Virus record (IMG/VR): IMGVR_UViG_3300050014_000104
Location: 1-55,703 of that record
Length of the DNA: 55,703 nt
Source: a virus
Strand: one strand, 5' to 3'
Positions 1-55,703 of the stretch are shown here, one piece after another. A program made the position numbers and the translations under genes. Position 1 is the stretch's first letter, and each line of letters starts with the position of its first letter. Below the pieces are notes generated by a model, which worked only from the letters and a program-made list of their open reading frames with translations, made no database searches and was not told where the DNA came from.

Positions 1-628
1 TACGCTTAAGGATTATGAACTCCACATGAATCTTGCTAAGGGGAATGTTTTCCTTCTTGCTATAGACCGCCTTGTAGAGGATAAGCTGGCTTGTCTTGGT
101 GAAGTCCTCTTTCGCATTGGCATCCCACTCACGAGTGGCAGTCTTGATGTCAATAATGTGGATGTCACCCGAGAGTTTCTCTTTGATTACAAGGTCGAGG
201 CGGGCGTCCAAGTTGACGTTGTTGACGATGGGCGAGATGAATTTGACTTCGATGCCGATTAGCTCGTATTTGTCTCGGGAGAAGCGAAGTTTGATATTGG
301 CGGGGTCAATGAACTCGGCGATGATGCCTTTACCATCTTCGACAAACTCGTTGAACTCTGCTTCGGTATGCTTGATGCCTTTCATCGTTACCAGTTGCTT
401 GAACTTGGCGGTGAATGGAGTTATCAAATCCATTTTGTAAGCAGCTTCTTCCGAGGTATTGTAATAGGAGACGAGGAAGGATTGAAGTGCTTCGTGGATG
501 GCGGTTCCGAAGGACATATGGATACTATCCTCGAATACTTTTTCTTTCAGGATGTAATCCCTATAAAATTGGTGAGGGCATAACCACCATTTGGAGAACT
601 GGGTGTAGGATACAGTTTTCTTTCTCAT
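1..628 (-). CDS. RecB/Cas4-like PD-(D/E)XK nuclease (partial, 3' end missing)
   Basis: The frame runs off the left edge, so only the first 209 codons are present. Residues fit a RecB/Cas4-type exonuclease: the N-terminal TQFSKWWLCPHQFYRDY segment, a helix MSFGTAIHEAL with the motif-I histidine, an acidic LDARLDLV, the catalytic IIDIKT (D-x-K) and QLILYK, matching the Q-x3-Y helix of this family. Such enzymes process DNA ends during replication or recombination; that role is inferred from the family. The ATG at 628 was chosen because a sigma70-like promoter lies 9 nt upstream. A further C-terminal domain beyond the window cannot be excluded. Confidence 0.8.
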   Translation of the reverse strand, partial: MRKKTVSYTQFSKWWLCPHQFYRDYILKEKVFEDSIHMSFGTAIHEALQSFLVSYYNTSEEAAYKMDLITPFTAKFKQLVTMKGIKHTEAEFNEFVEDGKGIIAEFIDPANIKLRFSRDKYELIGIEVKFISPIVNNVNLDARLDLVIKEKLSGDIHIIDIKTATREWDANAKEDFTKTSQLILYKAVYSKKENIPLSKIHVEFIILKR

Positions 629-637
629 TGTTGCGTG

Positions 638-666
638 ATATTATCAGAATTTCCTCTGTCGGTCAA
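638..666 (-). promoter_or_regulatory. sigma70-like promoter for the PD-(D/E)XK nuclease
   Basis: On the minus strand TTGACC, 17 nt, TAATAT, preceded by the AT-rich TATAAAAAG that recurs before several promoters here. The -10 ends 9 nt before the ATG at 628, so the predicted transcript has almost no leader. The -35 overlaps the stop codon of the upstream endonuclease gene. Confidence 0.6.
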
Positions 667-1637
667 CTTTTTATAGTCCATCCTTTGAGATGCGACTTTC
701 TTCTACCAAGCATTTCTCTTGCTGCGCCGTCATTTAGATTGTGTGCTTTGATTAACTCTCGGAGAGTTCCTTGAAAGCGTTCGCCCGTCTTAAAGTTTGA
801 GAAATGATGGATTGTATCCATACGATTATTGGCTTTGGTATTTTGTTTGAAGGCAATCGCATATAGTGTATCAACGTTTGGAGAATGTTGGAGTTTCCCT
901 TTCCCGATAAATATCCACCCCCACGCCATTTTCCGTTTTCCGCTCACCAAACGATGGATTGTAGTTCGTTGCGGTTTGGTTATGTTATTAGATGCGATAA
1001 ACTCTGGAAGAGTGCCCACAAATGTTCCTTGGGCGGGATGATAGAAGGAATAGATTTCTCTGGAATTGTTTATTCGGTCGTGATACACGTAAGCAATATC
1101 CTCGGGTAGCTCGCACGGATATTTTCCAATGTATATCCACCCGTGGGATTTGTCCAATTCTCCTGTCTGTAGCCGATAAGCTATACCCTTACGCAGACCA
1201 AATCGCCCACCAAACTCAAACATCCCACCCGTGAAATATCCGTAGGTTGGATTGTAAAACACGTATTGACCAGAATAATAAGGATGATTTTCTCCACGAC
1301 ATGCATCTCCTATTTTCTGTTTGGCAATATCGGTATGCCTGTAACCACGGCACGAGCCAGCAATTTGGAGAATGTTGTATTCGGGGTGAAGTGTGTCAAA
1401 GTAATATTGCTCTCGTATGATACATTGAGCGGGGAGGCACTCTTCTACGACCTCAAATCTAAAATTCTGTTCCCCATATTTGTTCCACGAATATTGAAGA
1501 TGTTGATTAAAATGTTTATTCACTCGTAGTTTTGTACGATGTGACCACCATCGTTTCTTAAACCCCAATGTTGCGGTAGAGCCAATGTAGCATTTGTTAT
1601 TTGCTGAGTTGATTATTTTGTAAACACCTGTGTTCAT
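663..1637 (-). CDS. GIY-YIG homing endonuclease
   Basis: 324 aa from the ATG at 1637. The N-terminal ~90 residues carry the GIY-YIG fold: GVYKIINS (GIY strand), CYIGST (YIG strand), KRWWSHR (catalytic Arg helix) and EQYYFDTLHPEYN (catalytic Glu). The rest holds repeated DNA-binding modules: a NUMOD-like GYRHTDIAKQKIG, then three units of the form F.....F.GTL.EF (around residues 140, 200 and 290). Nearest relatives would be free-standing phage homing endonucleases that nick DNA and drive their own spread. An in-frame ATG five codons upstream exists; 1637 was preferred because a TATTTAT box sits 4 nt before it. It transcribes away from the 1807 gene and abuts the nuclease gene downstream. Confidence 0.85.
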   Translation of the reverse strand: MNTGVYKIINSANNKCYIGSTATLGFKKRWWSHRTKLRVNKHFNQHLQYSWNKYGEQNFRFEVVEECLPAQCIIREQYYFDTLHPEYNILQIAGSCRGYRHTDIAKQKIGDACRGENHPYYSGQYVFYNPTYGYFTGGMFEFGGRFGLRKGIAYRLQTGELDKSHGWIYIGKYPCELPEDIAYVYHDRINNSREIYSFYHPAQGTFVGTLPEFIASNNITKPQRTTIHRLVSGKRKMAWGWIFIGKGKLQHSPNVDTLYAIAFKQNTKANNRMDTIHHFSNFKTGERFQGTLRELIKAHNLNDGAAREMLGRRKSHLKGWTIKS

Positions 1638-1692
1638 GCTTATAAATAGCACTCACGATTTCCAAAATACCATAAATATGGACATATCCACC

Positions 1693-1718
1693 ATTCATTA
1701 TATTCTATCATAATGAAT
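1693..1718. repeat. 9-bp inverted repeat in divergent intergenic region
   Basis: ATTCATTAT and ATAATGAAT separated by 8 nt, lying between the divergent genes that start at 1637 (minus) and 1807 (plus). No T-run follows in either direction, so it is not an obvious terminator; it could be an operator or an RNA hairpin. Confidence 0.45.
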
Positions 1719-1767
1719 AATCAATGTCTATTTATTTTCAGATACCACAGTAATATCGAATATTCCC

Positions 1768-1795
1768 TTGACATCCTGTTTGTGGGGTGTATAAT
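1768..1795 (+). promoter_or_regulatory. consensus sigma70 promoter
   Basis: Perfect hexamers TTGACA and TATAAT with a 16-nt spacer. The -10 ends 11 nt before the ATG at 1807, so the predicted transcript starts within about 5 nt of the start codon. It would drive the cluster of small genes up to about 5.5 kb, which run close together on the plus strand. Confidence 0.85.
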
Positions 1796-1806
1796 ACGAC
1801 TCAATT

Positions 1807-2229
1807 ATGAACAAAAGTAAAATAAACAAAATCGCCGCTAAAACGCTCAAAGATGGTATTGAACGGCGGAAGAAATTGAGAAATTGTCCTAAATTCGGAG
1901 ACCATCTCACAAGTTATGAACCAGTTGGTGACACTCCGATAATCACCATAGACCTGTTATCTGCTGCGGAGGACGCTTATAAAGCCCTCCGAGAACTGGG
2001 GCAGCACGGAAATAACATCTCTAGCATAAGAAATTACATTGATGCCTTGGAGAAAGAACTTGACAAGTCTAAACGGATGAGAGGCAACAGGCCATTAACC
2101 AAGAAAATAAACGGATGGAGCGAGGAGGAGTTGACATGGCGTGAATACAATGCCGCTCCACCTGCCAGACTCAATAACGACGGGACTGTTGACCCGCCAC
2201 AACAAACAGAAGCAGGCAAGCTAGAATAA
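1807..2229 (+). CDS. Hypothetical helical protein with GWSE/EYNAAPP tail
   Basis: 140 aa, not recognised. It has a basic N-terminus, a central helical hairpin (AYKALRELG ... IRNYIDALEKEL, residues ~58-90) and a C-terminal tail GWSEEELTWREYNAAPP. The next gene ends with a very similar tail although the rest of the two proteins differs. First gene after the consensus promoter, so probably early. No Shine-Dalgarno sequence precedes it. Confidence 0.75.
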   Translation: MNKSKINKIAAKTLKDGIERRKKLRNCPKFGDHLTSYEPVGDTPIITIDLLSAAEDAYKALRELGQHGNNISSIRNYIDALEKELDKSKRMRGNRPLTKKINGWSEEELTWREYNAAPPARLNNDGTVDPPQQTEAGKLE

Positions 2230-2233
2230 TCCC

Positions 2234-2674
2234 ATGCGAAAACAACTTACTAAATCCTATTCCGCATCAAGTTTACAAGATGAAGCGAGAGAATTATGCT
2301 ATGCCATTGAAGAATTGCCTGCATCAGAACAACAGACGAAAATATCCCTAATGGCTTCTAATCTGAATACTAAGATAGGACAACTTGAATTGGAATTCTC
2401 CGGATGCAAAAAGGAAAACGAAAAGTTGCTCGGTGAACTGGAAGCTGCCAATCAGCATGTGAAAATTATAAATCAGCGTAATTCAGACCGATTCAGAGAC
2501 CTGTTCAGAGACCGTCCGACCCCACCGCCGGAATGTCATAACGCATTCGTGGGACTGCCATCTTATGGGTGGAGTGAATCGGCATGGCAGGAATATAATG
2601 CCGCTCCACCACGTCCACTCGCTCGACCAAAGAGCAATCCGCCAACGAGTGATGCTTTGGGGTGGGTTGATTAA
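2234..2674 (+). CDS. Hypothetical protein with ELPAS/EQT helical motif
   Basis: 146 aa. Residues ~17-40 read ELCYAIEELPASEQQT and continue as a helix; the same pattern appears in the protein at 12887-13228. A coiled-coil-like stretch (residues ~45-80) follows, and the end repeats the GWSESAWQEYNAAPP tail of the preceding gene. Starts 4 nt after the previous stop, so co-transcribed. Function unknown; a distant link to the Acb2/Tad1 helical-hairpin sponges is only a guess. Confidence 0.75.
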   Translation: MRKQLTKSYSASSLQDEARELCYAIEELPASEQQTKISLMASNLNTKIGQLELEFSGCKKENEKLLGELEAANQHVKIINQRNSDRFRDLFRDRPTPPPECHNAFVGLPSYGWSESAWQEYNAAPPRPLARPKSNPPTSDALGWVD

Positions 2675-2699
2675 ATTTTGTACGAAAGAAACGCCCATT

Positions 2700-2828
2700 A
2701 TGAAGTTGAATTTCGTCAAAAGAACCCGATACGTTGCCCAAAAGTGGGGCATGTTCATTGAAACCGGAGACTACTGGGTGGCGATATGCCTTTGCATCGG
2801 CAAAACAGAATTTTGCGTAGTTTGGTGA
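2700..2828 (+). CDS. Small hypothetical protein
   Basis: 42 aa with a basic first third and a hydrophobic, Cys-containing C-terminal third (WVAICLCIGKTEFCVVW). It fills the gap between two genes of the same strand and no other frame does so plausibly. There is no clear ribosome-binding site, so the call is tentative. Confidence 0.35.
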   Translation: MKLNFVKRTRYVAQKWGMFIETGDYWVAICLCIGKTEFCVVW

Positions 2829-2861
2829 GGAGTCCTGCTACAAAGTCAGAAGATTAACAAT

Positions 2862-3053
2862 ATGAGTGCCAAACTGAATCGCTATCGTATTTGGGAAATA
2901 CATAATGAGACGGGGCACAAGGAGTTTTATATCAACCTTGCTGCGGGCGATGACGAAGAAGCAAATAAAAGATTAAGAGAACTTCAAGAATGTTGTAATA
3001 AGCACAATGATAATGTTACACTTCAAATGAAAAAACGGAAAAATAAACTATGA
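2862..3053 (+). CDS. Hypothetical protein
   Basis: 63 aa, strongly charged. The N-terminal RYRIWEIHNETGHKEFYINL looks like a small beta unit and is followed by a helix rich in Glu, Lys and Arg. It overlaps the next gene by 4 nt (ATGA), indicating translational coupling. Family not recognised. Confidence 0.65.
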   Translation: MSAKLNRYRIWEIHNETGHKEFYINLAAGDDEEANKRLRELQECCNKHNDNVTLQMKKRKNKL

Positions 3054-3310
3054 AAGAGATTTCTGAAATGGAAAATGACGGTTGGGAGCTAATCGTAATA
3101 AGACAACATAAGCAAGACCCATTCAAGTATCCACTCAATGAAATAAAATGTAAATCCTATTTAGAGGAAATACTATGTGATTGTGAAATCGGAATGGCAA
3201 TTGGAGAAAATTGGCACGGTGGAATGACACGAGAAGAATGGAAAACTCGAAAGGAATACATTGAGAAAGTATTGGGGGAGTTGCTCTATCTACCAAACCA
3301 GATTGAATAA
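3050..3310 (+). CDS. Hypothetical protein
   Basis: 86 aa, mixed alpha/beta by appearance, with CDCEIGMAIGENWHGG in the middle. Coupled by ATGA overlap to the gene before and followed 2 nt later by the YopX-family gene. Family not recognised. Confidence 0.65.
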   Translation: MKEISEMENDGWELIVIRQHKQDPFKYPLNEIKCKSYLEEILCDCEIGMAIGENWHGGMTREEWKTRKEYIEKVLGELLYLPNQIE

Positions 3311-3312
3311 AT

Positions 3313-3930
3313 ATGGACAGAAAAATAAAGTTCAGAGTGTGGGATAATACTGACCATCATTGGCAAATAGATGACTACGAGTTGTTGTTTTGTCAAGAAC
3401 AAGGAGATTTCACATATCATCAGGAGAAGTTGGGAAAGTATCATGATTACACCATTCCGCAATTTACCGGCATAAAAGACCGTAATTGTACTGATATTTA
3501 CGAGGGTGATATAGTTAAAATTGACCTTCTTAATGATAAAGTCAAAACTCTAACAGAACTCGTCGTGTGGGGAGAGTATGGGGACGACGAATATGTTGAC
3601 TCATTAGAATGTTGGATGATTGGCGGGTATCCACTGAGTTCCGTAGCACACGCATGGGGACTGAGATATAACGGGTTAGAAACGAAGGCGGGTAGCTTAG
3701 AAGTTTTCGGAAACATTTTCGATATGATTACATTAGACGGAATGACGGTGCTTGTTAAGCAAATTGTTAAGGATGGCAATGTCGTGTGCTTAGAATGTAT
3801 AAAGTGTGGAGATAAGGCATTATTTTTTGAAGGCGATATACCATATCTTTACAATAAAAAATATCTGAAAGGATGTCCTGTTTGTAGCGGTTCATATAAA
3901 GTTCACGGCCATTTCATGGAGGATATATGA
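3313..3930 (+). CDS. YopX-family protein with C-terminal zinc ribbon
   Basis: 205 aa. The first ~130 residues match the YopX phage family: KIKFRVWDN at the N-terminus and the hallmark FTGIKDRNCTDIYEGDIVKI, where the usual DKNG is DRNC. A C-terminal extension has CLECIKCGD and GCPVCSGSYKVHGH, a likely four-Cys zinc ribbon that most YopX proteins lack. The family is common in phages and prophages and its function is unknown. A second YopX protein is at 51183-51596. The stop overlaps the start of the next small ORF (ATGA). Confidence 0.85.
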   Translation: MDRKIKFRVWDNTDHHWQIDDYELLFCQEQGDFTYHQEKLGKYHDYTIPQFTGIKDRNCTDIYEGDIVKIDLLNDKVKTLTELVVWGEYGDDEYVDSLECWMIGGYPLSSVAHAWGLRYNGLETKAGSLEVFGNIFDMITLDGMTVLVKQIVKDGNVVCLECIKCGDKALFFEGDIPYLYNKKYLKGCPVCSGSYKVHGHFMEDI

Positions 3931-4106
3931 CCGAACAAAATACCAACTACGAATTGATAGGTCATCGTGGCGAGCAGGTTCTTGATACGGGCTTATTTGA
4001 CATATGGATTAAATGGTTTTTTGATAATGAAGAAACATACACACAAATGGATACGAACGGGAAAGGCGAGGTACACTTACCCATTACTGCTTCGAGAAAA
4101 ATGTAG
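3927..4106 (+). CDS. Small ORF coupled to YopX and overlapping the GNAT gene
   Basis: 59 aa. Its ATG overlaps the YopX stop and has a strong GGAGG ribosome-binding site 6 nt upstream, the best in this cluster. It ends 80 nt inside the acetyltransferase gene, in a different frame. Either it is real and out-of-frame overlapping, or the acetyltransferase starts later (ATG at 4147). Confidence 0.5.
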   Translation: MTEQNTNYELIGHRGEQVLDTGLFDIWIKWFFDNEETYTQMDTNGKGEVHLPITASRKM

Positions 4107-4803
4107 TTGTGGGGAAGTCCGGTGGGTTGACGGAGACGGGATACCAATGACAAAAAAGACATTCCCCGTCGAGCGTCGTAGATTGGAAGAAAAATATCCA
4201 CAATATTTTGATAAAGCAGTTTCCAATTTCAAACGGGGAATAGTTTCTCCTCCAATTAACCTCGCCCCATTCAAAAATTCAAATATGACATTTACACTAA
4301 TAGAACCAGTATCGTTATCAGATTATATCCCCATAATAAAGGATGTATATTTTGACAATATAAGTAGCCAACGATGTTTTGCGGCGACATGTGCTACATA
4401 TGTTGGTCTGATAGAAAATGAAGAAATATCGGGCGTGTGGCAACAGAGGATTGCATATTCAGGAGACCATTATCATAGGGTTCCTGTTGGAATAACGGGA
4501 TGGTACTCGCATCCTCCATTTGATTTGCCACGAATTTGGCTCGGGTGGTTTGGCATAAGAAAAGAATTTCAAAGGAAAAAATATGGTTCGTTGCTCTTGA
4601 TGGATACGATAGATGCCATAAAGTCCGATGTTGTCGGCATTGATGAGTTGTTTGTATTTACTGATACTGGTGCGGGGTTCTATCAAAAATGTGGGTTTGA
4701 GAAACTTGGAAGCATAGGAGAATTATGCAAGAAGAAGTACCCCGGAATTGACACGGATACTGGTTTCAATTTGAATGAAATCGTTTTGATGAAGAAAATA
4801 TGA
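4027..4803 (+). CDS. GNAT-like N-acetyltransferase with N-terminal Cys/His segment
   Basis: 258 aa from the ATG at 4027. The C-terminal ~170 residues look like GNAT: strand-rich middle, WLGWFGIRKEFQRKKYGSLL as the acetyl-CoA-binding motif A (R/Q-x-x-G/A pattern), then ELFVFTDTGAGFYQKCGFEK as motif B, ending in a hydrophobic strand. The N-terminus carries HTHKW...CSCGEV, possibly a small metal site. Substrate unknown; phage GNATs may modify host or virion proteins or small molecules. The start is uncertain: an ATG at 4147 has a GGAGACGG upstream and would lose the Cys/His segment. Overlaps the next gene by 4 nt. Confidence 0.7.
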   Translation: MKKHTHKWIRTGKARYTYPLLLREKCSCGEVRWVDGDGIPMTKKTFPVERRRLEEKYPQYFDKAVSNFKRGIVSPPINLAPFKNSNMTFTLIEPVSLSDYIPIIKDVYFDNISSQRCFAATCATYVGLIENEEISGVWQQRIAYSGDHYHRVPVGITGWYSHPPFDLPRIWLGWFGIRKEFQRKKYGSLLLMDTIDAIKSDVVGIDELFVFTDTGAGFYQKCGFEKLGSIGELCKKKYPGIDTDTGFNLNEIVLMKKI

Positions 4804-5510
4804 AAGCAATAATCCTCTCATTCCTACTGGCGGCTTCAAGTCTTTTTGCAGCCGATGGCGTGTTTTATGTGGACAGGCCAGTTAACTCTCATCTGATTGC
4901 TCAAAGTGGTGCAACAACGACCAACCATTTTATCGGTGGAAGCACCACAATGGTTGGGGGAGCCACTCTGACAGAACTCTGTCCGTCTGAAAAGACGACA
5001 ATCTACCTCGGTGGAGGTCCGGTCATCGAGGCGGATGCTGGCTCGGTGCTCTCTATCAATACGTTCGACCAAGAAGTGAAGAACCTAACGAATTCGCCTT
5101 CGCTTGCGGCGTTTGGGAGTCACAACATTAGCCTCACACTCACAAAGGGGAATTTCTCCGTCACCTACAAAGCCCAAGATGAAAATTCGACTTGTGCGAT
5201 AAGTACACCTTTGGCGTTGTATCAGATGAATGTAGGAAAGTTCTTTTTCCAAGTTAGTGACGCAAAGAGCCTCGTGTACGTCTTGGATGGGATGATGACT
5301 GTTCATGGGGATAAGAATAGGGTTGACTCTGCCAAGAAAGGCAGCAAGGCCATCACTGGCCAAATAGATACCGAAGTTGCCACGACAACCCGCCCAATCA
5401 ATCCCACAGAGAGTAACACTATCGCCACGCAGACCAGAGATTTAGCGTCGGCAACTATTCAATTCATTGTGATTGACGGGCGGGTACGGGGTATTAGAAT
5501 GGCTCCGTAA
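4800..5510 (+). CDS. Exported protein with Sec signal peptide, FecR-like
   Basis: 236 aa. The N-terminus is a textbook signal peptide: MKAI, a hydrophobic core ILSFLLAASSLF and an AADG cleavage region (A-x-A-like). The mature part is beta-rich with Gly/Thr repeats; the central VLSINTF and KSLVYVLDGMMTVHGDK resemble FecR/iron-dicitrate sensor-type domains, a weak resemblance. It would act in the periplasm or at the cell surface of the infected host. Last gene of the 1.8-5.5 kb cluster; its stop directly abuts the convergent tail-tube gene. Confidence 0.65.
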   Translation: MKAIILSFLLAASSLFAADGVFYVDRPVNSHLIAQSGATTTNHFIGGSTTMVGGATLTELCPSEKTTIYLGGGPVIEADAGSVLSINTFDQEVKNLTNSPSLAAFGSHNISLTLTKGNFSVTYKAQDENSTCAISTPLALYQMNVGKFFFQVSDAKSLVYVLDGMMTVHGDKNRVDSAKKGSKAITGQIDTEVATTTRPINPTESNTIATQTRDLASATIQFIVIDGRVRGIRMAP

Positions 5511-6029
5511 CTATTCTTTGTTTTCGATATAGAACTCCGTGCCGTCAGGTCTTCGGACGACGATTCGGGTCCAATCCAACTCGCATTGGACTTCCGAAAT
5601 GTTCCCGGTGTCGGACCAATCCAAAGACGTAGCCTTTACTTCCTTGAATTGGCAATCGGGGGCACACCACGTTTCCACAACGTCTCCTACTGGCCCCAAC
5701 TCGTCAATTTGAAGGTTGAATATTCCTGCCCCGAGACATCGGAACAAGACGTATTGGGGGACAATGGATTCATAAATACGCATCTTGATTGTATGCCAGT
5801 GTCGTTTTCCCTGCCATCGTGTAAACCCGGGCCTATCAATGTATTTGATGAGGAATGGTTCGATTAGGTGTTCTTTTGTTTTGGAGCCGTACATATGCAC
5901 CAGAAACCGATTTCGGGTCTTGGGTTCAAATGCAGTGTAGAACATGTTCTTTTCGATGGGGACTGAATGTCCTTTCGGGACGCCCCCACCTTCGGCGGGT
6001 GTAACTTTTTCTGTAGATGTTTTTGTCAT
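5511..6029 (-). CDS. gp19-like tail tube protein
   Basis: 172 aa. Resembles T4-type tail tube subunits: an N-terminal RNRFLVHMYG strand, KYIDRPGFTR (compare the conserved PG turn), IKMRIYESI, and near the C-terminus GPVGDVVETW followed by SLDWSD and a final strand; the 'D-x-G-x-V-x-x-W ... DWS-D' order is seen in tube proteins of T4-like cyanophages. It polymerises into the rigid tube through which DNA passes. A good ribosome-binding site (AAAGGAG) lies 9 nt before the ATG. Stop codon is TAG. It stands alone on the minus strand, away from other tail genes. Confidence 0.6.
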   Translation of the reverse strand: MTKTSTEKVTPAEGGGVPKGHSVPIEKNMFYTAFEPKTRNRFLVHMYGSKTKEHLIEPFLIKYIDRPGFTRWQGKRHWHTIKMRIYESIVPQYVLFRCLGAGIFNLQIDELGPVGDVVETWCAPDCQFKEVKATSLDWSDTGNISEVQCELDWTRIVVRRPDGTEFYIENKE

Positions 6030-6088
6030 AGAGTGAAACTCCTTTCATATACATACTACCTTACCCAAATTTTTGGGATTAAAATAAG

Positions 6089-6117
6089 TTGCGACTTCGC
6101 TTGACGTATGTTATTCT
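6089..6117 (+). promoter_or_regulatory. sigma70-like promoter, leaderless arrangement
   Basis: TTGCGA, 17 nt, TATTCT, preceded by the recurrent AAAATAAG. The -10 ends exactly 6 nt before the ATG at 6124, so transcription would start at or next to the start codon. Just upstream is a CCCAAA/TTTGGG inverted repeat in the divergent spacer. Confidence 0.5.
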
Positions 6118-6123
6118 TGGCAC

Positions 6124-6624
6124 ATGAATAGAAGGAATTTCCTCGGAAGTCTCGCCGTTCTGCCGTTCTTCGGCAGTCTTGTCAAAGCTGTTGGAGTCAC
6201 GCCCGAACCATTGCCAGAACCGCCTCTACCAACGCCTATTTCGCCTTGGGAAGGATGGGATAACTACCCTATTTTGACGGAGGAAGAAATCAAACAGTAC
6301 TGGGAACTGGTTAACACACCCTGTTTTCCTGCCCTTGGATTTGATGGGACTGTGAAAGGATTCGTAGTCAAGACGAGGAAGATGAAAATCGTTGTAACTC
6401 AACCAGTGATTGACCAAGCCCGCCGTGTGGGATACTTCCCCAATGAAATCAAGTACCGAGCGATTGAGGAAATTCGGAGGTCGGGAGTTACGCATGTTTA
6501 TGCTGTGTTTATCTGCAATTGTCCCATCTATGACCCTCAGACATTTACGGCATATTATGGGGCGATGTTTCGTGGGGCAACTGTACCGACGTGGTTCGCA
6601 CCCGCTGCCTATAAACGGGGATGA
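6124..6624 (+). CDS. Tat-signal exported protein of unknown function
   Basis: 166 aa. Starts MNRRNFLGSLAVLPFFGSL, a twin-arginine (RRxFL) signal followed by a hydrophobic stretch and VKAVG as possible cleavage site; a proline-rich linker follows (residues ~27-42). The rest is an uncharacterised domain with two cysteines (FICNC). Tat export would imply folding in the host cytoplasm before crossing the inner membrane, an unusual trait for a phage protein. No known enzyme motif is visible. Confidence 0.65.
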   Translation: MNRRNFLGSLAVLPFFGSLVKAVGVTPEPLPEPPLPTPISPWEGWDNYPILTEEEIKQYWELVNTPCFPALGFDGTVKGFVVKTRKMKIVVTQPVIDQARRVGYFPNEIKYRAIEEIRRSGVTHVYAVFICNCPIYDPQTFTAYYGAMFRGATVPTWFAPAAYKRG

Positions 6625-6662
6625 GTTGGCGTTGTGGCAAATAAACCAATCGTTTTGTCGTC

Positions 6663-6689
6663 GTAGTCTATATTTATCAGTATGACTAC
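6663..6689 (+). promoter_or_regulatory. Start-codon hairpin with TATTTAT box (HNH gene)
   Basis: GTAGTC and GACTAC form a 6-bp stem around a 15-nt loop that contains TATTTATCAGT; the ATG at 6682 lies at the junction of loop and 3' arm. Likely to hide the start codon in read-through transcripts. Confidence 0.5.
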
Positions 6690-7281
6690 AGAAAACAAAA
6701 ATGTAAGAAACGTCCGCTCACTTAAGCGGGGAGAGCCATTCCACGACCTTAAAGTCGTTTCTATGTGTGAAAAGGATGCATATGGAAAGGTTTGCTATCT
6801 GTGCCAATGCAAGTGTGGAAACTTTAGGAAAGTCCGTCGTTCCTATCTGTTAAGCGGACGCACCAAATCATGTGGGTGTGGGAAGAAAATAGCGTCTTCC
6901 GAAACTGGAAAGCGTAGTATTCATTTTGCCATTGATGCGAATAAGCGGTTCGTTGGAGATTTGAGCGGAGCACTATGGAGCCGAGTGGTAAAGCAGGCAG
7001 AGATGCGAAATCTGGAAGTTGGGGTTACTCAACAACAGGCGTGGGATTTGTTTGTGAAACAAGATAAAAAATGTGCTTTGACGGGGTTGGAGTTGTTTCT
7101 TGACCCTCACCACTGTAATCGTCAGCGTGTAACGGCATCGCTTGACAGGATTGACTCGGGGGAGGGTTATGTGAAAGGAAACATTCAATGGGTGCATAAA
7201 GATGTAAACCTAATGAAAAATGGATTCTCGGAGCATCGTTTCAGAGAGATTTGCCGATTGGTGACAGAAAATGACACTTAA
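6682..7281 (+). CDS. HNH homing endonuclease
   Basis: 199 aa. N-terminal zinc module (residues ~30-72: CYLCQCKCGNF ... LLSGRTKSCGC) that binds DNA, followed by a C-terminal HNH-type nuclease: CALTGLEL, SLDRIDSGEGYVKGNIQWVHKDVNLMK. In this subfamily the first His is replaced by the SLDRID strand, with the Asn and final His following. It belongs to the free-standing phage HNH group also seen at 10977-11582 and 47826-48464. Overlaps the next gene by 11 nt. Confidence 0.85.
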   Translation: MTTENKNVRNVRSLKRGEPFHDLKVVSMCEKDAYGKVCYLCQCKCGNFRKVRRSYLLSGRTKSCGCGKKIASSETGKRSIHFAIDANKRFVGDLSGALWSRVVKQAEMRNLEVGVTQQQAWDLFVKQDKKCALTGLELFLDPHHCNRQRVTASLDRIDSGEGYVKGNIQWVHKDVNLMKNGFSEHRFREICRLVTENDT

Positions 7282-7633
7282 CCAACTAGATAGTTTAGAT
7301 GAACAGGAACTTGCACTGGCACTTGTTATAGTGAATGTCATAGCACCATTAGAAGTGCCCAAGATGACGTTTGAGCCTCGGCATTTAACATGGTTCAAGC
7401 ATGACATGCTTATAAAAAAGTTCCTTGAAGTTTTTCCGAGATTGAAGCCCGAGGGACATGCTACTTATGCTTCACTCATGCAGAAACTCGGAGTTTGCAT
7501 CGAAATCAAACATAACCCAAATGAATCCCCAAGAGCAGAAAACACTGGAAGTAATCAATGCCCACCGACAGCGAGTATTCAACCTGATGTCTCGCCTGTC
7601 ACAGGAAGTAATGAGCAGGGGAAACAGCCATGA
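7271..7633 (+). CDS. Hypothetical protein
   Basis: 120 aa. The N-terminal ~80 residues are helical and hydrophobic (ELALALVIVNVIAPLEVP); the C-terminal third is low-complexity Pro/Ser/Thr/Asn. The last 113 nt overlap the DUF5662 gene in another frame, so this C-terminus may be free to vary. Function unknown. Confidence 0.55.
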   Translation: MTLNQLDSLDEQELALALVIVNVIAPLEVPKMTFEPRHLTWFKHDMLIKKFLEVFPRLKPEGHATYASLMQKLGVCIEIKHNPNESPRAENTGSNQCPPTASIQPDVSPVTGSNEQGKQP

Positions 7634-7991
7634 TGAATCCAAACTCGGACCCGAAGAGCTACCACACTACGTCGCAACCATTGACGAGTTCAAGGAACAC
7701 CCTTACGGGAGTGACGGTTACAATAAGGCCAAGGAATCGCTTGGTCCCGCAGTGGTTCATCATTACAAGCACAACCGACACCATCCCGAGCACTTCGGCG
7801 GCGACATCGGGAAGATGAACCTGATTGACCTTCTGGAAATGCTTGCTGACTGGAAAGCAGCTACGCAAAATCATCCCGAACAGCCGGGAAACATGGCGAA
7901 ATCAATTTCGTTGGCGGTGGACAAATATAAAATCTCGCCAGACCTATCCCGAATCCTTTACAATACCGCCATAGACTTTGGAATGATATGA
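7521..7991 (+). CDS. DUF5662-family protein
   Basis: 156 aa from the ATG at 7521. Recognised by its layout: a helical start (VINAHRQRVFNLM), HDESKLGPEEL, the HHYKHNRHHPEHF histidine cluster and MNLIDLLEMLADWKAA. The His/Asp/Glu arrangement suggests an all-helical metal-binding protein related to HD-type folds; the biochemical activity is unknown. An ATG 21 codons upstream is less likely because it would add a segment foreign to the family. Overlaps the next gene by 4 nt. Confidence 0.8.
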   Translation: MNPQEQKTLEVINAHRQRVFNLMSRLSQEVMSRGNSHDESKLGPEELPHYVATIDEFKEHPYGSDGYNKAKESLGPAVVHHYKHNRHHPEHFGGDIGKMNLIDLLEMLADWKAATQNHPEQPGNMAKSISLAVDKYKISPDLSRILYNTAIDFGMI

Positions 7992-8200
7992 ACGAGAAGG
8001 AGTTCTACAAGTGGTTGGATGTTGATAGCAATACGGTTTTGCTGAGTCAGAAGGAATCTTTTCATGATGCCAATGGCAATTACGAGAGAACATGGGTGAT
8101 TGATAACAAGGGCACCAGACATAAGATTGTAGAAGTAAAGATGGGCACTGCCATCGAGTTTCATGTATGTCAGACCCCCAAGTCGTTTGACACAGAATGA
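7988..8200 (+). CDS. Hypothetical protein
   Basis: 70 aa, coupled to the DUF5662 gene (ATGA). Mostly beta by appearance (WVIDNKGTRHKIVEVKM). Not recognised. Confidence 0.6.
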   Translation: MNEKEFYKWLDVDSNTVLLSQKESFHDANGNYERTWVIDNKGTRHKIVEVKMGTAIEFHVCQTPKSFDTE

Positions 8201-8204
8201 GAAT

Positions 8205-8423
8205 ATGAGAGATATACCAAACAACCATATTATTGTTGGTGAGCCTCGCCGATGTATTTGTGGGCTTTATGGAAATAAATCTATCGTATGCTCCGACGTA
8301 ATTGTAGCGTTGGATGGGCTGATGGAGTTTATTGGGGATTATGGATTGCAAAGTCCGTCTCTTGTAAAAAATGTTGAGATGGTTAACGAAGTTGTTCGTC
8401 CTCTAATTCAAGATTGCGATTAA
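8205..8423 (+). CDS. Hypothetical protein
   Basis: 72 aa from the ATG at 8205, chosen because it follows the previous stop by 4 nt; an earlier in-frame start would lie inside the previous gene. Contains CICG near residue 18. Not recognised. Confidence 0.55.
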   Translation: MRDIPNNHIIVGEPRRCICGLYGNKSIVCSDVIVALDGLMEFIGDYGLQSPSLVKNVEMVNEVVRPLIQDCD

Positions 8424-8424
8424 C

Positions 8425-8658
8425 ATGAAAGCTATAGAATTTCCAGAGGCGAATGCCATCTTCGCCAAAAATCAAGATGCCTATTTGCAGCTTCCTGCAT
8501 ACAAGGCACCAGATGGGATTGTAACATCGTGTTACCAATTAACATGGAAAGAACGGCTGCAAGTACTCTTCGGAGCTAAGGTGTTTCTTAGCCTGATGAC
8601 GTTCAACAAACCTTTGCAGCCCCAGAAATTATATGTATCCCGCCGTTTCCAGAAGTAA
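8425..8658 (+). CDS. Small conserved phage protein
   Basis: 77 aa. The order 'LPAYKA.DG.V.SCYQLTWKERLQVLFG..VFLSLMTFNKPLQPQ' is typical of a small protein found in many tailed phages, often near replication genes; its role is not known. The 3' end overlaps the Vsr-like endonuclease by 26 nt, as if that gene had inserted just behind it. Confidence 0.7.
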   Translation: MKAIEFPEANAIFAKNQDAYLQLPAYKAPDGIVTSCYQLTWKERLQVLFGAKVFLSLMTFNKPLQPQKLYVSRRFQK

Positions 8659-9355
8659 ATATCAATCGAAAACATTTGACGGTCGGACTGTTTGGTATAA
8701 ACCCTGCCCCTCCTGTGGGTCTGAACAACAATACTCCACGTTACGAGCAATATCGTGGGCGACGACTCATGAGAAGGTTTGTTATGGTTGTAAAAATACG
8801 GGGAAGAATAACCCGTTTTTTGGAAAATCTCACTCCGAGGAACATAAGAGACTCCTATCAGAATCTCAATCAACTTGCTCATATAGATACAAACGTGTAG
8901 GGCACAATCCTCCAAAAACTACTATTATTTGTAAGCGTTGCCATACTCCGTTTGATGTGACGGATTATCTGAAAAATAGGCGAAAGTATTGCTGTTATAA
9001 ATGTGCTTTGGAGGATTCATTCGGTTTCTCAGACGGTCATAAAACCAATCCTGAGATTCGGGTTGAAACAATCCTTGTTGAGTTGGGAGAGGACTATCAG
9101 TATGGGTATGCGGTGGATGGTAAAATTTATGATTTCTATCTGCCGCAAAGGAAGTTGCTTTTGGAAGTGGATGGAACTTACTGGCACGCCAAAGATTTGG
9201 AATTCAATGAAATGGATGAAACTCAGAGAGCGGTATGGAGGAATGACTTAAAAAAAGTTGATATTGCTCACCGCAACGGATACAATCTTGTCCGAATATG
9301 GGAAGATGAAATCACGAAAGAAAAGGTAATAAATTGTACCAGAATGTTTTTATAA
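8633..9355 (+). CDS. Vsr/DUF559-like homing endonuclease with zinc and NUMOD3 modules
   Basis: 240 aa. Residues ~20-55 hold CPSCGSE ... CYGCKN; then a NUMOD3 motif KNNPFFGKSHSEEHKR; a second Cys pair CKRCHTPF ... YCCYKCALE; and a C-terminal Vsr-like PD-(D/E)XK domain: E..LVELGEDYQYGYAVDGK, IYDFYLPQRKLLLEVDG, WH, NDLKKVDIAHRNGYNLVRIWEDEI. Vsr-like folds are a known homing-endonuclease class in phages. It lies between a conserved small gene and the polymerase start and overlaps the latter by 22 nt. Confidence 0.8.
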   Translation: MYPAVSRSKYQSKTFDGRTVWYKPCPSCGSEQQYSTLRAISWATTHEKVCYGCKNTGKNNPFFGKSHSEEHKRLLSESQSTCSYRYKRVGHNPPKTTIICKRCHTPFDVTDYLKNRRKYCCYKCALEDSFGFSDGHKTNPEIRVETILVELGEDYQYGYAVDGKIYDFYLPQRKLLLEVDGTYWHAKDLEFNEMDETQRAVWRNDLKKVDIAHRNGYNLVRIWEDEITKEKVINCTRMFL

Positions 9356-10716
9356 ATAAGAAGGAAGGGACGGTGTACCTTTGGGATGATGAAAAAGGAA
9401 TGACGACGTTCCCCTATCGTCGTTATGCCTACCGCCGTGCCCAAGGTGGAAAGTACAAATCATTGTACGGCGATGAATTGGACATGGTAACGGCGTTTGA
9501 TGACCGTGACCCCACTCTGTTTGAGTCTGATGTGGCTCCTGAGATGCGAGTTCTCATTGACCAATATGAGAATAGCGACGACCCCTCCACGGGGCATAAA
9601 GTAGTCGTCATTGACATTGAGGTTAGTTCCGAGGGTGGATTCCCCGACATTCTCAAGGCCGATAAGACCATTACGGCCATTGCCTTTTTCGACCAAGCGG
9701 CAAACAAATACTATTCGTTCGTCCTTGACCCCGAATCAAAGATTTCAGGTAGTGTTACCCCTGAATTGGAGACTCGCTCTTACAAGTGCGAGGATACCCT
9801 TCTTCACGAGTTCCTGACTAAATGGGAAGAGATTCAGCCTTCTATTGTCACAGGATGGAACACTAACAACTTCGATATTCCCTACATCTACAATCGTGTT
9901 CGTGCAGTTCTTGGAAAGCAGGCAAGCTATCGCCTGTCTCCGATTGGTATTGCATATCAAAACAAGTTCAATCATCGTATGGTGGTCGCCGGTGTTGCAA
10001 TGCTGGATTACATGGAACTCTACAAGAAGTTCGTAGGTGTGATGAAGCCGTCATGGTCTTTGGCTAATGTAGCGAAGGATGAAGAATTGAAGGTTCAGAA
10101 GATTACTTACAAAGGCAGTCTGACAAACCTATACAAAACAGACATTCATCGCTATGCCGAATACAACCTAGTGGACGTAAAGGTGGTTGTTGAACTGGAC
10201 AAGAAGTACGATTTCATCCATCTTGCCCAAGCTGTTTGTCACAAGGGGCATGTTCCCTATGAATGGTTCCAGATGTCAAGCCGTTTCATTGATGGCGCTA
10301 TCCTGATGTACCTTCGCCGCAATGGTAAGGTAGCTCCCAACAAGCCCATTGGTGGTCGGGAAGAGTATGAGGAAATGCAACAAGGCGATGATGATGGCTT
10401 TACGGGTGCTTTCGTCAAAGAGCCAATCAGTGGCCTATACGACTGGATTTGCTCCGCAGATATTACGTCCCTGTATCCGTCTGTCATTATGACGCTGAAT
10501 ATCTCCCCCGAGACAAAGCTTGGGAAGATTGAAGGATGGAATATGATGTCATTCCAGCGGGGAGAAATTCCTGTAGTCCGAGTCAATGAGCGTGGGTATT
10601 CTGCCGCAGACTTCACGAAGATGATTGCCAACTATACGTGGTCTATTAGTGCCAACGGAGTTGTTTATTCACAACCACATAGGAAAATCATAGGTAAAGT
10701 TCTAACGAAAGGTTAG
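9334..10716 (+). CDS. 43A: DNA polymerase, family B, N-terminal part (exonuclease and motif A)
   Basis: 460 aa. Starts with TTG at 9334: AAAAGG lies 7 nt upstream and the first residues YQNVFINKKEGTVYLW match N-termini of T4-like polymerases. Proofreading motifs: Exo I VVVIDIEVSSEGGFPD (Asp94, Glu96), Exo II TGWNTNNFDIPYIYNR (~173), Exo III HRYAEYNLVDVKV. Polymerase motif A ADITSLYPSVIM (~373). The frame stops with TAG soon after ISANGVVYSQPHRK, before motif B, which is in the gene at 11524-12885. The two parts would assemble into one replicase with the clamp at 13280. T4-like phages with gp43 split as 43A/43B around a homing endonuclease are known. Confidence 0.93.
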   Translation: MYQNVFINKKEGTVYLWDDEKGMTTFPYRRYAYRRAQGGKYKSLYGDELDMVTAFDDRDPTLFESDVAPEMRVLIDQYENSDDPSTGHKVVVIDIEVSSEGGFPDILKADKTITAIAFFDQAANKYYSFVLDPESKISGSVTPELETRSYKCEDTLLHEFLTKWEEIQPSIVTGWNTNNFDIPYIYNRVRAVLGKQASYRLSPIGIAYQNKFNHRMVVAGVAMLDYMELYKKFVGVMKPSWSLANVAKDEELKVQKITYKGSLTNLYKTDIHRYAEYNLVDVKVVVELDKKYDFIHLAQAVCHKGHVPYEWFQMSSRFIDGAILMYLRRNGKVAPNKPIGGREEYEEMQQGDDDGFTGAFVKEPISGLYDWICSADITSLYPSVIMTLNISPETKLGKIEGWNMMSFQRGEIPVVRVNERGYSAADFTKMIANYTWSISANGVVYSQPHRKIIGKVLTKG

Positions 10717-10717
10717 T

Positions 10718-10927
10718 ATGGAATACATTGTAAATAGTTGGTATGATGATTATTATAGAGACGCCTATAAAAGCTATAGTAAAGATGAACTCATTGGGTT
10801 CATAATCAAACTTCAATGGATGCATAACAATCATGTCCAAGAAAAATGTCTTCTAAAAACTATGATGAGAGCCGAGGGAGAAAGATTGGTTTCAGTCGCC
10901 GATAGATTTGATATTCAACACAAATAG
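10718..10927 (+). CDS. Small hypothetical protein inside the polymerase split
   Basis: 69 aa, rich in Tyr and charged residues (WYDDYYRDAYKSYSKDEL). Begins 1 nt after the polymerase part A stop and uses TAG as stop. Together with the HNH gene it makes up the DNA inserted between the polymerase halves. Not recognised. Confidence 0.5.
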   Translation: MEYIVNSWYDDYYRDAYKSYSKDELIGFIIKLQWMHNNHVQEKCLLKTMMRAEGERLVSVADRFDIQHK

Positions 10928-10976
10928 TCCGTTGGAATGTCTTTTGTGTTGATATGTATTAGTAGAAAGGTATTCT

Positions 10977-11582
10977 ATGAAAAAAGGCGAAAGCAAATAT
11001 GTAGGAAAATATCAACAAGGAGAAGAGATTGGACTGTGGACTGTAATAAGCAAAATCCCGTTTCCAGACTATGAAACATTCAAATGCTATTGTGTGAAAG
11101 TGAAATGTAAGTGTGGAAACGAGCAAGTTGTACCATGCCATAGATTTGAATACAAACATAGTAATGGATGCCAACACTGTAAAATAGCTGGTACTGGAAG
11201 TTACTTATGGAGGGGGGTTGGGGAAATATCTGGAAGATTGTTGTCCCAAATCAAAAACAGTGCGAAAGTTAGAAAGATAGAACATGACGTGAGCGGAGAT
11301 TATTTGTGGGAACTCTTTCTAAAACAAGGACGAAAATGTGCCTTAACAGGAGAAGAGTTGGTATTTGATAGTAGTCATTTTGACAAGAACACGGCATCAT
11401 TAGATAGAATAGATAGTTCAAAGGGTTACGTTGAGGGTAACGTTATGTGGGTTCATAAACACATCAATCTAATGAAACACGTATTTGATTTAGACTACTT
11501 CGTGGATTTATGCGGAAAGATTTATGGACGAAGAAAAAAAATACAAAATAGAGATTTCTGGAAAGCAGATGGAACTTACTAA
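10977..11582 (+). CDS. HNH homing endonuclease splitting the DNA polymerase
   Basis: 201 aa. N-terminal zinc module (CKCGNEQ ... SNGCQHC, residues ~42-65) followed by CALTGEEL and SLDRIDSSKGYVEGNVMWVHKHINLMK, the same nuclease signature as at 6682-7281. It has its own ribosome-binding site (AAAGG) and its own stop, so it is free-standing, not an intein; no splice-like frame continuity joins it to either polymerase part. Its last 59 nt overlap the start of polymerase part B. Comparable to mobE-type insertions in gene 43 of some T4-like phages. Confidence 0.85.
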   Translation: MKKGESKYVGKYQQGEEIGLWTVISKIPFPDYETFKCYCVKVKCKCGNEQVVPCHRFEYKHSNGCQHCKIAGTGSYLWRGVGEISGRLLSQIKNSAKVRKIEHDVSGDYLWELFLKQGRKCALTGEELVFDSSHFDKNTASLDRIDSSKGYVEGNVMWVHKHINLMKHVFDLDYFVDLCGKIYGRRKKIQNRDFWKADGTY

Positions 11583-12885
11583 AAAAGAGTTTGATGCTTT
11601 ATTAGAAAAAAATGGATGGAAGGTTGATGCCGATGGAAACATCTATGAAGAAGAGGGAAGAGGCGTGGTTCCCACGATACTTGATATATGGTTTCGTGAG
11701 AGGGTAGAGTATCGCAAGCTTCAAAAGAAGTTCTCCGACGAAGGGGACAAGGTTCAGTCGGAGTTCTACAAACGCCGTCAGTTGAGGCAGAAGATTTTCT
11801 TGAACTCGGTGTATGGAACGTTGGGTCTTCCAATCTTCCGCTTCTATGACCGAGACAACGCCGAAGCCGTGACCATCTCGGGTCAAGAGATTATTCGCTC
11901 GGCTGAGAAGTTGGTTAATGACATGTATTTCACGAAGTTCAAGGAAGCTAACGTCAATCCTCCGACGCAGGACTTCGTAGTGTATATTGATACTGATTCG
12001 TTGTACATGTCGGCATTGCCTGTCGGCAAACTTGCTGGCGTGAATCCCGAAGGCATGACCAAGTTTACCATTGATTGGGTGACGCAAGTAGCGAGCAAAA
12101 TCAATCAGTTCTACGAGTACATGGTGCCTAAGATATTCAATGTGGCACCCAATTACAACCGTATTAGAATCGTTCCCGATGTAGTAGCCAAGAAGGCTCT
12201 CTGGGTGGTTAAGAAGCGTTACGCCATGCTCAAGGTGTTTGACATGGAGTCAATGAAGCCTGTTAAGACTAAGGATGGTAAAGAGGGCAAGCTTGAAGTC
12301 AAAGGCATTGACGTGGTTCGCTCTAGCTTCCCCACAGCATTCCGTAAGTTCGCTTCGGATGCGTTGGACTCTTTGCTCCGTGGTATTCCTCAGAAAGAAC
12401 TGGACGAGCGCATTATGGTGTTTGAGGAAGGTATAGAGAAATGTTCTGTATTCGACCTTGCTAAGACGAGTTCTGTCAGGTTCATCTCTCGCAACGGCGA
12501 AGATAATTACAATCCATCCACTCGCAAACTGTTCCAGTTTATTAACAAGTCCCCCGCTCAAGTGCGTGCGGCCTTGGCCTACAACGACCTCTTGAAGGTG
12601 TGGAAGCTGGACCGACAGTTCGAGAAGATTACCCACAGTGAGAAAATCAAGTGGTGCTATCTTCTTCCTAATGACTTCTATGTGGAAGCCTTGGCGATGA
12701 AGGGTGATGATACTGACCCCGATGAAATTCTCAATTTTATTGAGGCTCATATTGACCGTAACAAGATGTATGAGCGGGAATTGAAAAGCAAACTCGGAGA
12801 CATTTATGAGGCTATTGGTTGGAGATACCCCAATCGTGGTTCTCAATTAGCATCAGAAACATTCAACTTTGAGGAACAATGGTAA
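11524..12885 (+). CDS. 43B: DNA polymerase, family B, C-terminal part (motifs B and C)
   Basis: 453 aa, ATG at 11524 with GGAAAGA upstream. After a charged ~35-residue lead-in and KNGWKVDADGNIYEEEGRGV, the sequence follows the fingers and palm: motif B RRQLRQKIFLNSVYGTLG (~85-100), motif C VVYIDTDSLYM (~153), then the KKRYAMLKV segment and thumb. Together with 9334-10716 the combined length (~913 aa) is close to T4 gp43 (898 aa). The lead-in partly repeats the end of part A, so the assembled enzyme would carry this element twice. Confidence 0.92.
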   Translation: MDEEKKYKIEISGKQMELTKKEFDALLEKNGWKVDADGNIYEEEGRGVVPTILDIWFRERVEYRKLQKKFSDEGDKVQSEFYKRRQLRQKIFLNSVYGTLGLPIFRFYDRDNAEAVTISGQEIIRSAEKLVNDMYFTKFKEANVNPPTQDFVVYIDTDSLYMSALPVGKLAGVNPEGMTKFTIDWVTQVASKINQFYEYMVPKIFNVAPNYNRIRIVPDVVAKKALWVVKKRYAMLKVFDMESMKPVKTKDGKEGKLEVKGIDVVRSSFPTAFRKFASDALDSLLRGIPQKELDERIMVFEEGIEKCSVFDLAKTSSVRFISRNGEDNYNPSTRKLFQFINKSPAQVRAALAYNDLLKVWKLDRQFEKITHSEKIKWCYLLPNDFYVEALAMKGDDTDPDEILNFIEAHIDRNKMYERELKSKLGDIYEAIGWRYPNRGSQLASETFNFEEQW

Positions 12886-12886
12886 T

Positions 12887-13228
12887 ATGAACGACACCAG
12901 CTATCCTAAAGGACCAGTAAACATTAGCAAGCATCCGCTATTAAAGCGGGCATATGAATTGTGTCGGGAGATAGACACCCTTCCTGCCTCGGTGGAACAA
13001 ACGTTCGTTGTTACGAAGGCGTCACAGTTGCTTAATTTCTTACAATGCTATTTCGAAGAAAAGGGATTCCCGCCTCCACCCGCCCCCGAACTGTGTAAAC
13101 ACAACGTTCCGATAGATGACATTTGTGATGAATGTTCTAAAGAAATGGGACTCAGCAGTTGCGAACAGTGTGGGGAGATTGCATGGGATGGCCGTATTTG
13201 TCATGCTTGTGGCATGAAAGAGATTTGA
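12887..13228 (+). CDS. Hypothetical protein with LPAS/EQT helix and zinc ribbon
   Basis: 113 aa from the ATG at 12887, right after the polymerase stop. Residues ~18-45 (ELCREIDTLPASVEQT...) match the helical motif of the 2234-2674 protein. The C-terminus has two Cys pairs, CDECSKE and CEQCGEIAWDGRICHACG, the last forming a zinc-ribbon-like unit. Function unknown. Confidence 0.7.
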   Translation: MNDTSYPKGPVNISKHPLLKRAYELCREIDTLPASVEQTFVVTKASQLLNFLQCYFEEKGFPPPPAPELCKHNVPIDDICDECSKEMGLSSCEQCGEIAWDGRICHACGMKEI

Positions 13229-13279
13229 GATATAATAAATAGACAAAGATAGACAAAAAGAGTAAACTACACGCATAAC

Positions 13280-14023
13280 ATGAAAAAGGAAGTTTTGGAA
13301 ACATTCATTCGGCGCTACACCTTGGGTGGGGAGATTAACAAGGTCAAGTGGAAATACACCGCTGCCGATAAGACACTGCATACACGAGCAGCCGCCGATA
13401 ATCGTAGTTTCGTGGCCGACGTAATCATGAAGGATTTCACGGACTTTGGCCCTAGCGATTTGATTGTATGTATTGGTGACACCGAGAAGATTAAGGGCAT
13501 GATGTCTCCATTCGGTGATGACCTGAATCTGGCCATCAATCAGCAAGGAGACCGCATTCTGGGTTTTACGGTGTCAGACGCAGATTGTGAAAGCTATTGC
13601 ACCGCTGCCGACCCAACGTCTATTGACCCTGTAGCAAAGAACCTTCAAGATGTGCCTGAATATCATGTTGTCGTCTCCCTCACGGAAGATTTCCTTGAGA
13701 AGTTTTTGAAGGCCCGCAGTGCCTTGAAGGATGTTGATTCTTTCTCGGTAGGCATGAACAAAAAAGGGCTGTTTGAAGTGGTTATCGGATATGCCACATC
13801 CAACTCCAATCGTATTCGCATAGTCCCTACCACCGACCCCGTTAAGAACAAGCTGGACGTGGCTTTAGCATTTCCCGTGAAAAACATCGCCGAGGTATTC
13901 AAAGCCAACGCCGATATTCCAAACGGAACAATGTCCATCAACAGTGCTGGTATCACGAAGTTGGATTTCACCAGTGACAAATACACTTGCACTTACTACC
14001 AATTCGCAAACAAGAAAGCATAA
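13280..14023 (+). CDS. 45: Sliding clamp (gp45-like)
   Basis: 247 aa, near the gp45 length (228 aa). The fold order fits: N-terminal helix and paired strands, SDLIVCIGDTEKIKGMM, the interdomain loop CTAADPTSIDPV (compare AADPSTVV in T4 gp45), second half beginning YHVVVSLTEDFLEKFLKA and ending with MSINSAGITKLDF and YYQFANK. It forms the trimeric ring that holds the polymerase on DNA and, in T4, also activates late transcription. It lies between polymerase part B and the clamp loader. No ribosome-binding site is obvious; the upstream spacer has a tandem TAGACAAA. Confidence 0.85.
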   Translation: MKKEVLETFIRRYTLGGEINKVKWKYTAADKTLHTRAAADNRSFVADVIMKDFTDFGPSDLIVCIGDTEKIKGMMSPFGDDLNLAINQQGDRILGFTVSDADCESYCTAADPTSIDPVAKNLQDVPEYHVVVSLTEDFLEKFLKARSALKDVDSFSVGMNKKGLFEVVIGYATSNSNRIRIVPTTDPVKNKLDVALAFPVKNIAEVFKANADIPNGTMSINSAGITKLDFTSDKYTCTYYQFANKKA

Positions 14024-14027
14024 ACAT

Positions 14028-14360
14028 ATGATTGAATTCACCAAGAGTTACAAGACAGCGGATGGCGAGGTATTCGCCACCATTGAAGAGGCCAAGCGCC
14101 ATGAGTTGGTTATTGCCCTTAAGAAGATTAACATCCCGCAGGGAGCCAACGTCTCAATGGATGACGTGGCAACGTTGGTGCTGACCGCACAGGACGAAAT
14201 CATTGACATTCTCACGATGTCCCCGAACAGCAAGCCCAAGGCTCGTAAGCTTCACGGCGGCACCAAGGTTCGTGGCAAGAAGACTGTTGTGACAGACGCC
14301 ACGACTTCGGTTACTTCGACCAGCAACGTTCCCCTTAGCGACGGTTCTCCTGACGTATAA
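14028..14360 (+). CDS. Hypothetical protein
   Basis: 110 aa from ATG 14028. The N-terminal 60 residues (FTKSYKTADGEVFATIEEAK ... VLTAQDEIIDIL) are of a type common in small phage proteins. A basic linker (KARKLHGGTKVRGKK) and a Ser/Thr tail follow. Its place between clamp and clamp loader is where T4 has gene 62 (clamp-loader small subunit) after gene 44, but no similarity to gp62 is evident. Confidence 0.6.
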   Translation: MIEFTKSYKTADGEVFATIEEAKRHELVIALKKINIPQGANVSMDDVATLVLTAQDEIIDILTMSPNSKPKARKLHGGTKVRGKKTVVTDATTSVTSTSNVPLSDGSPDV

Positions 14361-14361
14361 T

Positions 14362-14532
14362 ATGTTGACGTTTGTAAATCATCCTCCTATCTTAGATAGG
14401 TTGAGAGGCATCATCGAAATATGGGATGATGATAAGCAAGCCTATGAAGGCCATACGTTTGAGTTCATAGATTCATTGCATGACATGATTCATGAACAAG
14501 GAAAGTTTGAACCTGCCGATTACACTAAGTAA
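14362..14532 (+). CDS. Small hypothetical protein
   Basis: 56 aa (MLTFVNHPPILDRLRGIIEI...). Fits tightly between its neighbours: starts 1 nt after the previous stop and ends 4 nt before the clamp-loader ATG. Acidic and helical by appearance. Not recognised. Confidence 0.6.
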   Translation: MLTFVNHPPILDRLRGIIEIWDDDKQAYEGHTFEFIDSLHDMIHEQGKFEPADYTK

Positions 14533-14536
14533 ACCT

Positions 14537-15499
14537 ATGTTTGACCCCGCCACATTCTTTGAAATGGAAACCCGTCCAAAGGTGCCCGACCACAGCCTTT
14601 GGGTAGAGAGGTATCGCCCACAGTCCCTAGAGGATTTTGTGGGCAGTGCCTCTGTCCGGGAGACGTTGAAAATCTGGTTGGAGCAGAAGGACATTCCTCA
14701 CTTGCTCTTTTTCAGTTGGCCCGGGACTGGCAAGACTTCTCTCGGGAAGATGCTGGTCAATCTGATTCCGTGCGATAGTCTTACCATCAACGCCTCGGAC
14801 GAAAATAAGGTGGATGACATTCGCAACAAGGTGCAGGACTTCTGCGTCACAATGGGAGTTCGTCCTCTCAAAATAATGTTCTTGGACGAAGCAGACCGTC
14901 TTACTCCCGATGCCCAAGGCGTCCTCCGCAATCTGATGGAGACGTACTCGCACTCGACTCGGTTTATTCTGACGTGCAATTATCAGGAGAAAATCACCCC
15001 CGCCATCAAGTCCCGTTGCCAAAGCTTCGAAATTAAGCCTCCTTCTAAGCCTGACATCATGGCTCATCTTGTCAAGATTCTTGATAATGAGAAGGTGACA
15101 TACGAAAAGAAGGACGTGGCATTTATTGTAGCGAGCTATTATCCCGACATGCGGAAGATGATTAACTTCATGCAGCAATCGTCTCTCACGAAGACATTGA
15201 AGATTGCGAAGGCTAATACGGCTGACCAAGACTTCCGTGAAAAGCTTCTGGAACTGCTCAAGCAGCCCAAGAAGGCTGGCATCTTTGACGATGTTCGCCA
15301 ACTGGTTGCTGATGCTCAGTTCTCGAACTATGAAGAGGTTTATAAGTATCTCTTCGACCATGTGAATGATTATGCGGGTTCGAAAGCGCCCGAGGTTATC
15401 ATTCATCTTGCTGAGGCCGTGTATCAATCTGCTCTTGTCTTTGAGCGAGAGATTACATTTGTGGCAGCAATGCACCGAATTCTCAACGTTCTCAAGTAA
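14537..15499 (+). CDS. 44: Clamp loader ATPase (gp44/RFC-small-subunit-like)
   Basis: 320 aa from ATG 14537 (T4 gp44 is 319 aa). AAA+ features: LWVERYRPQSLEDFVG at the N-terminus, Walker A LFFSWPGTGKTS (~63), Walker B IMFLDEADRLT (~115), sensor-1 FILTCNYQEKI, and the arginine-finger SRCQSFE (~170), then helical collar. It opens the sliding clamp and loads it on primer-template DNA. The usual Walker A opening GPPGTGKT reads SWPGTGKT here, a substitution at the first glycine. An ATG at 14492 would extend into the previous gene and is less likely. Confidence 0.9.
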   Translation: MFDPATFFEMETRPKVPDHSLWVERYRPQSLEDFVGSASVRETLKIWLEQKDIPHLLFFSWPGTGKTSLGKMLVNLIPCDSLTINASDENKVDDIRNKVQDFCVTMGVRPLKIMFLDEADRLTPDAQGVLRNLMETYSHSTRFILTCNYQEKITPAIKSRCQSFEIKPPSKPDIMAHLVKILDNEKVTYEKKDVAFIVASYYPDMRKMINFMQQSSLTKTLKIAKANTADQDFREKLLELLKQPKKAGIFDDVRQLVADAQFSNYEEVYKYLFDHVNDYAGSKAPEVIIHLAEAVYQSALVFEREITFVAAMHRILNVLK

Positions 15500-15726
15500 T
15501 GAAACGGGCAATCAAAAAACTATTTGGAAGAGAAGAGTCCATTAGGTGGGAAGACCCCAAGCTGAATAAACCTCTATCTCTGTTCAGAGGAAATAAGAGA
15601 GTGTCTGATTTGGACGAAGCAACCCATCTGTCCGATGATGACTATCTTCTGATGGTGGATACGAGCGAAAAAAAGAGTGTCAAAGTCAAACTCGGAGCAC
15701 TCAAAGAGTACTTCCGATGGCATTGA
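15499..15726 (+). CDS. Small protein with fibre-type DDYLLMVDTSE motif
   Basis: 75 aa, overlapping the clamp-loader stop by 1 nt (TAATG). After a basic start, residues ~37-72 read RVSDLDEATHLSDDDYLLMV followed by a VKLG.LKEYF end. This pattern occurs in N-terminal parts of phage tail-fibre and receptor-binding proteins. Whether this stand-alone copy is virion-associated is unknown. Confidence 0.6.
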   Translation: MKRAIKKLFGREESIRWEDPKLNKPLSLFRGNKRVSDLDEATHLSDDDYLLMVDTSEKKSVKVKLGALKEYFRWH

Positions 15727-15738
15727 CTTTATAAAAAG

Positions 15739-15766
15739 TTGACTCCCCAGTAAGGAGTGATAGAAT
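15739..15766 (+). promoter_or_regulatory. sigma70-like promoter
   Basis: TTGACT, 16 nt, TAGAAT, preceded by TATAAAAAG. The -10 ends 9 nt before the ATG at 15776, giving a leader of about 3 nt or none. Confidence 0.65.
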
Positions 15767-15775
15767 TAGCATAAT

Positions 15776-16024
15776 ATGAAAACACTGGAAGAAAAAAAAG
15801 CCATCTTAACTGAAACCGTCAGAGTGTTCGGCCAGCAAGAATGGTTTCGTGATGCCACTGTCTATGACAAGTATCCTAACACGGGAGAACCCACTTTGGA
15901 GTTCAAGGTGAATTACGTCCCTATCCTTGGCCCCGTCCGAAAGGCGGTAATGGACTTTGCTATGAAGTGCAACTTGGTTGAACGTTTCCTTATCGTTGAC
16001 AAAGACGGCAAGCGAGTTGAATAA
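15776..16024 (+). CDS. Hypothetical protein
   Basis: 82 aa, first gene of a promoter-led unit. One alpha/beta unit: helix (LEEKKAILTETVRVFG), strands (TLEFKVNYVPILG), helix, final strand (FLIVDKDGKRVE). Its stop overlaps the next start (TAATG). Not recognised. Confidence 0.65.
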   Translation: MKTLEEKKAILTETVRVFGQQEWFRDATVYDKYPNTGEPTLEFKVNYVPILGPVRKAVMDFAMKCNLVERFLIVDKDGKRVE

Positions 16025-16635
16025 TGACTGCCATGAAGCGTAAGCGTAAGGTCACTCCGAGTGACGTGTCTGTTTCCATCGCCCCGACCAGCGGTGGATT
16101 GTTGAAGGACACACGCTGTTATCTTATTGGTCACATGCAATACGCCAATGGTAGAGGTTGGCGGGATGTTGTCAAGGAAACTTTCAAGGAGACTGGTATC
16201 AAGTTCTACGACCCTTACCACAAGCCATTTGTACATGACATTCCCGAGGACGAGGCTTCCCGTGCGGATATGCTTCATTGGATGGAGACTGAGCAGTATG
16301 ACCTCGCTGCCCAGCGCATGAAGGAAGTGCGTGGATACGACCTGCGTCTCTGTGACATTTGCGATTGGTTCATTGCTGTAATCAAGCCCTCGGTAGCTTC
16401 GTGGGGTTCTGCCGAAGAAATCACCACGGTCATTCGTGAGAAGAAACCCCTATTCCTTATCATTGACGACCCCCGTGGGAAGCATTCTTGCCCTTTATGG
16501 TTGATGGGAGTTCTCCCGCATAAATATATTTATGATACACTTGAGGAAGCAATACAAACGATTAAGTACATAGATGCGGGGGTTGTTCGTATGTCGTCGG
16601 ATAGGTGGAAATTATTAAAACCCGAACTTCGGTAA
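16024..16635 (+). CDS. Nucleoside 2-deoxyribosyltransferase-like protein
   Basis: 203 aa. Rossmann-like layout of this superfamily: CYLIGHMQYANGRGW at the first strand, KFYDPYHKPF, then RGYDLRLCDICDWFIAVIKP and WGSAEEITTVIREKKPLFLI, with an acidic-to-Glu pair (D...E) where catalytic residues usually sit. Superfamily members move deoxyribose between bases or hydrolyse nucleotides; phage versions may serve nucleotide metabolism or counter-defence. Exact substrate cannot be read from sequence. The basic N-terminus (MKRKRKV) is an extra. Same operon as the DUF1937 protein at 17518. Confidence 0.6.
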   Translation: MTAMKRKRKVTPSDVSVSIAPTSGGLLKDTRCYLIGHMQYANGRGWRDVVKETFKETGIKFYDPYHKPFVHDIPEDEASRADMLHWMETEQYDLAAQRMKEVRGYDLRLCDICDWFIAVIKPSVASWGSAEEITTVIREKKPLFLIIDDPRGKHSCPLWLMGVLPHKYIYDTLEEAIQTIKYIDAGVVRMSSDRWKLLKPELR

Positions 16636-16674
16636 TTCTGTCATTTTTATTATTCCGCCGTGCTATTTATATGC

Positions 16675-17409
16675 ATGAGGATATACAAAAAACAATATGT
16701 AGATATTTCTGGGAAAACATATAATCGTTTAACTGCTATTTGCTATGTTAAGACTCTTGATGGTAGAGCAATATGGAAGTTTAAGTGCCAATGTGGCACC
16801 GAGAAAGAAATAGACGCCAAGTCGGTTAGAACTGGAAACACTAAAAGTTGTGGGTGTGCCAAGTTAGTGCGTGGTCCTAATCAGAGTTTAACTGGGCAGA
16901 GATTTGGGTATCTAACTGTAATTGAGTGCGATGGCAAAGGGTCTAGGAGTGATTATAGATGGAAATGTAAATGTGATTGTGGCAATCATACCATCGTTGA
17001 TACTGCTCCGCTCAAGTATGGGCACATAAAAAGTTGTGGATGCCTTATGCGGGAGACCGTAATAAGGTTGAATAAACAAAGGTCAGGACCAAATCATCCG
17101 CTGTGGAATCCTAACATAACGCAAAAACAGCGAGAATTGCGACGAGTGGAGAGGAAATGGTCAAGCCCACGTCTAAATAGGTGGAGAAACAAGGTATATG
17201 CCCGAGACCATTATACGTGCCAGAAGTGTAATGACGCAAGAGGCGGCAATCTTAATGCCCATCATATATGCTCATGGGCATATTATCCGAGGTTGAGGTA
17301 CATATCATCTAATGGGATTACGTTATGTCGTGAATGCCACAAAGGTTTTCACAACAAGTTTGGAAGAATAAAAAACACAAGAAAACAACTAACGGAGTTT
17401 TTGGTATGA
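16675..17409 (+). CDS. HNH homing endonuclease with two zinc modules
   Basis: 244 aa from the ATG at 16675. Two copies of the DNA-binding zinc module: FKCQCGTEKE ... TGNTKSCGC (residues ~40-70) and WKCKCDCGN ... YGHIKSCGC (~95-125). The C-terminal nuclease is a classical HNH: YARDHYTCQKCN, LNAHHICSWA, NGITLCRECHKGFH. The start is preceded 4 nt by TATTTAT in a short CGTGC/GCATG hairpin; an ATG 15 nt upstream is disfavoured for that reason. Inserted between the two deoxyribosyltransferase-like genes. Confidence 0.88.
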   Translation: MRIYKKQYVDISGKTYNRLTAICYVKTLDGRAIWKFKCQCGTEKEIDAKSVRTGNTKSCGCAKLVRGPNQSLTGQRFGYLTVIECDGKGSRSDYRWKCKCDCGNHTIVDTAPLKYGHIKSCGCLMRETVIRLNKQRSGPNHPLWNPNITQKQRELRRVERKWSSPRLNRWRNKVYARDHYTCQKCNDARGGNLNAHHICSWAYYPRLRYISSNGITLCRECHKGFHNKFGRIKNTRKQLTEFLV

Positions 17410-17516
17410 AGTACAAAAGAGCAAAATCATGTATTCGGACACATTCTCGGATGATTCGTACTAAACACGGGACGAGAAGTGTAACTGTCAGATGTCATTC
17501 TCGGAAGCATAAATAA
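17406..17516 (+). CDS. Very small basic protein
   Basis: 36 aa, with Arg, Lys and His making up more than a third of residues, two Cys and a C-terminal HSRKHK. Starts in an ATGA overlap with the HNH stop and ends 1 nt before the next ATG, so the spacing supports it as a gene. A nucleic-acid-binding peptide is possible. Confidence 0.5.
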   Translation: MKYKRAKSCIRTHSRMIRTKHGTRSVTVRCHSRKHK

Positions 17517-17517
17517 T

Positions 17518-17925
17518 ATGCGGTCTGAGTTGATTTATTTGGCGTGTCCGTACAGTCATAAAGAGCGATACGTGCGGGTTGCCCGGTGGATTGCCGCTAA
17601 TCAAGTTGCTGCGAAGTTGATGATAGCCAAGCAGTACGTCTTTAGCCCCATCAGTCATACTCACCCGATTGAAGAGGCCAGCGAGGGAAAGCTACCGATG
17701 GGGTGGGACTTCTGGGAGGGGTTTGACCGCCAGTACCTATCCTTCTGCAAGAAGGTTATAGTCCTCCGTATCCCGGGATGGGAGCAGTCCAAGGGAGTTC
17801 AAGCGGAAATCAAGATAGGAACTGAAATGGGAATCCCCGTGGAATATATGGATTGGGACATGCCGGTGAAGTATGAGGACATCCTTGAACTCTGCAAGCT
17901 TCAAGATACTCTAAAAAGAACGTAA
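17518..17925 (+). CDS. DUF1937 protein (deoxyribosyltransferase-like fold)
   Basis: 135 aa. Family signature throughout: LIYLACPYSHKERYVRVAR, YVFSPISHTHPI, LPMGWDFWEGFDR, KVIVLRIPGWEQSKGVQAEI. DUF1937 belongs to the nucleoside 2-deoxyribosyltransferase-like fold; the ACPYSH loop and the S-x-GV-x-x-E segment are where substrate and the catalytic Glu would be. Common in phages, no established function. Last gene before a rho-independent terminator. Confidence 0.85.
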   Translation: MRSELIYLACPYSHKERYVRVARWIAANQVAAKLMIAKQYVFSPISHTHPIEEASEGKLPMGWDFWEGFDRQYLSFCKKVIVLRIPGWEQSKGVQAEIKIGTEMGIPVEYMDWDMPVKYEDILELCKLQDTLKRT

Positions 17926-17965
17926 GCCCTCTACAATCAGAAATCACTCAAAAAGGTTGTTCTTT

Positions 17966-17997
17966 CGCCGACTGCCGTTTGTCGGCGTTTTCTTTTT
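17966..17997 (+). terminator. Rho-independent terminator
   Basis: CGCCGAC and GTCGGCG form a 7-bp GC-rich stem with an 8-nt loop, followed by TTTTCTTTTT. It separates the replication block from the glycan island. Confidence 0.88.
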
Positions 17998-18020
17998 AGG
18001 CAGGATAGTTATTGGTAGTT

Positions 18021-19118
18021 ATGAGCAATAGATTGGTTCCAGCAGTAATAACCGTGGTCCCTAAAATTCCCCTTAAGGGTGTGTATTACATTGGGCAGTA
18101 CGGCACAAGTGGCTATGCCTCAGCCGCCAAGGGATATTTGTATCATTATTTCACAAATGGTATCCCGCTTACGTGGGAACCCCTTTACTTCGATAATTCC
18201 CGCCTCAGTGACGACAACCTTTATGATATTGTCGTCAAGTCTCTCATTAACAAACCTATCGCCCAACATGATTTGGTTATCATGCACTGCACCCCCGACC
18301 TGTGGCCAAAGTTCTGGCTTGATAAACCTAAGATGCTTGAGGGTAAAATTGTGAATGGATATTGCACTTGGGAAACTGACCGTCTTCCCAAGTCATGGGT
18401 TAAGTATATGAATGGCTACGTGAATGAAGTGTGGTGTCCATCCACTTACAATGAGAAAGCGTTTCGTGAATCGGGCGTAGTGAAACCAATTCGAGTGGTT
18501 CCCCATATTTTCCTTCCTCAGCCACTCCCCGACTCAGATAGTGTTAAACTCGTGGACATGAGAAATGGGGATAAAGTAGAAAAAGATGGCCGTTACACGT
18601 TTTATACTATTGGTGAAATGAATGCTCGTAAAGGAATTGAAGACACCATTCAAGCTTTCTGTGAAGGGTTCACGCCGTCCGACCCCGTGCGACTTATTCT
18701 CAAAGTTCATTATCGTAGTTATGCGATGGAAAACAAGAAAAAGTGTGAGGACATGTTGGTAGCTGAAATCAAAAATCATCCGTCTCATCCCCCAATCGTT
18801 TGTTTGCTGGAACCTATGTCTCCGAATGAGATACTAGCCCTTCATTCAATTGGTGATTGTTATCTTGGGTTGACAAAGGCCGAGGGATTTGGGCTGACTA
18901 TTTTTGATGCTTACAACTACGGGAAGAAAATCATTGCTACTGGATATAGTGGTCATATTGACTTCCTTGGAAAAAACTATCCCGGACTTGTGCGCTATAA
19001 GTTAGGTCCAGTGAAAGGAATGACTGCGTTCTCTCCTAATTACACTGACGAACAGTCGTGGGCGTATCCCGACCTTGACCATGCTATTGATTTAATGAGG
19101 AAGGTAGTAAACCTATGA
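18021..19118 (+). CDS. Glycosyltransferase, GT4-like (GT-B fold)
   Basis: 365 aa from ATG 18021 (a TTG nine bases upstream is in frame). GT-B architecture: N-terminal VYYIGQYGTSGYASAAKG glycine-rich loop, NGYCTWETDRLPKSWVKY and EVWCPSTYNEKAF typical of this acceptor-side domain, then FYTIGEMNARKGIEDTIQAF at the domain junction and the donor-site LGLTKAEGFGLTIFDA with the conserved E-x7-E pattern. It would transfer a nucleotide-activated sugar. First gene of a chain of ATGA-overlapping genes. Confidence 0.85.
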   Translation: MSNRLVPAVITVVPKIPLKGVYYIGQYGTSGYASAAKGYLYHYFTNGIPLTWEPLYFDNSRLSDDNLYDIVVKSLINKPIAQHDLVIMHCTPDLWPKFWLDKPKMLEGKIVNGYCTWETDRLPKSWVKYMNGYVNEVWCPSTYNEKAFRESGVVKPIRVVPHIFLPQPLPDSDSVKLVDMRNGDKVEKDGRYTFYTIGEMNARKGIEDTIQAFCEGFTPSDPVRLILKVHYRSYAMENKKKCEDMLVAEIKNHPSHPPIVCLLEPMSPNEILALHSIGDCYLGLTKAEGFGLTIFDAYNYGKKIIATGYSGHIDFLGKNYPGLVRYKLGPVKGMTAFSPNYTDEQSWAYPDLDHAIDLMRKVVNL

Positions 19119-19816
19119 AAACTATCACCTGTAATGGGTACTCATTTCTTATTGATGAGACGGGGCTTGGATACTATTGGTTAGATATGGAAAAAGGCAC
19201 TTGGGAACCTTGGACGTTTCGTCTGTTTGATAGGTTCTTGCATAAAGATACGATTTACATAGACCTTGGCGCTTGGATGGGAATGACGGTTTTATACGCA
19301 TCGAAGTTATGTGATAGGTGTTATGCATTTGAGCCAGACCCCGTAGCATACGGAATTTTACGTGTGAATATTGATGCAAATAATGCTGGGAATATAAAGA
19401 CATTCAACGAGGCGATTGCTAACCATGATGGAACATTGTCTCTTGGAAATGAGCATCATTCTTTGGGAAACGCTGTAACCCGTATAGGAACGGATGTGGA
19501 TTCGTTTCAGGTATCATGTCGGACTCTCGAAACTTTCTTTATCCAAGAAAAAATTGATGGCCCATCGTTTATCAAGATGGATGTTGAGGGTTCCGAGGAA
19601 GTTATACTAAAGGACATGGGATTTTTTGAAAGACACAAGCCGATTCTATATCTTAGTACTCATACTCCGTGGTTCAAAAATCAAGATGAAGGTGTAGAGA
19701 CAATTGCCCGAGTGCGGTCTTTATACAAGTACTGTCTTCATAATGATATGTGGGAGATAGAAGTAAAACGGGGTGCGATGGGATATGGTGGCTTAATTTT
19801 TACGGACAATTTATGA
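19115..19816 (+). CDS. FkbM-family methyltransferase
   Basis: 233 aa. SAM-binding motif I IYIDLGAWMGMTVLYASKL, motif II CYAFEPDPVAYGIL, and the FkbM hallmark FIKMDVEGSEEVIL (~150). FkbM enzymes O-methylate hydroxyl groups, often of sugars. Overlaps both neighbours by 4 nt, so it belongs to the glycan pathway. Confidence 0.88.
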   Translation: MKTITCNGYSFLIDETGLGYYWLDMEKGTWEPWTFRLFDRFLHKDTIYIDLGAWMGMTVLYASKLCDRCYAFEPDPVAYGILRVNIDANNAGNIKTFNEAIANHDGTLSLGNEHHSLGNAVTRIGTDVDSFQVSCRTLETFFIQEKIDGPSFIKMDVEGSEEVILKDMGFFERHKPILYLSTHTPWFKNQDEGVETIARVRSLYKYCLHNDMWEIEVKRGAMGYGGLIFTDNL

Positions 19817-20814
19817 AATGTTGTTACTTAGGATGTCATAGCATACTCGAATACGACGAGTTGAAAATGTTTACCCAAATAGAGGGGTTGGAATGGTTTT
19901 CAACTGGTCGGTATTACGACCCTTCCGTGAAGGCAACTGACCGCCCCGCTTTATCTTTCCCCGTGGATAAGAAGCACTACACTGCTTGGATTATGGCCAA
20001 GGGTAAGTGGAATACACCCGCATTCCTTGACCGTTTCGATGTTCTTTACTTTATGCATCGCCCAGAGGACGTGTTTGACAATTGGGATATGCTTAAAAAT
20101 CGCAAGATTGTATGGCGTACCATTGGGCAGAACACTTTTGACATTGAGTTGAAGCTACAACAGTTGAGGAAAGAGAATCCGAACTTGAAGATTGTTCGAT
20201 ATTCTCCCGGCGAGCGCCGACATAAAAACTATGCGGGGGAGGATGCCCTTATTCGATTTAGTAAAGACTCGGCTTCCTATGGCCCGTGGAACGGTAACAT
20301 CAATAAGGTGCTCACGGTTGCTCAAAGTATGAAGTCCCGTGGGGATGCCTGTGGATGGCCCATCTTCTCCAAGCTGACTGAACGTCTGCCCTGCCAGCTT
20401 GTGGGACACGCCAATTCGGACGCTGGTGATTTGTGGATAGGTCGTGACCTTCCCTACGAAGAGCTACTCAAGACATACTGTGACCACAGAGCGTATTTAT
20501 ACACGGGCACCAAGCCAGCATCATATTGCTTGAACTTCATTGAAGCATGGATGACAGGCATTCCCGTTGTCGCTTTGGGTCCGTCTCTTGCTAACGGTCC
20601 AGAAGACCTATATGAAGTCAGCCAGTTGATTACGTATGGAAAAGATGGCTATTGGGCCGATTATGAGGACGACCTTGTGCGGGTCTTGAGTCTTCTTCTT
20701 GAAGATGAATCTCTTGCCAAGAAGATTGGGGAAGCGGGGCGAGCACGAGCGACTGAGATATTTGATGAGACAGTAATCAAGCCTCAATGGGCTGAGTTTT
20801 TTAAGACACTATGA
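19813..20814 (+). CDS. Glycosyltransferase-like protein (GT-B)
   Basis: 333 aa from ATG 19813, which overlaps the previous stop; a longer frame start lies inside the FkbM gene. Pattern: RFDVLYFMHRPEDVFDNW, KIVWRTIGQN, a donor half with YLYTGTKPASYCLNFIEAWM and IPVVALGPSLANG, then a C-terminal helix EAGRARATEIFDE usual in GT4 enzymes. Sugar specificity unknown. Confidence 0.75.
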   Translation: MKCCYLGCHSILEYDELKMFTQIEGLEWFSTGRYYDPSVKATDRPALSFPVDKKHYTAWIMAKGKWNTPAFLDRFDVLYFMHRPEDVFDNWDMLKNRKIVWRTIGQNTFDIELKLQQLRKENPNLKIVRYSPGERRHKNYAGEDALIRFSKDSASYGPWNGNINKVLTVAQSMKSRGDACGWPIFSKLTERLPCQLVGHANSDAGDLWIGRDLPYEELLKTYCDHRAYLYTGTKPASYCLNFIEAWMTGIPVVALGPSLANGPEDLYEVSQLITYGKDGYWADYEDDLVRVLSLLLEDESLAKKIGEAGRARATEIFDETVIKPQWAEFFKTL

Positions 20815-21398
20815 ATAAACCAACGTTCGCCAATGATAAGTGGTTTCAATCCAAGTTTGGACCTTTTCTATCCGAAAGGTACAACACTCAGAAACTAGCT
20901 TTGGCAGTCCTTAATCAATTGACGGATACTCCATTCATATTGGAGACGGGGTGCATTCGACTTCCCGATGATTGGGGGGCGGGAATGTCAACCCTTGTTT
21001 TCGGGGAGTATGTGGCTCACCACGGCGGCAAGATTACTACAGTGGACAATTCCGAAGTCAACATGGGAGTTTGTCAGGAAGTGACGAAAGATTATGCCCA
21101 ATACATTACATATGTGGTCTCGGACTCATTGATATATCTCCCTACTGTTACAGAGAAGATAGACCTCTTGTATCTCGACTCTTACGATTGCCCGCCCGAG
21201 GGTGATGCTACCGCAGCACAGGAGCATAATCTCAAGGAGTTCAAATACTGTGAGCGTAACTTGAACGATAGAGCAGTTATCATGATTGATGATGTTGGAT
21301 TCCCGAATGGTGGGAAGGGTGCCAAGACCCATGAGTATTTGATTGAACAAGGTTACTTATTACTATTCATGCATCAACAATCTGTGTGGCTGAAATGA
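20811..21398 (+). CDS. Class I SAM-dependent methyltransferase-like protein
   Basis: 195 aa. LETGCIRLPDDWGAGMSTLV resembles motif I, ITTVDNSEVNMGVC motif II, and IDLLYLDSYD plus VIMIDDVG the later strands; it looks like the Methyltransf_24/cephalosporin-hydroxylase-like group. Probably modifies sugars or acts in the same glycan pathway. ATGA overlaps on both sides. Confidence 0.7.
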   Translation: MNKPTFANDKWFQSKFGPFLSERYNTQKLALAVLNQLTDTPFILETGCIRLPDDWGAGMSTLVFGEYVAHHGGKITTVDNSEVNMGVCQEVTKDYAQYITYVVSDSLIYLPTVTEKIDLLYLDSYDCPPEGDATAAQEHNLKEFKYCERNLNDRAVIMIDDVGFPNGGKGAKTHEYLIEQGYLLLFMHQQSVWLK

Positions 21399-22417
21399 AC
21401 GTTCTTGTAGATTATCATCACAATGCCCTGCTCACTTCTTTATACAAGTTATTTGTAGAGAGGCTTGGGTGGAACCTGTACATTCCGATGGGAATGGAAT
21501 GGTATGAGCGAGATTATTGGGGGATTGAGGATGGGACGAAAACACAATTCCATTATGAGTTGGCAAAGCAGTACTTACTATCCCCGACAATACCTGATTT
21601 TACGATAAAGACTCCCGAACAATCAAAACTTGATTACGCTTATCTGTCTGACGTTGATGCGGGATTGAAATTCGACATTGTTATTGCATCTGCTCCATGT
21701 AGATTTCCACCGTTCGAGAAGTTTGTCAGCGATTTTGGAATGAGGTCCAAACTCATCTTTCAGGCGGGAAACAATTTTTCTCATAATTCTCCATCTCTAG
21801 TGACCGTAAGAAACCTGCTTACTTCGGCCACGGGGCCGCTTCATTATATGACTCAAGCACCAAACAAAATCTTCTACCATCAAGAGTTTGATTTGGGTAT
21901 ATTTCGACCAGAGGCAGGTTGTACGGTCAATACACTTACGAACTTTCAACATTTAATGTGTAAGCCCGACTTGTTTCATGGGTTGGAAGTTACTATGCCA
22001 GAGTGGAGGTTCCGTTCGTTTGGAACTGGAAATCGTGAGTCATCATTGAATTCAATTGCTATCTTGGCAGCGTGGATGCGTAAGTCTGGATTTGTGTGGC
22101 ATGTCAAGACACTCGACGAAGGTTATGGGCATACTATTCACAATGCGTTTGCGTGCGGTAAGCCGCTTGTTACAGATACCAGTTATATGACAGTGTATCA
22201 TCAAGGATGGATACCTAATACGTGTATGGCCTTATACACTCCTGAGACCATCATAGACATCAAAGGAATGGCTCAAGATGACATTAGGAAGGAACTTCTT
22301 CGACGGGCAGATAACTATGAACACTATTCGAAGAAGGTGTATGAGAAGTTCAAGGAGGTAGTGGATTTTGATAAGGAGTTTGTGGAAATCGAGACATTCT
22401 TAGAAAGGCTTATCTAA
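21395..22417 (+). CDS. Glycosyltransferase-like protein
   Basis: 340 aa from ATG 21395 (ATGA overlap with the previous gene). N-terminal LVDYHHNALLTSLYKLFVERLG, a middle DIVIASAPCRFPPFEKF, and a donor-like half with HVKTLDEGYGHTIHNAFACG and KPLVTDTSYM, in the position of the GT-B nucleotide-sugar site. No DXD motif. Specificity unknown. Confidence 0.65.
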   Translation: MNVLVDYHHNALLTSLYKLFVERLGWNLYIPMGMEWYERDYWGIEDGTKTQFHYELAKQYLLSPTIPDFTIKTPEQSKLDYAYLSDVDAGLKFDIVIASAPCRFPPFEKFVSDFGMRSKLIFQAGNNFSHNSPSLVTVRNLLTSATGPLHYMTQAPNKIFYHQEFDLGIFRPEAGCTVNTLTNFQHLMCKPDLFHGLEVTMPEWRFRSFGTGNRESSLNSIAILAAWMRKSGFVWHVKTLDEGYGHTIHNAFACGKPLVTDTSYMTVYHQGWIPNTCMALYTPETIIDIKGMAQDDIRKELLRRADNYEHYSKKVYEKFKEVVDFDKEFVEIETFLERLI

Positions 22418-23154
22418 TGGAAATTACATATTTTAGTTTGTATGGGGAACGATGTTCGGGAACCAACTTTGTCCGAAAACTCGTGTTTGATAACTTTGAT
22501 TTGACCTTTTGTCGCCAACCCAACATAGGAATGGCGGGATGGAAGCACTTTTTTGGAACCCCTGAAAATGTGGAAGCGATGCAGAAGGCCAAAGAGTGGT
22601 GTGTGGCAATCGCAATCGTTCGGAACCCCATTGATTTTTTTGTCTCTTTCTACAAGAACCCCCATCACCAGACTACCGAACGAACGAAAGACTTTGAGAC
22701 CTTTCTCACGTCTGAGTTTTACTTGGTAAAATCGAATACACAAATAGAGTTGCCGGAAGACCACAACCTGAATGATTTGACAAAGCGATACAAAAACCTT
22801 TTTGAACTTCGGTCTGTGAAGTTGAAATACCTCCATTCGGTGATGCCAGCCATTACGCCAAACTATGTTCTGGTCAGATTGGAGGACTTGATGGCTAACC
22901 CCGAGAAGATTCTGGAAGAGTGGCAGATGAAGTTTAACCTTCATCGTGTGTCCGACCATTACATTGTAGAGAAGAAGAGAGTCCTTCCACAGGCCAAGCA
23001 GTGGTTTCGGTTCGAGTTGTCGGAGACGGCCCCGGTGGAAAGCTATACGGTTGATGACCCTCATATCAAAGACATTATTCGTGCCAATCTTGACTTCGAG
23101 GCAGAAGCCTTAGTTGGGTATGACAAGGAAAGTATATTGAAACGGCTTGTATGA
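22417..23154 (+). CDS. Sulfotransferase-like protein
   Basis: 245 aa. 5'-phosphosulfate-binding loop YGERCSGTNFVRKLV (residues 7-21) and the 3'-phosphate segment CVAIAIVRNPIDFFVSFY (~62-79) of the PAPS-dependent sulfotransferase fold; YVLVRLEDLMANPEKILEEW also matches family spacing ('E-D-L ... P'). It would transfer sulfate to a sugar hydroxyl. Embedded by short overlaps between glycosyltransferase and methyltransferase genes. Sulfotransferases are rare in phage genomes. Confidence 0.75.
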   Translation: MEITYFSLYGERCSGTNFVRKLVFDNFDLTFCRQPNIGMAGWKHFFGTPENVEAMQKAKEWCVAIAIVRNPIDFFVSFYKNPHHQTTERTKDFETFLTSEFYLVKSNTQIELPEDHNLNDLTKRYKNLFELRSVKLKYLHSVMPAITPNYVLVRLEDLMANPEKILEEWQMKFNLHRVSDHYIVEKKRVLPQAKQWFRFELSETAPVESYTVDDPHIKDIIRANLDFEAEALVGYDKESILKRLV

Positions 23155-23819
23155 TTAAGTTCTGGCACAGAGTAAAGCTTAGGGACGGAACCTATACCGA
23201 TGGGGCCAAGGACATCGAAGCTTCGTTGGGCGACCATCTTTTCAATGATTTGGACTTCAAGGATAAGTCGGTTTTGGACGTTGGTTGTTGGGATGGTGCC
23301 TATTCCTTTTTGGCCGAACAGCGAGGGGCATCCCGGGTGGTGTCTTTTGACCGACCATCCTGCCGGTGGGGCGGGACTGGGGGGTACGAGTTCCTTCACG
23401 AGCATTTTAATAGCAAAGCGGAGTTTAAGGATGGCAATATCTATCAACTCCCATTTCAATCAAAAGAATTTGATATTGTTCTCTGTTATGGGGTGTTGTA
23501 TCACATGAGCGACCCGCTCATGGCACTCCAAAAACTGTTTCCTGTTGCCAAGACCACCATTGCGTTTGAGGGATTGTTCTCAACTCAATTACTTCCAAGC
23601 CTCGAATTGCGAACGCCAATCATCTTAAAAAATGCTCGTGACTCTAGTGTAATTTATGTGCCATCACAGTCATTCATGGAGATTACGGCAGGATACCAAG
23701 GGTTCAAACTGAGGAAGGTTACTACATTGGTTAGGAGGGTTGGTAGGATGGCAATGATTTTTGACAGGGTGTCAGAACCCATATTTCAGTTCCCAAATAA
23801 GGTCTTTCCGAGCGATTGA
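23151..23819 (+). CDS. CmoB/DUF1698-like SAM-dependent methyltransferase
   Basis: 222 aa. Motif I SVLDVGCWDGAYSFLAEQRG, motif II VVSFDRPS, post-I FDIVLCYGVLYHMSDPLMAL. The order 'D-V-G-C-W-D-G ... V-L-Y-H' is that of the CmoB-like group, whose members modify tRNA or small molecules; here the operon context points to glycan methylation. Last gene before the structural cluster. Confidence 0.8.
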   Translation: MIKFWHRVKLRDGTYTDGAKDIEASLGDHLFNDLDFKDKSVLDVGCWDGAYSFLAEQRGASRVVSFDRPSCRWGGTGGYEFLHEHFNSKAEFKDGNIYQLPFQSKEFDIVLCYGVLYHMSDPLMALQKLFPVAKTTIAFEGLFSTQLLPSLELRTPIILKNARDSSVIYVPSQSFMEITAGYQGFKLRKVTTLVRRVGRMAMIFDRVSEPIFQFPNKVFPSD

Positions 23820-23831
23820 TTTGCGGGTTAG

Positions 23832-23853
23832 GCTCATATTTATATCCATGAGC
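23832..23853 (+). promoter_or_regulatory. TATTTAT box in start-codon hairpin
   Basis: GCTCAT and ATGAGC form a 6-bp stem whose loop is ATTTATATCC; the ATG at 23848 forms the 3' arm. The box lies 4 nt before the ATG. Same arrangement as before several homing endonucleases, here before a structural-type gene. Confidence 0.45.
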
Positions 23854-24627
23854 AATAGCCCCGTCAAAGAAAATTCCTTCGATGCTGCCCCCGGAGGGTC
23901 GGCAGGAGCCTTAACGTACCAAGCCCCGTACGGAACCCCCGCTTCGCCAGATGTTTCCCAGAACCCCGGTGCCTTTGATAGTAATCATCGAAATACGGCG
24001 GATAACCAGCCTCAACATGGTTCAATGAAGAAGGATTTGAACCAGCTTTATGCTAACCCACGAACTGCTCCTACTCCTGATGAAGTAATCAGTGGTATCA
24101 AATTTGAGATGGGCCAGCAGATTAAGAAGGACAAGGCTGAGGCCAAGCGCATGGTTCTGACCAATCTTAAGAAAGACCCCAAGTTTTACAGCAGTCTCAA
24201 ACAACTCAACATCACCGATAAGGATATGGTGGACAATATGACAGAAAATACACACCCCAATGCAGGTATAGACACCCAAGTCTATCTCAAACTACAGGAA
24301 CTCAAGAAGTTCAAAACCACCGATTACATCGGATTGAGACTTATGCGAGAGCAATTGACAAGCAGCCTCATTCGACTGGCCAACTCAGGAAAGATTTTCT
24401 TTGATGGCACAACGGCCACTTTCAAGCCGCTCAATGAGTCGAGGCATCCAAATGACTCTGCTGAAAGACCAAAGGTAACTCCTAACATCGAAGAGACCAA
24501 GAAAATCTTCGCTGATATGGCAAGGGGTCATGATAAGAAATATGTTGTAAATTCCGGTATTTGTGACGTAATGAAGGAAATGTGGAAAGCGAAAAATGCT
24601 CGAAGTGCGTGGCGAACTGGCCAATAA
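23848..24627 (+). CDS. Putative virion-associated protein
   Basis: 259 aa from ATG 23848. Low-complexity N-terminus (PGGSAGALTYQAPYGTPASP) typical of virion or capsid-associated proteins, then a helical middle (EVISGIKFEMGQQIKKDKAE) and a C-terminal region that looks like a winged helix. No enzymatic motif. It opens a group of four structural-looking genes inside the glycan island. Confidence 0.5.
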   Translation: MSNSPVKENSFDAAPGGSAGALTYQAPYGTPASPDVSQNPGAFDSNHRNTADNQPQHGSMKKDLNQLYANPRTAPTPDEVISGIKFEMGQQIKKDKAEAKRMVLTNLKKDPKFYSSLKQLNITDKDMVDNMTENTHPNAGIDTQVYLKLQELKKFKTTDYIGLRLMREQLTSSLIRLANSGKIFFDGTTATFKPLNESRHPNDSAERPKVTPNIEETKKIFADMARGHDKKYVVNSGICDVMKEMWKAKNARSAWRTGQ

Positions 24628-24628
24628 C

Positions 24629-24892
24629 ATGAAAATGATGATTGATGGCAAGGAGTATGAGGCGTGTATTACTAGCCCATACGAAAACCCAAATAACCCG
24701 AAGTACGTACTTGTAAATGGATACTTAACTCCGGTGGATACTCTTGGGCCGCATCGTCCTTTACCGGTCGAAGAGAACGTTGAAAAGTCTGCGGATGGGA
24801 AGTATAACTTGGCCCTCGTCAATCGAAGCACTAAAGCTATAAAGACAAAACCAATAGTGCCGAGACTCATTTCTCTTCGATACCAAAGGTAA
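24629..24892 (+). CDS. Hypothetical protein
   Basis: 87 aa from ATG 24629, 1 nt after the previous stop. Beta-rich (YVLVNGYLTPVDTLGPHRPL). An earlier in-frame ATG (24596) overlaps the previous gene by 32 nt. Possibly a small virion protein by position. Confidence 0.55.
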   Translation: MKMMIDGKEYEACITSPYENPNNPKYVLVNGYLTPVDTLGPHRPLPVEENVEKSADGKYNLALVNRSTKAIKTKPIVPRLISLRYQR

Positions 24893-24895
24893 CAA

Positions 24896-25432
24896 ATGCC
24901 AGCAGCAGCGTCCATACCTCCGTCCCTAACCGATGTGCCGAGTGGCTTTGGCGCACAATCCTCGGGGAATGTTGCTTTCAATGATGAGTACTTCTTCGTG
25001 AAGTATAAGGGTTGGAGACGCTTTCCGCTTGTAACTCCTTCACATTTTCAGTTCGGGTTCCCAAATCCATCGAATAATGGAAACATCTACACTGATAATC
25101 AGTATTTCTATCTCGTTGTCAATCATAAGTGGAAGAAGTTACCCATTTTTGTCATAAAACCGCTTCGACCAGTCATGGGAGATGTTCCCATGATAAACAT
25201 TCGGGAAACAAAACTGACCACTTTCCCTCGGGGTACTGATAATTATGGTAGATGGGGTATGCTTTCCTTCAATGCCGAATATTTCTGCATATGGGGGCAA
25301 GGAAAATGGCATAGGATTCCAGTTGCTCGTTTGCCAAGTCAGAGTTGGGGGCGTGGGGTGGCAATATCATCGCCAGATTCATTTCCTCCGACCGCCGAGA
25401 TAACAATGACGGCTACCGTTATTCAAATATGA
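24896..25432 (+). CDS. Fibre-associated protein with three YF/KW repeats
   Basis: 178 aa. Three copies of a ~20-residue unit: VAFNDEYFFVKYKGWRRFPL, IYTDNQYFYLVVNHKWKKLP and LSFNAEYFCIWGQGKWHRIP, pattern '(N/D)xxYF...KW(K/R)x(L/I)P'. Similar 'D-x-x-Y-x-Y ... W-K-R' units occur in tail and neck proteins of marine T4-like phages. Its stop overlaps the start of the fibre gene (ATGA). Confidence 0.6.
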   Translation: MPAAASIPPSLTDVPSGFGAQSSGNVAFNDEYFFVKYKGWRRFPLVTPSHFQFGFPNPSNNGNIYTDNQYFYLVVNHKWKKLPIFVIKPLRPVMGDVPMINIRETKLTTFPRGTDNYGRWGMLSFNAEYFCIWGQGKWHRIPVARLPSQSWGRGVAISSPDSFPPTAEITMTATVIQI

Positions 25433-28020
25433 ACCCGCTGTACGAAAAAGCAAAAGATTTAATCCTTATCAGACGCACGTCTGACAATAAGGAGTTCGAA
25501 GAGTATCCTCTGATTGTACAGCCGCAGTCTGTCTTGATGACGGACCCTACAAACGACATTGTTATGTTCAACGTTTGTGGGCTGTCAGTTGCATTTGCGA
25601 GGTCAGCCTCGTACTCCGAGAGTGGTTCATATGCTCACACCGCCTTATTCTCTTTCCAGAATGCAACGTCGTCATGGGCATGGTTTGCACTAAGTTCTTC
25701 TTTCGCAAACGGCGCATCGTACACGGTGAGTTCTTCCAATGCAATTAGTGCTTCGTGGGCTGATACGGCATCGTTTGCGCTTGAAGCCTCTGCGGCTTAC
25801 TCTGCTGCCTTTGCCAGTGATGCCGTGAGCGCCTCTTACGCTTTCAGCGCCTCCTACGCCGAATCAGCATCCTACGGAACCAATTTCTATGCACCACGAG
25901 TCACGTCTTCGTACGTGTCGGTTTCAGTTGCCATTCAAACAAACCAACTGACTGCTTCCAATATCCTTGTTCGAGGGATAGCGTTAGGAACGGCAAGCTA
26001 TGCTCTCAATGCTAATAGTGCAGTAAATTCAGCATTTGCTACAACTGCTGGTATCGCAACTTTCGCAGTCAGCGCCTCCACGGCCTTCTCAGCAACCAGT
26101 TCCATTAGTGCAAGTCACGCAAACGTAGCTGACGTTGTAAGCGGCACAGTAACGAACGCAATCTATGCTCAGACTGCCTCATATGCTTATACGTCATCTT
26201 ACGAGATGGAAGTTGAAATCTCGTCATCGTGGGCATCGGCTTCGTTGAGTTCTTCGGCAGCGTTGTATGCCGTATCAGCGAGCGAAGCGGGCTTTGCCTT
26301 GTTGGCATCGTCGTCATTGGGGACTCGGGGGTTGAATGTGGTTAACCTTCCGCCGATGCCAAACGGTGATATTCAATTTGGTGTTGGTGACAGTACTCCG
26401 GCAGTTTACGATACAATTATGTCTATCGGAGCAAGCGGCACGGCAAGTGAGGGTCAGACACACATGCTTGTTCATTTGCCCGAAAACAACAAGATTTATG
26501 GTGCTGGCTGGTACGGAAGCGTCTATGTCTTTAATGACCCGGATAATGACTTTACGAATGTAAACTCGTGCAGTTTGATTGCTGGAAATTTCGCATCCCA
26601 GATGGTATATGCATCGGGGTCTCTTTACGTCATCAACGGAAGCAGTGTCGGTCCTGCCACAGGTAGTATCACGAGAGTCAACATTAACAACATTACTAGC
26701 CAAAGCGTTGTTGTTCAAGGTCTTCCCGGTGGTACGGCATTGATTCCGCTTGTAACTGATGGAAATTTTCTTCTTACGCAAGGTAACGGTCTCATTTACA
26801 AGTGGGATTTGAGTGGTAGTTTGATTCAGTCAACGCCATGTATTTCCGCATCAGTTACCGTTGCCGTAAGCCACGGCGGCATTATTTCTACTGACAAGCA
26901 ATGGGCGTACTTCTCGACTACGGCTGGAATCATAACTAAGGTCAAGGTTTCTGATGTTACGAACTACACTTGTTCTCGTCATGAACAAACGAATTTCCCC
27001 GGTGGTCCATTCAATGCGTCTGTAACGGATGATATGTGCTATTTGAATGGATATGTTTACACATCCGTAGAGTCGAATGGAAACGTAATCAGGATGGATG
27101 CCAATACGTTGGAGTTTGTGGCATATCCAGCAGCATTCAACTCGTATGGAATGTTCACTGATGGAGTGCATCTATATGCACTTATGGGGAGTGAGATTTG
27201 GGTCTATCTCAACGGAGATATAGATTCTGGTCCTATCCGGTTTGGAATTGTGGGAGCGGCGAATGAGCTTGCTATAACGAACGGTGGCCGAGTTGTTTAT
27301 AGTAATTGGACCACTCTCGACATCTATAGATATTTCCTGCCAATCACACAGCTTGGAATCAATAAGCAGCCGTCTTATACGTTAGATATTGCGGGCGGCA
27401 TAGTTGCAACTACCATTACATCCCCAACAATAAGTGCGAGCAACAACATCACAACTCTTAACGAGACGTTCACGGGAACGCTTACGATGGGTGGAGCGGC
27501 TCTTATCTATGGCGGTAGCAGCGGAAAAATTCGTATTGACACGGGGTCGGTTAGAGCACCTACAATTAGTAGTTCTGCGGCTCTGTTGGGTCGAGTAACC
27601 AATACCCGATTTTCACAATCATTTGCTGCCGCAGCGTCAATGAGCTATACACAATCGCTTGGAACCATTTCACAAGACGGTATGTATCGGCTTACGATAG
27701 CAAGCACGATTGGATTTTACAGCGGTGCTGCACTGGTTAATCAGCCGAAATGGAATTTCATTCATACGGACAGGTTTGGAGCCTATACCCTTCCCCCTTC
27801 AACTCCGCTGACCCCGACGACTCTAATCACCCCAGCGGGATATGATTATGCCTTTGCATTTGGGTCCGATTATATTTTTCAAGCGGTAGCTGGAAGCCCG
27901 ATTGCATATTATTACGGCACCAGTGGAAATCAAATGTCTTCTACCGATTGTTCGGCGTCGTTCTTTACGACCGTGACGGTGACTCAAATCATGAGTGGCT
28001 CGGTAACAGGCTCGATATAA
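25429..28020 (+). CDS. Tail-fibre-like protein with Ala-Ser-Tyr repeats
   Basis: 863 aa from ATG 25429. Residues ~10-60 form an N-terminal attachment-like region. About 60-310 consist of degenerate SASYA/TASFA units about every 7-12 residues, such as SASYAFSASYAESASYG, expected to form a long trimeric shaft. A central beta-rich part (~320-640, with GNGLIYKWDLSGSLI and WAYFSTTAGIITKV) looks like a propeller. The C-terminal third is a Gly/Ser/Thr-rich tip. It probably binds the host surface and is flanked on both sides by glycan-modifying genes. Confidence 0.75.
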   Translation: MNPLYEKAKDLILIRRTSDNKEFEEYPLIVQPQSVLMTDPTNDIVMFNVCGLSVAFARSASYSESGSYAHTALFSFQNATSSWAWFALSSSFANGASYTVSSSNAISASWADTASFALEASAAYSAAFASDAVSASYAFSASYAESASYGTNFYAPRVTSSYVSVSVAIQTNQLTASNILVRGIALGTASYALNANSAVNSAFATTAGIATFAVSASTAFSATSSISASHANVADVVSGTVTNAIYAQTASYAYTSSYEMEVEISSSWASASLSSSAALYAVSASEAGFALLASSSLGTRGLNVVNLPPMPNGDIQFGVGDSTPAVYDTIMSIGASGTASEGQTHMLVHLPENNKIYGAGWYGSVYVFNDPDNDFTNVNSCSLIAGNFASQMVYASGSLYVINGSSVGPATGSITRVNINNITSQSVVVQGLPGGTALIPLVTDGNFLLTQGNGLIYKWDLSGSLIQSTPCISASVTVAVSHGGIISTDKQWAYFSTTAGIITKVKVSDVTNYTCSRHEQTNFPGGPFNASVTDDMCYLNGYVYTSVESNGNVIRMDANTLEFVAYPAAFNSYGMFTDGVHLYALMGSEIWVYLNGDIDSGPIRFGIVGAANELAITNGGRVVYSNWTTLDIYRYFLPITQLGINKQPSYTLDIAGGIVATTITSPTISASNNITTLNETFTGTLTMGGAALIYGGSSGKIRIDTGSVRAPTISSSAALLGRVTNTRFSQSFAAAASMSYTQSLGTISQDGMYRLTIASTIGFYSGAALVNQPKWNFIHTDRFGAYTLPPSTPLTPTTLITPAGYDYAFAFGSDYIFQAVAGSPIAYYYGTSGNQMSSTDCSASFFTTVTVTQIMSGSVTGSI

Positions 28021-28024
28021 TAAG

Positions 28025-28053
28025 TTGACTCAAGTCAATAAACAAGTTACAAT
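28025..28053 (+). promoter_or_regulatory. sigma70-like promoter, leaderless arrangement
   Basis: TTGACT, 17 nt, TACAAT, preceded by TAATAAG. The -10 ends exactly 6 nt before the ATG at 28060, so the predicted +1 is the A of the start codon. Confidence 0.75.
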
Positions 28054-28059
28054 TCGCAT

Positions 28060-30198
28060 ATGAATCAAGTTCCACGTACCTTCTGTGTCACGCTTCGGGA
28101 AACTCCTAAGCGCAAAGAAGAAGCTCAGAAATATTTCGAACAACTCGGCATGAAGGTTGAGTTCTTCGAAGGTGTTCATGGGAAATCCTTTGGACTCAAG
28201 ACGACCATCCCCAATTACAGTACCATTCCCGGCAGAGAATACTTTATTCCACAAGGAGCCGTGGGATGTATCCTTTCCCATTTGATGTTGTGGAATATTC
28301 TTATTCGCCAGCCCGAGGAAGAGTTTTTGATTCTTGAAGACGATGCCATTCTCGAAGACGGATTTGCCGAGAAATTTGATAAGTTTACAAACGAACTCCC
28401 ACCTGATTGGCAGATGGTATTTTTAGGTTGGCAACCTGCTGGGCATGAGTTTACCAAGATGCCGAGCACTCATGTCACGGATAATATCGTTATCACTACT
28501 CCTGTCTGTACTCACGCTTACATGGTAAAGAAGTCAGCACTTAATACCCTTATCGAAACCAACCAACTTGCTTGGGATGCACTTGACCATCAGATTCTCA
28601 GGAGAAGTCTTCCCAAGATAAAGCACTATGCTTTTAGCCCGCCTATCGTAAAGCAAAGGTCCATCATCAATCTCAATTTGAAGACTGAGACGTGGCATTC
28701 GTTGTGTTATGATTGGGATATGTCCGAAGTACTTACTTCAAGCGGCAACGATTCCATCAGATTTGGAGCAGGCTGGCATCCGTTGGAAAAGAACGACTCG
28801 GGATATATGATTTGGAGTGATGGCCGTGGGGAGTTCATTTTTGAGGAACCTATTTATGATAAAATGGAAATAGAGTTCATTGCTGAGGGTGAGGTTGAGA
28901 AAAAGCTTAAGGTGATTTGTCCGGCCCAAGATGAACAAGTGTTTGACATAAAATACGGAGTTCAGACTCTTATGTTTCAACTTAAACAGTCTAAATCTGT
29001 AGTACTTGTTACAGATACATTCTCTCCGATAGACATCTACAAGACATCTGACTGCCGCCGTTTGGGTATTCGATTACTCAAGTCCATTAAGCTTACGGAC
29101 AGGGATGGGAAGGTCTCCGAAGTCAGCTTGTATTCAATGTACAGTCAAAAGAAGATTGAAGGCATCACGAAGCTGGAAGGGATGCGTCTTACGAGAGTCA
29201 AGTACAGCCATGACGATGGTAAAATCAATCTTCATGGCCAGACATCGTTTGACCATCATCGTTCGGGATGGGGTTATACCCTTGGGTTGCTTTCCCAATA
29301 TCACCGTGCAGATGCAACTGTGTTTGATGGGTGGTTGGAGAAGAATTTCTCGTGGCAACGGGAAGAGTACGCACAAATGCGGCTTATCCCATATCGTGAG
29401 CCGTGGGTTGGGGTATTCCACAATCCTCCCAATACGCCCCCGTGGTTTTCGGCGGATAGCTCGCCGAGTGCCATTATTGGCTGTAAGGAGTTTCAGGAAA
29501 GTCTTGGTATGTGCAAGGGACTATATGTCTTATCCAAATATTATGCCGACTTCTTGAAATGTTTTATTAGGACCATACCCATCGAGGTATTTTATCATCC
29601 TACGGAGATACCTGAGAAGAAGTTCGATTTCAACAAGTTTGTTGAGAATACAAATAAGAAAGTTGTCAATGTTGGTTGGTGGTTGAGAAAGCTGACTTCT
29701 ATTTACAACCTCGAAGTTGATGTGGGCATCTATCAGAAGATTCGATTAGTACCGCCAGCGGCATCGGTTCCTCTCCATATTATGGGAAGCTTGGTTCAGG
29801 TTGAATGTGCTTTTAACAAGAAAACACTAACCGACGAAATGACAAAAAGTGTCATTGACATTCGGCATATGCCCAATGAGGATTATGACGAGTTGCTTTC
29901 CAAGAACGTGGTGTTCCTCGACCTGTACGATGCTAGTGCAAATAACGCCATCATTGAGTGCATAGCTCGTGGAACTCCTGTCCTCGTGAATCCTCTGCCC
30001 GCTGTGGTGGAGTATCTCGGGGCAGATTATCCATTCTATTTTACCAACCTGCTCGATGCCTCCAAAAAGTTGAAAAATGTGGCACTTATTAAGGCTACAC
30101 ATGAATACCTGACTTCAAGTGGAATTTCCGAAAAGATTACGGGGGACTACTGTTTGAAGACCATCCGGGAAGGTGAAATCTGGAAATCTCTGTCATGA
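28060..30198 (+). CDS. Two-headed glycosyltransferase: GT25 domain plus GT-B-like domain
   Basis: 712 aa. Residues 1-~210 are GT25-like: CVTLRETPKRKEEAQKYF, AVGCILSHLMLWNIL and EEFLILEDDAILEDGFAEKF with the acidic EDD metal site. Residues ~240-370 form a beta-rich linker. Residues ~400-700 look like a GT-B enzyme: WVGVFHNPPNTPPWF, GLYVLSKYYADFLK, VVNVGWWLRKLTSIY, then VFLDLYDASANNAIIECIAR and GTPVLVNPLPAVVEYLG. It could add two sugars in sequence. No ribosome-binding site. Overlaps the next gene by 4 nt. Confidence 0.8.
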   Translation: MNQVPRTFCVTLRETPKRKEEAQKYFEQLGMKVEFFEGVHGKSFGLKTTIPNYSTIPGREYFIPQGAVGCILSHLMLWNILIRQPEEEFLILEDDAILEDGFAEKFDKFTNELPPDWQMVFLGWQPAGHEFTKMPSTHVTDNIVITTPVCTHAYMVKKSALNTLIETNQLAWDALDHQILRRSLPKIKHYAFSPPIVKQRSIINLNLKTETWHSLCYDWDMSEVLTSSGNDSIRFGAGWHPLEKNDSGYMIWSDGRGEFIFEEPIYDKMEIEFIAEGEVEKKLKVICPAQDEQVFDIKYGVQTLMFQLKQSKSVVLVTDTFSPIDIYKTSDCRRLGIRLLKSIKLTDRDGKVSEVSLYSMYSQKKIEGITKLEGMRLTRVKYSHDDGKINLHGQTSFDHHRSGWGYTLGLLSQYHRADATVFDGWLEKNFSWQREEYAQMRLIPYREPWVGVFHNPPNTPPWFSADSSPSAIIGCKEFQESLGMCKGLYVLSKYYADFLKCFIRTIPIEVFYHPTEIPEKKFDFNKFVENTNKKVVNVGWWLRKLTSIYNLEVDVGIYQKIRLVPPAASVPLHIMGSLVQVECAFNKKTLTDEMTKSVIDIRHMPNEDYDELLSKNVVFLDLYDASANNAIIECIARGTPVLVNPLPAVVEYLGADYPFYFTNLLDASKKLKNVALIKATHEYLTSSGISEKITGDYCLKTIREGEIWKSLS

Positions 30199-30953
30199 TA
30201 CCGAAACGCATACACTTCATCTATGGTCTAAGTGAAAACTTTGCAGACATCCCGTTTGCTTATGTGCATTATCTCGCAATCCGCTCGGCAAAAGTGGTGA
30301 ACCCAGACTGTGAAGTTGTCATTCATTATTACTACGCCCCACAGAATGAATGGTGGGAGCGGAGCAAGCAGTTTGCAACGTTCGTTAAGTTTGCGTCCCC
30401 CCCGCCCGATACTATTCATGGAAAGGTAGTCCAGCATAATGCTCATAAAGCTGACTTATTAAGGGTTGAAATCCTATTGGCCGAGGGCGGAATCTATTTG
30501 GATATAGATACACTATGCATCAAGCCCTTCGCTCCACTTATGGACAAGCCGTATGTGATGGGAGTAGAGATATGGGAAGGGCAGATTACGGGATTGTGTA
30601 ATGCGGTAATATTCAGCGAAGCGGGGAATGAGTTTCTCAGAATGTGGTATAATGAATTCTCTGATTTTAGGCCAGACCATTGGAACTTCATGGCGTGTGT
30701 AAAGCCTTTCCATTTGTGCAGAAAATATCCAAAATTGATTTGGATTGAGCCGTCCGAATCTTTCTTTCGTCTTACGTGGTCTGATAAAGACCTTGACACT
30801 GCCCATAAAGAGGTCATTCCCTATACGAGGTCGTATTCCATGCATCTATGGGAATCGGCGTCCTACAAGAGATACTTAAAGCAAATAACGGAAGATGATG
30901 TTTTACACCGGGATTCAACTTTCAATCTGCTCGCTCGGAAGATACTCGTATGA
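30195..30953 (+). CDS. GT32-like glycosyltransferase (DXD)
   Basis: 252 aa. IPKRIHFIYG at the start, then HKADLLRVEILLAEGGIYLDIDTLCIKPF with the conserved R, GG-x-Y-x-D-x-D (DXD metal site, ~108-112), then GLCNAVIFSEAGNEF. This is the glycosyltransferase-sugar-binding-region/GT32 family, typically mannosyl- or galactosyltransferases. ATGA overlaps on both sides. Confidence 0.85.
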   Translation: MIPKRIHFIYGLSENFADIPFAYVHYLAIRSAKVVNPDCEVVIHYYYAPQNEWWERSKQFATFVKFASPPPDTIHGKVVQHNAHKADLLRVEILLAEGGIYLDIDTLCIKPFAPLMDKPYVMGVEIWEGQITGLCNAVIFSEAGNEFLRMWYNEFSDFRPDHWNFMACVKPFHLCRKYPKLIWIEPSESFFRLTWSDKDLDTAHKEVIPYTRSYSMHLWESASYKRYLKQITEDDVLHRDSTFNLLARKILV

Positions 30954-31600
30954 AGCATGTTCTAAACGAGTATTTTGACCGTATCTATTGTGTGACAGTG
31001 CATTCATTTCATGATAGGCATGAACTGTCCAAGAAACAGTTGGGGGGGATTGATTTCGAGTGGATAGTAAGCCCCCCGCCCGAGGTTTTTCATCCCAAAC
31101 CTCCGATTAGTCTGTCTGAAATCTCTTGCATAATGGGGCAGATGTTATGTTTATGGAACGCCAAACTTCATGGATACAAGCGGGTAGCAATATGGGCCGA
31201 TGACGGGGTGATGACTGCAACCGAAGAAGAAATACGAACGTTTTTGTACTCTGTTCCACAGAACTGGGATTGCCTATACATGGGTAATGCCGACTGGACG
31301 GATACCTTCTGGAAACCTATTCTGGTTCCCCACACCGAGGGCATCAACAAAGTTTTGAATGCCAACGGCAACGCCTTTATGGGGGTTCAATCACATGTGT
31401 TTGATGCGTTGATTAGAATGGGAATGCAAATGGATAGAGCCGTTGATTTCAAATATGCCAATATTCTCGGTAGAGGAAACTCGTATGGGCCATCAAAAAG
31501 ATACTTTTGTGAGACCATTTCCATCCCTCACGAGAAGGTTCGACATTTGGTCCCTAATTTAGATAAGTACATCCCCTCCCACATTTCTCATACGGTATAA
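30950..31600 (+). CDS. GT25-like glycosyltransferase
   Basis: 216 aa. FDRIYCVTVHSFHDRHELSK at the N-terminus, SEISCIMGQMLCLWNAKLHG and RVAIWADDGVMTATEEE correspond to the GT25 'S-H-x-x-x-W ... E-D-D' series, with ADDG in place of EDDA; then YMGNADWTDTF and NGNAFMGVQSHVFDAL. A single-domain relative of the N-terminal half of the 28060 protein. Confidence 0.7.
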   Translation: MKHVLNEYFDRIYCVTVHSFHDRHELSKKQLGGIDFEWIVSPPPEVFHPKPPISLSEISCIMGQMLCLWNAKLHGYKRVAIWADDGVMTATEEEIRTFLYSVPQNWDCLYMGNADWTDTFWKPILVPHTEGINKVLNANGNAFMGVQSHVFDALIRMGMQMDRAVDFKYANILGRGNSYGPSKRYFCETISIPHEKVRHLVPNLDKYIPSHISHTV

Positions 31601-31642
31601 ATAGGTAGGCATTTCCCTCCCGGAAGCGATATTTATACACAT

Positions 31643-33220
31643 ATGAATGACTACAAGGACCATATCCGACGTTCGTTGGGGCTGACGGAGGCTCAATTTA
31701 TTCCAGCATCTCAATTAGCCAATGCGGCACGCAAGGAGCGTGGAGAGCATCCTCAACTATCTGCGGATGATGCCGAACTCATAGCCAAGCAACATCTTGA
31801 CAAGGGAGAGACGAAAGAACAGCTTTCTCCTACGGCTAGACCTACTCCTATCATTGCATTAGGCATTCGAGGAAGTTCTAGTGGTGGATTGCCATCGGGT
31901 GTTGACCAAGGACGGCAAGACATTAGTCCAAGCAAGGTCGGTGGGTACGACCGAGTAACCCCCCAGAATTTGAATAGCAAATTGGTTGACAAAACGCCAT
32001 CCAACCCAGACATCAAACAAGCAACCGCCCCTATCATCAACAACCCCCAAACCAAAGAAACAGTCACCCATCCACACCAGATTCAAGTTACGGCTCATGA
32101 AATGCCACAGGCTGCAACTGGTGCATCTACGGATAGCGACCCAACTCTTAAGTTGAAATCGGCAGTTCCAAAGGGAATTGATATTGACATTTCTGACAGA
32201 GGCGGTGCGGAATCTGATGAAGAAGTCAAAAACGAGGATAACAATACCGCTATGATACCATCTACTTCCCTATCTGAAACATTTGAGCGCAACAAGCAAT
32301 TGATGCGTGAAAAGCTTGGTTTGGCTAAGGAGTGTGCTACTTGTGGCTGCGGAGACCCCACCAAGGTTCATGACGAAGAAGAGGATGAAGGTCTCGATGA
32401 AGACAAGAAGCCTCGTGTTTGTTTCCATTGCAAGAAGCCCCATCCCTGCGACTGCGACAAAAAGGATGAGGATGATGCCAAGCTTCAACGCAATAACCCT
32501 GCGGAATACCGAAAGAAGTTTGGGATGAAAATTGACAAGCGAAGTGACGTGGACGAAATGGTTGAATGCTTGGGTTGCCATAACACGTTTAATTACAGGC
32601 TAGTCGTTGAGACTTCGATGGGAGCAGTCAAATGCCCAGCCTGTGACGCAATTCTTAACCAAGAAGGTATCGTGTTGGCAGAGGGTAAGCACAAGGCAGG
32701 TTGCCAGTGCGGCTTTTGTAAGAATATGGGTAGCTTCGGCAAGAAGAAAAAGGAAGTTGACGAAGGTGAAGATGAAGATAACCACGGCGACAATCCTGAG
32801 TTCAAAGAAAAACATGACAAGCAATGGCGTAAGGACCGTTCTGCTTCCAAGGCAGGTGATGACGTACGTGCAGAGTTTGATAAGGATAAGAAGGACAAGA
32901 TGGACGAACAGCAACGGCTTGACGAGAGCTATACGGTTCCATTCCAACGTATGCGTAGTCTCGCTGGCGTCGGCAACATGATTCTTACGTCCAACGGCCT
33001 CATGGAAAACAAGAACGACCCCGGGGCCAGTAAGCCATTCAACACGAATTGGAAGATGGATAAGGAAAAGGCGGGTTTTGTCAAGATTGACGAGGAAAAG
33101 CTTAACAAAGTCAAGGCTTCGCTGGAACGCAAGTCCAAGCGGGGTACTCTTTCCGACAAAGAACTTGACCTTGCCAAGAAGCTTACCGAAGTCTTGAAGA
33201 GACGCCAATCCAAGGCATAA
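31643..33220 (+). CDS. Large low-complexity protein with several zinc-knuckle motifs
   Basis: 525 aa. The N-terminal 20 residues form a helix (YKDHIRRSLGLTEAQFIP); ~40-190 are Pro/Ser/Thr-rich and probably disordered. The middle has four Cys clusters: CATCGCGDP, CFHCKKPHPCDC, CLGCHNTF ... CPACD and CQCGFCKN, alternating with acidic and Lys-rich stretches. A charged helical C-terminus ends KKLTEVLKRRQSKA. No catalytic motif. It may be a virion, scaffold or DNA-binding protein. A direct TATAAATA lies at 31596 and a TATTTAT box 6 nt before the ATG. Confidence 0.6.
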   Translation: MNDYKDHIRRSLGLTEAQFIPASQLANAARKERGEHPQLSADDAELIAKQHLDKGETKEQLSPTARPTPIIALGIRGSSSGGLPSGVDQGRQDISPSKVGGYDRVTPQNLNSKLVDKTPSNPDIKQATAPIINNPQTKETVTHPHQIQVTAHEMPQAATGASTDSDPTLKLKSAVPKGIDIDISDRGGAESDEEVKNEDNNTAMIPSTSLSETFERNKQLMREKLGLAKECATCGCGDPTKVHDEEEDEGLDEDKKPRVCFHCKKPHPCDCDKKDEDDAKLQRNNPAEYRKKFGMKIDKRSDVDEMVECLGCHNTFNYRLVVETSMGAVKCPACDAILNQEGIVLAEGKHKAGCQCGFCKNMGSFGKKKKEVDEGEDEDNHGDNPEFKEKHDKQWRKDRSASKAGDDVRAEFDKDKKDKMDEQQRLDESYTVPFQRMRSLAGVGNMILTSNGLMENKNDPGASKPFNTNWKMDKEKAGFVKIDEEKLNKVKASLERKSKRGTLSDKELDLAKKLTEVLKRRQSKA

Positions 33221-33221
33221 T

Positions 33222-33704
33222 ATGGATGAGACGGGAAGCGGAAAGAATCTCACGACGCCTGAGTTCAAGAAGAAACTCGCTTCTTTGTTTGCGTACTTAA
33301 CGGAACACCTTCAACTTCAAGCTTCACCGTCTTCGTTGAAACTTATCAACAGCAAACGAAACTCAGATAACCCGTTTGGTCTTACTGGTCATTATGACCA
33401 TACAACTAAGCAAATTACTCTCTATATCACTGACCGGCATGATACGGATATTTTACGTTCATTCGCTCATGAAGTCATTCATCATTGGCAGAATGAACGT
33501 GGAGTGCTCCATCCCGAAAATAAAGGTGTGGCAGTTCAAGATAATAATGATGCCGCTCCTCATTACGCACAAAACAATCCGTGGCTCCGAAAGAGAGAAA
33601 TGGAAGCATATCTCTTTGGCAACATTCTCTTCCGAGATTGGCAAGACGAACAGAGAATGGGACCGCCTCCCCAACAGCCTTTCTTGCCTCAACCGTACGA
33701 TTAA
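33222..33704 (+). CDS. Putative zinc metallopeptidase (HExxH)
   Basis: 160 aa. SFAHEVIHHWQNE (~85-97) is a gluzincin-type HExxH site (HEVIH); the Glu in KREMEAYLFG about 35 residues later could be the third ligand. A strand (QITLYITDRHD) precedes the site, as in SprT/minigluzincin-like phage peptidases. Starts 1 nt after the zinc-rich acidic protein, so a processing partnership with it is possible but untested. Ends in a Pro-rich tail. Confidence 0.7.
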   Translation: MDETGSGKNLTTPEFKKKLASLFAYLTEHLQLQASPSSLKLINSKRNSDNPFGLTGHYDHTTKQITLYITDRHDTDILRSFAHEVIHHWQNERGVLHPENKGVAVQDNNDAAPHYAQNNPWLRKREMEAYLFGNILFRDWQDEQRMGPPPQQPFLPQPYD

Positions 33705-33707
33705 CCT

Positions 33708-34121
33708 ATGGCCGAAGAATTCCCAACACTCCCCGGTTTTGATAACTTGCTCCAACAGCGCATAGCTCAAAAGAGTGCCCCACTACCCCCTCCGGGCACG
33801 GCTGACCCTTATAACCTGATGCTTCAACGTAAGAAGGGCGAAATCAAAGAGATTGACCCAGCTACTATACAGAAGTGGCCCGAGGAAGACGTGAAGGAAC
33901 TGGAAGACTATTGCAAGCGGAATGGTATTGTGGGGTTTGCCTCTCGGATGAACCCTAAACTTGCTTTGATACAGTTAAAGCGTCAAGTGGGTGATTATAG
34001 CGGGGTTGCCTTGGAAGACCGTGTTCCCGAGGGATATGAGAAGGTTGGCACCCCTAACAAGTATGGGCCGAGTTACCCTTATTCTGCTGCTGTAGCAAAA
34101 AAACAGATTCTACATGGGTAA
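33708..34121 (+). CDS. Conserved hypothetical phage protein
   Basis: 137 aa. The C-terminal half (LEDYCKRNGIVGFASRMNPK and DYSGVALEDRVPEGYEKVGT) with the end SYPYSAAVAKKQILHG is of a type seen in T4-like marine phages next to structural genes. The N-terminal half is Pro-rich. Function unknown; virion-associated by position. Confidence 0.6.
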   Translation: MAEEFPTLPGFDNLLQQRIAQKSAPLPPPGTADPYNLMLQRKKGEIKEIDPATIQKWPEEDVKELEDYCKRNGIVGFASRMNPKLALIQLKRQVGDYSGVALEDRVPEGYEKVGTPNKYGPSYPYSAAVAKKQILHG

Positions 34122-34189
34122 GTAGATATTTATAAACATCATGAATTTACGAACCCGGAACAATTGAATTGATACCGTAAGGAAACAAT

Positions 34190-35392
34190 ATGAAAATGAA
34201 GAAATCCCAACTTAAGGAAGCTGTCAAGACAGTTGTCCGTGCATGTCTGAATGAACGTTGTGGCGGCGGTAAGGCCAGTCGGATGTTTAAGCATGTCGAG
34301 GACTCCGAAAAGGAGCAGGGCAAATCCGCTAAGGTCGCCAAGAAGATTGCGGGTGCCACAGTCAATAAGAAACTCAAAGAGGGTTCTGTACAAGTTGGGG
34401 CCAACGTCATGGCCGACGAGGTATCAACGGATGAGGGGATGGGGGCCGATAGCAAGCAGACTGCGATTGAAGATGTCATCAAGTTTGTTATTCAACGTGC
34501 TCCTGCCATTGCTCATGACGCTCATAAGATTGCCAAAGTTGCTGCTGAATTATTTGCACACCAGTCTGGTTGGGGAGCGCCCGACCCAGAGCATCTATTG
34601 CCGATTGTTCAGAAGCACATGACCAGTGGTTCATCGGACCAGCAAGCCGAATGTGGCGGAATGGAAGAAGCTGGTCTGACCAGTGAGACCGGTGGAGAAG
34701 GCTATGATGAAAAGGAAGAAATCATGCTTATCAAGGTAATGGCTCTCATTGCTCAGAAGCTTGAAGCTATGCACGCTGGTCAGCCCGGGGCAGAAGAAGT
34801 GCCAACGGCGATTGGGGGAAATGGTGAGGAAGACCCCTCGGCCCCTCCGTTTGGCGGCGAAGAAGAGCCAGAAGAACCATCCGAAGAGCCATCAGCCCCT
34901 CCGTTTGGCGGCGGCGAAGAAGAGCCAGAAGAACCATCCGAACCAGAGGACGAGAAGCCTGAGAAGTCTGAAAAGCCCGAGAAGTCCGAAAAGCCTGAGA
35001 AGAAAAAGAAGGAGCCTCCCATCAAGGAAGTCTCTGCCAAGACTCAGACTCAAGGCTACAGAGTGGCTCCGAATCCGTCCACATTGACCCAGAGGACGGA
35101 TGATGAAAAACTCAAGCCCCGAGACCCACGCCTCACGGAGACAAGCCTCACCAAGGCTGGGAAAAAAGCCGTATCTTACAAGACTCAGGGAGCATCGTAC
35201 AAGGTTGCTCCAAATCCTTCCTGCCGAGTTAAGAACGACGACAAAGACCGCCGAGAGCCGGGAGACCCCGAATTGACTGAGACCGCCAAGGTCAAAGAGA
35301 ACCACAAGGTTCAAGTTCGCTCGTTTAAGGATGTCAACGACATGGATAACGACCCGAACAATGTGAGAGACCCAGAAGTCCCACAGGCATAA
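34190..35392 (+). CDS. Acidic repeat-rich structural-type protein
   Basis: 400 aa with AAGGAAAC ribosome-binding site. N-terminal ~190 residues helical (LKEAVKTVVRACLNERCGGG; KFVIQRAPAIAHDAHKIAK). Residues ~215-275 are tandem low-complexity repeats: two SAPPFGGEEEPEEPSE-type units, then KSEKPE units. The C-terminus holds two copies of a 'TQG.(S)Y(R/K)VAPNPS ... DD ... P.L(T)ET' unit and a partial third. Such proteins may be decoration or scaffold-like. An 8-codon ORF after a TATTTAT box (34141-34167) precedes it. Confidence 0.6.
   Translation: MKMKKSQLKEAVKTVVRACLNERCGGGKASRMFKHVEDSEKEQGKSAKVAKKIAGATVNKKLKEGSVQVGANVMADEVSTDEGMGADSKQTAIEDVIKFVIQRAPAIAHDAHKIAKVAAELFAHQSGWGAPDPEHLLPIVQKHMTSGSSDQQAECGGMEEAGLTSETGGEGYDEKEEIMLIKVMALIAQKLEAMHAGQPGAEEVPTAIGGNGEEDPSAPPFGGEEEPEEPSEEPSAPPFGGGEEEPEEPSEPEDEKPEKSEKPEKSEKPEKKKKEPPIKEVSAKTQTQGYRVAPNPSTLTQRTDDEKLKPRDPRLTETSLTKAGKKAVSYKTQGASYKVAPNPSCRVKNDDKDRREPGDPELTETAKVKENHKVQVRSFKDVNDMDNDPNNVRDPEVPQA
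34841..35010 (+). repeat. In-frame tandem repeats within the acidic protein gene
   Basis: A unit beginning GCCCCTCCGTTTGGCGGC occurs at 34841 and again at 34895 (period 54 nt), followed by 18-nt repeats coding KSEKPE up to about 35010. All are in frame, so copy-number change would leave the gene open. Confidence 0.75.
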
Positions 35393-35423
35393 GCGATTAA
35401 AATAAGTTGCTAAAAATACGATT

Positions 35424-35450
35424 TTACGCCATACTACTTGGCGTGATAAT
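35424..35450 (+). promoter_or_regulatory. sigma70-like promoter region
   Basis: TTTACG, 16 nt, GATAAT; an alternative is TTGCTA (35407) with CATACT (35430). The AAAATAAG element precedes both. Unlike most promoters here it leaves a leader of ~25-40 nt with a ribosome-binding site (AAAGGA) before the ATG at 35482. Confidence 0.5.
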
Positions 35451-35481
35451 GTGTTATACAATACACACACAAAGGAAAACA

Positions 35482-35784
35482 ATGAGTACTATATTCTACG
35501 TCAGAGACAAAACCGTCAATCCTCCCAAGGAACAGATGTTCAAGTCATATCCCCAATTGGTCCAATATCTGGACCAAATGTGCCAGCGGGCCTATAAGCA
35601 AACCAAGGTTCAACGCACACAACTCCTCGAAGAACTTGGAAATGGGACTGATGACTACAATTCAACCCTATTCGTCCGTTCAATGCAAGAGCAATTTGAA
35701 ATTGGTGTCATTCGAGATGGTCGCAGAATGCAATGTGATGTCACCACAATGGTCGCATTTCAAAAACCAGAATACGGGGACTAA
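35482..35784 (+). CDS. Hypothetical protein
   Basis: 100 aa from ATG 35482, AAAGGA 5 nt upstream. STIFYVRDKTVNPPKEQMFK then helices (LVQYLDQMCQRAYKQTKVQR). Small DNA-metabolism-type gene by position just before the helicase. Not recognised. Confidence 0.65.
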   Translation: MSTIFYVRDKTVNPPKEQMFKSYPQLVQYLDQMCQRAYKQTKVQRTQLLEELGNGTDDYNSTLFVRSMQEQFEIGVIRDGRRMQCDVTTMVAFQKPEYGD

Positions 35785-35800
35785 GCATCCCTAAATAGTT

Positions 35801-37426
35801 ATGTTGGACATCTCTTGGAGTCCCCCTTATACCGTTAGAGAGGGATTCGCTACTAAATGGCGAAGGGAGTGGTGTATCCCGAAAGAGATGCTTGGAGGAT
35901 TCTTTGGGTTCTGGAAAGCTAATCGTTTCAAGATGTTAGCTGAGGGCTTCACTGTCACCAAGAGTGAAAAGACAGGCAAATGGTATCTAACTGAGACAAA
36001 GCCTACAGTAGCTCTCTTCAAGATTTTCAAGGACAAGCCTCCTAAGCCCGAGGACAAGTTTGCCCTGCCCTCCTACGCTATCAAAGACCCAAGCGGACTT
36101 CGTGTATGGCAGGTTGATGCTGCTGGAAAGTTATGTGCTGCCGTCAATCATTGGGGTGCCGCCATAGATGGCTCGGATACGGGCACTGGCAAGACCTATA
36201 CGGCGTGTGCTGTGGCTCGGGAGCTAGATTTGAACCTCTGCATTGTCTGCCCCAAGGCGGTCATCAAGCCGTGGACCAAGGTCATTAAGAATCATTTCAA
36301 GATGGGGTCCAAACTGGTAGGGATTATCAACTATGAGAAACTTAGCCGTGGACGCAAAGATTCACCTATTGCTTCCTATATTCTTCATCGCCACAAAAAG
36401 AGACCGACTTTTGAATGGAAAATACCTAAAAGGACTCTCATCGTTTGGGACGAGTCTCAAAAGCTTAAGAACTGGAAGACCAAAAACTCCAAGACCTGTC
36501 AAGCGGCCATTAAGGCTGGGTTCCCAATGCTATTTTGCTCGGCGACGAATGCTACGAATCCACTCGAAATGCGGGCTGTGGGTCTGGCCCTCAAGATTTA
36601 CGAGGGTAGTCAATCCTACTATTCATGGGCTTACGAAAACGGGGTTTATAAGGGTAACTGGGGACTTGAGTTTAACAACGACCCTAAGATACTAAAGGTA
36701 CTCCACCATCAAATTTTCAACCAGCGGGGCGTCCGACTTCGCCGTGATGAAATTCCCAATTTTCCTCAGTGCGAAATCATTCCAGAAGTGTATAACATGG
36801 AAGAGGAAGACGCACTCAAGATTAACGAGGTCTATACGGATATGGAACGAGAGTTGGCTAAGTTGGCCAAGGCGTCTAAGTACGATGCTATGGCCGAGGC
36901 GGTAGCTCAACTCCGTATGCGTCAGAAAGTCGAGTTGATAAAGGTGCCCCTCTTTGTGGATATGGCCGAAGAAGCCGTTGAAGAAGGCATGTCCGTGGTA
37001 ATCTTTGTCAATTTTACTGACACGCTTAACGCTATCGCTGCACGCATCAAGACTACTTGTATATTCGACGGTAAGACTGCCGACAATGTTCGGGATAGAA
37101 ACGTCGAATTGTTCCAAGAGGACAAAGAAAGAGTTATTTTAGTTAACATCCAATCTGGCGGTGCTGGATTGAGTTTACATGATTTGAACGGCAAGTTTCC
37201 TCGCATGAGTATCGTTTCTCCTACTTGGTCGCCAGTACTTATAAGACAGGCACTAGGACGTATTTGGAGAGACGATGCCAAAACTAAGTGTGTCCAGCGT
37301 ATTGTGTGTGTTGCCAATACCGTTGAGGAAGATGTCTGCCGCAATGTGCAACAGAAACTAAACAATCTGGACATGCTTAACGACGGAGATTTGGCGTACT
37401 CTAAAAATTACTCTGTGGATTTATGA
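35801..37426 (+). CDS. SNF2-like superfamily 2 helicase/ATPase
   Basis: 541 aa. After an N-terminal ~105 residues, helicase motifs run in order: I DGSDTGTGKTYTA (~127), Ia CIVCPKAVIKPW, II LIVWDESQKLKN (DESQ), III FCSATN, IV VVIFVNFTDT, V VNIQSGGAGLSLHDL and VI RQALGRIWR. This matches compact SWI2/SNF2-type helicases of phages, which use ATP to translocate on duplex DNA and may remodel forks, like T4 UvsW in role. Its stop overlaps the start of a GIY-YIG gene, so the endonuclease is translationally coupled to it. Confidence 0.88.
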   Translation: MLDISWSPPYTVREGFATKWRREWCIPKEMLGGFFGFWKANRFKMLAEGFTVTKSEKTGKWYLTETKPTVALFKIFKDKPPKPEDKFALPSYAIKDPSGLRVWQVDAAGKLCAAVNHWGAAIDGSDTGTGKTYTACAVARELDLNLCIVCPKAVIKPWTKVIKNHFKMGSKLVGIINYEKLSRGRKDSPIASYILHRHKKRPTFEWKIPKRTLIVWDESQKLKNWKTKNSKTCQAAIKAGFPMLFCSATNATNPLEMRAVGLALKIYEGSQSYYSWAYENGVYKGNWGLEFNNDPKILKVLHHQIFNQRGVRLRRDEIPNFPQCEIIPEVYNMEEEDALKINEVYTDMERELAKLAKASKYDAMAEAVAQLRMRQKVELIKVPLFVDMAEEAVEEGMSVVIFVNFTDTLNAIAARIKTTCIFDGKTADNVRDRNVELFQEDKERVILVNIQSGGAGLSLHDLNGKFPRMSIVSPTWSPVLIRQALGRIWRDDAKTKCVQRIVCVANTVEEDVCRNVQQKLNNLDMLNDGDLAYSKNYSVDL

Positions 37427-38079
37427 AGGTAGTAGGAATATACAAGATAGTTAATCGAGTCAACGGAAAGTACTATGTGGGGTCTTCCAATAACATATGG
37501 AAGAGGGTGGAGTATCAACATAAAAAACAATTACGAGACGGAAATCATTGGAATACCCATCTCCAAAGTGCGTGGAATCAATATGGTGAGTTATCGTTTG
37601 ATTTTATTGTCGTAGAAAGTTTTCAGTCCCCAAAATCCTATGTAAAGATGTGGGAAGAGGAACAGAAATGGCTGGATGTAGCAAAAAAAGAACAGGATAA
37701 ATGCTATAACAAATCCTTTATTGCTGGCGGGGTAGATTTTACGCCCGAGGTAAGACATAAAATGAGTATTGCGTCAAAGCAATGGATAAAACAAAATGGG
37801 CATCCGTTATTAGGAACTCACCCGAGCCTCCAAACATTAAAACGGTTATCAATATCTCATCTCGGGAAAAAATTGTCGGAGTCGGCAAAGAAAAAAATAA
37901 GTGGAATTAACTCGGTGGCTCATCGTTTAGAAGTTAAAGAAGCAAAACGAAAATGGTGGAATGAATTACGAAACGACCCATTAAAATATGAGTTGTTTTG
38001 TAAATCCCGTGGACAGAAATCTGCTGTAGCCAGAAAAAGGAAACGATATGGAAAGAACTATGAAATCATCAGCGACTAA
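37423..38079 (+). CDS. GIY-YIG homing endonuclease
   Basis: 218 aa. GIYKIVNRVNGKYYVGSS at the N-terminus, KRVEYQHKKQLRDG (catalytic Arg region), then WEEEQKWLDVA (catalytic Glu). C-terminal NUMOD3-like units: FTPEVRHKMS, HLGKKLSESAKKKIS. The start overlaps the helicase stop (ATGA), and the end overlaps the following gene by 32 nt. Confidence 0.88.
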   Translation: MKVVGIYKIVNRVNGKYYVGSSNNIWKRVEYQHKKQLRDGNHWNTHLQSAWNQYGELSFDFIVVESFQSPKSYVKMWEEEQKWLDVAKKEQDKCYNKSFIAGGVDFTPEVRHKMSIASKQWIKQNGHPLLGTHPSLQTLKRLSISHLGKKLSESAKKKISGINSVAHRLEVKEAKRKWWNELRNDPLKYELFCKSRGQKSAVARKRKRYGKNYEIISD

Positions 38080-38404
38080 GACAATAGTGGTGCAAATGAC
38101 CGCTGACAATGTGCAAGAGTTTGACATTGATACTGGCGTGTTTGACGACCCCTTTATGGAGGCTGCAACCCGTGCTGTCGAGAAGACTAAGACTCAAAGA
38201 CATGGTATTATACGTGCTGTGACAAACTGTTGGGAGAAGAGCAACCCTAAGAAATCGGCCATGTATAATTCCTATTGGATACTTGTCAATGCAGCCTGCT
38301 ATGGAAAGGCGGAACAATTGCGTGAGAAATTCAAGGCACAAACCGACTGCGACTTAGCGAAGGAACCTCAGTGTGGAAGAAAACCCGCCAAACGTAAGTC
38401 CTAA
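38048..38404 (+). CDS. Hypothetical protein
   Basis: 118 aa, AGGAAAC before the ATG at 38048. Strand VVQMTADNVQEFDIDTGVF followed by helices (ATRAVEKTKTQRHGIIRAVT) and a basic C-terminus (RKPAKRKS). Not recognised. An ATG four codons later is a second possible start. Confidence 0.6.
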   Translation: MERTMKSSATKTIVVQMTADNVQEFDIDTGVFDDPFMEAATRAVEKTKTQRHGIIRAVTNCWEKSNPKKSAMYNSYWILVNAACYGKAEQLREKFKAQTDCDLAKEPQCGRKPAKRKS

Positions 38405-39110
38405 TTCTGGCTCTCTGTCGGATATTAACCTACATACAGCCACAGGCGATGAACGCCTGATGGGAGTGTTGTACAAAAAGATTGAAGACCTCGCCAAAGA
38501 GGTTCACGAACTCAAGACTCAGAAAATCATTGACGAGACTCAAATACCTCCCGAGTTATTAGAGCAAAATGGAATGCTTCCTCCCGACCCCACGACAGTT
38601 AAGAGAGGGCGTGGGTTCCGTCCCCTTCTTCGTTCTGAGATTGAAGCGGCCATCAAGGTGTCGCCCTTCTGTTCCGACCAAGCCAAGTATTTGGGTGTTG
38701 CTGTTAGCACTTATCGAAAGTATGCGAAACCTCTTGGATTATGGACTCCACAACCTCACCATAAAGGGTGCAAGAAAACGCCGTGGGGAGCCGAAAAAGG
38801 GAAGTATCCTTTATCCCGAATTCTCAAAGGAGAGTTTAATGGAAACAAACTGGTATCGGATTGGATGGTAAAGAAGAAAGTGCTTAAGGCAGGGGCTACT
38901 GAGGCATGTACCATCTGCGGATACAACAAAAAGCATTTGATAAACGGACGAGTCCCCCTCCTGTTGGACCATATGAATGGAGACCGCTATGATTTCAAGG
39001 CTGAGAACATACGCCTGCTATGCTGGAACTGTACTGTAGAGTGTGGGCGGGGGTATTTACGTCGTGGTATTCGTTTCTTTGACCCCGATTGGCGTACTGA
39101 TGGCAAGTAA
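38373..39110 (+). CDS. HNH endonuclease-like protein with HTH segment
   Basis: 245 aa, GTG start with AAGGA 7-8 nt upstream. Coiled N-terminus (IEDLAKEVHELKTQK), an HTH-like DQAKYLGVAVSTYRKYAKPL (~105-125), and a zinc-bound HNH: CTICGYNKKHLINGR, LLLDHMNGDRYDFKAENIRLLCWNCTVECG. The second position is DHMNGD as in a phage HNH group often associated with T4-like viruses. Could be mobile or a resident nuclease. Confidence 0.75.
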   Translation: MEENPPNVSPNSGSLSDINLHTATGDERLMGVLYKKIEDLAKEVHELKTQKIIDETQIPPELLEQNGMLPPDPTTVKRGRGFRPLLRSEIEAAIKVSPFCSDQAKYLGVAVSTYRKYAKPLGLWTPQPHHKGCKKTPWGAEKGKYPLSRILKGEFNGNKLVSDWMVKKKVLKAGATEACTICGYNKKHLINGRVPLLLDHMNGDRYDFKAENIRLLCWNCTVECGRGYLRRGIRFFDPDWRTDGK

Positions 39111-39121
39111 GGATGATATTT

Positions 39122-39595
39122 ATGGGTACTACTATGTTCAACCCAGTCCATATTTTGAATCAGATGGGCGTCATCACTTCTTTCTCTGTCGCAAAGAAGG
39201 TATCGGAAGATGATATACACAAATTCTTCTCTAAGGGAAAGAAGTCTGGAAAGTCAACAGAAGAACTTAATAACATCTTGAGAGATAGAGTCCTTGGTGA
39301 AATCGAAGAAGCGGTGACGCATCGTAAAATTCCCGGGCTTCTGTCCCCCGAAGAACTGGCGAAGGAGATGGGCGTGCAACAGAAAGTCATCAACAATATG
39401 CCAGAGATGAATAGGTTAATTATGATTGTGGGCCATAAGTTAGCCGAAAAGAAATATGATAAGATGTCGCTCTGTTATTTCATCAATAGTCTAGTGAACC
39501 TTTTGGGATTGACGGAACAAGATTTTGAAAAATTTCATCGGCAGAATAATGGAGACGATGATGGGGATGATGACGATACCTTTAAGGACGCATAA
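39122..39595 (+). CDS. Hypothetical protein with acidic tail
   Basis: 157 aa from ATG 39122 (AAGG 9 nt upstream; ATG also at 39113 and 39134). Helical, with SPEELAKEMGVQQKVINNMP and a final run of Asp/Gly (NNGDDDGDDDD). The TATTTAT box at the start overlaps the first codons. Not recognised. Confidence 0.6.
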   Translation: MGTTMFNPVHILNQMGVITSFSVAKKVSEDDIHKFFSKGKKSGKSTEELNNILRDRVLGEIEEAVTHRKIPGLLSPEELAKEMGVQQKVINNMPEMNRLIMIVGHKLAEKKYDKMSLCYFINSLVNLLGLTEQDFEKFHRQNNGDDDGDDDDTFKDA

Positions 39596-39649
39596 GAAAT
39601 GAGTTATAAAAAGTTACACGTATTTCCCAAATAAAATTGCATTTTAGAA

Positions 39650-39702
39650 ATTTCATTGATATTTATTCTTGGTATTACTGGATAAATTGTATCATATGAA
39701 AT
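39650..39702 (+). promoter_or_regulatory. Long start-codon hairpin of LAGLIDADG gene
   Basis: ATTTCATTGATA pairs with TATCA-T-ATGAAAT (12 bp, one bulged T), extended by an inner TTTAT/ATAAA. The ATG at 39696 is inside the 3' arm, so read-through mRNA should hide the start. The 5' arm contains TGATATTTAT, as before the second LAGLIDADG gene. Confidence 0.6.
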
Positions 39703-40460
39703 CTATCGTAAAACAACTGAATTTATCAGATGAAGAGTTTAAGACAAAACTTAATTGCCTTTATGAAGGTGGTCAGTCACAACCTCAACTCGCAAAAACT
39801 TTTGGGTGCCATCTTGGCACAATAGAAGTTTATTTCAAAAAGTTTGGACTCATAACAAGGACGAGAAGTGAAAGTGCAAGAGTGGCAAAAGAAAGATGCA
39901 TTGTTTTGGTTGAACAAGAGAAAGAAATTTTGGATGGACTATTGTTATCGGATATGCATATAGAGAAGGGGATATTTCAGGGGCGACTCACTTTCGGAGT
40001 ATTGCATAAAGAATTTGCCAATTCAATAAGAGAGAATTTGAAAAATGCTATGTGGGGGAATCTTTATCCTTATAAACCAAAGAATTCTCCCAATATGAAT
40101 TTTTTCTGTAAATCGGTATTTAGCATTCAAATGTTTGATTTACATAACGTGTGGTATAGAAAAAAAACAAAAGTCGTACCTCTAGAATTAACCGCAATTT
40201 CTCCACTAACTTTGTATTGGTGGTATTTGGGAGATGGGTATGTTTGTAAAGATAGAATTCAGATAGCATTGTGTACGGATGCCTTCACAAAATCCGAGAA
40301 TGAAAGATTGTGCTCTATCCTTAATCAAACATACAATTTGAATTTGAGAGTAGATGCAAGAAACAGGATTTCCGCATATGGTAAGGATAATATACAACAA
40401 TTTCTCAGAGTCATTGGGGAGCCAAAAGTAAAATGTTATGAATACAAATGGAGAGTATAA
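39696..40460 (+). CDS. LAGLIDADG homing endonuclease
   Basis: 254 aa from ATG 39696. An HTH-like N-terminus (GGQSQPQLAKTFGCHLGTIE) precedes two LAGLIDADG-type motifs: EILDGLLLSDMHIEKG (~80) and YWWYLGDGYVCKD (~175), each with the catalytic acidic residue; monomeric two-repeat enzymes cut at long sites. It ends 4 nt before the GDP-mannose dehydratase ATG. Confidence 0.85.
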   Translation: MKSIVKQLNLSDEEFKTKLNCLYEGGQSQPQLAKTFGCHLGTIEVYFKKFGLITRTRSESARVAKERCIVLVEQEKEILDGLLLSDMHIEKGIFQGRLTFGVLHKEFANSIRENLKNAMWGNLYPYKPKNSPNMNFFCKSVFSIQMFDLHNVWYRKKTKVVPLELTAISPLTLYWWYLGDGYVCKDRIQIALCTDAFTKSENERLCSILNQTYNLNLRVDARNRISAYGKDNIQQFLRVIGEPKVKCYEYKWRV

Positions 40461-40464
40461 TGTT

Positions 40465-41613
40465 ATGAAAATATTAAGTATAGATGATGCAAAAAAACAC
40501 ATTGGCAGCAATCCGGTTGTCATTGTAACCGGAGTATCGGGGCAGGACGGTAGTTTTATGGCAGATTATTTACTTGCAAACACTAATTATGTCATCTTTG
40601 GCGGTGCCCGCCGATTAAGTGTATCCAACCACGAGAACGTTGCTCACTTGGATAATGACTCTCGGTTTCATCTTATCAATTTCGACCTGACGGATGCCCA
40701 CTCTATCTCACAGGTCATTAGCCAGTTACAACCAAACTACTTCATCAATTTCGCCGCTCAATCCTTCGTAAAGTCCTCTTGGGACTTCCCTGCCCAGACA
40801 TGGGATACGAATACCACTTCTATGATTCATATCCTTGAAGCAATCCGACTCCATTGCCCGGAATGCCGTTTTTATAACGCTGGTAGCTCAGAAGAGTTTG
40901 GTGACGTTGCCTATTCGCCACAAGACGAGAAACACCCTTTGCGCCCTCGTAGCCCATATGGTGCGTCAAAAGCTGCTGCAAGGCAATTGGTGAAGGTTTA
41001 CAGGGAGTCCTATGACCTGTATGCAATCCAAGGATGGCTTTTTAACCATGAGGGAACCCGTCGAGGAGAAGAGTTCGTAACGAGAAAGATTACGAAAAAT
41101 GCTGCCCGTATCATGAAAGAGTTGGACAATGGGGAGTCTGTGACCTCACTTGAACTTGGGAACCTTGATGCCAAGCGTGATTGGACAGACGCCGAGGATT
41201 GCGTTGACGCTGTATGGCGTATGCTCAATCAAGACAGGTGGAACATTCTATGGCTTCCGACTAATCCTTCCACTATCAAGTGGACGAGTGACCGAAAGAC
41301 CCTTTCGAAATACGTGCGGGAGTACGTTGTCTCTTCGGGTGAAAATCATTCTGTAAGAGAATTCGTTGATGAAGCATTCCGTCATGTTGGAATAGATGGG
41401 AAATGGGTCGGTACTGGCGTTGACGAAAAGTTCTTCTGGAACAACCAAATCATCGTACAGATAAACCCCGCATTCTATCGTCCTGCCGAAGTTGATATAT
41501 TACTTGGAAACCCCAAGTGTATTCAGACCGAATTGGGATGGAAGGCCAAGACCACGTTCAAGGAACTTGTGGAGAAGATGGTCAAAAAAGACATTGAACT
41601 GGTGTCGAAATAA
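40465..41613 (+). CDS. gmd: GDP-mannose 4,6-dehydratase
   Basis: 382 aa from ATG 40465; an in-frame ATG at 40438 would overlap the endonuclease gene. Extended SDR enzyme: VVIVTGVSGQDGSFMADYLL (NADP site), NFAAQSFVKSSWDFP, YNAGSSEEFGD (catalytic Ser/Glu), RSPYGASKAAA (Y-x3-K), RRGEEFVTRKI, LGNLDAKRDW and FYRPAEVDILLGNP. It makes GDP-4-keto-6-deoxymannose, the precursor of GDP-fucose, rhamnose or perosamine, and so could feed the glycosyltransferases at 18-31.6 kb. Confidence 0.93.
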   Translation: MKILSIDDAKKHIGSNPVVIVTGVSGQDGSFMADYLLANTNYVIFGGARRLSVSNHENVAHLDNDSRFHLINFDLTDAHSISQVISQLQPNYFINFAAQSFVKSSWDFPAQTWDTNTTSMIHILEAIRLHCPECRFYNAGSSEEFGDVAYSPQDEKHPLRPRSPYGASKAAARQLVKVYRESYDLYAIQGWLFNHEGTRRGEEFVTRKITKNAARIMKELDNGESVTSLELGNLDAKRDWTDAEDCVDAVWRMLNQDRWNILWLPTNPSTIKWTSDRKTLSKYVREYVVSSGENHSVREFVDEAFRHVGIDGKWVGTGVDEKFFWNNQIIVQINPAFYRPAEVDILLGNPKCIQTELGWKAKTTFKELVEKMVKKDIELVSK

Positions 41614-41641
41614 AAAAGACCCCCGCATCTGCGGGGGGTTT
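41612..41641. terminator. Bidirectional rho-independent terminator
   Basis: CCCCCGC-ATCT-GCGGGGG stem-loop. On the plus strand it is followed by TTT; on the minus strand by TCTTTTTTA. It sits between the convergent dehydratase and HNH genes and can stop both. Confidence 0.9.
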
Positions 41642-41648
41642 GATATTC

Positions 41649-42281
41649 TTACTTGTCTTGGGCAACCAAGAACTGCTTCCAGTCTTGGTGACGAGCCTTG
41701 CGAATCGTGTGAGACACCAAGATAGCCTTGGGCTGTGTAGGCTTGAAGAGCAACGTCAATCCGGCTTCTCTGTTTAACTTGTTGCCTTTCTTGTTGTTGA
41801 TTTCCTTCGTGGTCAACACCGTATTGTCATACGTGTCCGTACCACCACGAGAGAGAGGCAGAACGTGGTCAATCGTGGCCACTTCGTACTCCAAGTCATT
41901 GCCCGTGTAAGGGTCCACACCATTGTCACGGATGAACAAGCCTTCCTTCGTGGGCTTACCCTTGAATTTCTTCTCGGGGATTTTGGCATAGTTCTTCGTG
42001 ATGACAACCGTGGGTACACGGATGTGCATATGAGTGGAATGAATGCTCAAGTCCCAAGGGCGAACCGGAAGTTTCATCCACTCTTCCCAATTGACTGGGT
42101 TCACATACTCGTGTTTGTCGAAGTTGGGTGTGCCGTCTTCGTTGGTCTCGTACACGATGTCCATAGCGACGATGACACCCGTCATCAAGTCACAGATGGA
42201 CTTTGATACCAACTCCACACCGACAGGCTTCCACAGCTTGTTCAGTTTGAGCACTATTGCTTTGTGTGCGATGTCTCTCAT
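41649..42281 (-). CDS. HNH endonuclease, non-mobile type
   Basis: 210 aa. AIVLKLNKLWKPVGVELVSK at the N-terminus, a middle with VPTVVITKNYAKIP, and the HNH core FIRDNGVDPYTGNDL, ATIDHVLPLSRGGTDTYDN, TTKEINNKKGNK. The first Cys pair of the usual CxYTG motif is Asp-Pro (VDPYTG) so zinc binding is probably lost. This HNH type is widespread in phages and bacteria as a resident gene rather than a homing enzyme. It has its own promoter. Confidence 0.82.
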   Translation of the reverse strand: MRDIAHKAIVLKLNKLWKPVGVELVSKSICDLMTGVIVAMDIVYETNEDGTPNFDKHEYVNPVNWEEWMKLPVRPWDLSIHSTHMHIRVPTVVITKNYAKIPEKKFKGKPTKEGLFIRDNGVDPYTGNDLEYEVATIDHVLPLSRGGTDTYDNTVLTTKEINNKKGNKLNREAGLTLLFKPTQPKAILVSHTIRKARHQDWKQFLVAQDK

Positions 42282-42293
42282 AATGTTATGTCT

Positions 42294-42321
42294 AATCTAC
42301 CATGTTTCCTTGACTTGTCAA
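42294..42321 (-). promoter_or_regulatory. sigma70-like promoter
   Basis: On the minus strand TTGACA, 16 nt, TAGATT; the -10 ends 12 nt before the ATG at 42281. TATAAAG lies upstream. Confidence 0.6.
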
Positions 42322-42376
42322 GGCCAACTTTATAAAAAGTGACCTGACCGAGAGAGTCGCCTTCTATAAGTATGGA

Positions 42377-43225
42377 CTACAAATCCAAGTAACTACCGAT
42401 TTTCAGTTCTTTTCCATTCCAAACCCCATAGTGCATATTGCCATGAACGTCGAGGCAAATGTTGTGTGACAGGTCTGGGTTATCCAGAGAAGTCAAGTAC
42501 GGCTTGAATAAGTCGTACGGACGATAAACAACCTTCCCGTCCTCGTTGAGGGGGTCGTGGTCTAAGATGCACCACTTGACGCCCTGTGCTTGCGGGGTAT
42601 GCCCCACAATCTGATTGATGCCCCGGAGAGGGAAAAACTCCCGCTCGAAGTCGCACCATGTAATCCCACCAACTCGCTGCTGCCCCCAACGGGCACGTCC
42701 AGCGTTAAAGACCCAAGACCCTTTGCTGTTGGCTCCATCTTGGAAACCTTTACGAATCTCATGGTCAAGGTATCCCGTCAGTTCGGCAATGAACTTCGGG
42801 CGGTCCTTACGGAACTTCTTGATGTTGTCGGGCACGTTGAGTTTATGCAACCCACCGTGACTGAGCAGCCATCGGCCATCCAGAAAATGAAACCACTTCA
42901 ACTTGTCCCACAGCTTCGGGTCAATGCTGTCATGGACAATGAAATACTTCCACTGTGCATATCCACTGCACTGAAACGTGCGATAAGGATATGCATAATG
43001 TACATCGTGATTTCCGAACAAGTGAATGCGATTTGGTTTGGCAACCGAGCCAGAAAGCCAGCAGCATGTCTCCCGAAACATTTCGGGTGTATCTGAAAAA
43101 TCATCGAAGTAATCGCCCAAGAAGATTATCTCGTCCGCTCCCACCGAAGCAATTATCTTCTCAGCCCTTTCCCATTTGAGATGGATGTCGGGTATAATCA
43201 GTGTAATCTTGTTTGTATTGCTCAT
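42377..43225 (-). CDS. Calcineurin-like metallophosphoesterase
   Basis: 282 aa. All metal-site blocks are present: IIPDIHLKWE (D-x-H), IIFLGDYFDD (G-D-x-x-D), HLFGNHDVHY (G-N-H-D), LLSHGGLHKL and IVGHTPQAQG (G-H-T). Phage enzymes like this (e.g. lambda NinI) dephosphorylate proteins; nucleic-acid or cyclic-phosphate substrates are also possible. Starts inside the 3' end of the LAGLIDADG gene; TTTACT/TATATT at 43275-43247 (minus) could be its promoter. Stop is TAG. Confidence 0.88.
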   Translation of the reverse strand: MSNTNKITLIIPDIHLKWERAEKIIASVGADEIIFLGDYFDDFSDTPEMFRETCCWLSGSVAKPNRIHLFGNHDVHYAYPYRTFQCSGYAQWKYFIVHDSIDPKLWDKLKWFHFLDGRWLLSHGGLHKLNVPDNIKKFRKDRPKFIAELTGYLDHEIRKGFQDGANSKGSWVFNAGRARWGQQRVGGITWCDFEREFFPLRGINQIVGHTPQAQGVKWCILDHDPLNEDGKVVYRPYDLFKPYLTSLDNPDLSHNICLDVHGNMHYGVWNGKELKIGSYLDL

Positions 43226-44006
43226 AGGTTTTCAATTTTCGTTCCAAATATACCACGGAATTGCCATAAAGTAAAGAGCAAAGTTTCATTGCTTTTTTGC
43301 CACTTGTTCTTGCTCGCCATATGTTATGGTCCTCAGAAAGTGTGAGGTTTAGGGACAATGATGATTTTACATAGTCAATGAACCCTTGTATCACCGATTT
43401 GCTTCCACACAATCCGACCTCCAAACTTTTGTATGGATATTGACTATTGACACATACATGCCCGTCTCCATCTACCACGCCACGCCAAAAATGTCGTTGA
43501 AGATGTTTTGGTATGGAGGGCGGAACTGCTGTCAAACTTTTCCTCTCGGTGATGTTATGCATTGATAAGTCCTCACACATTTTTTGACATCGTATTGCTA
43601 ATCTTGCTGTGGGGAAAGGTCCGCCAAATCCCCCTGATATGACTATTTGGTATTTGTTATTCCCTCTGATGGATTTTATAAACTTATCCAAATGTGGTTT
43701 ATCGGACTCTTTGAGTGCAATAATGATGTCTTTACCTCTGCTTATGCATCCATCTGCAAGAATGAACCCTAACCAGTACGCCTTTTCCTCGGTGTCTATT
43801 CGCTCAAAAAATCGCTCGTGGAATGTATAGCGTTTGCTGGTCTGTTGAGTGGTTCTGGTAGGCAATCCGTGGCGACGAACTATGTTGAGTACGGTAGCGA
43901 AATGTACTCCTGTTTGTTTGGATACTCCTATGGAGGATATGCCCTCCGTGTAGAGTTTGACAATTTGGTTTTCTACCTCTGCGGGGGTCTGATTGTATGT
44001 TCTCAT
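43161..44006 (-). CDS. LAGLIDADG homing endonuclease
   Basis: 281 aa. HTH-like N-terminus (ISSIGVSKQTGVHFATVLNI), then two catalytic motifs: KAYWLGFILADGCISRG (~80) and RHFWRGVVDGDGHVCVN (~175). Same class as the gene at 39696. Overlaps the start of the metallophosphoesterase gene by 65 nt, consistent with insertion at that gene's 5' end. Confidence 0.88.
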   Translation of the reverse strand: MRTYNQTPAEVENQIVKLYTEGISSIGVSKQTGVHFATVLNIVRRHGLPTRTTQQTSKRYTFHERFFERIDTEEKAYWLGFILADGCISRGKDIIIALKESDKPHLDKFIKSIRGNNKYQIVISGGFGGPFPTARLAIRCQKMCEDLSMHNITERKSLTAVPPSIPKHLQRHFWRGVVDGDGHVCVNSQYPYKSLEVGLCGSKSVIQGFIDYVKSSLSLNLTLSEDHNIWRARTSGKKAMKLCSLLYGNSVVYLERKLKTYEQYKQDYTDYTRHPSQMGKG

Positions 44007-44026
44007 TGATAATAAATATCAATGAG
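44002..44026 (-). promoter_or_regulatory. Perfect 10-bp start-codon hairpin of LAGLIDADG gene
   Basis: CTCATTGATA and TATCAATGAG separated by 5 nt; in the mRNA the loop is TTTAT and the ATG at 44006 lies in the 3' arm. The TATTTAT box lies 5 nt before the ATG. Confidence 0.65.
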
Positions 44027-44060
44027 TCCCCGAAATCATCAACATATCTGCCTAAATAAA

Positions 44061-44993
44061 TTAGGATGATGCAAACTGATTTCTCCATTTTAGTTTTCCT
44101 CTTTCGGATTGTTTCTTTCGGTTCTCGTCTTTGGACCAGTACATTTGGCTCTGCATTTGAAACCAATCGTTGTTGGCTCTCCCCCGTGCAGAGTTGGTTT
44201 TTATCATATTGCAAATGTGGGAGTTTCCGAGTGATAATGCTTTTGAAGTAGAGTGATATGTTTGATTGCACAGGAAACAATGACATTCCCATATTCTTCC
44301 ATACCACTTTTTAGAACATTTACCAGTCCACCGAAGGACTTCCCGCTTCTCATTCTTGTCGCCTGTCCAATCATGGGTTCTGGTACATGTCATGGAGCAA
44401 GAAGTTGTACTTCCAGCAAGAATATACTCTAATTTCTTTATACATTTAGACCCGCAGATGAGGCAAGTGCAATTATAGAATGACTTCCTTCTTTTATTTG
44501 TATAGGCATACGAGTCAATGCGAAGGTTGTTAATGCTTCGACCTATCATTTTACGATGGCGAATGTCAGCATACATTTTTTTGCGACATCCACAACTTCT
44601 GGTATTACCAGATGTAAGACCTGTTCCACCACAGCGGAATATTTTGAACGTGCCATCGTCGTGGTCACAGCGGCATTCGTATTGATATTGATGATGTTTG
44701 TTTATTCCCATCTGTTTGATTACAGTAATGACATTGGTCGCATCTTCAAACCGATAAACCTTTCCAGTAATATCAACAATGTGGGAAGCACCTGTGGCTT
44801 TATGACTACATTTTAGGCATTGAGTGACGTGACCACTGGCAATGTTATGTCCATTACCAATGAATTTCTTCTTACACTTCTTACAGAGAACTAAAAACTT
44901 TCTACGTTCATATTTGTTTGATTTTATTTCTCGGAGTATTTCAATATGTTCAAAGGAGTGACCAATAAGATTGTTAATTCCAATACTTTTCAT
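44061..44993 (-). CDS. Array of four zinc DNA-binding modules, no nuclease domain visible
   Basis: 310 aa from ATG 44993. Four successive units of the module that precedes HNH domains elsewhere in this window: LCKKCKKKF...SGHVTQCLKC; YECRCDHDD...SGNTRSCGC; YNCTCLICGS...AGSTTSCSMTC; WECHCFLCNQ...LGNSHICNM. No HNH, GIY-YIG, LAGLIDADG or PD-(D/E)XK signature follows; the C-terminus is short and basic. It may be an endonuclease that lost its catalytic part, or a stand-alone DNA-binding protein. Starts just after the metallophosphoesterase stop (TGATATG). Confidence 0.65.
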   Translation of the reverse strand: MKSIGINNLIGHSFEHIEILREIKSNKYERRKFLVLCKKCKKKFIGNGHNIASGHVTQCLKCSHKATGASHIVDITGKVYRFEDATNVITVIKQMGINKHHQYQYECRCDHDDGTFKIFRCGGTGLTSGNTRSCGCRKKMYADIRHRKMIGRSINNLRIDSYAYTNKRRKSFYNCTCLICGSKCIKKLEYILAGSTTSCSMTCTRTHDWTGDKNEKREVLRWTGKCSKKWYGRIWECHCFLCNQTYHSTSKALSLGNSHICNMIKTNSARGRANNDWFQMQSQMYWSKDENRKKQSERGKLKWRNQFASS

Positions 44994-44994
44994 A

Positions 44995-45915
44995 TCAATA
45001 ATCAAGCACCGACAGAGTGGGGTCAATGGAAGCCAATGGCATTGGATAGAATGTCTCTCCCGATTCATTTCCAACCACTAATTCCCGATGAATGCGAACC
45101 ACATGCACTTGGGTTACATTGTCAGAATATAGATTTACAAGTGCGAATGCGTGTTTCCAAGCATTCTTTGCTCCACCATTGCTATTATACTCGGCTTTGA
45201 GTTTGGTTAGGCACCCAATACAGTAAGCGGCACGGTCTTCCCAATAATTTCCATCGTATGTCTCCGCAAGGACTTTGTGCTGGTGTCCATAGATAACATT
45301 ATCAAAGTCCTTATACATCCGTTTGACTGAGGCATTGTTGAATCCATGCATCACAATCAATCCTCGTTCCTCTTTGGGTGCTTGAATAATATACATTGAA
45401 TCGGTCTCTCCACCCCAGTACGGAATGTATTGTATGTTCAACTCCTTCCACAATGACCATTTATGGAAGGCGAGATTTTGCGGGTTGTAGTCGGGGTCAT
45501 CAGCAAATTGCTCGAAGATGGGATTAGAGAAGAAGGTACGGGACCATTGGTCATGGTTTCCTTCAAGCTGGACTTTGATTGCCTCGGGGTATTTTTTAGC
45601 AAGGTAATTCCAAAACGCATACGCCATTTTCTTTTGGGCATACCACGATGCCTTGTACCATTTACCATCATTACTTTTGACATTTCCTTCTCGACCTATG
45701 GCTTTTGTCCAATGGGAGATGCAGTCCATTTCCATGAGGTCTCCGATATGGATGATGCCATCAAGTTTGATGTTCTTGGTGTATTGAAGCATCAAGGAGA
45801 TAGCTGCGGGGTGATGACAGAATTGAGGATTGAGATAACTTCCGTCATTACTGGGGGATTGAAAATGCGTATCAGGAATGATAAGCCACGTTTGGAGTTT
45901 TGTTACTTTTTTCAT
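44995..45915 (-). CDS. Calcineurin-like metallophosphoesterase
   Basis: 306 aa. WLIIPDTHFQSPS (D-x-H), GIIHIGDLMEMD (G-D), VQLEGNHDQWSR (G-N-H-D), GLIVMHGFNNAS and NVIYGHQHKVL (G-H-x-H). This type resembles phage-encoded MPEs near replication genes. Substrate unknown. A second, distinct member is at 42377-43225. Its start is overlapped by the small ORF at 45992, which carries the promoter. Confidence 0.88.
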   Translation of the reverse strand: MKKVTKLQTWLIIPDTHFQSPSNDGSYLNPQFCHHPAAISLMLQYTKNIKLDGIIHIGDLMEMDCISHWTKAIGREGNVKSNDGKWYKASWYAQKKMAYAFWNYLAKKYPEAIKVQLEGNHDQWSRTFFSNPIFEQFADDPDYNPQNLAFHKWSLWKELNIQYIPYWGGETDSMYIIQAPKEERGLIVMHGFNNASVKRMYKDFDNVIYGHQHKVLAETYDGNYWEDRAAYCIGCLTKLKAEYNSNGGAKNAWKHAFALVNLYSDNVTQVHVVRIHRELVVGNESGETFYPMPLASIDPTLSVLDY

Positions 45916-45992
45916 AATCTACTATTATTGTTTGCCTCGGAGCGTCTCCAAGGACTTTGTTTATGATGGCACTATTTACCATTTTAGTCATA
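45873..45992 (-). CDS. Small ORF starting at a leaderless promoter
   Basis: 39 aa (MTKMVNSAIINKVLGDAPRQ...). Its ATG lies 6 nt after a TATAAT, and the frame runs 43 nt into the phosphoesterase gene. It may act as a translated leader that brings ribosomes to the phosphoesterase start. No similarity recognised. Confidence 0.4.
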
Positions 45993-45998
45993 CTACCA

Positions 45999-46026
45999 TT
46001 ATATCAAACCTACAACAGAAGTCAAT
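45999..46026 (-). promoter_or_regulatory. sigma70 promoter, leaderless arrangement
   Basis: On the minus strand TTGACT, 16 nt, TATAAT (consensus -10), exactly 6 nt before the ATG at 45992. The -35 overlaps the end of the cupin gene. Confidence 0.8.
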
Positions 46027-46438
46027 CCCCTTTTTCACCGAACTTATGAAAGTATCTCAACGGTCTCCACAAATGGTTATTAACCCAGAACCCCCATTTT
46101 CTGTATTGACGTGAGCATAGCAATAACGTCCAAGCACCTTCGGGCGGGATTTCAAGCCGATGCTGTTTGTCGCCTTTGGCATACCAAATGGATGGGGCTT
46201 TGATATGCCTACTGCCATTCGGGGTATGATTTGTATAACTACCCTTAAAGAGAAAGGATAGAAAGTCGCATCCGTGGTCATGAAAGTGGGGACCAACGTC
46301 AGAACTAATCCAGTGATGAATCCGAATTGAGTAACCAAAGAATAAGAATGTCCAACGGGTCAAGTAATGAGTTGACCCTTGATACATCTTTTCAGCCCAG
46401 CGAATCTGGAAGGGGCGAAATTTTCGGTATTCTTTCAT
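46022..46438 (-). CDS. Cupin-like protein
   Basis: 138 aa. IRIHHWISSDVGPHFHDHGC (metal-binding His cluster), FLSFLFKGSYTNHTP, then QHRLEIPPEGAWTLLLC in the second cupin motif and a final WGFWV strand. The H-x-H...H pattern supports metal binding. Related phage proteins have no assigned function; small-molecule or sugar chemistry is possible. Confidence 0.7.
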   Translation of the reverse strand: MKEYRKFRPFQIRWAEKMYQGSTHYLTRWTFLFFGYSIRIHHWISSDVGPHFHDHGCDFLSFLFKGSYTNHTPNGSRHIKAPSIWYAKGDKQHRLEIPPEGAWTLLLCSRQYRKWGFWVNNHLWRPLRYFHKFGEKGD

Positions 46439-46447
46439 ATTGTGTCG

Positions 46448-46518
46448 GTTATTGCTGACATTACCTATTGTCTGTTATTTCTGACGTTTCTCTCTACTGT
46501 CTGATATGTATGACATAT
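46448..46518 (+). promoter_or_regulatory. Direct repeats and palindromic operator candidate
   Basis: GTTATTGCTGAC (46448) recurs as GTTATTTCTGAC (46474), each followed by a CTGTCT or TTGTCT. Then ATATGT-ATG-ACATAT, a 6+6 palindrome (46504-46518), runs into the ATG at 46517. Located between divergent genes, next to a protein with its own HTH domain, so autoregulation is likely. Confidence 0.45.
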
Positions 46519-47149
46519 GATTATTGAGAAAGAAATTGGAACTGGTACAGATTGTATCTATGTTTATTACAATCCGAATGACAAAAAACTTGCGTTGATG
46601 GAAAGCAAAGACCGATGGGAATGCAAGATAGGATTTTCTTCCACTGACCCAGTAAAGCGGATACAGAGTCAGGGGTATCAAACATCTATGGCAAGAGAGC
46701 CAGTCATTGGTCTGGTAATACGGACTACGAATGGTTACTATACTGAATCCTTCATTCATAAGCGTCTTTACAGTTATAGAGTCCCCTCAAAAGTAGGCGG
46801 TGACGAGTGGTTTCTCACGTCTCCCGCCGAAGTTGAATCAATTTTTGTTAATGACATTTTGCCAAATAAAAGTGGAGATACTTACTGCGAATATGAAATC
46901 TCAGATACCAATGACTTTGCTTCGGTGTTAAACTTGCATAGGAAAAAAGTAAATATGACAAATGAAAACCTTTGCAACAAAGTCAAGGTTAGTCGGGATA
47001 CGCTATGGAGACTTTTCCACGGACAGAAAACTGTGTGCCTTTCAACTGTATTCAAGGTGTTAAATGAATTGGATTTAGACATTACGTTAAAATCAAAACT
47101 TCCTGCTGACAAAATAAAGATTCATACATCGGCTCGTAAGGCACGTTAG
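46517..47149 (+). CDS. GIY-YIG (T5orf172/MUG113-type) protein with C-terminal HTH
   Basis: 210 aa. Residues ~12-115 follow the T5orf172/MUG113 branch of the GIY-YIG superfamily: CIYVYYNP, CKIGFSSTDPVKRIQSQ, TESFIHKRLYSYRV, DEWFLTSPAEVESIF. The C-terminal ~75 residues form an XRE-type HTH: TNENLCNKVKVSRDTLWRLF then FKVLNELDLDI. A nuclease with its own operator-binding domain is plausible. Stop codon TAG. Confidence 0.75.
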   Translation: MIIEKEIGTGTDCIYVYYNPNDKKLALMESKDRWECKIGFSSTDPVKRIQSQGYQTSMAREPVIGLVIRTTNGYYTESFIHKRLYSYRVPSKVGGDEWFLTSPAEVESIFVNDILPNKSGDTYCEYEISDTNDFASVLNLHRKKVNMTNENLCNKVKVSRDTLWRLFHGQKTVCLSTVFKVLNELDLDITLKSKLPADKIKIHTSARKAR

Positions 47150-47172
47150 CACTCATATATGAATCGTTAAAT

Positions 47173-47254
47173 TGGTCAGCGCAACGGGACTTGAACCACG
47201 TAAACCTCCACTATGTATTAGACAGTGGCGCTCTGCCAATTGAGCTATGCGCTG
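47173..47254 (-). tRNA. tRNA-like gene with enlarged anticodon arm (A)
   Basis: 82 nt with encoded CCA. Acceptor CAGCGCA/TGCGCTG (7 bp), D-stem GCTC/GAGC, T-loop TTCAAGT. The anticodon arm is 21 nt instead of 17: CCACTGT/ATAGTGG pair for 7 bp (one G-U) around loop CTAATAC. The T-stem ACGGG/CCCGT is perfect only if one T is bulged. The anticodon would read AAT with normal loop numbering; identity is uncertain and the gene may be degenerate. Confidence 0.6.
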
Positions 47255-47256
47255 GT

Positions 47257-47362
47257 TGGTCAACGAGGTAGGAATCGAACCTACGGCCCCGTGCATGTGT
47301 AGCACCACAGAATTCACTGTGCGGATTATTAGTCCGGCGCTCTTCCACTGAGCTACTCGTTG
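47257..47362 (-). tRNA. tRNA-like gene with ~30-nt insertion beside the anticodon stem (B)
   Basis: 106 nt with encoded CCA. Acceptor CAACGAG/CTCGTTG, D-stem GCTC/GAGC, T-arm GTAGG-TTCGATT-CCTAC are perfect. Anticodon stem CCGGA with loop CTAATAA (apparent anticodon AAT). Between TCCG and GGGGCC is an extra ~30 nt forming two hairpins, CACAG/CTGTG and GTGC/GCAC. Removing it restores a canonical class I tRNA (TCCGG closing the stem), so it looks inserted rather than a class II variable arm. Confidence 0.6.
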
Positions 47363-47364
47363 AT

Positions 47365-47444
47365 TGGCGGGGCACCGAGGACTCGAACCTCGAACCTTCA
47401 TTGCATTGCTGCAATGCTGCTCTATCCCATTGAGCTAATGCCCC
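47365..47444 (-). tRNA. tRNA-like gene with enlarged anticodon arm (C)
   Basis: 80 nt with encoded CCA. Acceptor GGGGCAT/GTGCCCC, D-stem GCTC/GAGC, T-arm CGAGG-TTCGAGT-CCTCG, variable AGGTT all normal. The anticodon arm has 20 nt instead of 17: CATTGC/GCAATG can pair for 6 bp around AGCAAT, or GCATTG/CAATGC around CAG, so no standard 7-nt loop with U33 forms. Identity cannot be assigned. The three genes A-C lie only 2 nt apart. Confidence 0.6.
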
Positions 47445-47457
47445 AAATTTCATATCG

Positions 47458-47730
47458 TTATGCCAGTATCAATTCCTCTGCGTGAGCGGCGAGATACTGC
47501 CGTTGGGCCTCTTGCTTGGCACCCCTTAACTCTTCAATCATCTCCGTGGCCCGTGCCCGCATCTTAAGCAAGTTGTACTGCATCCCACCAGCGTAGCCCT
47601 TGGCTCTCTGGGTCTCCTTGATGTCGGCCTTCGTCTCACGAATCTGCTGGCTGAGTGCTTTGTAAGTAGCCTTCCAGTTGGAACGATAAGCTAAATACGT
47701 TTCTTTGCTATTGAATGTGTATGTTGTCAT
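47458..47730 (-). CDS. Small helical phage protein
   Basis: 90 aa, almost entirely helical: KETYLAYRSNWKATYKALSQ, EMIEELRGAKQEAQRQYLAA. Proteins with this 'Y-L ... W-K-x-x-Y-x-x-L-S ... A-x-R-x-Y-L-A-A' layout are common small phage ORFs of unknown role. Located just upstream of the tRNAs on the same strand, so it may share their transcript. Confidence 0.65.
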   Translation of the reverse strand: MTTYTFNSKETYLAYRSNWKATYKALSQQIRETKADIKETQRAKGYAGGMQYNLLKMRARATEMIEELRGAKQEAQRQYLAAHAEELILA

Positions 47731-47772
47731 ATGTTTTCGTTTCTTTTTTGTTATTTTTTCGTTTCTTTTACC

Positions 47773-47801
47773 TTCCCGATGATATTTATTTCATATGGGA
47801 A
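47773..47801 (+). promoter_or_regulatory. Start-codon hairpin with TATTTAT box
   Basis: TTCCC/GGGAA outer stem and ATGA/TCAT inner stem around the loop TATTTATT; the ATG at 47795 lies between the two 3' arms. Confidence 0.5.
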
Positions 47802-47944
47802 GAAAATCATTAAATAGGACACCCGATGAACAACGAACAACCATCAACGAGCGTAGAATGCGATATTACTGGAAACACCGCAAACAGGAGCGAGCCAATG
47901 CTCTCAAGCGATATTATAGAAAAAAAGACGTGTGCCAAATGTAA
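47795..47944 (+). CDS. Basic leader ORF overlapping the HNH gene in another frame
   Basis: 49 aa: MGRKSLNRTPDEQ, then RRMRYYWKHRKQERANALKR and YYRKKD. A close relative precedes the GIY-YIG gene at 55438 (minus). The basic 'RYYRKK' end is typical of N-termini joined directly to a Cys-rich HNH start, and the nuclease frame (+1) has exactly such a start (CAKCK) 8 codons before this frame stops. An A7 run (AGAAAAAAAGAC) near the end could permit slippage into the nuclease frame. Either a leader peptide or the true N-terminus. Confidence 0.5.
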   Translation: MGRKSLNRTPDEQRTTINERRMRYYWKHRKQERANALKRYYRKKDVCQM

Positions 47945-48464
47945 ATTGGATTTGCCGTTGGAAATGTTTAGCATACGCAATAGAAATAATAGTACGTTGA
48001 ATTGTTATTGTAAGTTATGCCAACCTGTGATTGCTCATAATTGGCGGATAAATAATTTGGGTAAAGTGAAGTGTCGGGAGAAATTATATCGCCGAGATAA
48101 TAAGGATAAAATCCAACGGCAGCAGAAAGAATATATGACACGGTGGATTGCCAGATTAAACTCTCGATTCGGCAGATGGAAAAAGAGTGCCCATCGGCGA
48201 GGAATTTCATTTGATTTAACTTTGGTGCAATTGGAAACAATGCCATTGTTATGTCATTATACTGGAAATGTATTGACGTTGGAAAGTAACAGACGGAATA
48301 CAGTTTCGTTGGATAGATTGGATTCTTCGCAGGGGTACACCATAACCAATGTAGTTTATTGCTGTTCGTTTGTAAATCTAATGAAGCATGAATTATCATA
48401 TAGTGATTTTGTTAATTCTTGTAAAGCAATTGTCGGTCATTATGAAAAATGTCATAAGAGTTGA
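47826..48464 (+). CDS. HNH homing endonuclease
   Basis: 212 aa from ATG 47826; translation may instead arise by frameshift from the 47795 ORF. Zinc pairs CAKCKLDLPLEMF and CYCKLC (~35-65), a basic helical segment (KDKIQRQQKEYMTRW), then CHYTGNVL and SLDRLDSSQGYTITNVVYCC and NLMKHELSYSDF, the same nuclease signature as at 6682 and 10977. The first ~35 residues (MNNEQPSTSVECDITGNT) have no domain character, as expected if they merely overlap the leader frame. Ends 13 nt inside the convergent Pth2 gene. Confidence 0.82.
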   Translation: MNNEQPSTSVECDITGNTANRSEPMLSSDIIEKKTCAKCKLDLPLEMFSIRNRNNSTLNCYCKLCQPVIAHNWRINNLGKVKCREKLYRRDNKDKIQRQQKEYMTRWIARLNSRFGRWKKSAHRRGISFDLTLVQLETMPLLCHYTGNVLTLESNRRNTVSLDRLDSSQGYTITNVVYCCSFVNLMKHELSYSDFVNSCKAIVGHYEKCHKS

Positions 48465-48802
48465 AAGTGTTTTGTTATATGTTTTATATCATTTTTCATA
48501 GCAGGGCCAAGGCCCAAAGCTGTAATGGTGGGTTCGCCACCGAAAAAGTTAGGACAACCTGAATCGGTCACTAAGTACGTGGAGATGCCCGCAGCCTCGG
48601 CTTCTTCTTTAGCACGAAGAAGGTGATGGAGGTTTTTGGCTTCGAGGCAAACTTTGGTGCCGGGGTGAGTGGGATACTCGGCGTGATACTCCTTTTGAAG
48701 GTCGGAGTTAGCATTAAGAAATGCACCGAGATAAGCATGGCCAGCTTGAGAGGCAATCTTGCCTGTGTCCATGCCAAGGTCCATACGCACGATGGAGTAC
48801 AA
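48452..48802 (-). CDS. pth2: Peptidyl-tRNA hydrolase 2
   Basis: 116 aa, the usual Pth2 length. SIVRMDLGMDTGKIASQAGHA (Lys and Gly of the active-site loop), GTKVCLEAKNLHHLL, TYLVTDSG and GEPTITALGLGPA match the archaeal/eukaryal-type Pth2 family, which frees tRNA from stalled peptidyl-tRNA. Start codon is TTG. In-frame upstream are ATG AAT AAT ACT TTC ACA, then TAG, then 7 codons to the TTG; so a longer form would need amber read-through. Lies downstream of an amber-type tRNA on the same strand. Confidence 0.85.
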   Translation of the reverse strand: MYSIVRMDLGMDTGKIASQAGHAYLGAFLNANSDLQKEYHAEYPTHPGTKVCLEAKNLHHLLRAKEEAEAAGISTYLVTDSGCPNFFGGEPTITALGLGPAMKNDIKHITKHFQLL

Positions 48803-48818
48803 ACGGAGAGTGGAGTCG

Positions 48819-48845
48819 GAAACCTATGTGAAAGTATTATTCATT
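48819..48845. repeat. Direct repeat copy 1 flanking the tRNA/HNH cassette
   Basis: GAAACCTATGT (48819-48829) and GTATTATTCATT (48834-48845). The same two words occur in the same order at 49345-49389. They bracket the amber tRNA and the HNH gene. Confidence 0.6.
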
Positions 48846-49202
48846 TGGGTGCTTCTCTTTCCAATGAAGTTTGTTGTGACAATTGGAACACATCACGTCA
48901 CACTTGTTTATCTCTTTAAGAAGACGGGGTATGCTCCATCCACGCAGAACGGCAAGCGAGACCTCTATGTCTTTTTGAGATGGGTCTCTATGATGGAATA
49001 GCAAACAAGAAATGTGAGATTCTCCGCAGGGGCAAACGAGTTTGGATTTATAATCCGACATCCACTGTTTAATCTGAATAAGGCGTTTTGCCTTATTCTG
49101 TAAGTTGATGGCAATGAGGCGAGTGCGATTTTTCAAGTAAAATCGGCGAGCACATTGTTTGGATTTTTTAAGACCTTCGGGAGTAGATTTATTGTACGGC
49201 AT
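48837..49202 (-). CDS. HNH homing endonuclease (small)
   Basis: 121 aa from ATG 49202; longer frames would begin inside the tRNA. Short basic N-terminus, then VCPCGESHISCLLFHHRDPS, with 'C-x-C-G-x-x-H ... F-H-H-R-D-P', ISRLLKEI-type helix and CDVMCSNCHNKLHW at the end, a compact zinc HNH common in phages. Its stop lies in repeat copy 1, so the gene seems to have arrived with the cassette. Confidence 0.8.
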   Translation of the reverse strand: MPYNKSTPEGLKKSKQCARRFYLKNRTRLIAINLQNKAKRLIQIKQWMSDYKSKLVCPCGESHISCLLFHHRDPSQKDIEVSLAVLRGWSIPRLLKEINKCDVMCSNCHNKLHWKEKHPNE

Positions 49203-49213
49203 ATACAATAAAT
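49187..49213 (-). promoter_or_regulatory. 10-bp start-codon hairpin of HNH gene
   Basis: ATTTATTGTA and TACAATAAAT pair perfectly around 7 nt (TATGCCG in the mRNA), so the ATG at 49202 is in the loop. TATTTAT lies 5 nt before the ATG. Confidence 0.6.
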
Positions 49214-49260
49214 AGGGAGGAAGGGACATAAACCACGAAGATAGTTTAATATCCCGAGAT

Positions 49261-49337
49261 TGGCGCTCCATATCGGATTCGAACCGATACAGACAATGGG
49301 TTAGAGCCATCCGCTCTGGCCGTTGAGCTAATGGAGC
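49261..49337 (-). tRNA. tRNA with anticodon CTA (amber suppressor type)
   Basis: 77 nt, fully canonical: acceptor GCTCCAT/ATGGAGC, D-stem GCTC/GAGC, anticodon stem GATGG/CCATT with loop CTCTAAC (U33, anticodon CTA, A37), T-arm ATCGG-TTCGAAT-CCGAT, discriminator G and CCA encoded. It should read UAG. The amino acid cannot be assigned from sequence alone. It has its own promoter upstream. Confidence 0.85.
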
Positions 49338-49344
49338 GTGGAAT

Positions 49345-49389
49345 GAAACCTATGTCGGACTGTTGCCATTCATAAATGTATTATTCATT
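49345..49389. repeat. Direct repeat copy 2 flanking the tRNA/HNH cassette
   Basis: GAAACCTATGT (49345-49355) and GTATTATTCATT (49378-49389), separated by 22 nt instead of the 4 nt of copy 1. On the minus strand both copies read ATGAATAATAC...ACATAGGTTTC. Confidence 0.6.
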
Positions 49390-49398
49390 ATGCCTATA

Positions 49399-49426
49399 AC
49401 TATAACACAGGTTAGGGAAATGTCAA
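49399..49426 (-). promoter_or_regulatory. sigma70-like promoter for the amber tRNA
   Basis: On the minus strand TTGACA, 16 nt, TATAGT. Transcription would run through the tRNA, the HNH gene and Pth2. Confidence 0.7.
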
Positions 49427-49449
49427 ATACTTTCGCAAAAAATCTTTGC

Positions 49450-49809
49450 CTACTTGGCAAAGGGGTTGATAATGAGGGACTTGGCCTTCTTTTCCCAGCC
49501 TGCGTTATTCATCTCTTCCTCGGAAATGAGGTTGATGTTCTCGTGCAGAGTCATAAGCATCACGGTGACGCCCTTCTCCCGCAGTTTGGCTGCGTATGGG
49601 GCGAGAAGTTTGGAGAAGACGGGTGCCACTGCCATCTTTTGAATTGGGTTCTCCACGTCAATGTTGATGACGAGAATCGAGTTGGGCTTGATGTCATCAA
49701 TGTTGATGGTTGTCACCCTATCGGCGGGCAATTGCAACTCGCTCGGGGGTTCGGCGGTTGTGATAAGTGCGGGGTTAAGGGGCGGTTGTTGTTCTTGGGG
49801 TTGGGTCAT
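49450..49809 (-). CDS. Hypothetical protein
   Basis: 119 aa. Pro/Gln-rich start, then alternating strands and helices: INIDDIKPNSILVINIDVEN, VFSKLLAPYAAKLREKGVTV, ending KSLIINPFAK and TAG. Similar small proteins occur in phages without known role. Overlaps the next upstream gene's end by 35 nt. Confidence 0.55.
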   Translation of the reverse strand: MTQPQEQQPPLNPALITTAEPPSELQLPADRVTTINIDDIKPNSILVINIDVENPIQKMAVAPVFSKLLAPYAAKLREKGVTVMLMTLHENINLISEEEMNNAGWEKKAKSLIINPFAK

Positions 49810-49987
49810 TGGATTTGTCTTTCAGTTCAGGACACGAGCCGCTGGTATGGTTTGTCCACAGACCACACAAGGCACACCATTTATTGTGCCAGTTAATGTC
49901 CCCGAAGTTATCATTCCACTTCTTGGGGTTGTACCCCAGTGTAGGTCTCATACCCTTACCGGGGTTACGGAATTCTTTCTTAGCCAT
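49775..49987 (-). CDS. Small zinc-finger-like protein
   Basis: 70 aa from ATG 49987. Residues ~33-52 CALCGLWTNHTSGSC give a C-x2-C-x6-H-x4-C zinc site. Pro/Thr-rich C-terminus. Overlaps the upstream gene by 8 nt. Function unknown. Confidence 0.6.
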   Translation of the reverse strand: MAKKEFRNPGKGMRPTLGYNPKKWNDNFGDINWHNKWCALCGLWTNHTSGSCPELKDKSNDPTPRTTTAP

Positions 49988-50282
49988 AGGTGCGTCTCCA
50001 TCGGGCATCATACAGCTTGGCGAGTACATCTCGGTGCCACGACATGCGACGAACGAGAGACTTCATCTTTCGATGCATACCCCATGCGGCAAAGAAGCCA
50101 TGAACTTCTTCTTTGGCGAGGGCAGTAAGCTGGGCGCTCATGCGGAGATACTCGCCCTCAACTTCGAGGATACGAGCATCAATTCCGCTGCAACACCGCT
50201 TTTCCTCAGCGAGGATAGCTTTCATGTAATCATTACCCGCCAGAAACGGCAGGTTAGCTACGTTGAAATGTGGGGCATTCAT
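49980..50282 (-). CDS. Hypothetical helical protein
   Basis: 100 aa, helical with coiled-coil potential (IDARILEVEGEYLRMSAQLT) and a basic end (RKMKSLVRRMSWHRDVLAKL). Overlaps the kinase stop by 4 nt. Not recognised. Confidence 0.6.
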   Translation of the reverse strand: MNAPHFNVANLPFLAGNDYMKAILAEEKRCCSGIDARILEVEGEYLRMSAQLTALAKEEVHGFFAAWGMHRKMKSLVRRMSWHRDVLAKLYDARWRRTYG

Positions 50283-50755
50283 ATTTTGTGTACGAAAACC
50301 ACTTCATCGAACTCGGGAACTTCGGGACGCTGATAGCGAGCCAGCATATCATCAATGACCTTTTCGGGCACATTGCGGCCACCCTCAGACCCACGCTTGG
50401 CGTTACGGCCCACGAGGACAGACTTCTCACACTCAAAGACTTCGGCAATCACCTTGGCCCCTCGGCCTCGGGCGATGTTGATAAAGTCCTTGCGGGCTTT
50501 ACGATACATATTGGTCGCATCGAAGATTACGCATTTTCCTTCGCCCAAAGCCTTCTTCATTTGGTCCTTGGCGAGGCAGAAAGCGGGGTACGATACCGTT
50601 TGGTCGTGGGAACCCTTTCCAAGAATACGGCGGTTATCGTCGGGGCAAACCCGTACAATGCGAGGGTCGCCCTCAGTGAGGACTTTGCCAAATGTGGTCT
50701 TTCCGCTGCCCGGAGCACCCACCAGTATCCAAACCACTAGCTGTTCTGTTTTCAT
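50279..50755 (-). CDS. P-loop polynucleotide kinase-like protein
   Basis: 158 aa from ATG 50755; an upstream TTG would start inside the promoter. WILVGAPGSGKTTFGKVL (Walker A, ~8-25), CPDDNRRILG, IFDATNMYRKARKDF (the 'D-A-T-N' segment of T4 Pnk-type kinases), and GGRNVPEKVIDDMLARYQ with lid arginines. T4-type polynucleotide kinases rephosphorylate 5'-OH RNA or DNA ends; the phosphatase domain of T4 Pnk is absent. Part of an RNA-repair neighbourhood with the cyclic-phosphate receiver-type protein and RNA ligase. Confidence 0.82.
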   Translation of the reverse strand: MKTEQLVVWILVGAPGSGKTTFGKVLTEGDPRIVRVCPDDNRRILGKGSHDQTVSYPAFCLAKDQMKKALGEGKCVIFDATNMYRKARKDFINIARGRGAKVIAEVFECEKSVLVGRNAKRGSEGGRNVPEKVIDDMLARYQRPEVPEFDEVVFVHKI

Positions 50756-50762
50756 CGTGGTC

Positions 50763-50791
50763 AATATAACCCACTACTTCGATTCTGTCAA
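50763..50791 (-). promoter_or_regulatory. sigma70-like promoter, leaderless arrangement
   Basis: On the minus strand TTGACA, 17 nt, TATATT; the -10 ends 7 nt before the ATG at 50755. It overlaps the end of the upstream gene. Confidence 0.75.
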
Positions 50792-51181
50792 CATTTTTCG
50801 GGCGCTCTCCAAGATGGAGAAGATATTTTGTCTCCCAATCGGGTTCAGGGTATGGATGTAGTACAGGGGAACAGGCACCTTGCGTTCTACGCATAGGTGA
50901 GCCAGCCATCGGGCACAATCCATGCCCGTCTTCTCTCGGAGAAGTTCATAACGAATGGTGCCGAACGACTCTGAATTTTCATCGTGAGCCGCCGAGTACT
51001 CGGCATAATGCTCGTCTGCCAAGTCGTGGTCAAACGAGACTGTAGTGGGAATACCTTTCTCCGTTATGGTCTCGGTGAATTCAGCATATGATTTTACTAC
51101 CACCCAAGCATACGGAGGGAGGTCGAGCCACTTGACATCGCTCGGTTTACGGTTGTCATCTAGGAATAAGTGATATGACAT
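50774..51181 (-). CDS. Cyclic-phosphate processing receiver-domain (cREC) protein
   Basis: 135 aa from ATG 51181. YHLFLDDNRKP at the first strand, WVVVKSYAEFTETI, IPTTVSFDHDLAD and GMDCARWLAHLC, ending with YYIHTLNPIGRQNI. This order defines the cREC family, receiver-like domains predicted to act on 2',3'-cyclic or terminal phosphates in RNA repair. Context (kinase downstream, RNA ligase upstream, same strand) agrees with that prediction. Confidence 0.75.
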   Translation of the reverse strand: MSYHLFLDDNRKPSDVKWLDLPPYAWVVVKSYAEFTETITEKGIPTTVSFDHDLADEHYAEYSAAHDENSESFGTIRYELLREKTGMDCARWLAHLCVERKVPVPLYYIHTLNPIGRQNIFSILESARKMLTESK

Positions 51182-51182
51182 G

Positions 51183-51596
51183 TTATTTCTTTTTCTTCTT
51201 CTCTTCGTCAAACAAAGGATTGAAGATGTTGCCAACTATGAGCATTTCACGGTGATACCCAATATCAATATTCATCTTGCAGTCAGGCATCTTTAATTCA
51301 AACTTTCCATTTGAAAAGACAACGGTGTAACCATATTCTCGGTGCCCATCTTTATCAAACACTAAGACATCTCCCTCGTAGATTTCTTTTCCTGATTTAT
51401 CCGCCGTACCTGTATATTGATGAATAATATAGTCCTTCTGATTGGACTCGGCGTAAGCACCCATATTATCATTGTGCATTACTTTACCATCCACCGACAG
51501 GCAAACCCACGGATGATACTCATATCCTTCTTGGGCAATTCTCAGAAAAGAATTAGAACGTTTAGACCAAATACGAAATTTGAGTTCTCTATTCAT
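51183..51596 (-). CDS. YopX-family protein
   Basis: 137 aa from ATG 51596. ELKFRIWSKRSNSF at the start and HQYTGTADKSGKEIYEGDVL as the family hallmark, followed by the usual small beta-barrel (GYTVVFSNGKFELKMP). Ends IFNPLFDEEKKKKK, nearly the same tail as the RNA ligase directly upstream (VLNPMFDIERKKK). Function unknown. Confidence 0.85.
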   Translation of the reverse strand: MNRELKFRIWSKRSNSFLRIAQEGYEYHPWVCLSVDGKVMHNDNMGAYAESNQKDYIIHQYTGTADKSGKEIYEGDVLVFDKDGHREYGYTVVFSNGKFELKMPDCKMNIDIGYHREMLIVGNIFNPLFDEEKKKKK

Positions 51597-51597
51597 G

Positions 51598-52647
51598 TTA
51601 CTTTTTCTTACGCTCAATGTCGAACATAGGATTGAGGACTTTTCCTGACCAGACTTTCTTGAGTACTCCGCTCGTAAATCCTTCTTGCGGACGAACAACT
51701 ACGCCCTCGGCGGGGAAGCCATTTGGATACTTTTGCTCGCTGGCGAATTTCACCAACTCTTCAATGTTGAACCCAAACGCTGTACCCTCACCAATGGTAG
51801 TAACCATTGTGAGACAGTGGTCTTTGCAGAATTGAGTAAGCTTCTCGTAGTTCAAGTAGCCCCGAGTTTTGATGTCGAAGAGATTGAAAACGTGTAGTTC
51901 CAACTCCGTTAGGCCAAGATGATTGTCTTGGATGCCGGGACCGCAGACCTCGCCTTGAATGGCCATAGCTTGGTTAGGGAATGCTGCCTTAATGACGTTC
52001 GCAAGGTCATATTTGCGAGCCATACGCCAGAATCCATTACCCTCGCTTTCTTTCAGGTGAATGCGTCGGCTGCAAACACCAAACTCGTCTGCATTGACGA
52101 AGAAGGTGCCAGAGCAGCCATCATCTTTACGAGTGATGTAGTACGGGCGTCCCCACAATTCCTCAAGGGCAGTAGGATAAGTACGCAGATTGTCCTCGTC
52201 GGTCATGATAAGGAACCCGGGGAGCATACCGACAGCTTGACCAGCCAACTCGGCCGGGATAGGTTTTTCGTAATGGATAACGCTAAGTTTATCGGTGACA
52301 TCTTCACCTTCATTTACCAAGTAGAAATATGGACCATCTGGCAACAAATCAGTGCAAGGTTTTCGTGAAACTTTATCGCCGAGAATGCTCAGAGGAAAGC
52401 AGATTCCCGCACTTTCCTCTCCCCTCAACCGAATTGGTTTAATCCTAAAGTGTTTGTTTCGCAGAAATTCAAACTCAGGAGTTTCAGGAACTACCGAATC
52501 TATGCAGATATAAACACATAAATCCCCCGCCTTGAATTCTCCTTTTTTGACGACGACGTTCCACCCCAATACCTTTGCGATTTCAAGTGCGTCCGCATTA
52601 TTATGCGGAAGAATTTCTCGTATTTTTTGTACTGTTGCTTCTTTCAT
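51598..52647 (-). CDS. RNA ligase (DRB0094/Rnl-type)
   Basis: 349 aa. N-terminal OB-like domain (ADALEIAKVLGWNVVVKKGE, GDLCVYICIDSVVPE, IKPIRLRGEESAGICFPL) as in the DRB0094 group. Ligase core: motif I YYITRKDDGCSGTFFV with the K-x-D-G nucleotidyl-lysine, CSRRIHLKE (motif Ia/III region), AIQGEVCGPG (motif III), FPAEGVVVRP (motif IV) and GVLKKVWS (motif V). Such ligases seal nicked RNA, notably tRNA cut by host anticodon nucleases. Its promoter lies inside the upstream GIY-YIG gene, and the start overlaps that gene's stop. Confidence 0.88.
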   Translation of the reverse strand: MKEATVQKIREILPHNNADALEIAKVLGWNVVVKKGEFKAGDLCVYICIDSVVPETPEFEFLRNKHFRIKPIRLRGEESAGICFPLSILGDKVSRKPCTDLLPDGPYFYLVNEGEDVTDKLSVIHYEKPIPAELAGQAVGMLPGFLIMTDEDNLRTYPTALEELWGRPYYITRKDDGCSGTFFVNADEFGVCSRRIHLKESEGNGFWRMARKYDLANVIKAAFPNQAMAIQGEVCGPGIQDNHLGLTELELHVFNLFDIKTRGYLNYEKLTQFCKDHCLTMVTTIGEGTAFGFNIEELVKFASEQKYPNGFPAEGVVVRPQEGFTSGVLKKVWSGKVLNPMFDIERKKK

Positions 52648-53465
52648 AATTTACAGCCCAATCTATGTTGTTCGGAGGAACTATAACCTAACCATGTCAT
52701 TTTGTCAAGTCCAAGATTCCGCAGTTTTTTGTATATGCCGTGATTGAATCCCAATTTTTCTTTTTTGTAATTGCCAAATGCCATTCCAGTAAATTCTTTG
52801 AATTTATTTATTATTGTTGGGCACGAGACACCATATTCCTCAGAAATATCTCGGATGGTTAGAAGTGGAAACTCATGAATTTTTTTTATGATTTCTTCTA
52901 CTGGAATTTCTCGGAAACTTGGATTTTCCTTTCCTGTCCACCGAATTTTATGCATTTCTTTGAGTTTATTGGAAATTGATGGCGTCATTACTTCTTCATA
53001 TTTTTTCCCCCGCCGTGCTACAGATAATTTTTTCTTGGTGATGGATGTATGATGTTGTCCGAAGAAATGATGAAGTTCTCCGAACTTGCCTTCGGTAGGA
53101 TTTGGTGGGGGTGGATGAGTCTGAAAATATTTTTTCAGAGTTTCGCTTATGCGTCGTTTGTATTCCTCCGACCGAATTCCATTTTCTCCCCCCTCGGTGA
53201 GGTTGTATCCGACTGACTGGTCCATAGAGTTGTAATACTTAATCCAATGCTTTTCTCGCTCTCCACTTTCGGATACATTGCATATTTCTACAGTTTCTAT
53301 CGTAAAGTTTTTCTCTCCGTATTTGTTGATAGCAGCGTATAAGTGGCGTCGGTCATGCCATTTTGCTTCGTTGAGATGTTTCCGCCATCGTTTTGCGATG
53401 GTTGAGCTTGTCTTACCAATATAAATTTTGCCGTTTGTTTGGTTGGTTATTTTGTAGATTAACAT
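52644..53465 (-). CDS. GIY-YIG homing endonuclease
   Basis: 273 aa. LIYKITNQTNGKIYIGKTSS at the N-terminus, KRWRKHLNEA (Arg helix), EREKHWIKYYNSM (Glu), GYNLTEGGENG; then NUMOD modules SEEYKRRISETL, TSITKKKLSVARRGKK and an HTH-like TIRDISEEYGVSCPTIINKF. Overlaps the RNA ligase start by 4 nt. A TATTTAT box and a GAGGG ribosome-binding site precede the ATG. Confidence 0.88.
   Translation of the reverse strand: MLIYKITNQTNGKIYIGKTSSTIAKRWRKHLNEAKWHDRRHLYAAINKYGEKNFTIETVEICNVSESGEREKHWIKYYNSMDQSVGYNLTEGGENGIRSEEYKRRISETLKKYFQTHPPPPNPTEGKFGELHHFFGQHHTSITKKKLSVARRGKKYEEVMTPSISNKLKEMHKIRWTGKENPSFREIPVEEIIKKIHEFPLLTIRDISEEYGVSCPTIINKFKEFTGMAFGNYKKEKLGFNHGIYKKLRNLGLDKMTWLGYSSSEQHRLGCKL
52680..52708 (-). 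promoter_or_regulatory. sigma70-like promoter of RNA ligase inside the GIY-YIG gene
   Basis: On the minus strand TTGACA, 17 nt, TATAGT, about 33 nt before the ligase ATG, followed by a small GTTC-CTCC-GAAC hairpin. No clear ribosome-binding site. Confidence 0.7.
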
Positions 53466-53528
53466 AATACCCTCGTAGATAAATAGTGTTGATTCGCAAG
53501 AAACGTCAATATTCCTCTTTATAATAAG

Positions 53529-53557
53529 TTGACCCTTTTCGCATGGTCTGTTATGCT
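53529..53557 (+). promoter_or_regulatory. sigma70-like promoter, near-leaderless
   Basis: TTGACC, 17 nt, TATGCT, preceded by ATAATAAG. The -10 ends 9 nt before the ATG at 53567. Confidence 0.6.
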
Positions 53558-53566
53558 GTGCGAACG

Positions 53567-54442
53567 ATGGGAGACATAGCGGATGACATAATCGGATGGA
53601 TGGAGGATGCCCTCGATGATTGCAACGGGTTGTATGATGACTTGTGGGCAGATGAATTTTATCCGAAGAGGGTGAAGAAAATACCTACATGTAGGTATTG
53701 TGGAAAGTCTCCGCTCCGCTGGCGGCAGATAAACGATAAATGGGTGCTCCACGAAATGGATGGCCATTACCATGATTGTCCTCAGCATCCATTGCCGCTC
53801 AACGTATTGAAGGACATATTGGCTCAACAGAAAAAGAAACATATGAGTGAATGGGACGATTTCAGAGACACGGTACAAGCACCTTTAGCATACGATGCAG
53901 CTAAGGGCAAGGCCGTGATACAACAACTACTACCAATTCCTTCGTGGGACGAACAGTTTATGCATGATGTCTATTGGTGGGCACGTCGGTCCAAAGACCC
54001 GAGGACAAAGATTGGTGCTTTGCTGGTGGATTGGGATAGCAAAGTTCCATTTGCTCACTCCTACAATAGTTTCGCCCGTAAGGTTGAAGACCTCGACCCC
54101 AAGCGATGGGAGAGACCTGAGAAGTATGAATGGGTAGTTCATGCCGAAGAGAATACTGTGCTTAACTGTGGTCGGCGAGGTTATTGTTCCAAGGGGGCAG
54201 TAATGTACACTCAAGGCGTGCCTTGTACCCGCTGTGCTGACGCTTGCGTGCAAGGCGGCATTGTAGAGGTTGTAGTCCATAAGCAATGGCAGGAATACGA
54301 GAAGAAGTTTGCTTGGGACAAATGGATTGATTCGGCAAAGCGCACCGAACAAAAGTTCAAAGAAGTCGGCATTAAGATAAGAGTTTTCGATGGCGTTCTT
54401 GGAATGCAAGGAGTCCTCGACGGTAAAGTAATCAGTATATGA
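53567..54442 (+). CDS. dCMP deaminase-like protein with N-terminal zinc domain
   Basis: 291 aa from ATG 53567; an in-frame ATG at 53543 lies inside the promoter. Residues ~35-75: CRYCGKSPLRWRQ ... DGHYHDCPQH, a C2/H-type metal site. From ~115: the deaminase, WDEQFMHDVYWWARRSKDP, KIGALLVD, EWVVHAEENTVLNCGRRG (H-A-E) and GVPCTRCADAC (P-C-x-x-C). dCMP deaminase converts dCMP to dUMP for dTMP synthesis. An ATG at 53842 could start the catalytic part alone. Coupled to the next gene by ATGA. Confidence 0.82.
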   Translation: MGDIADDIIGWMEDALDDCNGLYDDLWADEFYPKRVKKIPTCRYCGKSPLRWRQINDKWVLHEMDGHYHDCPQHPLPLNVLKDILAQQKKKHMSEWDDFRDTVQAPLAYDAAKGKAVIQQLLPIPSWDEQFMHDVYWWARRSKDPRTKIGALLVDWDSKVPFAHSYNSFARKVEDLDPKRWERPEKYEWVVHAEENTVLNCGRRGYCSKGAVMYTQGVPCTRCADACVQGGIVEVVVHKQWQEYEKKFAWDKWIDSAKRTEQKFKEVGIKIRVFDGVLGMQGVLDGKVISI

Positions 54443-54741
54443 GAATGAAAATATCAAAGTCCAAGCCTCTTTCACGGAAAAGACTGTTATCTCTAATAGA
54501 TAATGAATTGCACGAATTAAGAGCCGTGGCTGAATCGTTATCCGAGAAAATTGGAGATGGGGAGAGAAGGTTTGTATTCAAAACTATGGTCCCAACATCA
54601 ACTGATGGTTCTGTAATAGCAAATATTCGTAACAATCTATCACACATTAGATGTTGTATCAATTCTATTGCGTGTGGGACAGATAATAGACGGATTCTCG
54701 ACAGTCCACCAGCAATAACGGGGACGAAGACCCGCCAGTAA
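54439..54741 (+). CDS. Hypothetical protein
   Basis: 100 aa, ATGA overlap with the deaminase stop. Basic start (MRMKISKSKPLSRKRLLSLI) then a helical region (NELHELRAVAESLSEKIG). Its last 102 nt overlap the convergent GIY-YIG gene. Not recognised. Confidence 0.55.
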   Translation: MRMKISKSKPLSRKRLLSLIDNELHELRAVAESLSEKIGDGERRFVFKTMVPTSTDGSVIANIRNNLSHIRCCINSIACGTDNRRILDSPPAITGTKTRQ

Positions 54742-55398
54742 ATAATATGGGTTAACCCCCGTTTTCTTTCGGAAATCAAACTGCGTGCCCGTGAAATACT
54801 CATTGGTATGGCAATTGAAAAATTTGTGAATGGTGGGAGTTCTTTGAGCTATGCTTTGTCTCTCTCGTTGTTCTGTGGTAAACACTTGTCTTTTGCGTGC
54901 CTCTTTGATTTTCTGTATGGTGTCTCGGCGGTGGTGTTTACCGAACATTACGTTTCGTGACCCTTTGTGAGACCCCGACATTTTTTCTTTGGTTTCATTG
55001 GTGTGTAATCTTCCCCGCATAGGGGCAACAGCATCGTAAGATATGTTATAGGAAGAATTTGGGCAGGATTTACATATGTCTAAATAAGACTGCTCTATAG
55101 TTAGAAGGCGTGCGGGTTCCGCTACCTCTACAATTATAAATTGAAATGCATCTTCTCCATACTTATTCCACGCATTTTGTAGATGTGAGTTCTCATGGCG
55201 GTTTCCATCCAGTCTATTGTAGTGGATTTGCCATCGGCGGTATAATTGGTCCGAACTGCCCACATAATACTTCCCGTTTACCGTGTTGACTATTTTGTAT
55301 ATGCCGCTTGTTTCGCCAGTATCTTGCCCGTGCTTTTTTCCGCTCTCGGGGAGCGTGCTTCCAGTAAGACCGCATTCGGTATTTTCGGTTGAGTTCAT
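54640..55398 (-). CDS. GIY-YIG homing endonuclease
   Basis: 252 aa from ATG 55398; expression may instead come by frameshift from the 55438 ORF. GIYKIVNTVNGKYYVGSS starts only at residue ~32; before it is a featureless stretch (MNSTENTECGLTGSTLPESG) that overlaps the leader ORF. Then RRWQIHYNRL, IEQSYLDICKSCPNSSYNIS, NUMOD3 NETKEKMSGSHKGSRN and an F-x-G-T-x-F unit. Same enzyme class as at 37423. Confidence 0.82.
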   Translation of the reverse strand: MNSTENTECGLTGSTLPESGKKHGQDTGETSGIYKIVNTVNGKYYVGSSDQLYRRWQIHYNRLDGNRHENSHLQNAWNKYGEDAFQFIIVEVAEPARLLTIEQSYLDICKSCPNSSYNISYDAVAPMRGRLHTNETKEKMSGSHKGSRNVMFGKHHRRDTIQKIKEARKRQVFTTEQRERQSIAQRTPTIHKFFNCHTNEYFTGTQFDFRKKTGVNPYYLLAGLRPRYCWWTVENPSIICPTRNRIDTTSNV

Positions 55399-55438
55399 TC
55401 CATTCTTCCTTGGTTCTATCCAGTTTTTTTCTTCCCAT
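55214..55438 (-). CDS. Basic leader ORF overlapping the GIY-YIG gene in another frame
   Basis: 74 aa from ATG 55438: MGRKKLDRTKEEW, RKYRMRSYWKHAPRERKKAR, ARYWRNKR. The first ~44 residues align with the 47795 ORF (MGRK.L.RT, RMR.YWKH, basic RYY/RYW end). The nuclease is again in the +1 frame. The rest (HIQNSQHGKREVLCG...) runs out of frame across the GIY-YIG start. Leader peptide or true N-terminus reached by frameshift at the GGAAAAAAGC run. Confidence 0.45.
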   Translation of the reverse strand: MGRKKLDRTKEEWNELNRKYRMRSYWKHAPRERKKARARYWRNKRHIQNSQHGKREVLCGQFGPIIPPMANPLQ

Positions 55439-55440
55439 AA

Positions 55441-55476
55441 TATTTATCCTTACAAAAGACCTTACAAGAATAAATA
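55441..55476 (-). promoter_or_regulatory. Hairpin hiding the ribosome-binding site of the 55438 ORF
   Basis: In mRNA TATTTATTCTT pairs with AAGGATAAATA (11 bp, one G-U) around a 14-nt loop. The AAGG ribosome-binding site is inside the 3' arm and the ATG follows 2 nt after the stem. Confidence 0.6.
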
Positions 55477-55497
55477 GCAATTCACGAGTCAAAACGC

Positions 55498-55525
55498 TTG
55501 ACATTTTACAGGAATATGGTAAAAT
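55498..55525 (+). promoter_or_regulatory. sigma70-like promoter
   Basis: TTGACA, 16 nt, TAAAAT; leader of about 20 nt to the ATG at 55553. Confidence 0.7.
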
Positions 55526-55552
55526 GTTGTCTCAAACTGAAATACAAACTAT

Positions 55553-55703
55553 ATGTCAAAAATAACCATCGAACAGGTAGAAGCAACGTTGTTAGAACGC
55601 AAGATAGACCCTCCAAAGGTAGCCGAAATAATCAAGGATTTGGAGCAAGCCCTCGAAGAAGAGAAGGCTGACCGAGAAGCCAACAAGGTTCCGAAGGCGA
55701 AGT
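55553..55703 (+). CDS. Partial gene at right edge, hypothetical
   Basis: First 50 codons only (MSKITIEQVEATLLERKIDP...). Charged, helical, with LEQALEEEKADREANKVPKA; resembles the starts of small phage proteins of unknown role. Supported by the promoter upstream and an open frame to the window end. Confidence 0.6.
   Translation, partial: MSKITIEQVEATLLERKIDPPKVAEIIKDLEQALEEEKADREANKVPKAK

What the first reader, a model, noticed from the sequence alone, without database searches (positions are those of the whole stretch)
47173..47444. Three tandem tRNA genes, all with enlarged anticodon arms
All three have intact acceptor and D arms and encoded CCA, but the anticodon arm is altered each time: a 7-bp stem in A, a ~30-nt two-hairpin insertion beside the stem in B, and a 20-nt arm without a normal loop in C; A also has a bulged T-stem. 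Random decay would not be expected to hit only the anticodon region while keeping acceptor pairing. They could be decoys for host anticodon nucleases, contain unknown spliced inserts, or act as tRNA-like RNAs. The RNA ligase and kinase genes downstream fit the first two ideas.
Basis: partly seen in the sequence, partly recalled or inferred. Interest (0 to 1): 0.72.

Follow-up and report, generated by a model that had tools for sequence, protein, structure and literature searches.

The report
Anticodon-replaced tRNA-like RNAs in huge phages
Three virus genes that look like transfer RNAs but have had their code-reading end rebuilt belong to a previously unlisted family of tRNA-shaped RNAs that sits beside the same small enzyme-like gene in many giant bacterial viruses, so the virus seems to use tRNA shape for something other than reading codons.

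Summary
Three tandem tRNA-like genes lie at 47173-47444 on the minus strand, with intact acceptor, D and T arms, encoded CCA, and abnormal anticodon arms. They are not errors or decay. A related phage (L005) carries the same array in the same gene order. B keeps its two extra hairpins there through compensatory changes (6 pairs changed on both sides, none broken), A keeps its 7-bp arm, and C's arm (7 bp plus a GCAA tetraloop, no anticodon) is identical. Anchoring on the neighbouring cupin gene (46022-46438) gave 36 IMG/VR loci. All carry such a tRNA-like RNA within about 1 kb on the same strand, five of them as a decayed copy. Four cultured phages (CcrPW, CcrColossus, Bajun, RHph_Y1_11) also carry it, unannotated. 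Shared marks are C1-G72, usually U71, A73 and A35-C36 ('ACAU') at the 3' end of the anticodon loop. The 5' side of that loop is missing or replaced by 1 to about 200 nt. No Rfam family matches the inserts, and no description was found in the papers searched. Best reading: non-decoding, tRNA-derived RNAs that act through tRNA-recognising proteins, functionally tied to the cupin. Their target is inferred and untested.

The parts
47365..47444 (-). tRNA-like gene C: acceptor GGGGCAT/GTGCCCC, G73, CCA; anticodon arm 47399-47416 is 7 bp + GCAA tetraloop, no anticodon
   Evidence: ARAGORN/Rfam; RNAfold; arm identical in L005 4908-4986; same arm type in L011 9606 and 9756
47257..47362 (-). tRNA-like gene B: C1-G72, A73, CCA; 54-nt middle with three hairpins
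   Evidence: Rfam 57.2 bits; 6 compensated pairs versus L005 B'
47322..47336 (-). B hairpin 1 (anticodon hairpin, loop CUAAUAA; UUCCUAA in L005)
   Evidence: 2 of 4 pairs changed on both sides in L005
47306..47321 (-). B hairpin 2 (CACAG-UGAAUU-CUGUG)
   Evidence: 3 of 5 pairs changed on both sides in L005, loop identical
47291..47305 (-). B hairpin 3 (GUGC-UACACAU-GCAC), carries the family's ACAU motif
   Evidence: stem identical in L005
47173..47254 (-). tRNA-like gene A: C1-G72, U71, A73, CCA; anticodon arm 47208-47228 with 7-bp stem (or 5 bp + loop GUCUAAUACAU); bulged U in T stem
   Evidence: ARAGORN/Rfam; A' in L005 5097-5177 keeps the 7 bp with one double and one single change
46022..46438 (-). 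cupin-fold protein (138 aa), the conserved partner gene of the tRNA-like family
   Evidence: phrog_4786 'cysteine dioxygenase' E 3.6e-22; AlphaFold model pLDDT 87.5; Foldseek best hits are metal cupins such as TM1459; 36 related loci
46517..47149 (+). T5orf172/GIY-YIG-type homing-endonuclease-like gene inserted between array and cupin (absent from L005)
   Evidence: Pfam PF10544 E 4.6e-9; L005 lacks it
47458..47730 (-). 90-aa gene upstream of the array, conserved in L005 (81% identity), function unknown
48452..48802 (-). Pth2-type peptidyl-tRNA hydrolase (context)
   Evidence: Pfam PF01981 E 1.8e-24
50279..50764 (-). polynucleotide-kinase-like P-loop kinase (context)
   Evidence: TIGR04075 E 3.2e-16, phrog_505
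50774..51235 (-). cREC_REC cyclic-phosphate-processing domain protein (context)
   Evidence: Pfam PF20274 E 4.9e-20
51598..52647 (-). RNA ligase (context)
   Evidence: Pfam PF09414 E 2.1e-21, phrog_968

Best explanation
A, B and C are functional phage RNAs that keep the tRNA body (acceptor, D and T arms, CCA) but have given up codon reading. A and B belong to a family ('class X') in huge phages that is linked to a cupin gene. In this family the anticodon loop is closed off or replaced by a 1 to about 200-nt domain, while A73, C1-G72 and the 3' half of a valine-type anticodon loop (A35, C36) are kept. SHOWN: conservation with compensatory change, loss of a usable anticodon in C, shared signature, gene pairing. 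INFERRED: the RNA is matured like a tRNA (RNase P, CCA), is seen by tRNA-binding proteins (possibly valyl-tRNA synthetase), and serves outside decoding, either as a decoy/inhibitor of a host tRNA-directed factor or as a charged carrier. The replaced arm gives it its specificity, and the cupin protein works in the same pathway. Of these the decoy/host-factor role is my first choice (about 0.3), the charged-carrier role second (about 0.2).
For: Same array and gene order in L005, with B/B' having 6 double-compensated pairs and no broken pair. C arm 7 bp + GCAA in window and L005, and the same arm type in L011. Orthologous B anticodons differ (AAU, CCU). Of 27 non-canonical C1-G72/A73 tRNA-likes in 717 kb, 25 lie within 1 kb of the cupin on its strand (the other two are overlapping readings of one tRNA-Pro). 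Inspection adds the loci the scan missed, so all 36 cupin loci have one, 5 of them decayed. Same pairing in CcrPW, CcrColossus, Bajun and RHph_Y1_11. A35-C36 in 17 of 21 automatically placed stems and 31 of 36 in a hand tally; C1-G72 35 of 36, A73 34 of 36. Long-insert group: anticodon stem and inserted hairpin covary, ACAU unpaired. Reverse test: a T-arm/acceptor pattern hit 4 contigs in all of IMG/VR, all four among the cupin loci.
Against: No expression, charging or binding data. A and B each can be drawn with a 7-nt loop containing U33 (AAU), so residual decoding is not excluded. C has G1-C72/G73 and is not class X. The alphaproteobacterial phages end in AAGA or AAAA, not ACNN. Other valine determinants (G20, G45) were not established. 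Distant cupins of Mycobacterium and Gordonia phages have no such RNA, so the cupin can work without it. Some anticodon stems were placed by eye.
Confidence: 0.6

Rival explanations
1. The extra bases are introns. Cleavage in the anticodon loop followed by kinase, cyclic-phosphate processing and RNA ligase (all encoded downstream) yields ordinary tRNAs, e.g. tRNA-Val.
For: A complete healing-and-sealing set is encoded at 50279-52647. Removing CUAA from A would leave GUUACAU (Val UAC). Related phages L034, L037, L040, L043 have other tRNAs that do look intron-bearing.
Against: C has nothing to remove and would still have no anticodon. Several minimal arms (L019, L017, L011, L024) are tetraloop-like. 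U33 is not consistently available in long-insert forms. B hairpin 2 and 3 loops are conserved although introns usually drift.
Confidence: 0.15
2. Charged carrier: the RNAs are aminoacylated (valine-type identity) and donate or present the amino acid to a non-ribosomal enzyme, possibly with the cupin oxidising it.
For: CCA, A73, A35 and C36 kept; plant virus TLS-Val are charged without serving translation and tolerate inserts (PMC9976931). Universal pairing with a cupin that keeps an HxH metal motif.
Against: C1-G72 is not the valine acceptor pair; no known enzyme of this kind; distant cupins occur without the RNA.
Confidence: 0.2
3. Decoys or inhibitors of host anticodon nucleases or other tRNA-targeting defences.
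For: RNA-repair cassette and Pth2 nearby; phage tRNAs with altered anticodon loops are proposed to escape host tRNases (PMC10264068); tandem copies and fast-changing inserts.
Against: C lacks an anticodon loop that such nucleases read; no target identified; conserved cupin pairing is not explained.
Confidence: 0.3
4. Decaying or mis-assembled tRNA genes.
For: A has a bulged T stem; a truncated copy exists in L022 and its near-identical contigs.
Against: Same arms in an independent contig with compensatory changes; family-wide signature.
Confidence: 0.03
5. Unorthodox decoding tRNAs: four-base anticodons or long arms reading special codons or frames.
For: ARAGORN reads C as gcaa; tRNA-Pyl works with a 6-bp anticodon stem (PMC7609411).
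Against: C folds as 7 bp + GCAA and lacks U33; B anticodon not conserved between orthologues (AAU, CCU).
Confidence: 0.1

Closest known systems
Plant-virus tRNA-like structures (TYMV TLS-Val, BMV TLS-Tyr)
   Same: tRNA acceptor mimic not used for decoding; A35/C36 (TYMV) or C1-G72, A73 and a 4-nt pseudo-anticodon loop (BMV) (PMC9976931)
   Different: Here free-standing genes with a true cloverleaf and no acceptor pseudoknot, in DNA phages, next to a cupin gene
tmRNA (RF00023)
   Same: tRNA upper half with the anticodon arm replaced by a long domain
   Different: No tmRNA match; D stem intact; no G3-U70 alanine mark; no tag ORF found by ARAGORN. Relative L006 has a separate real tmRNA
Allo-tRNAs and irregular tRNA polycistrons of soil metatranscriptomes (reviewed in PMC7609411)
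   Same: Irregular tandem tRNA-like genes of unknown use, some with five-stem junctions, not charged by E. coli synthetases
   Different: Those have 8/4 or 9/3 acceptor branches; here 7/5, with changes in the anticodon arm; no phage or cupin link described there
YrlA (bacterial Y RNA, RF02553)
   Same: Contains a tRNA-like module
   Different: Only a chance-level hit spanning B and A (27 bits, gathering 69)
Phage tRNAs with anticodon-loop mutations that escape host tRNases (PMC10264068)
   Same: Phage tRNA genes altered in the anticodon loop
   Different: Those keep normal arms and decode; here arms are rebuilt and C has no anticodon

Membership tests
Canonical decoding tRNA | 7/5 acceptor-T stack, D arm, CCA | tested here: met
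   Rfam RF00005 above gathering for A, B, C; CCA read directly
Canonical decoding tRNA | 5-bp anticodon stem with 7-nt loop and U33 | tested here: not met
   C: 7 bp + GCAA. A: 7-bp stem (7-nt loop with U33 drawable). B: loop normal but stem 4 bp and two extra hairpins
Canonical decoding tRNA | Anticodon conserved between orthologues | tested here: not met
   B AAU versus CCU; A and A' loops differ
Cupin-linked tRNA-like class X (defined here) | C1-G72 and A73 | tested here: met
   A and B yes; C (G1-C72, G73) no
Cupin-linked tRNA-like class X (defined here) | ACNN before the 3' strand of the anticodon stem | tested here: met
   A: ACAU (automatic). B: ACAU only in hairpin 3. C: no
Cupin-linked tRNA-like class X (defined here) | Within 1 kb of the cupin gene, same strand | tested here: met
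   739 and 823 nt upstream, a homing-endonuclease-like gene between
tmRNA | Match to RF00023, tag reading frame, G3-U70 | tested here: not met
Group I or other catalogued intron | Match to any Rfam intron family | tested here: not met
   No match at E 0.5 to 1 in the window array or L011, L016, L018, L021, L030, L032, L036, L039, L045, L046
Val-accepting tRNA-like structure | A35, C36, A73 | tested here: inconclusive
   Present in most class X by sequence; charging not testable, G20/G45 not established
Cysteine dioxygenase (for the partner protein) | Fold match to a solved thiol dioxygenase | tested here: inconclusive
   Cupin fold clear, best hits TM1459-like metal cupins; none of the 50 hits listed is described as a cysteine dioxygenase; name only from PHROG

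The most novel reading that the evidence does not exclude
A two-part module of huge phages in which a cupin metalloprotein acts together with a dedicated tRNA-like RNA that is (valine-)charged or bound as a tRNA but never decodes, its anticodon loop having become a docking or effector domain: a DNA-virus counterpart of plant-virus TLS or of tmRNA.
Probability: 0.3. Interest if true: 0.92.

Novelty: new variant of a known kind. Interest (0 to 1): 0.76.

Why it matters
Standard tRNA scanners miss these RNAs or report them as odd tRNAs, and CcrColossus was reported to have no functional RNA beyond tRNAs (PMC3556154). Yet the RNA sits beside the same cupin gene in every one of 36 metagenomic loci and in four cultured phages. 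It offers a testable answer to what tRNA-shaped genes do in phages besides codon supply, and cultured Caulobacter, Brevundimonas and Rhizobium phages make it testable now.

Tried and rejected
Selenocysteine-like 8/5 acceptor for B: rejected; the eighth pair is base 0 with discriminator A73, and the Rfam alignment gives a normal 7/5. Global amber recoding suggested by the CUA tRNA: rejected; 6 of 44 long ORFs end in TAG and treating TAG as sense does not raise coverage (0.854 versus 0.855). YrlA: chance-level hit across two genes. DNA similarity of the region to named phages: none. Exact patterns from B and C in IMG/VR found only L005. Cupin in genome contigs: none. 90-aa neighbour as anchor: only L005. 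Pattern was mis-specified (spacing), so its zero is uninformative. Paper searches found no description of these RNAs; only open-licence papers are held.

Full report
OBSERVATION. The array is on the minus strand, transcribed in the order C, B, A. ARAGORN calls A and C, and Rfam calls all three as tRNAs well above threshold. The anticodon arms are abnormal as described: A 21 nt with a 7-bp stem, B with two added hairpins, C 18 nt folding as 7 bp capped by GCAA. A fourth tRNA at 49261-49337 (CUA anticodon) is normal and serves as an internal control.

NOT AN ARTEFACT. IMG/VR contig L005 carries the same array between the same genes, plus one more copy. B and B' align without gaps over 106 nt. 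Of 18 differences, 12 fall in 6 helix pairs that changed on both sides and still pair; none is broken; 0 of 200,000 random placements reached 6. A and A' have three exchanged acceptor pairs and keep a 7-bp anticodon stem. The C arm is identical. The anticodon triplets are not conserved (B: AAU versus CCU). Selection therefore maintains shape, not a codon.

A FAMILY LINKED TO A CUPIN GENE. The gene downstream of the array encodes a 138-aa protein conserved at 86% in L005. It brought in 36 IMG/VR loci, mostly from phages of 100 to 550 kb. Their neighbourhoods contain tRNA-like genes with normal acceptor, D and T arms and abnormal middles of 23 to about 220 nt. An explicit scan for C1-G72/A73 tRNA-likes without a canonical anticodon arm found 27 in 717 kb (both strands), 25 of them within 1 kb of the cupin and on its strand, in 24 loci; the two others are overlapping readings of one tRNA-Pro gene in L037. 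Inspection adds L005, L010, L013, L014, L015, L019, L020, L031, L033, L035 and L042, where the scan's rules were too strict, and a truncated copy in L022, L023, L025, L026 and L028. The RNA may lie before or after the cupin (after it in L015, L017, L020, L030), so it is not simply a leader of its mRNA. In the reverse direction, a 26-base T-arm/acceptor pattern found four contigs in all of IMG/VR, and all four are among the cupin loci.

CULTURED PHAGES. The cupin is also in Caulobacter phages CcrPW and CcrColossus, Brevundimonas phage Bajun and Rhizobium phage RHph_Y1_11. Each has tRNA-likes with about 160 to 210-nt inserts between the strands of the anticodon stem, two in tandem in CcrPW and Bajun; the CcrColossus region is 91% identical to that of CcrPW. 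They lie in unannotated gaps, or in RHph_Y1_11 inside the start of an annotated methyltransferase CDS. ARAGORN and Rfam see none of those in Bajun and CcrPW. The authors of the CcrColossus genome reported no functional RNAs other than tRNAs (PMC3556154). More distant cupins in Mycobacterium and Gordonia phages lack the RNA.

ANATOMY. Across 36 representatives: C1-G72 in 35, U71 in 28, A73 in 34, and A-C as the first two of the last four loop bases before the 3' strand of the anticodon stem in 31, with ACAU in 20 (hand tally; 17 of 21 where the stem was placed automatically). Ordinary tRNAs of the same loci rarely show C1-G72, U71 or a NAC anticodon (that list counts each tRNA twice). A-C there equals A35-C36, the valine determinants that with A73 are also used in plant-virus TLS-Val (PMC9976931). 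The 5' side of the loop, where U33 and base 34 belong, is lost or interrupted. In the best-aligned long-insert group (L032, L033, L036, L038, L039) the acceptor, D and anticodon stems show double changes, the insert forms a hairpin with a fixed GACG loop, and ACAU stays unpaired. In L016 and L024 the large insert is in the D loop instead and the anticodon arm is a short capped hairpin. Nearly canonical members (L010, L005 D', L024) read as UAC, which suggests descent from a tRNA-Val-like gene with progressive loss of decoding; this is inference. C is a different type (G73, GCAA-capped) that recurs beside class X in L011.

PARTNER PROTEIN. An AlphaFold model (pLDDT 87.5) is a cupin. Foldseek's best matches are metal cupins such as TM1459, mostly at 10 to 15% identity; PHROG names the family 'cysteine dioxygenase'. 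Two histidines of an HxH motif and a later histidine are invariant. Its substrate is unknown.

MECHANISM. Shown: conserved, structured, tRNA-bodied RNAs whose coding end is dispensed with, tied to one gene. Inferred: maturation as tRNA; recognition by tRNA-binding proteins; action as decoy of, or inhibitor on, a host tRNA-directed factor (favoured), or as a charged carrier, together with the cupin. The window's Pth2, kinase, cREC_REC and RNA ligase genes show that this phage probably deals with tRNA damage, which favours the first but does not prove it. Splicing by those enzymes remains a rival for A, not for C.

KNOWN OR NEW. No Rfam family matches the inserts in the loci tested and eight paper searches found nothing equivalent. 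The closest things are plant-virus TLSs, tmRNA, and the irregular tRNA polycistrons noted with allo-tRNAs (PMC7609411). I rate it a new variant of the known kind 'tRNA-like RNA', with the cupin pairing as the truly new element.

Noticed in passing
window 49261-49337 (-); also L005, L006, L008, L010-L014: A normal-looking amber-suppressor-type tRNA (CUA anticodon, called Pyl by ARAGORN) is conserved in several relatives, although TAG is still used as a stop in the window (6 of 44 long ORFs).
   Followed up: partly
window 48452-52647 (-): RNA-repair-like cassette: Pth2, polynucleotide-kinase-like P-loop protein, cREC_REC cyclic-phosphate domain and RNA ligase in one neighbourhood.
   Followed up: partly
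L034 6228-6387, 10801-10979; L037 7700-7873, 10715-10957, 12934-13066; L040 8398-8859, 14111-14224; L043 7018-7138, 8444-8560: Ordinary tRNAs with apparent 45 to 130-nt inserts in the anticodon loop, in at least two sequence families (ACGGA..CACCGAAACG and GGAAATGTTCAGCAA); they look like undescribed small tRNA introns in huge phages.
   Followed up: no
L037 11730-11885: A tRNA-Pro with a long insert in its anticodon arm that itself contains a T-arm-like and acceptor-like segment.
   Followed up: no
window 37423-38079, 43161-44006, 46517-47149, 47826-48464, 52644-53465, 54640-55398: Many homing-endonuclease-like genes (GIY-YIG, LAGLIDADG, endonuclease VII types) scattered around the tRNA region; some assigned only from reading the translation.
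   Followed up: partly
L006 4740-5147; L033 13659-14058; L038 8628-8995: Phage-encoded tmRNA genes in relatives.
   Followed up: no
L048 2276-2995 (Rhizobium phage RHph_Y1_11): Annotated DNA methyltransferase CDS begins inside the tRNA-like RNA gene, so its start is probably wrong.
   Followed up: no
L022 near 9510-9650 and identical contigs L023, L025, L026, L028: Truncated copy of the tRNA-like RNA lacking the T arm, while L024/L027 carry the intact form.
   Followed up: partly
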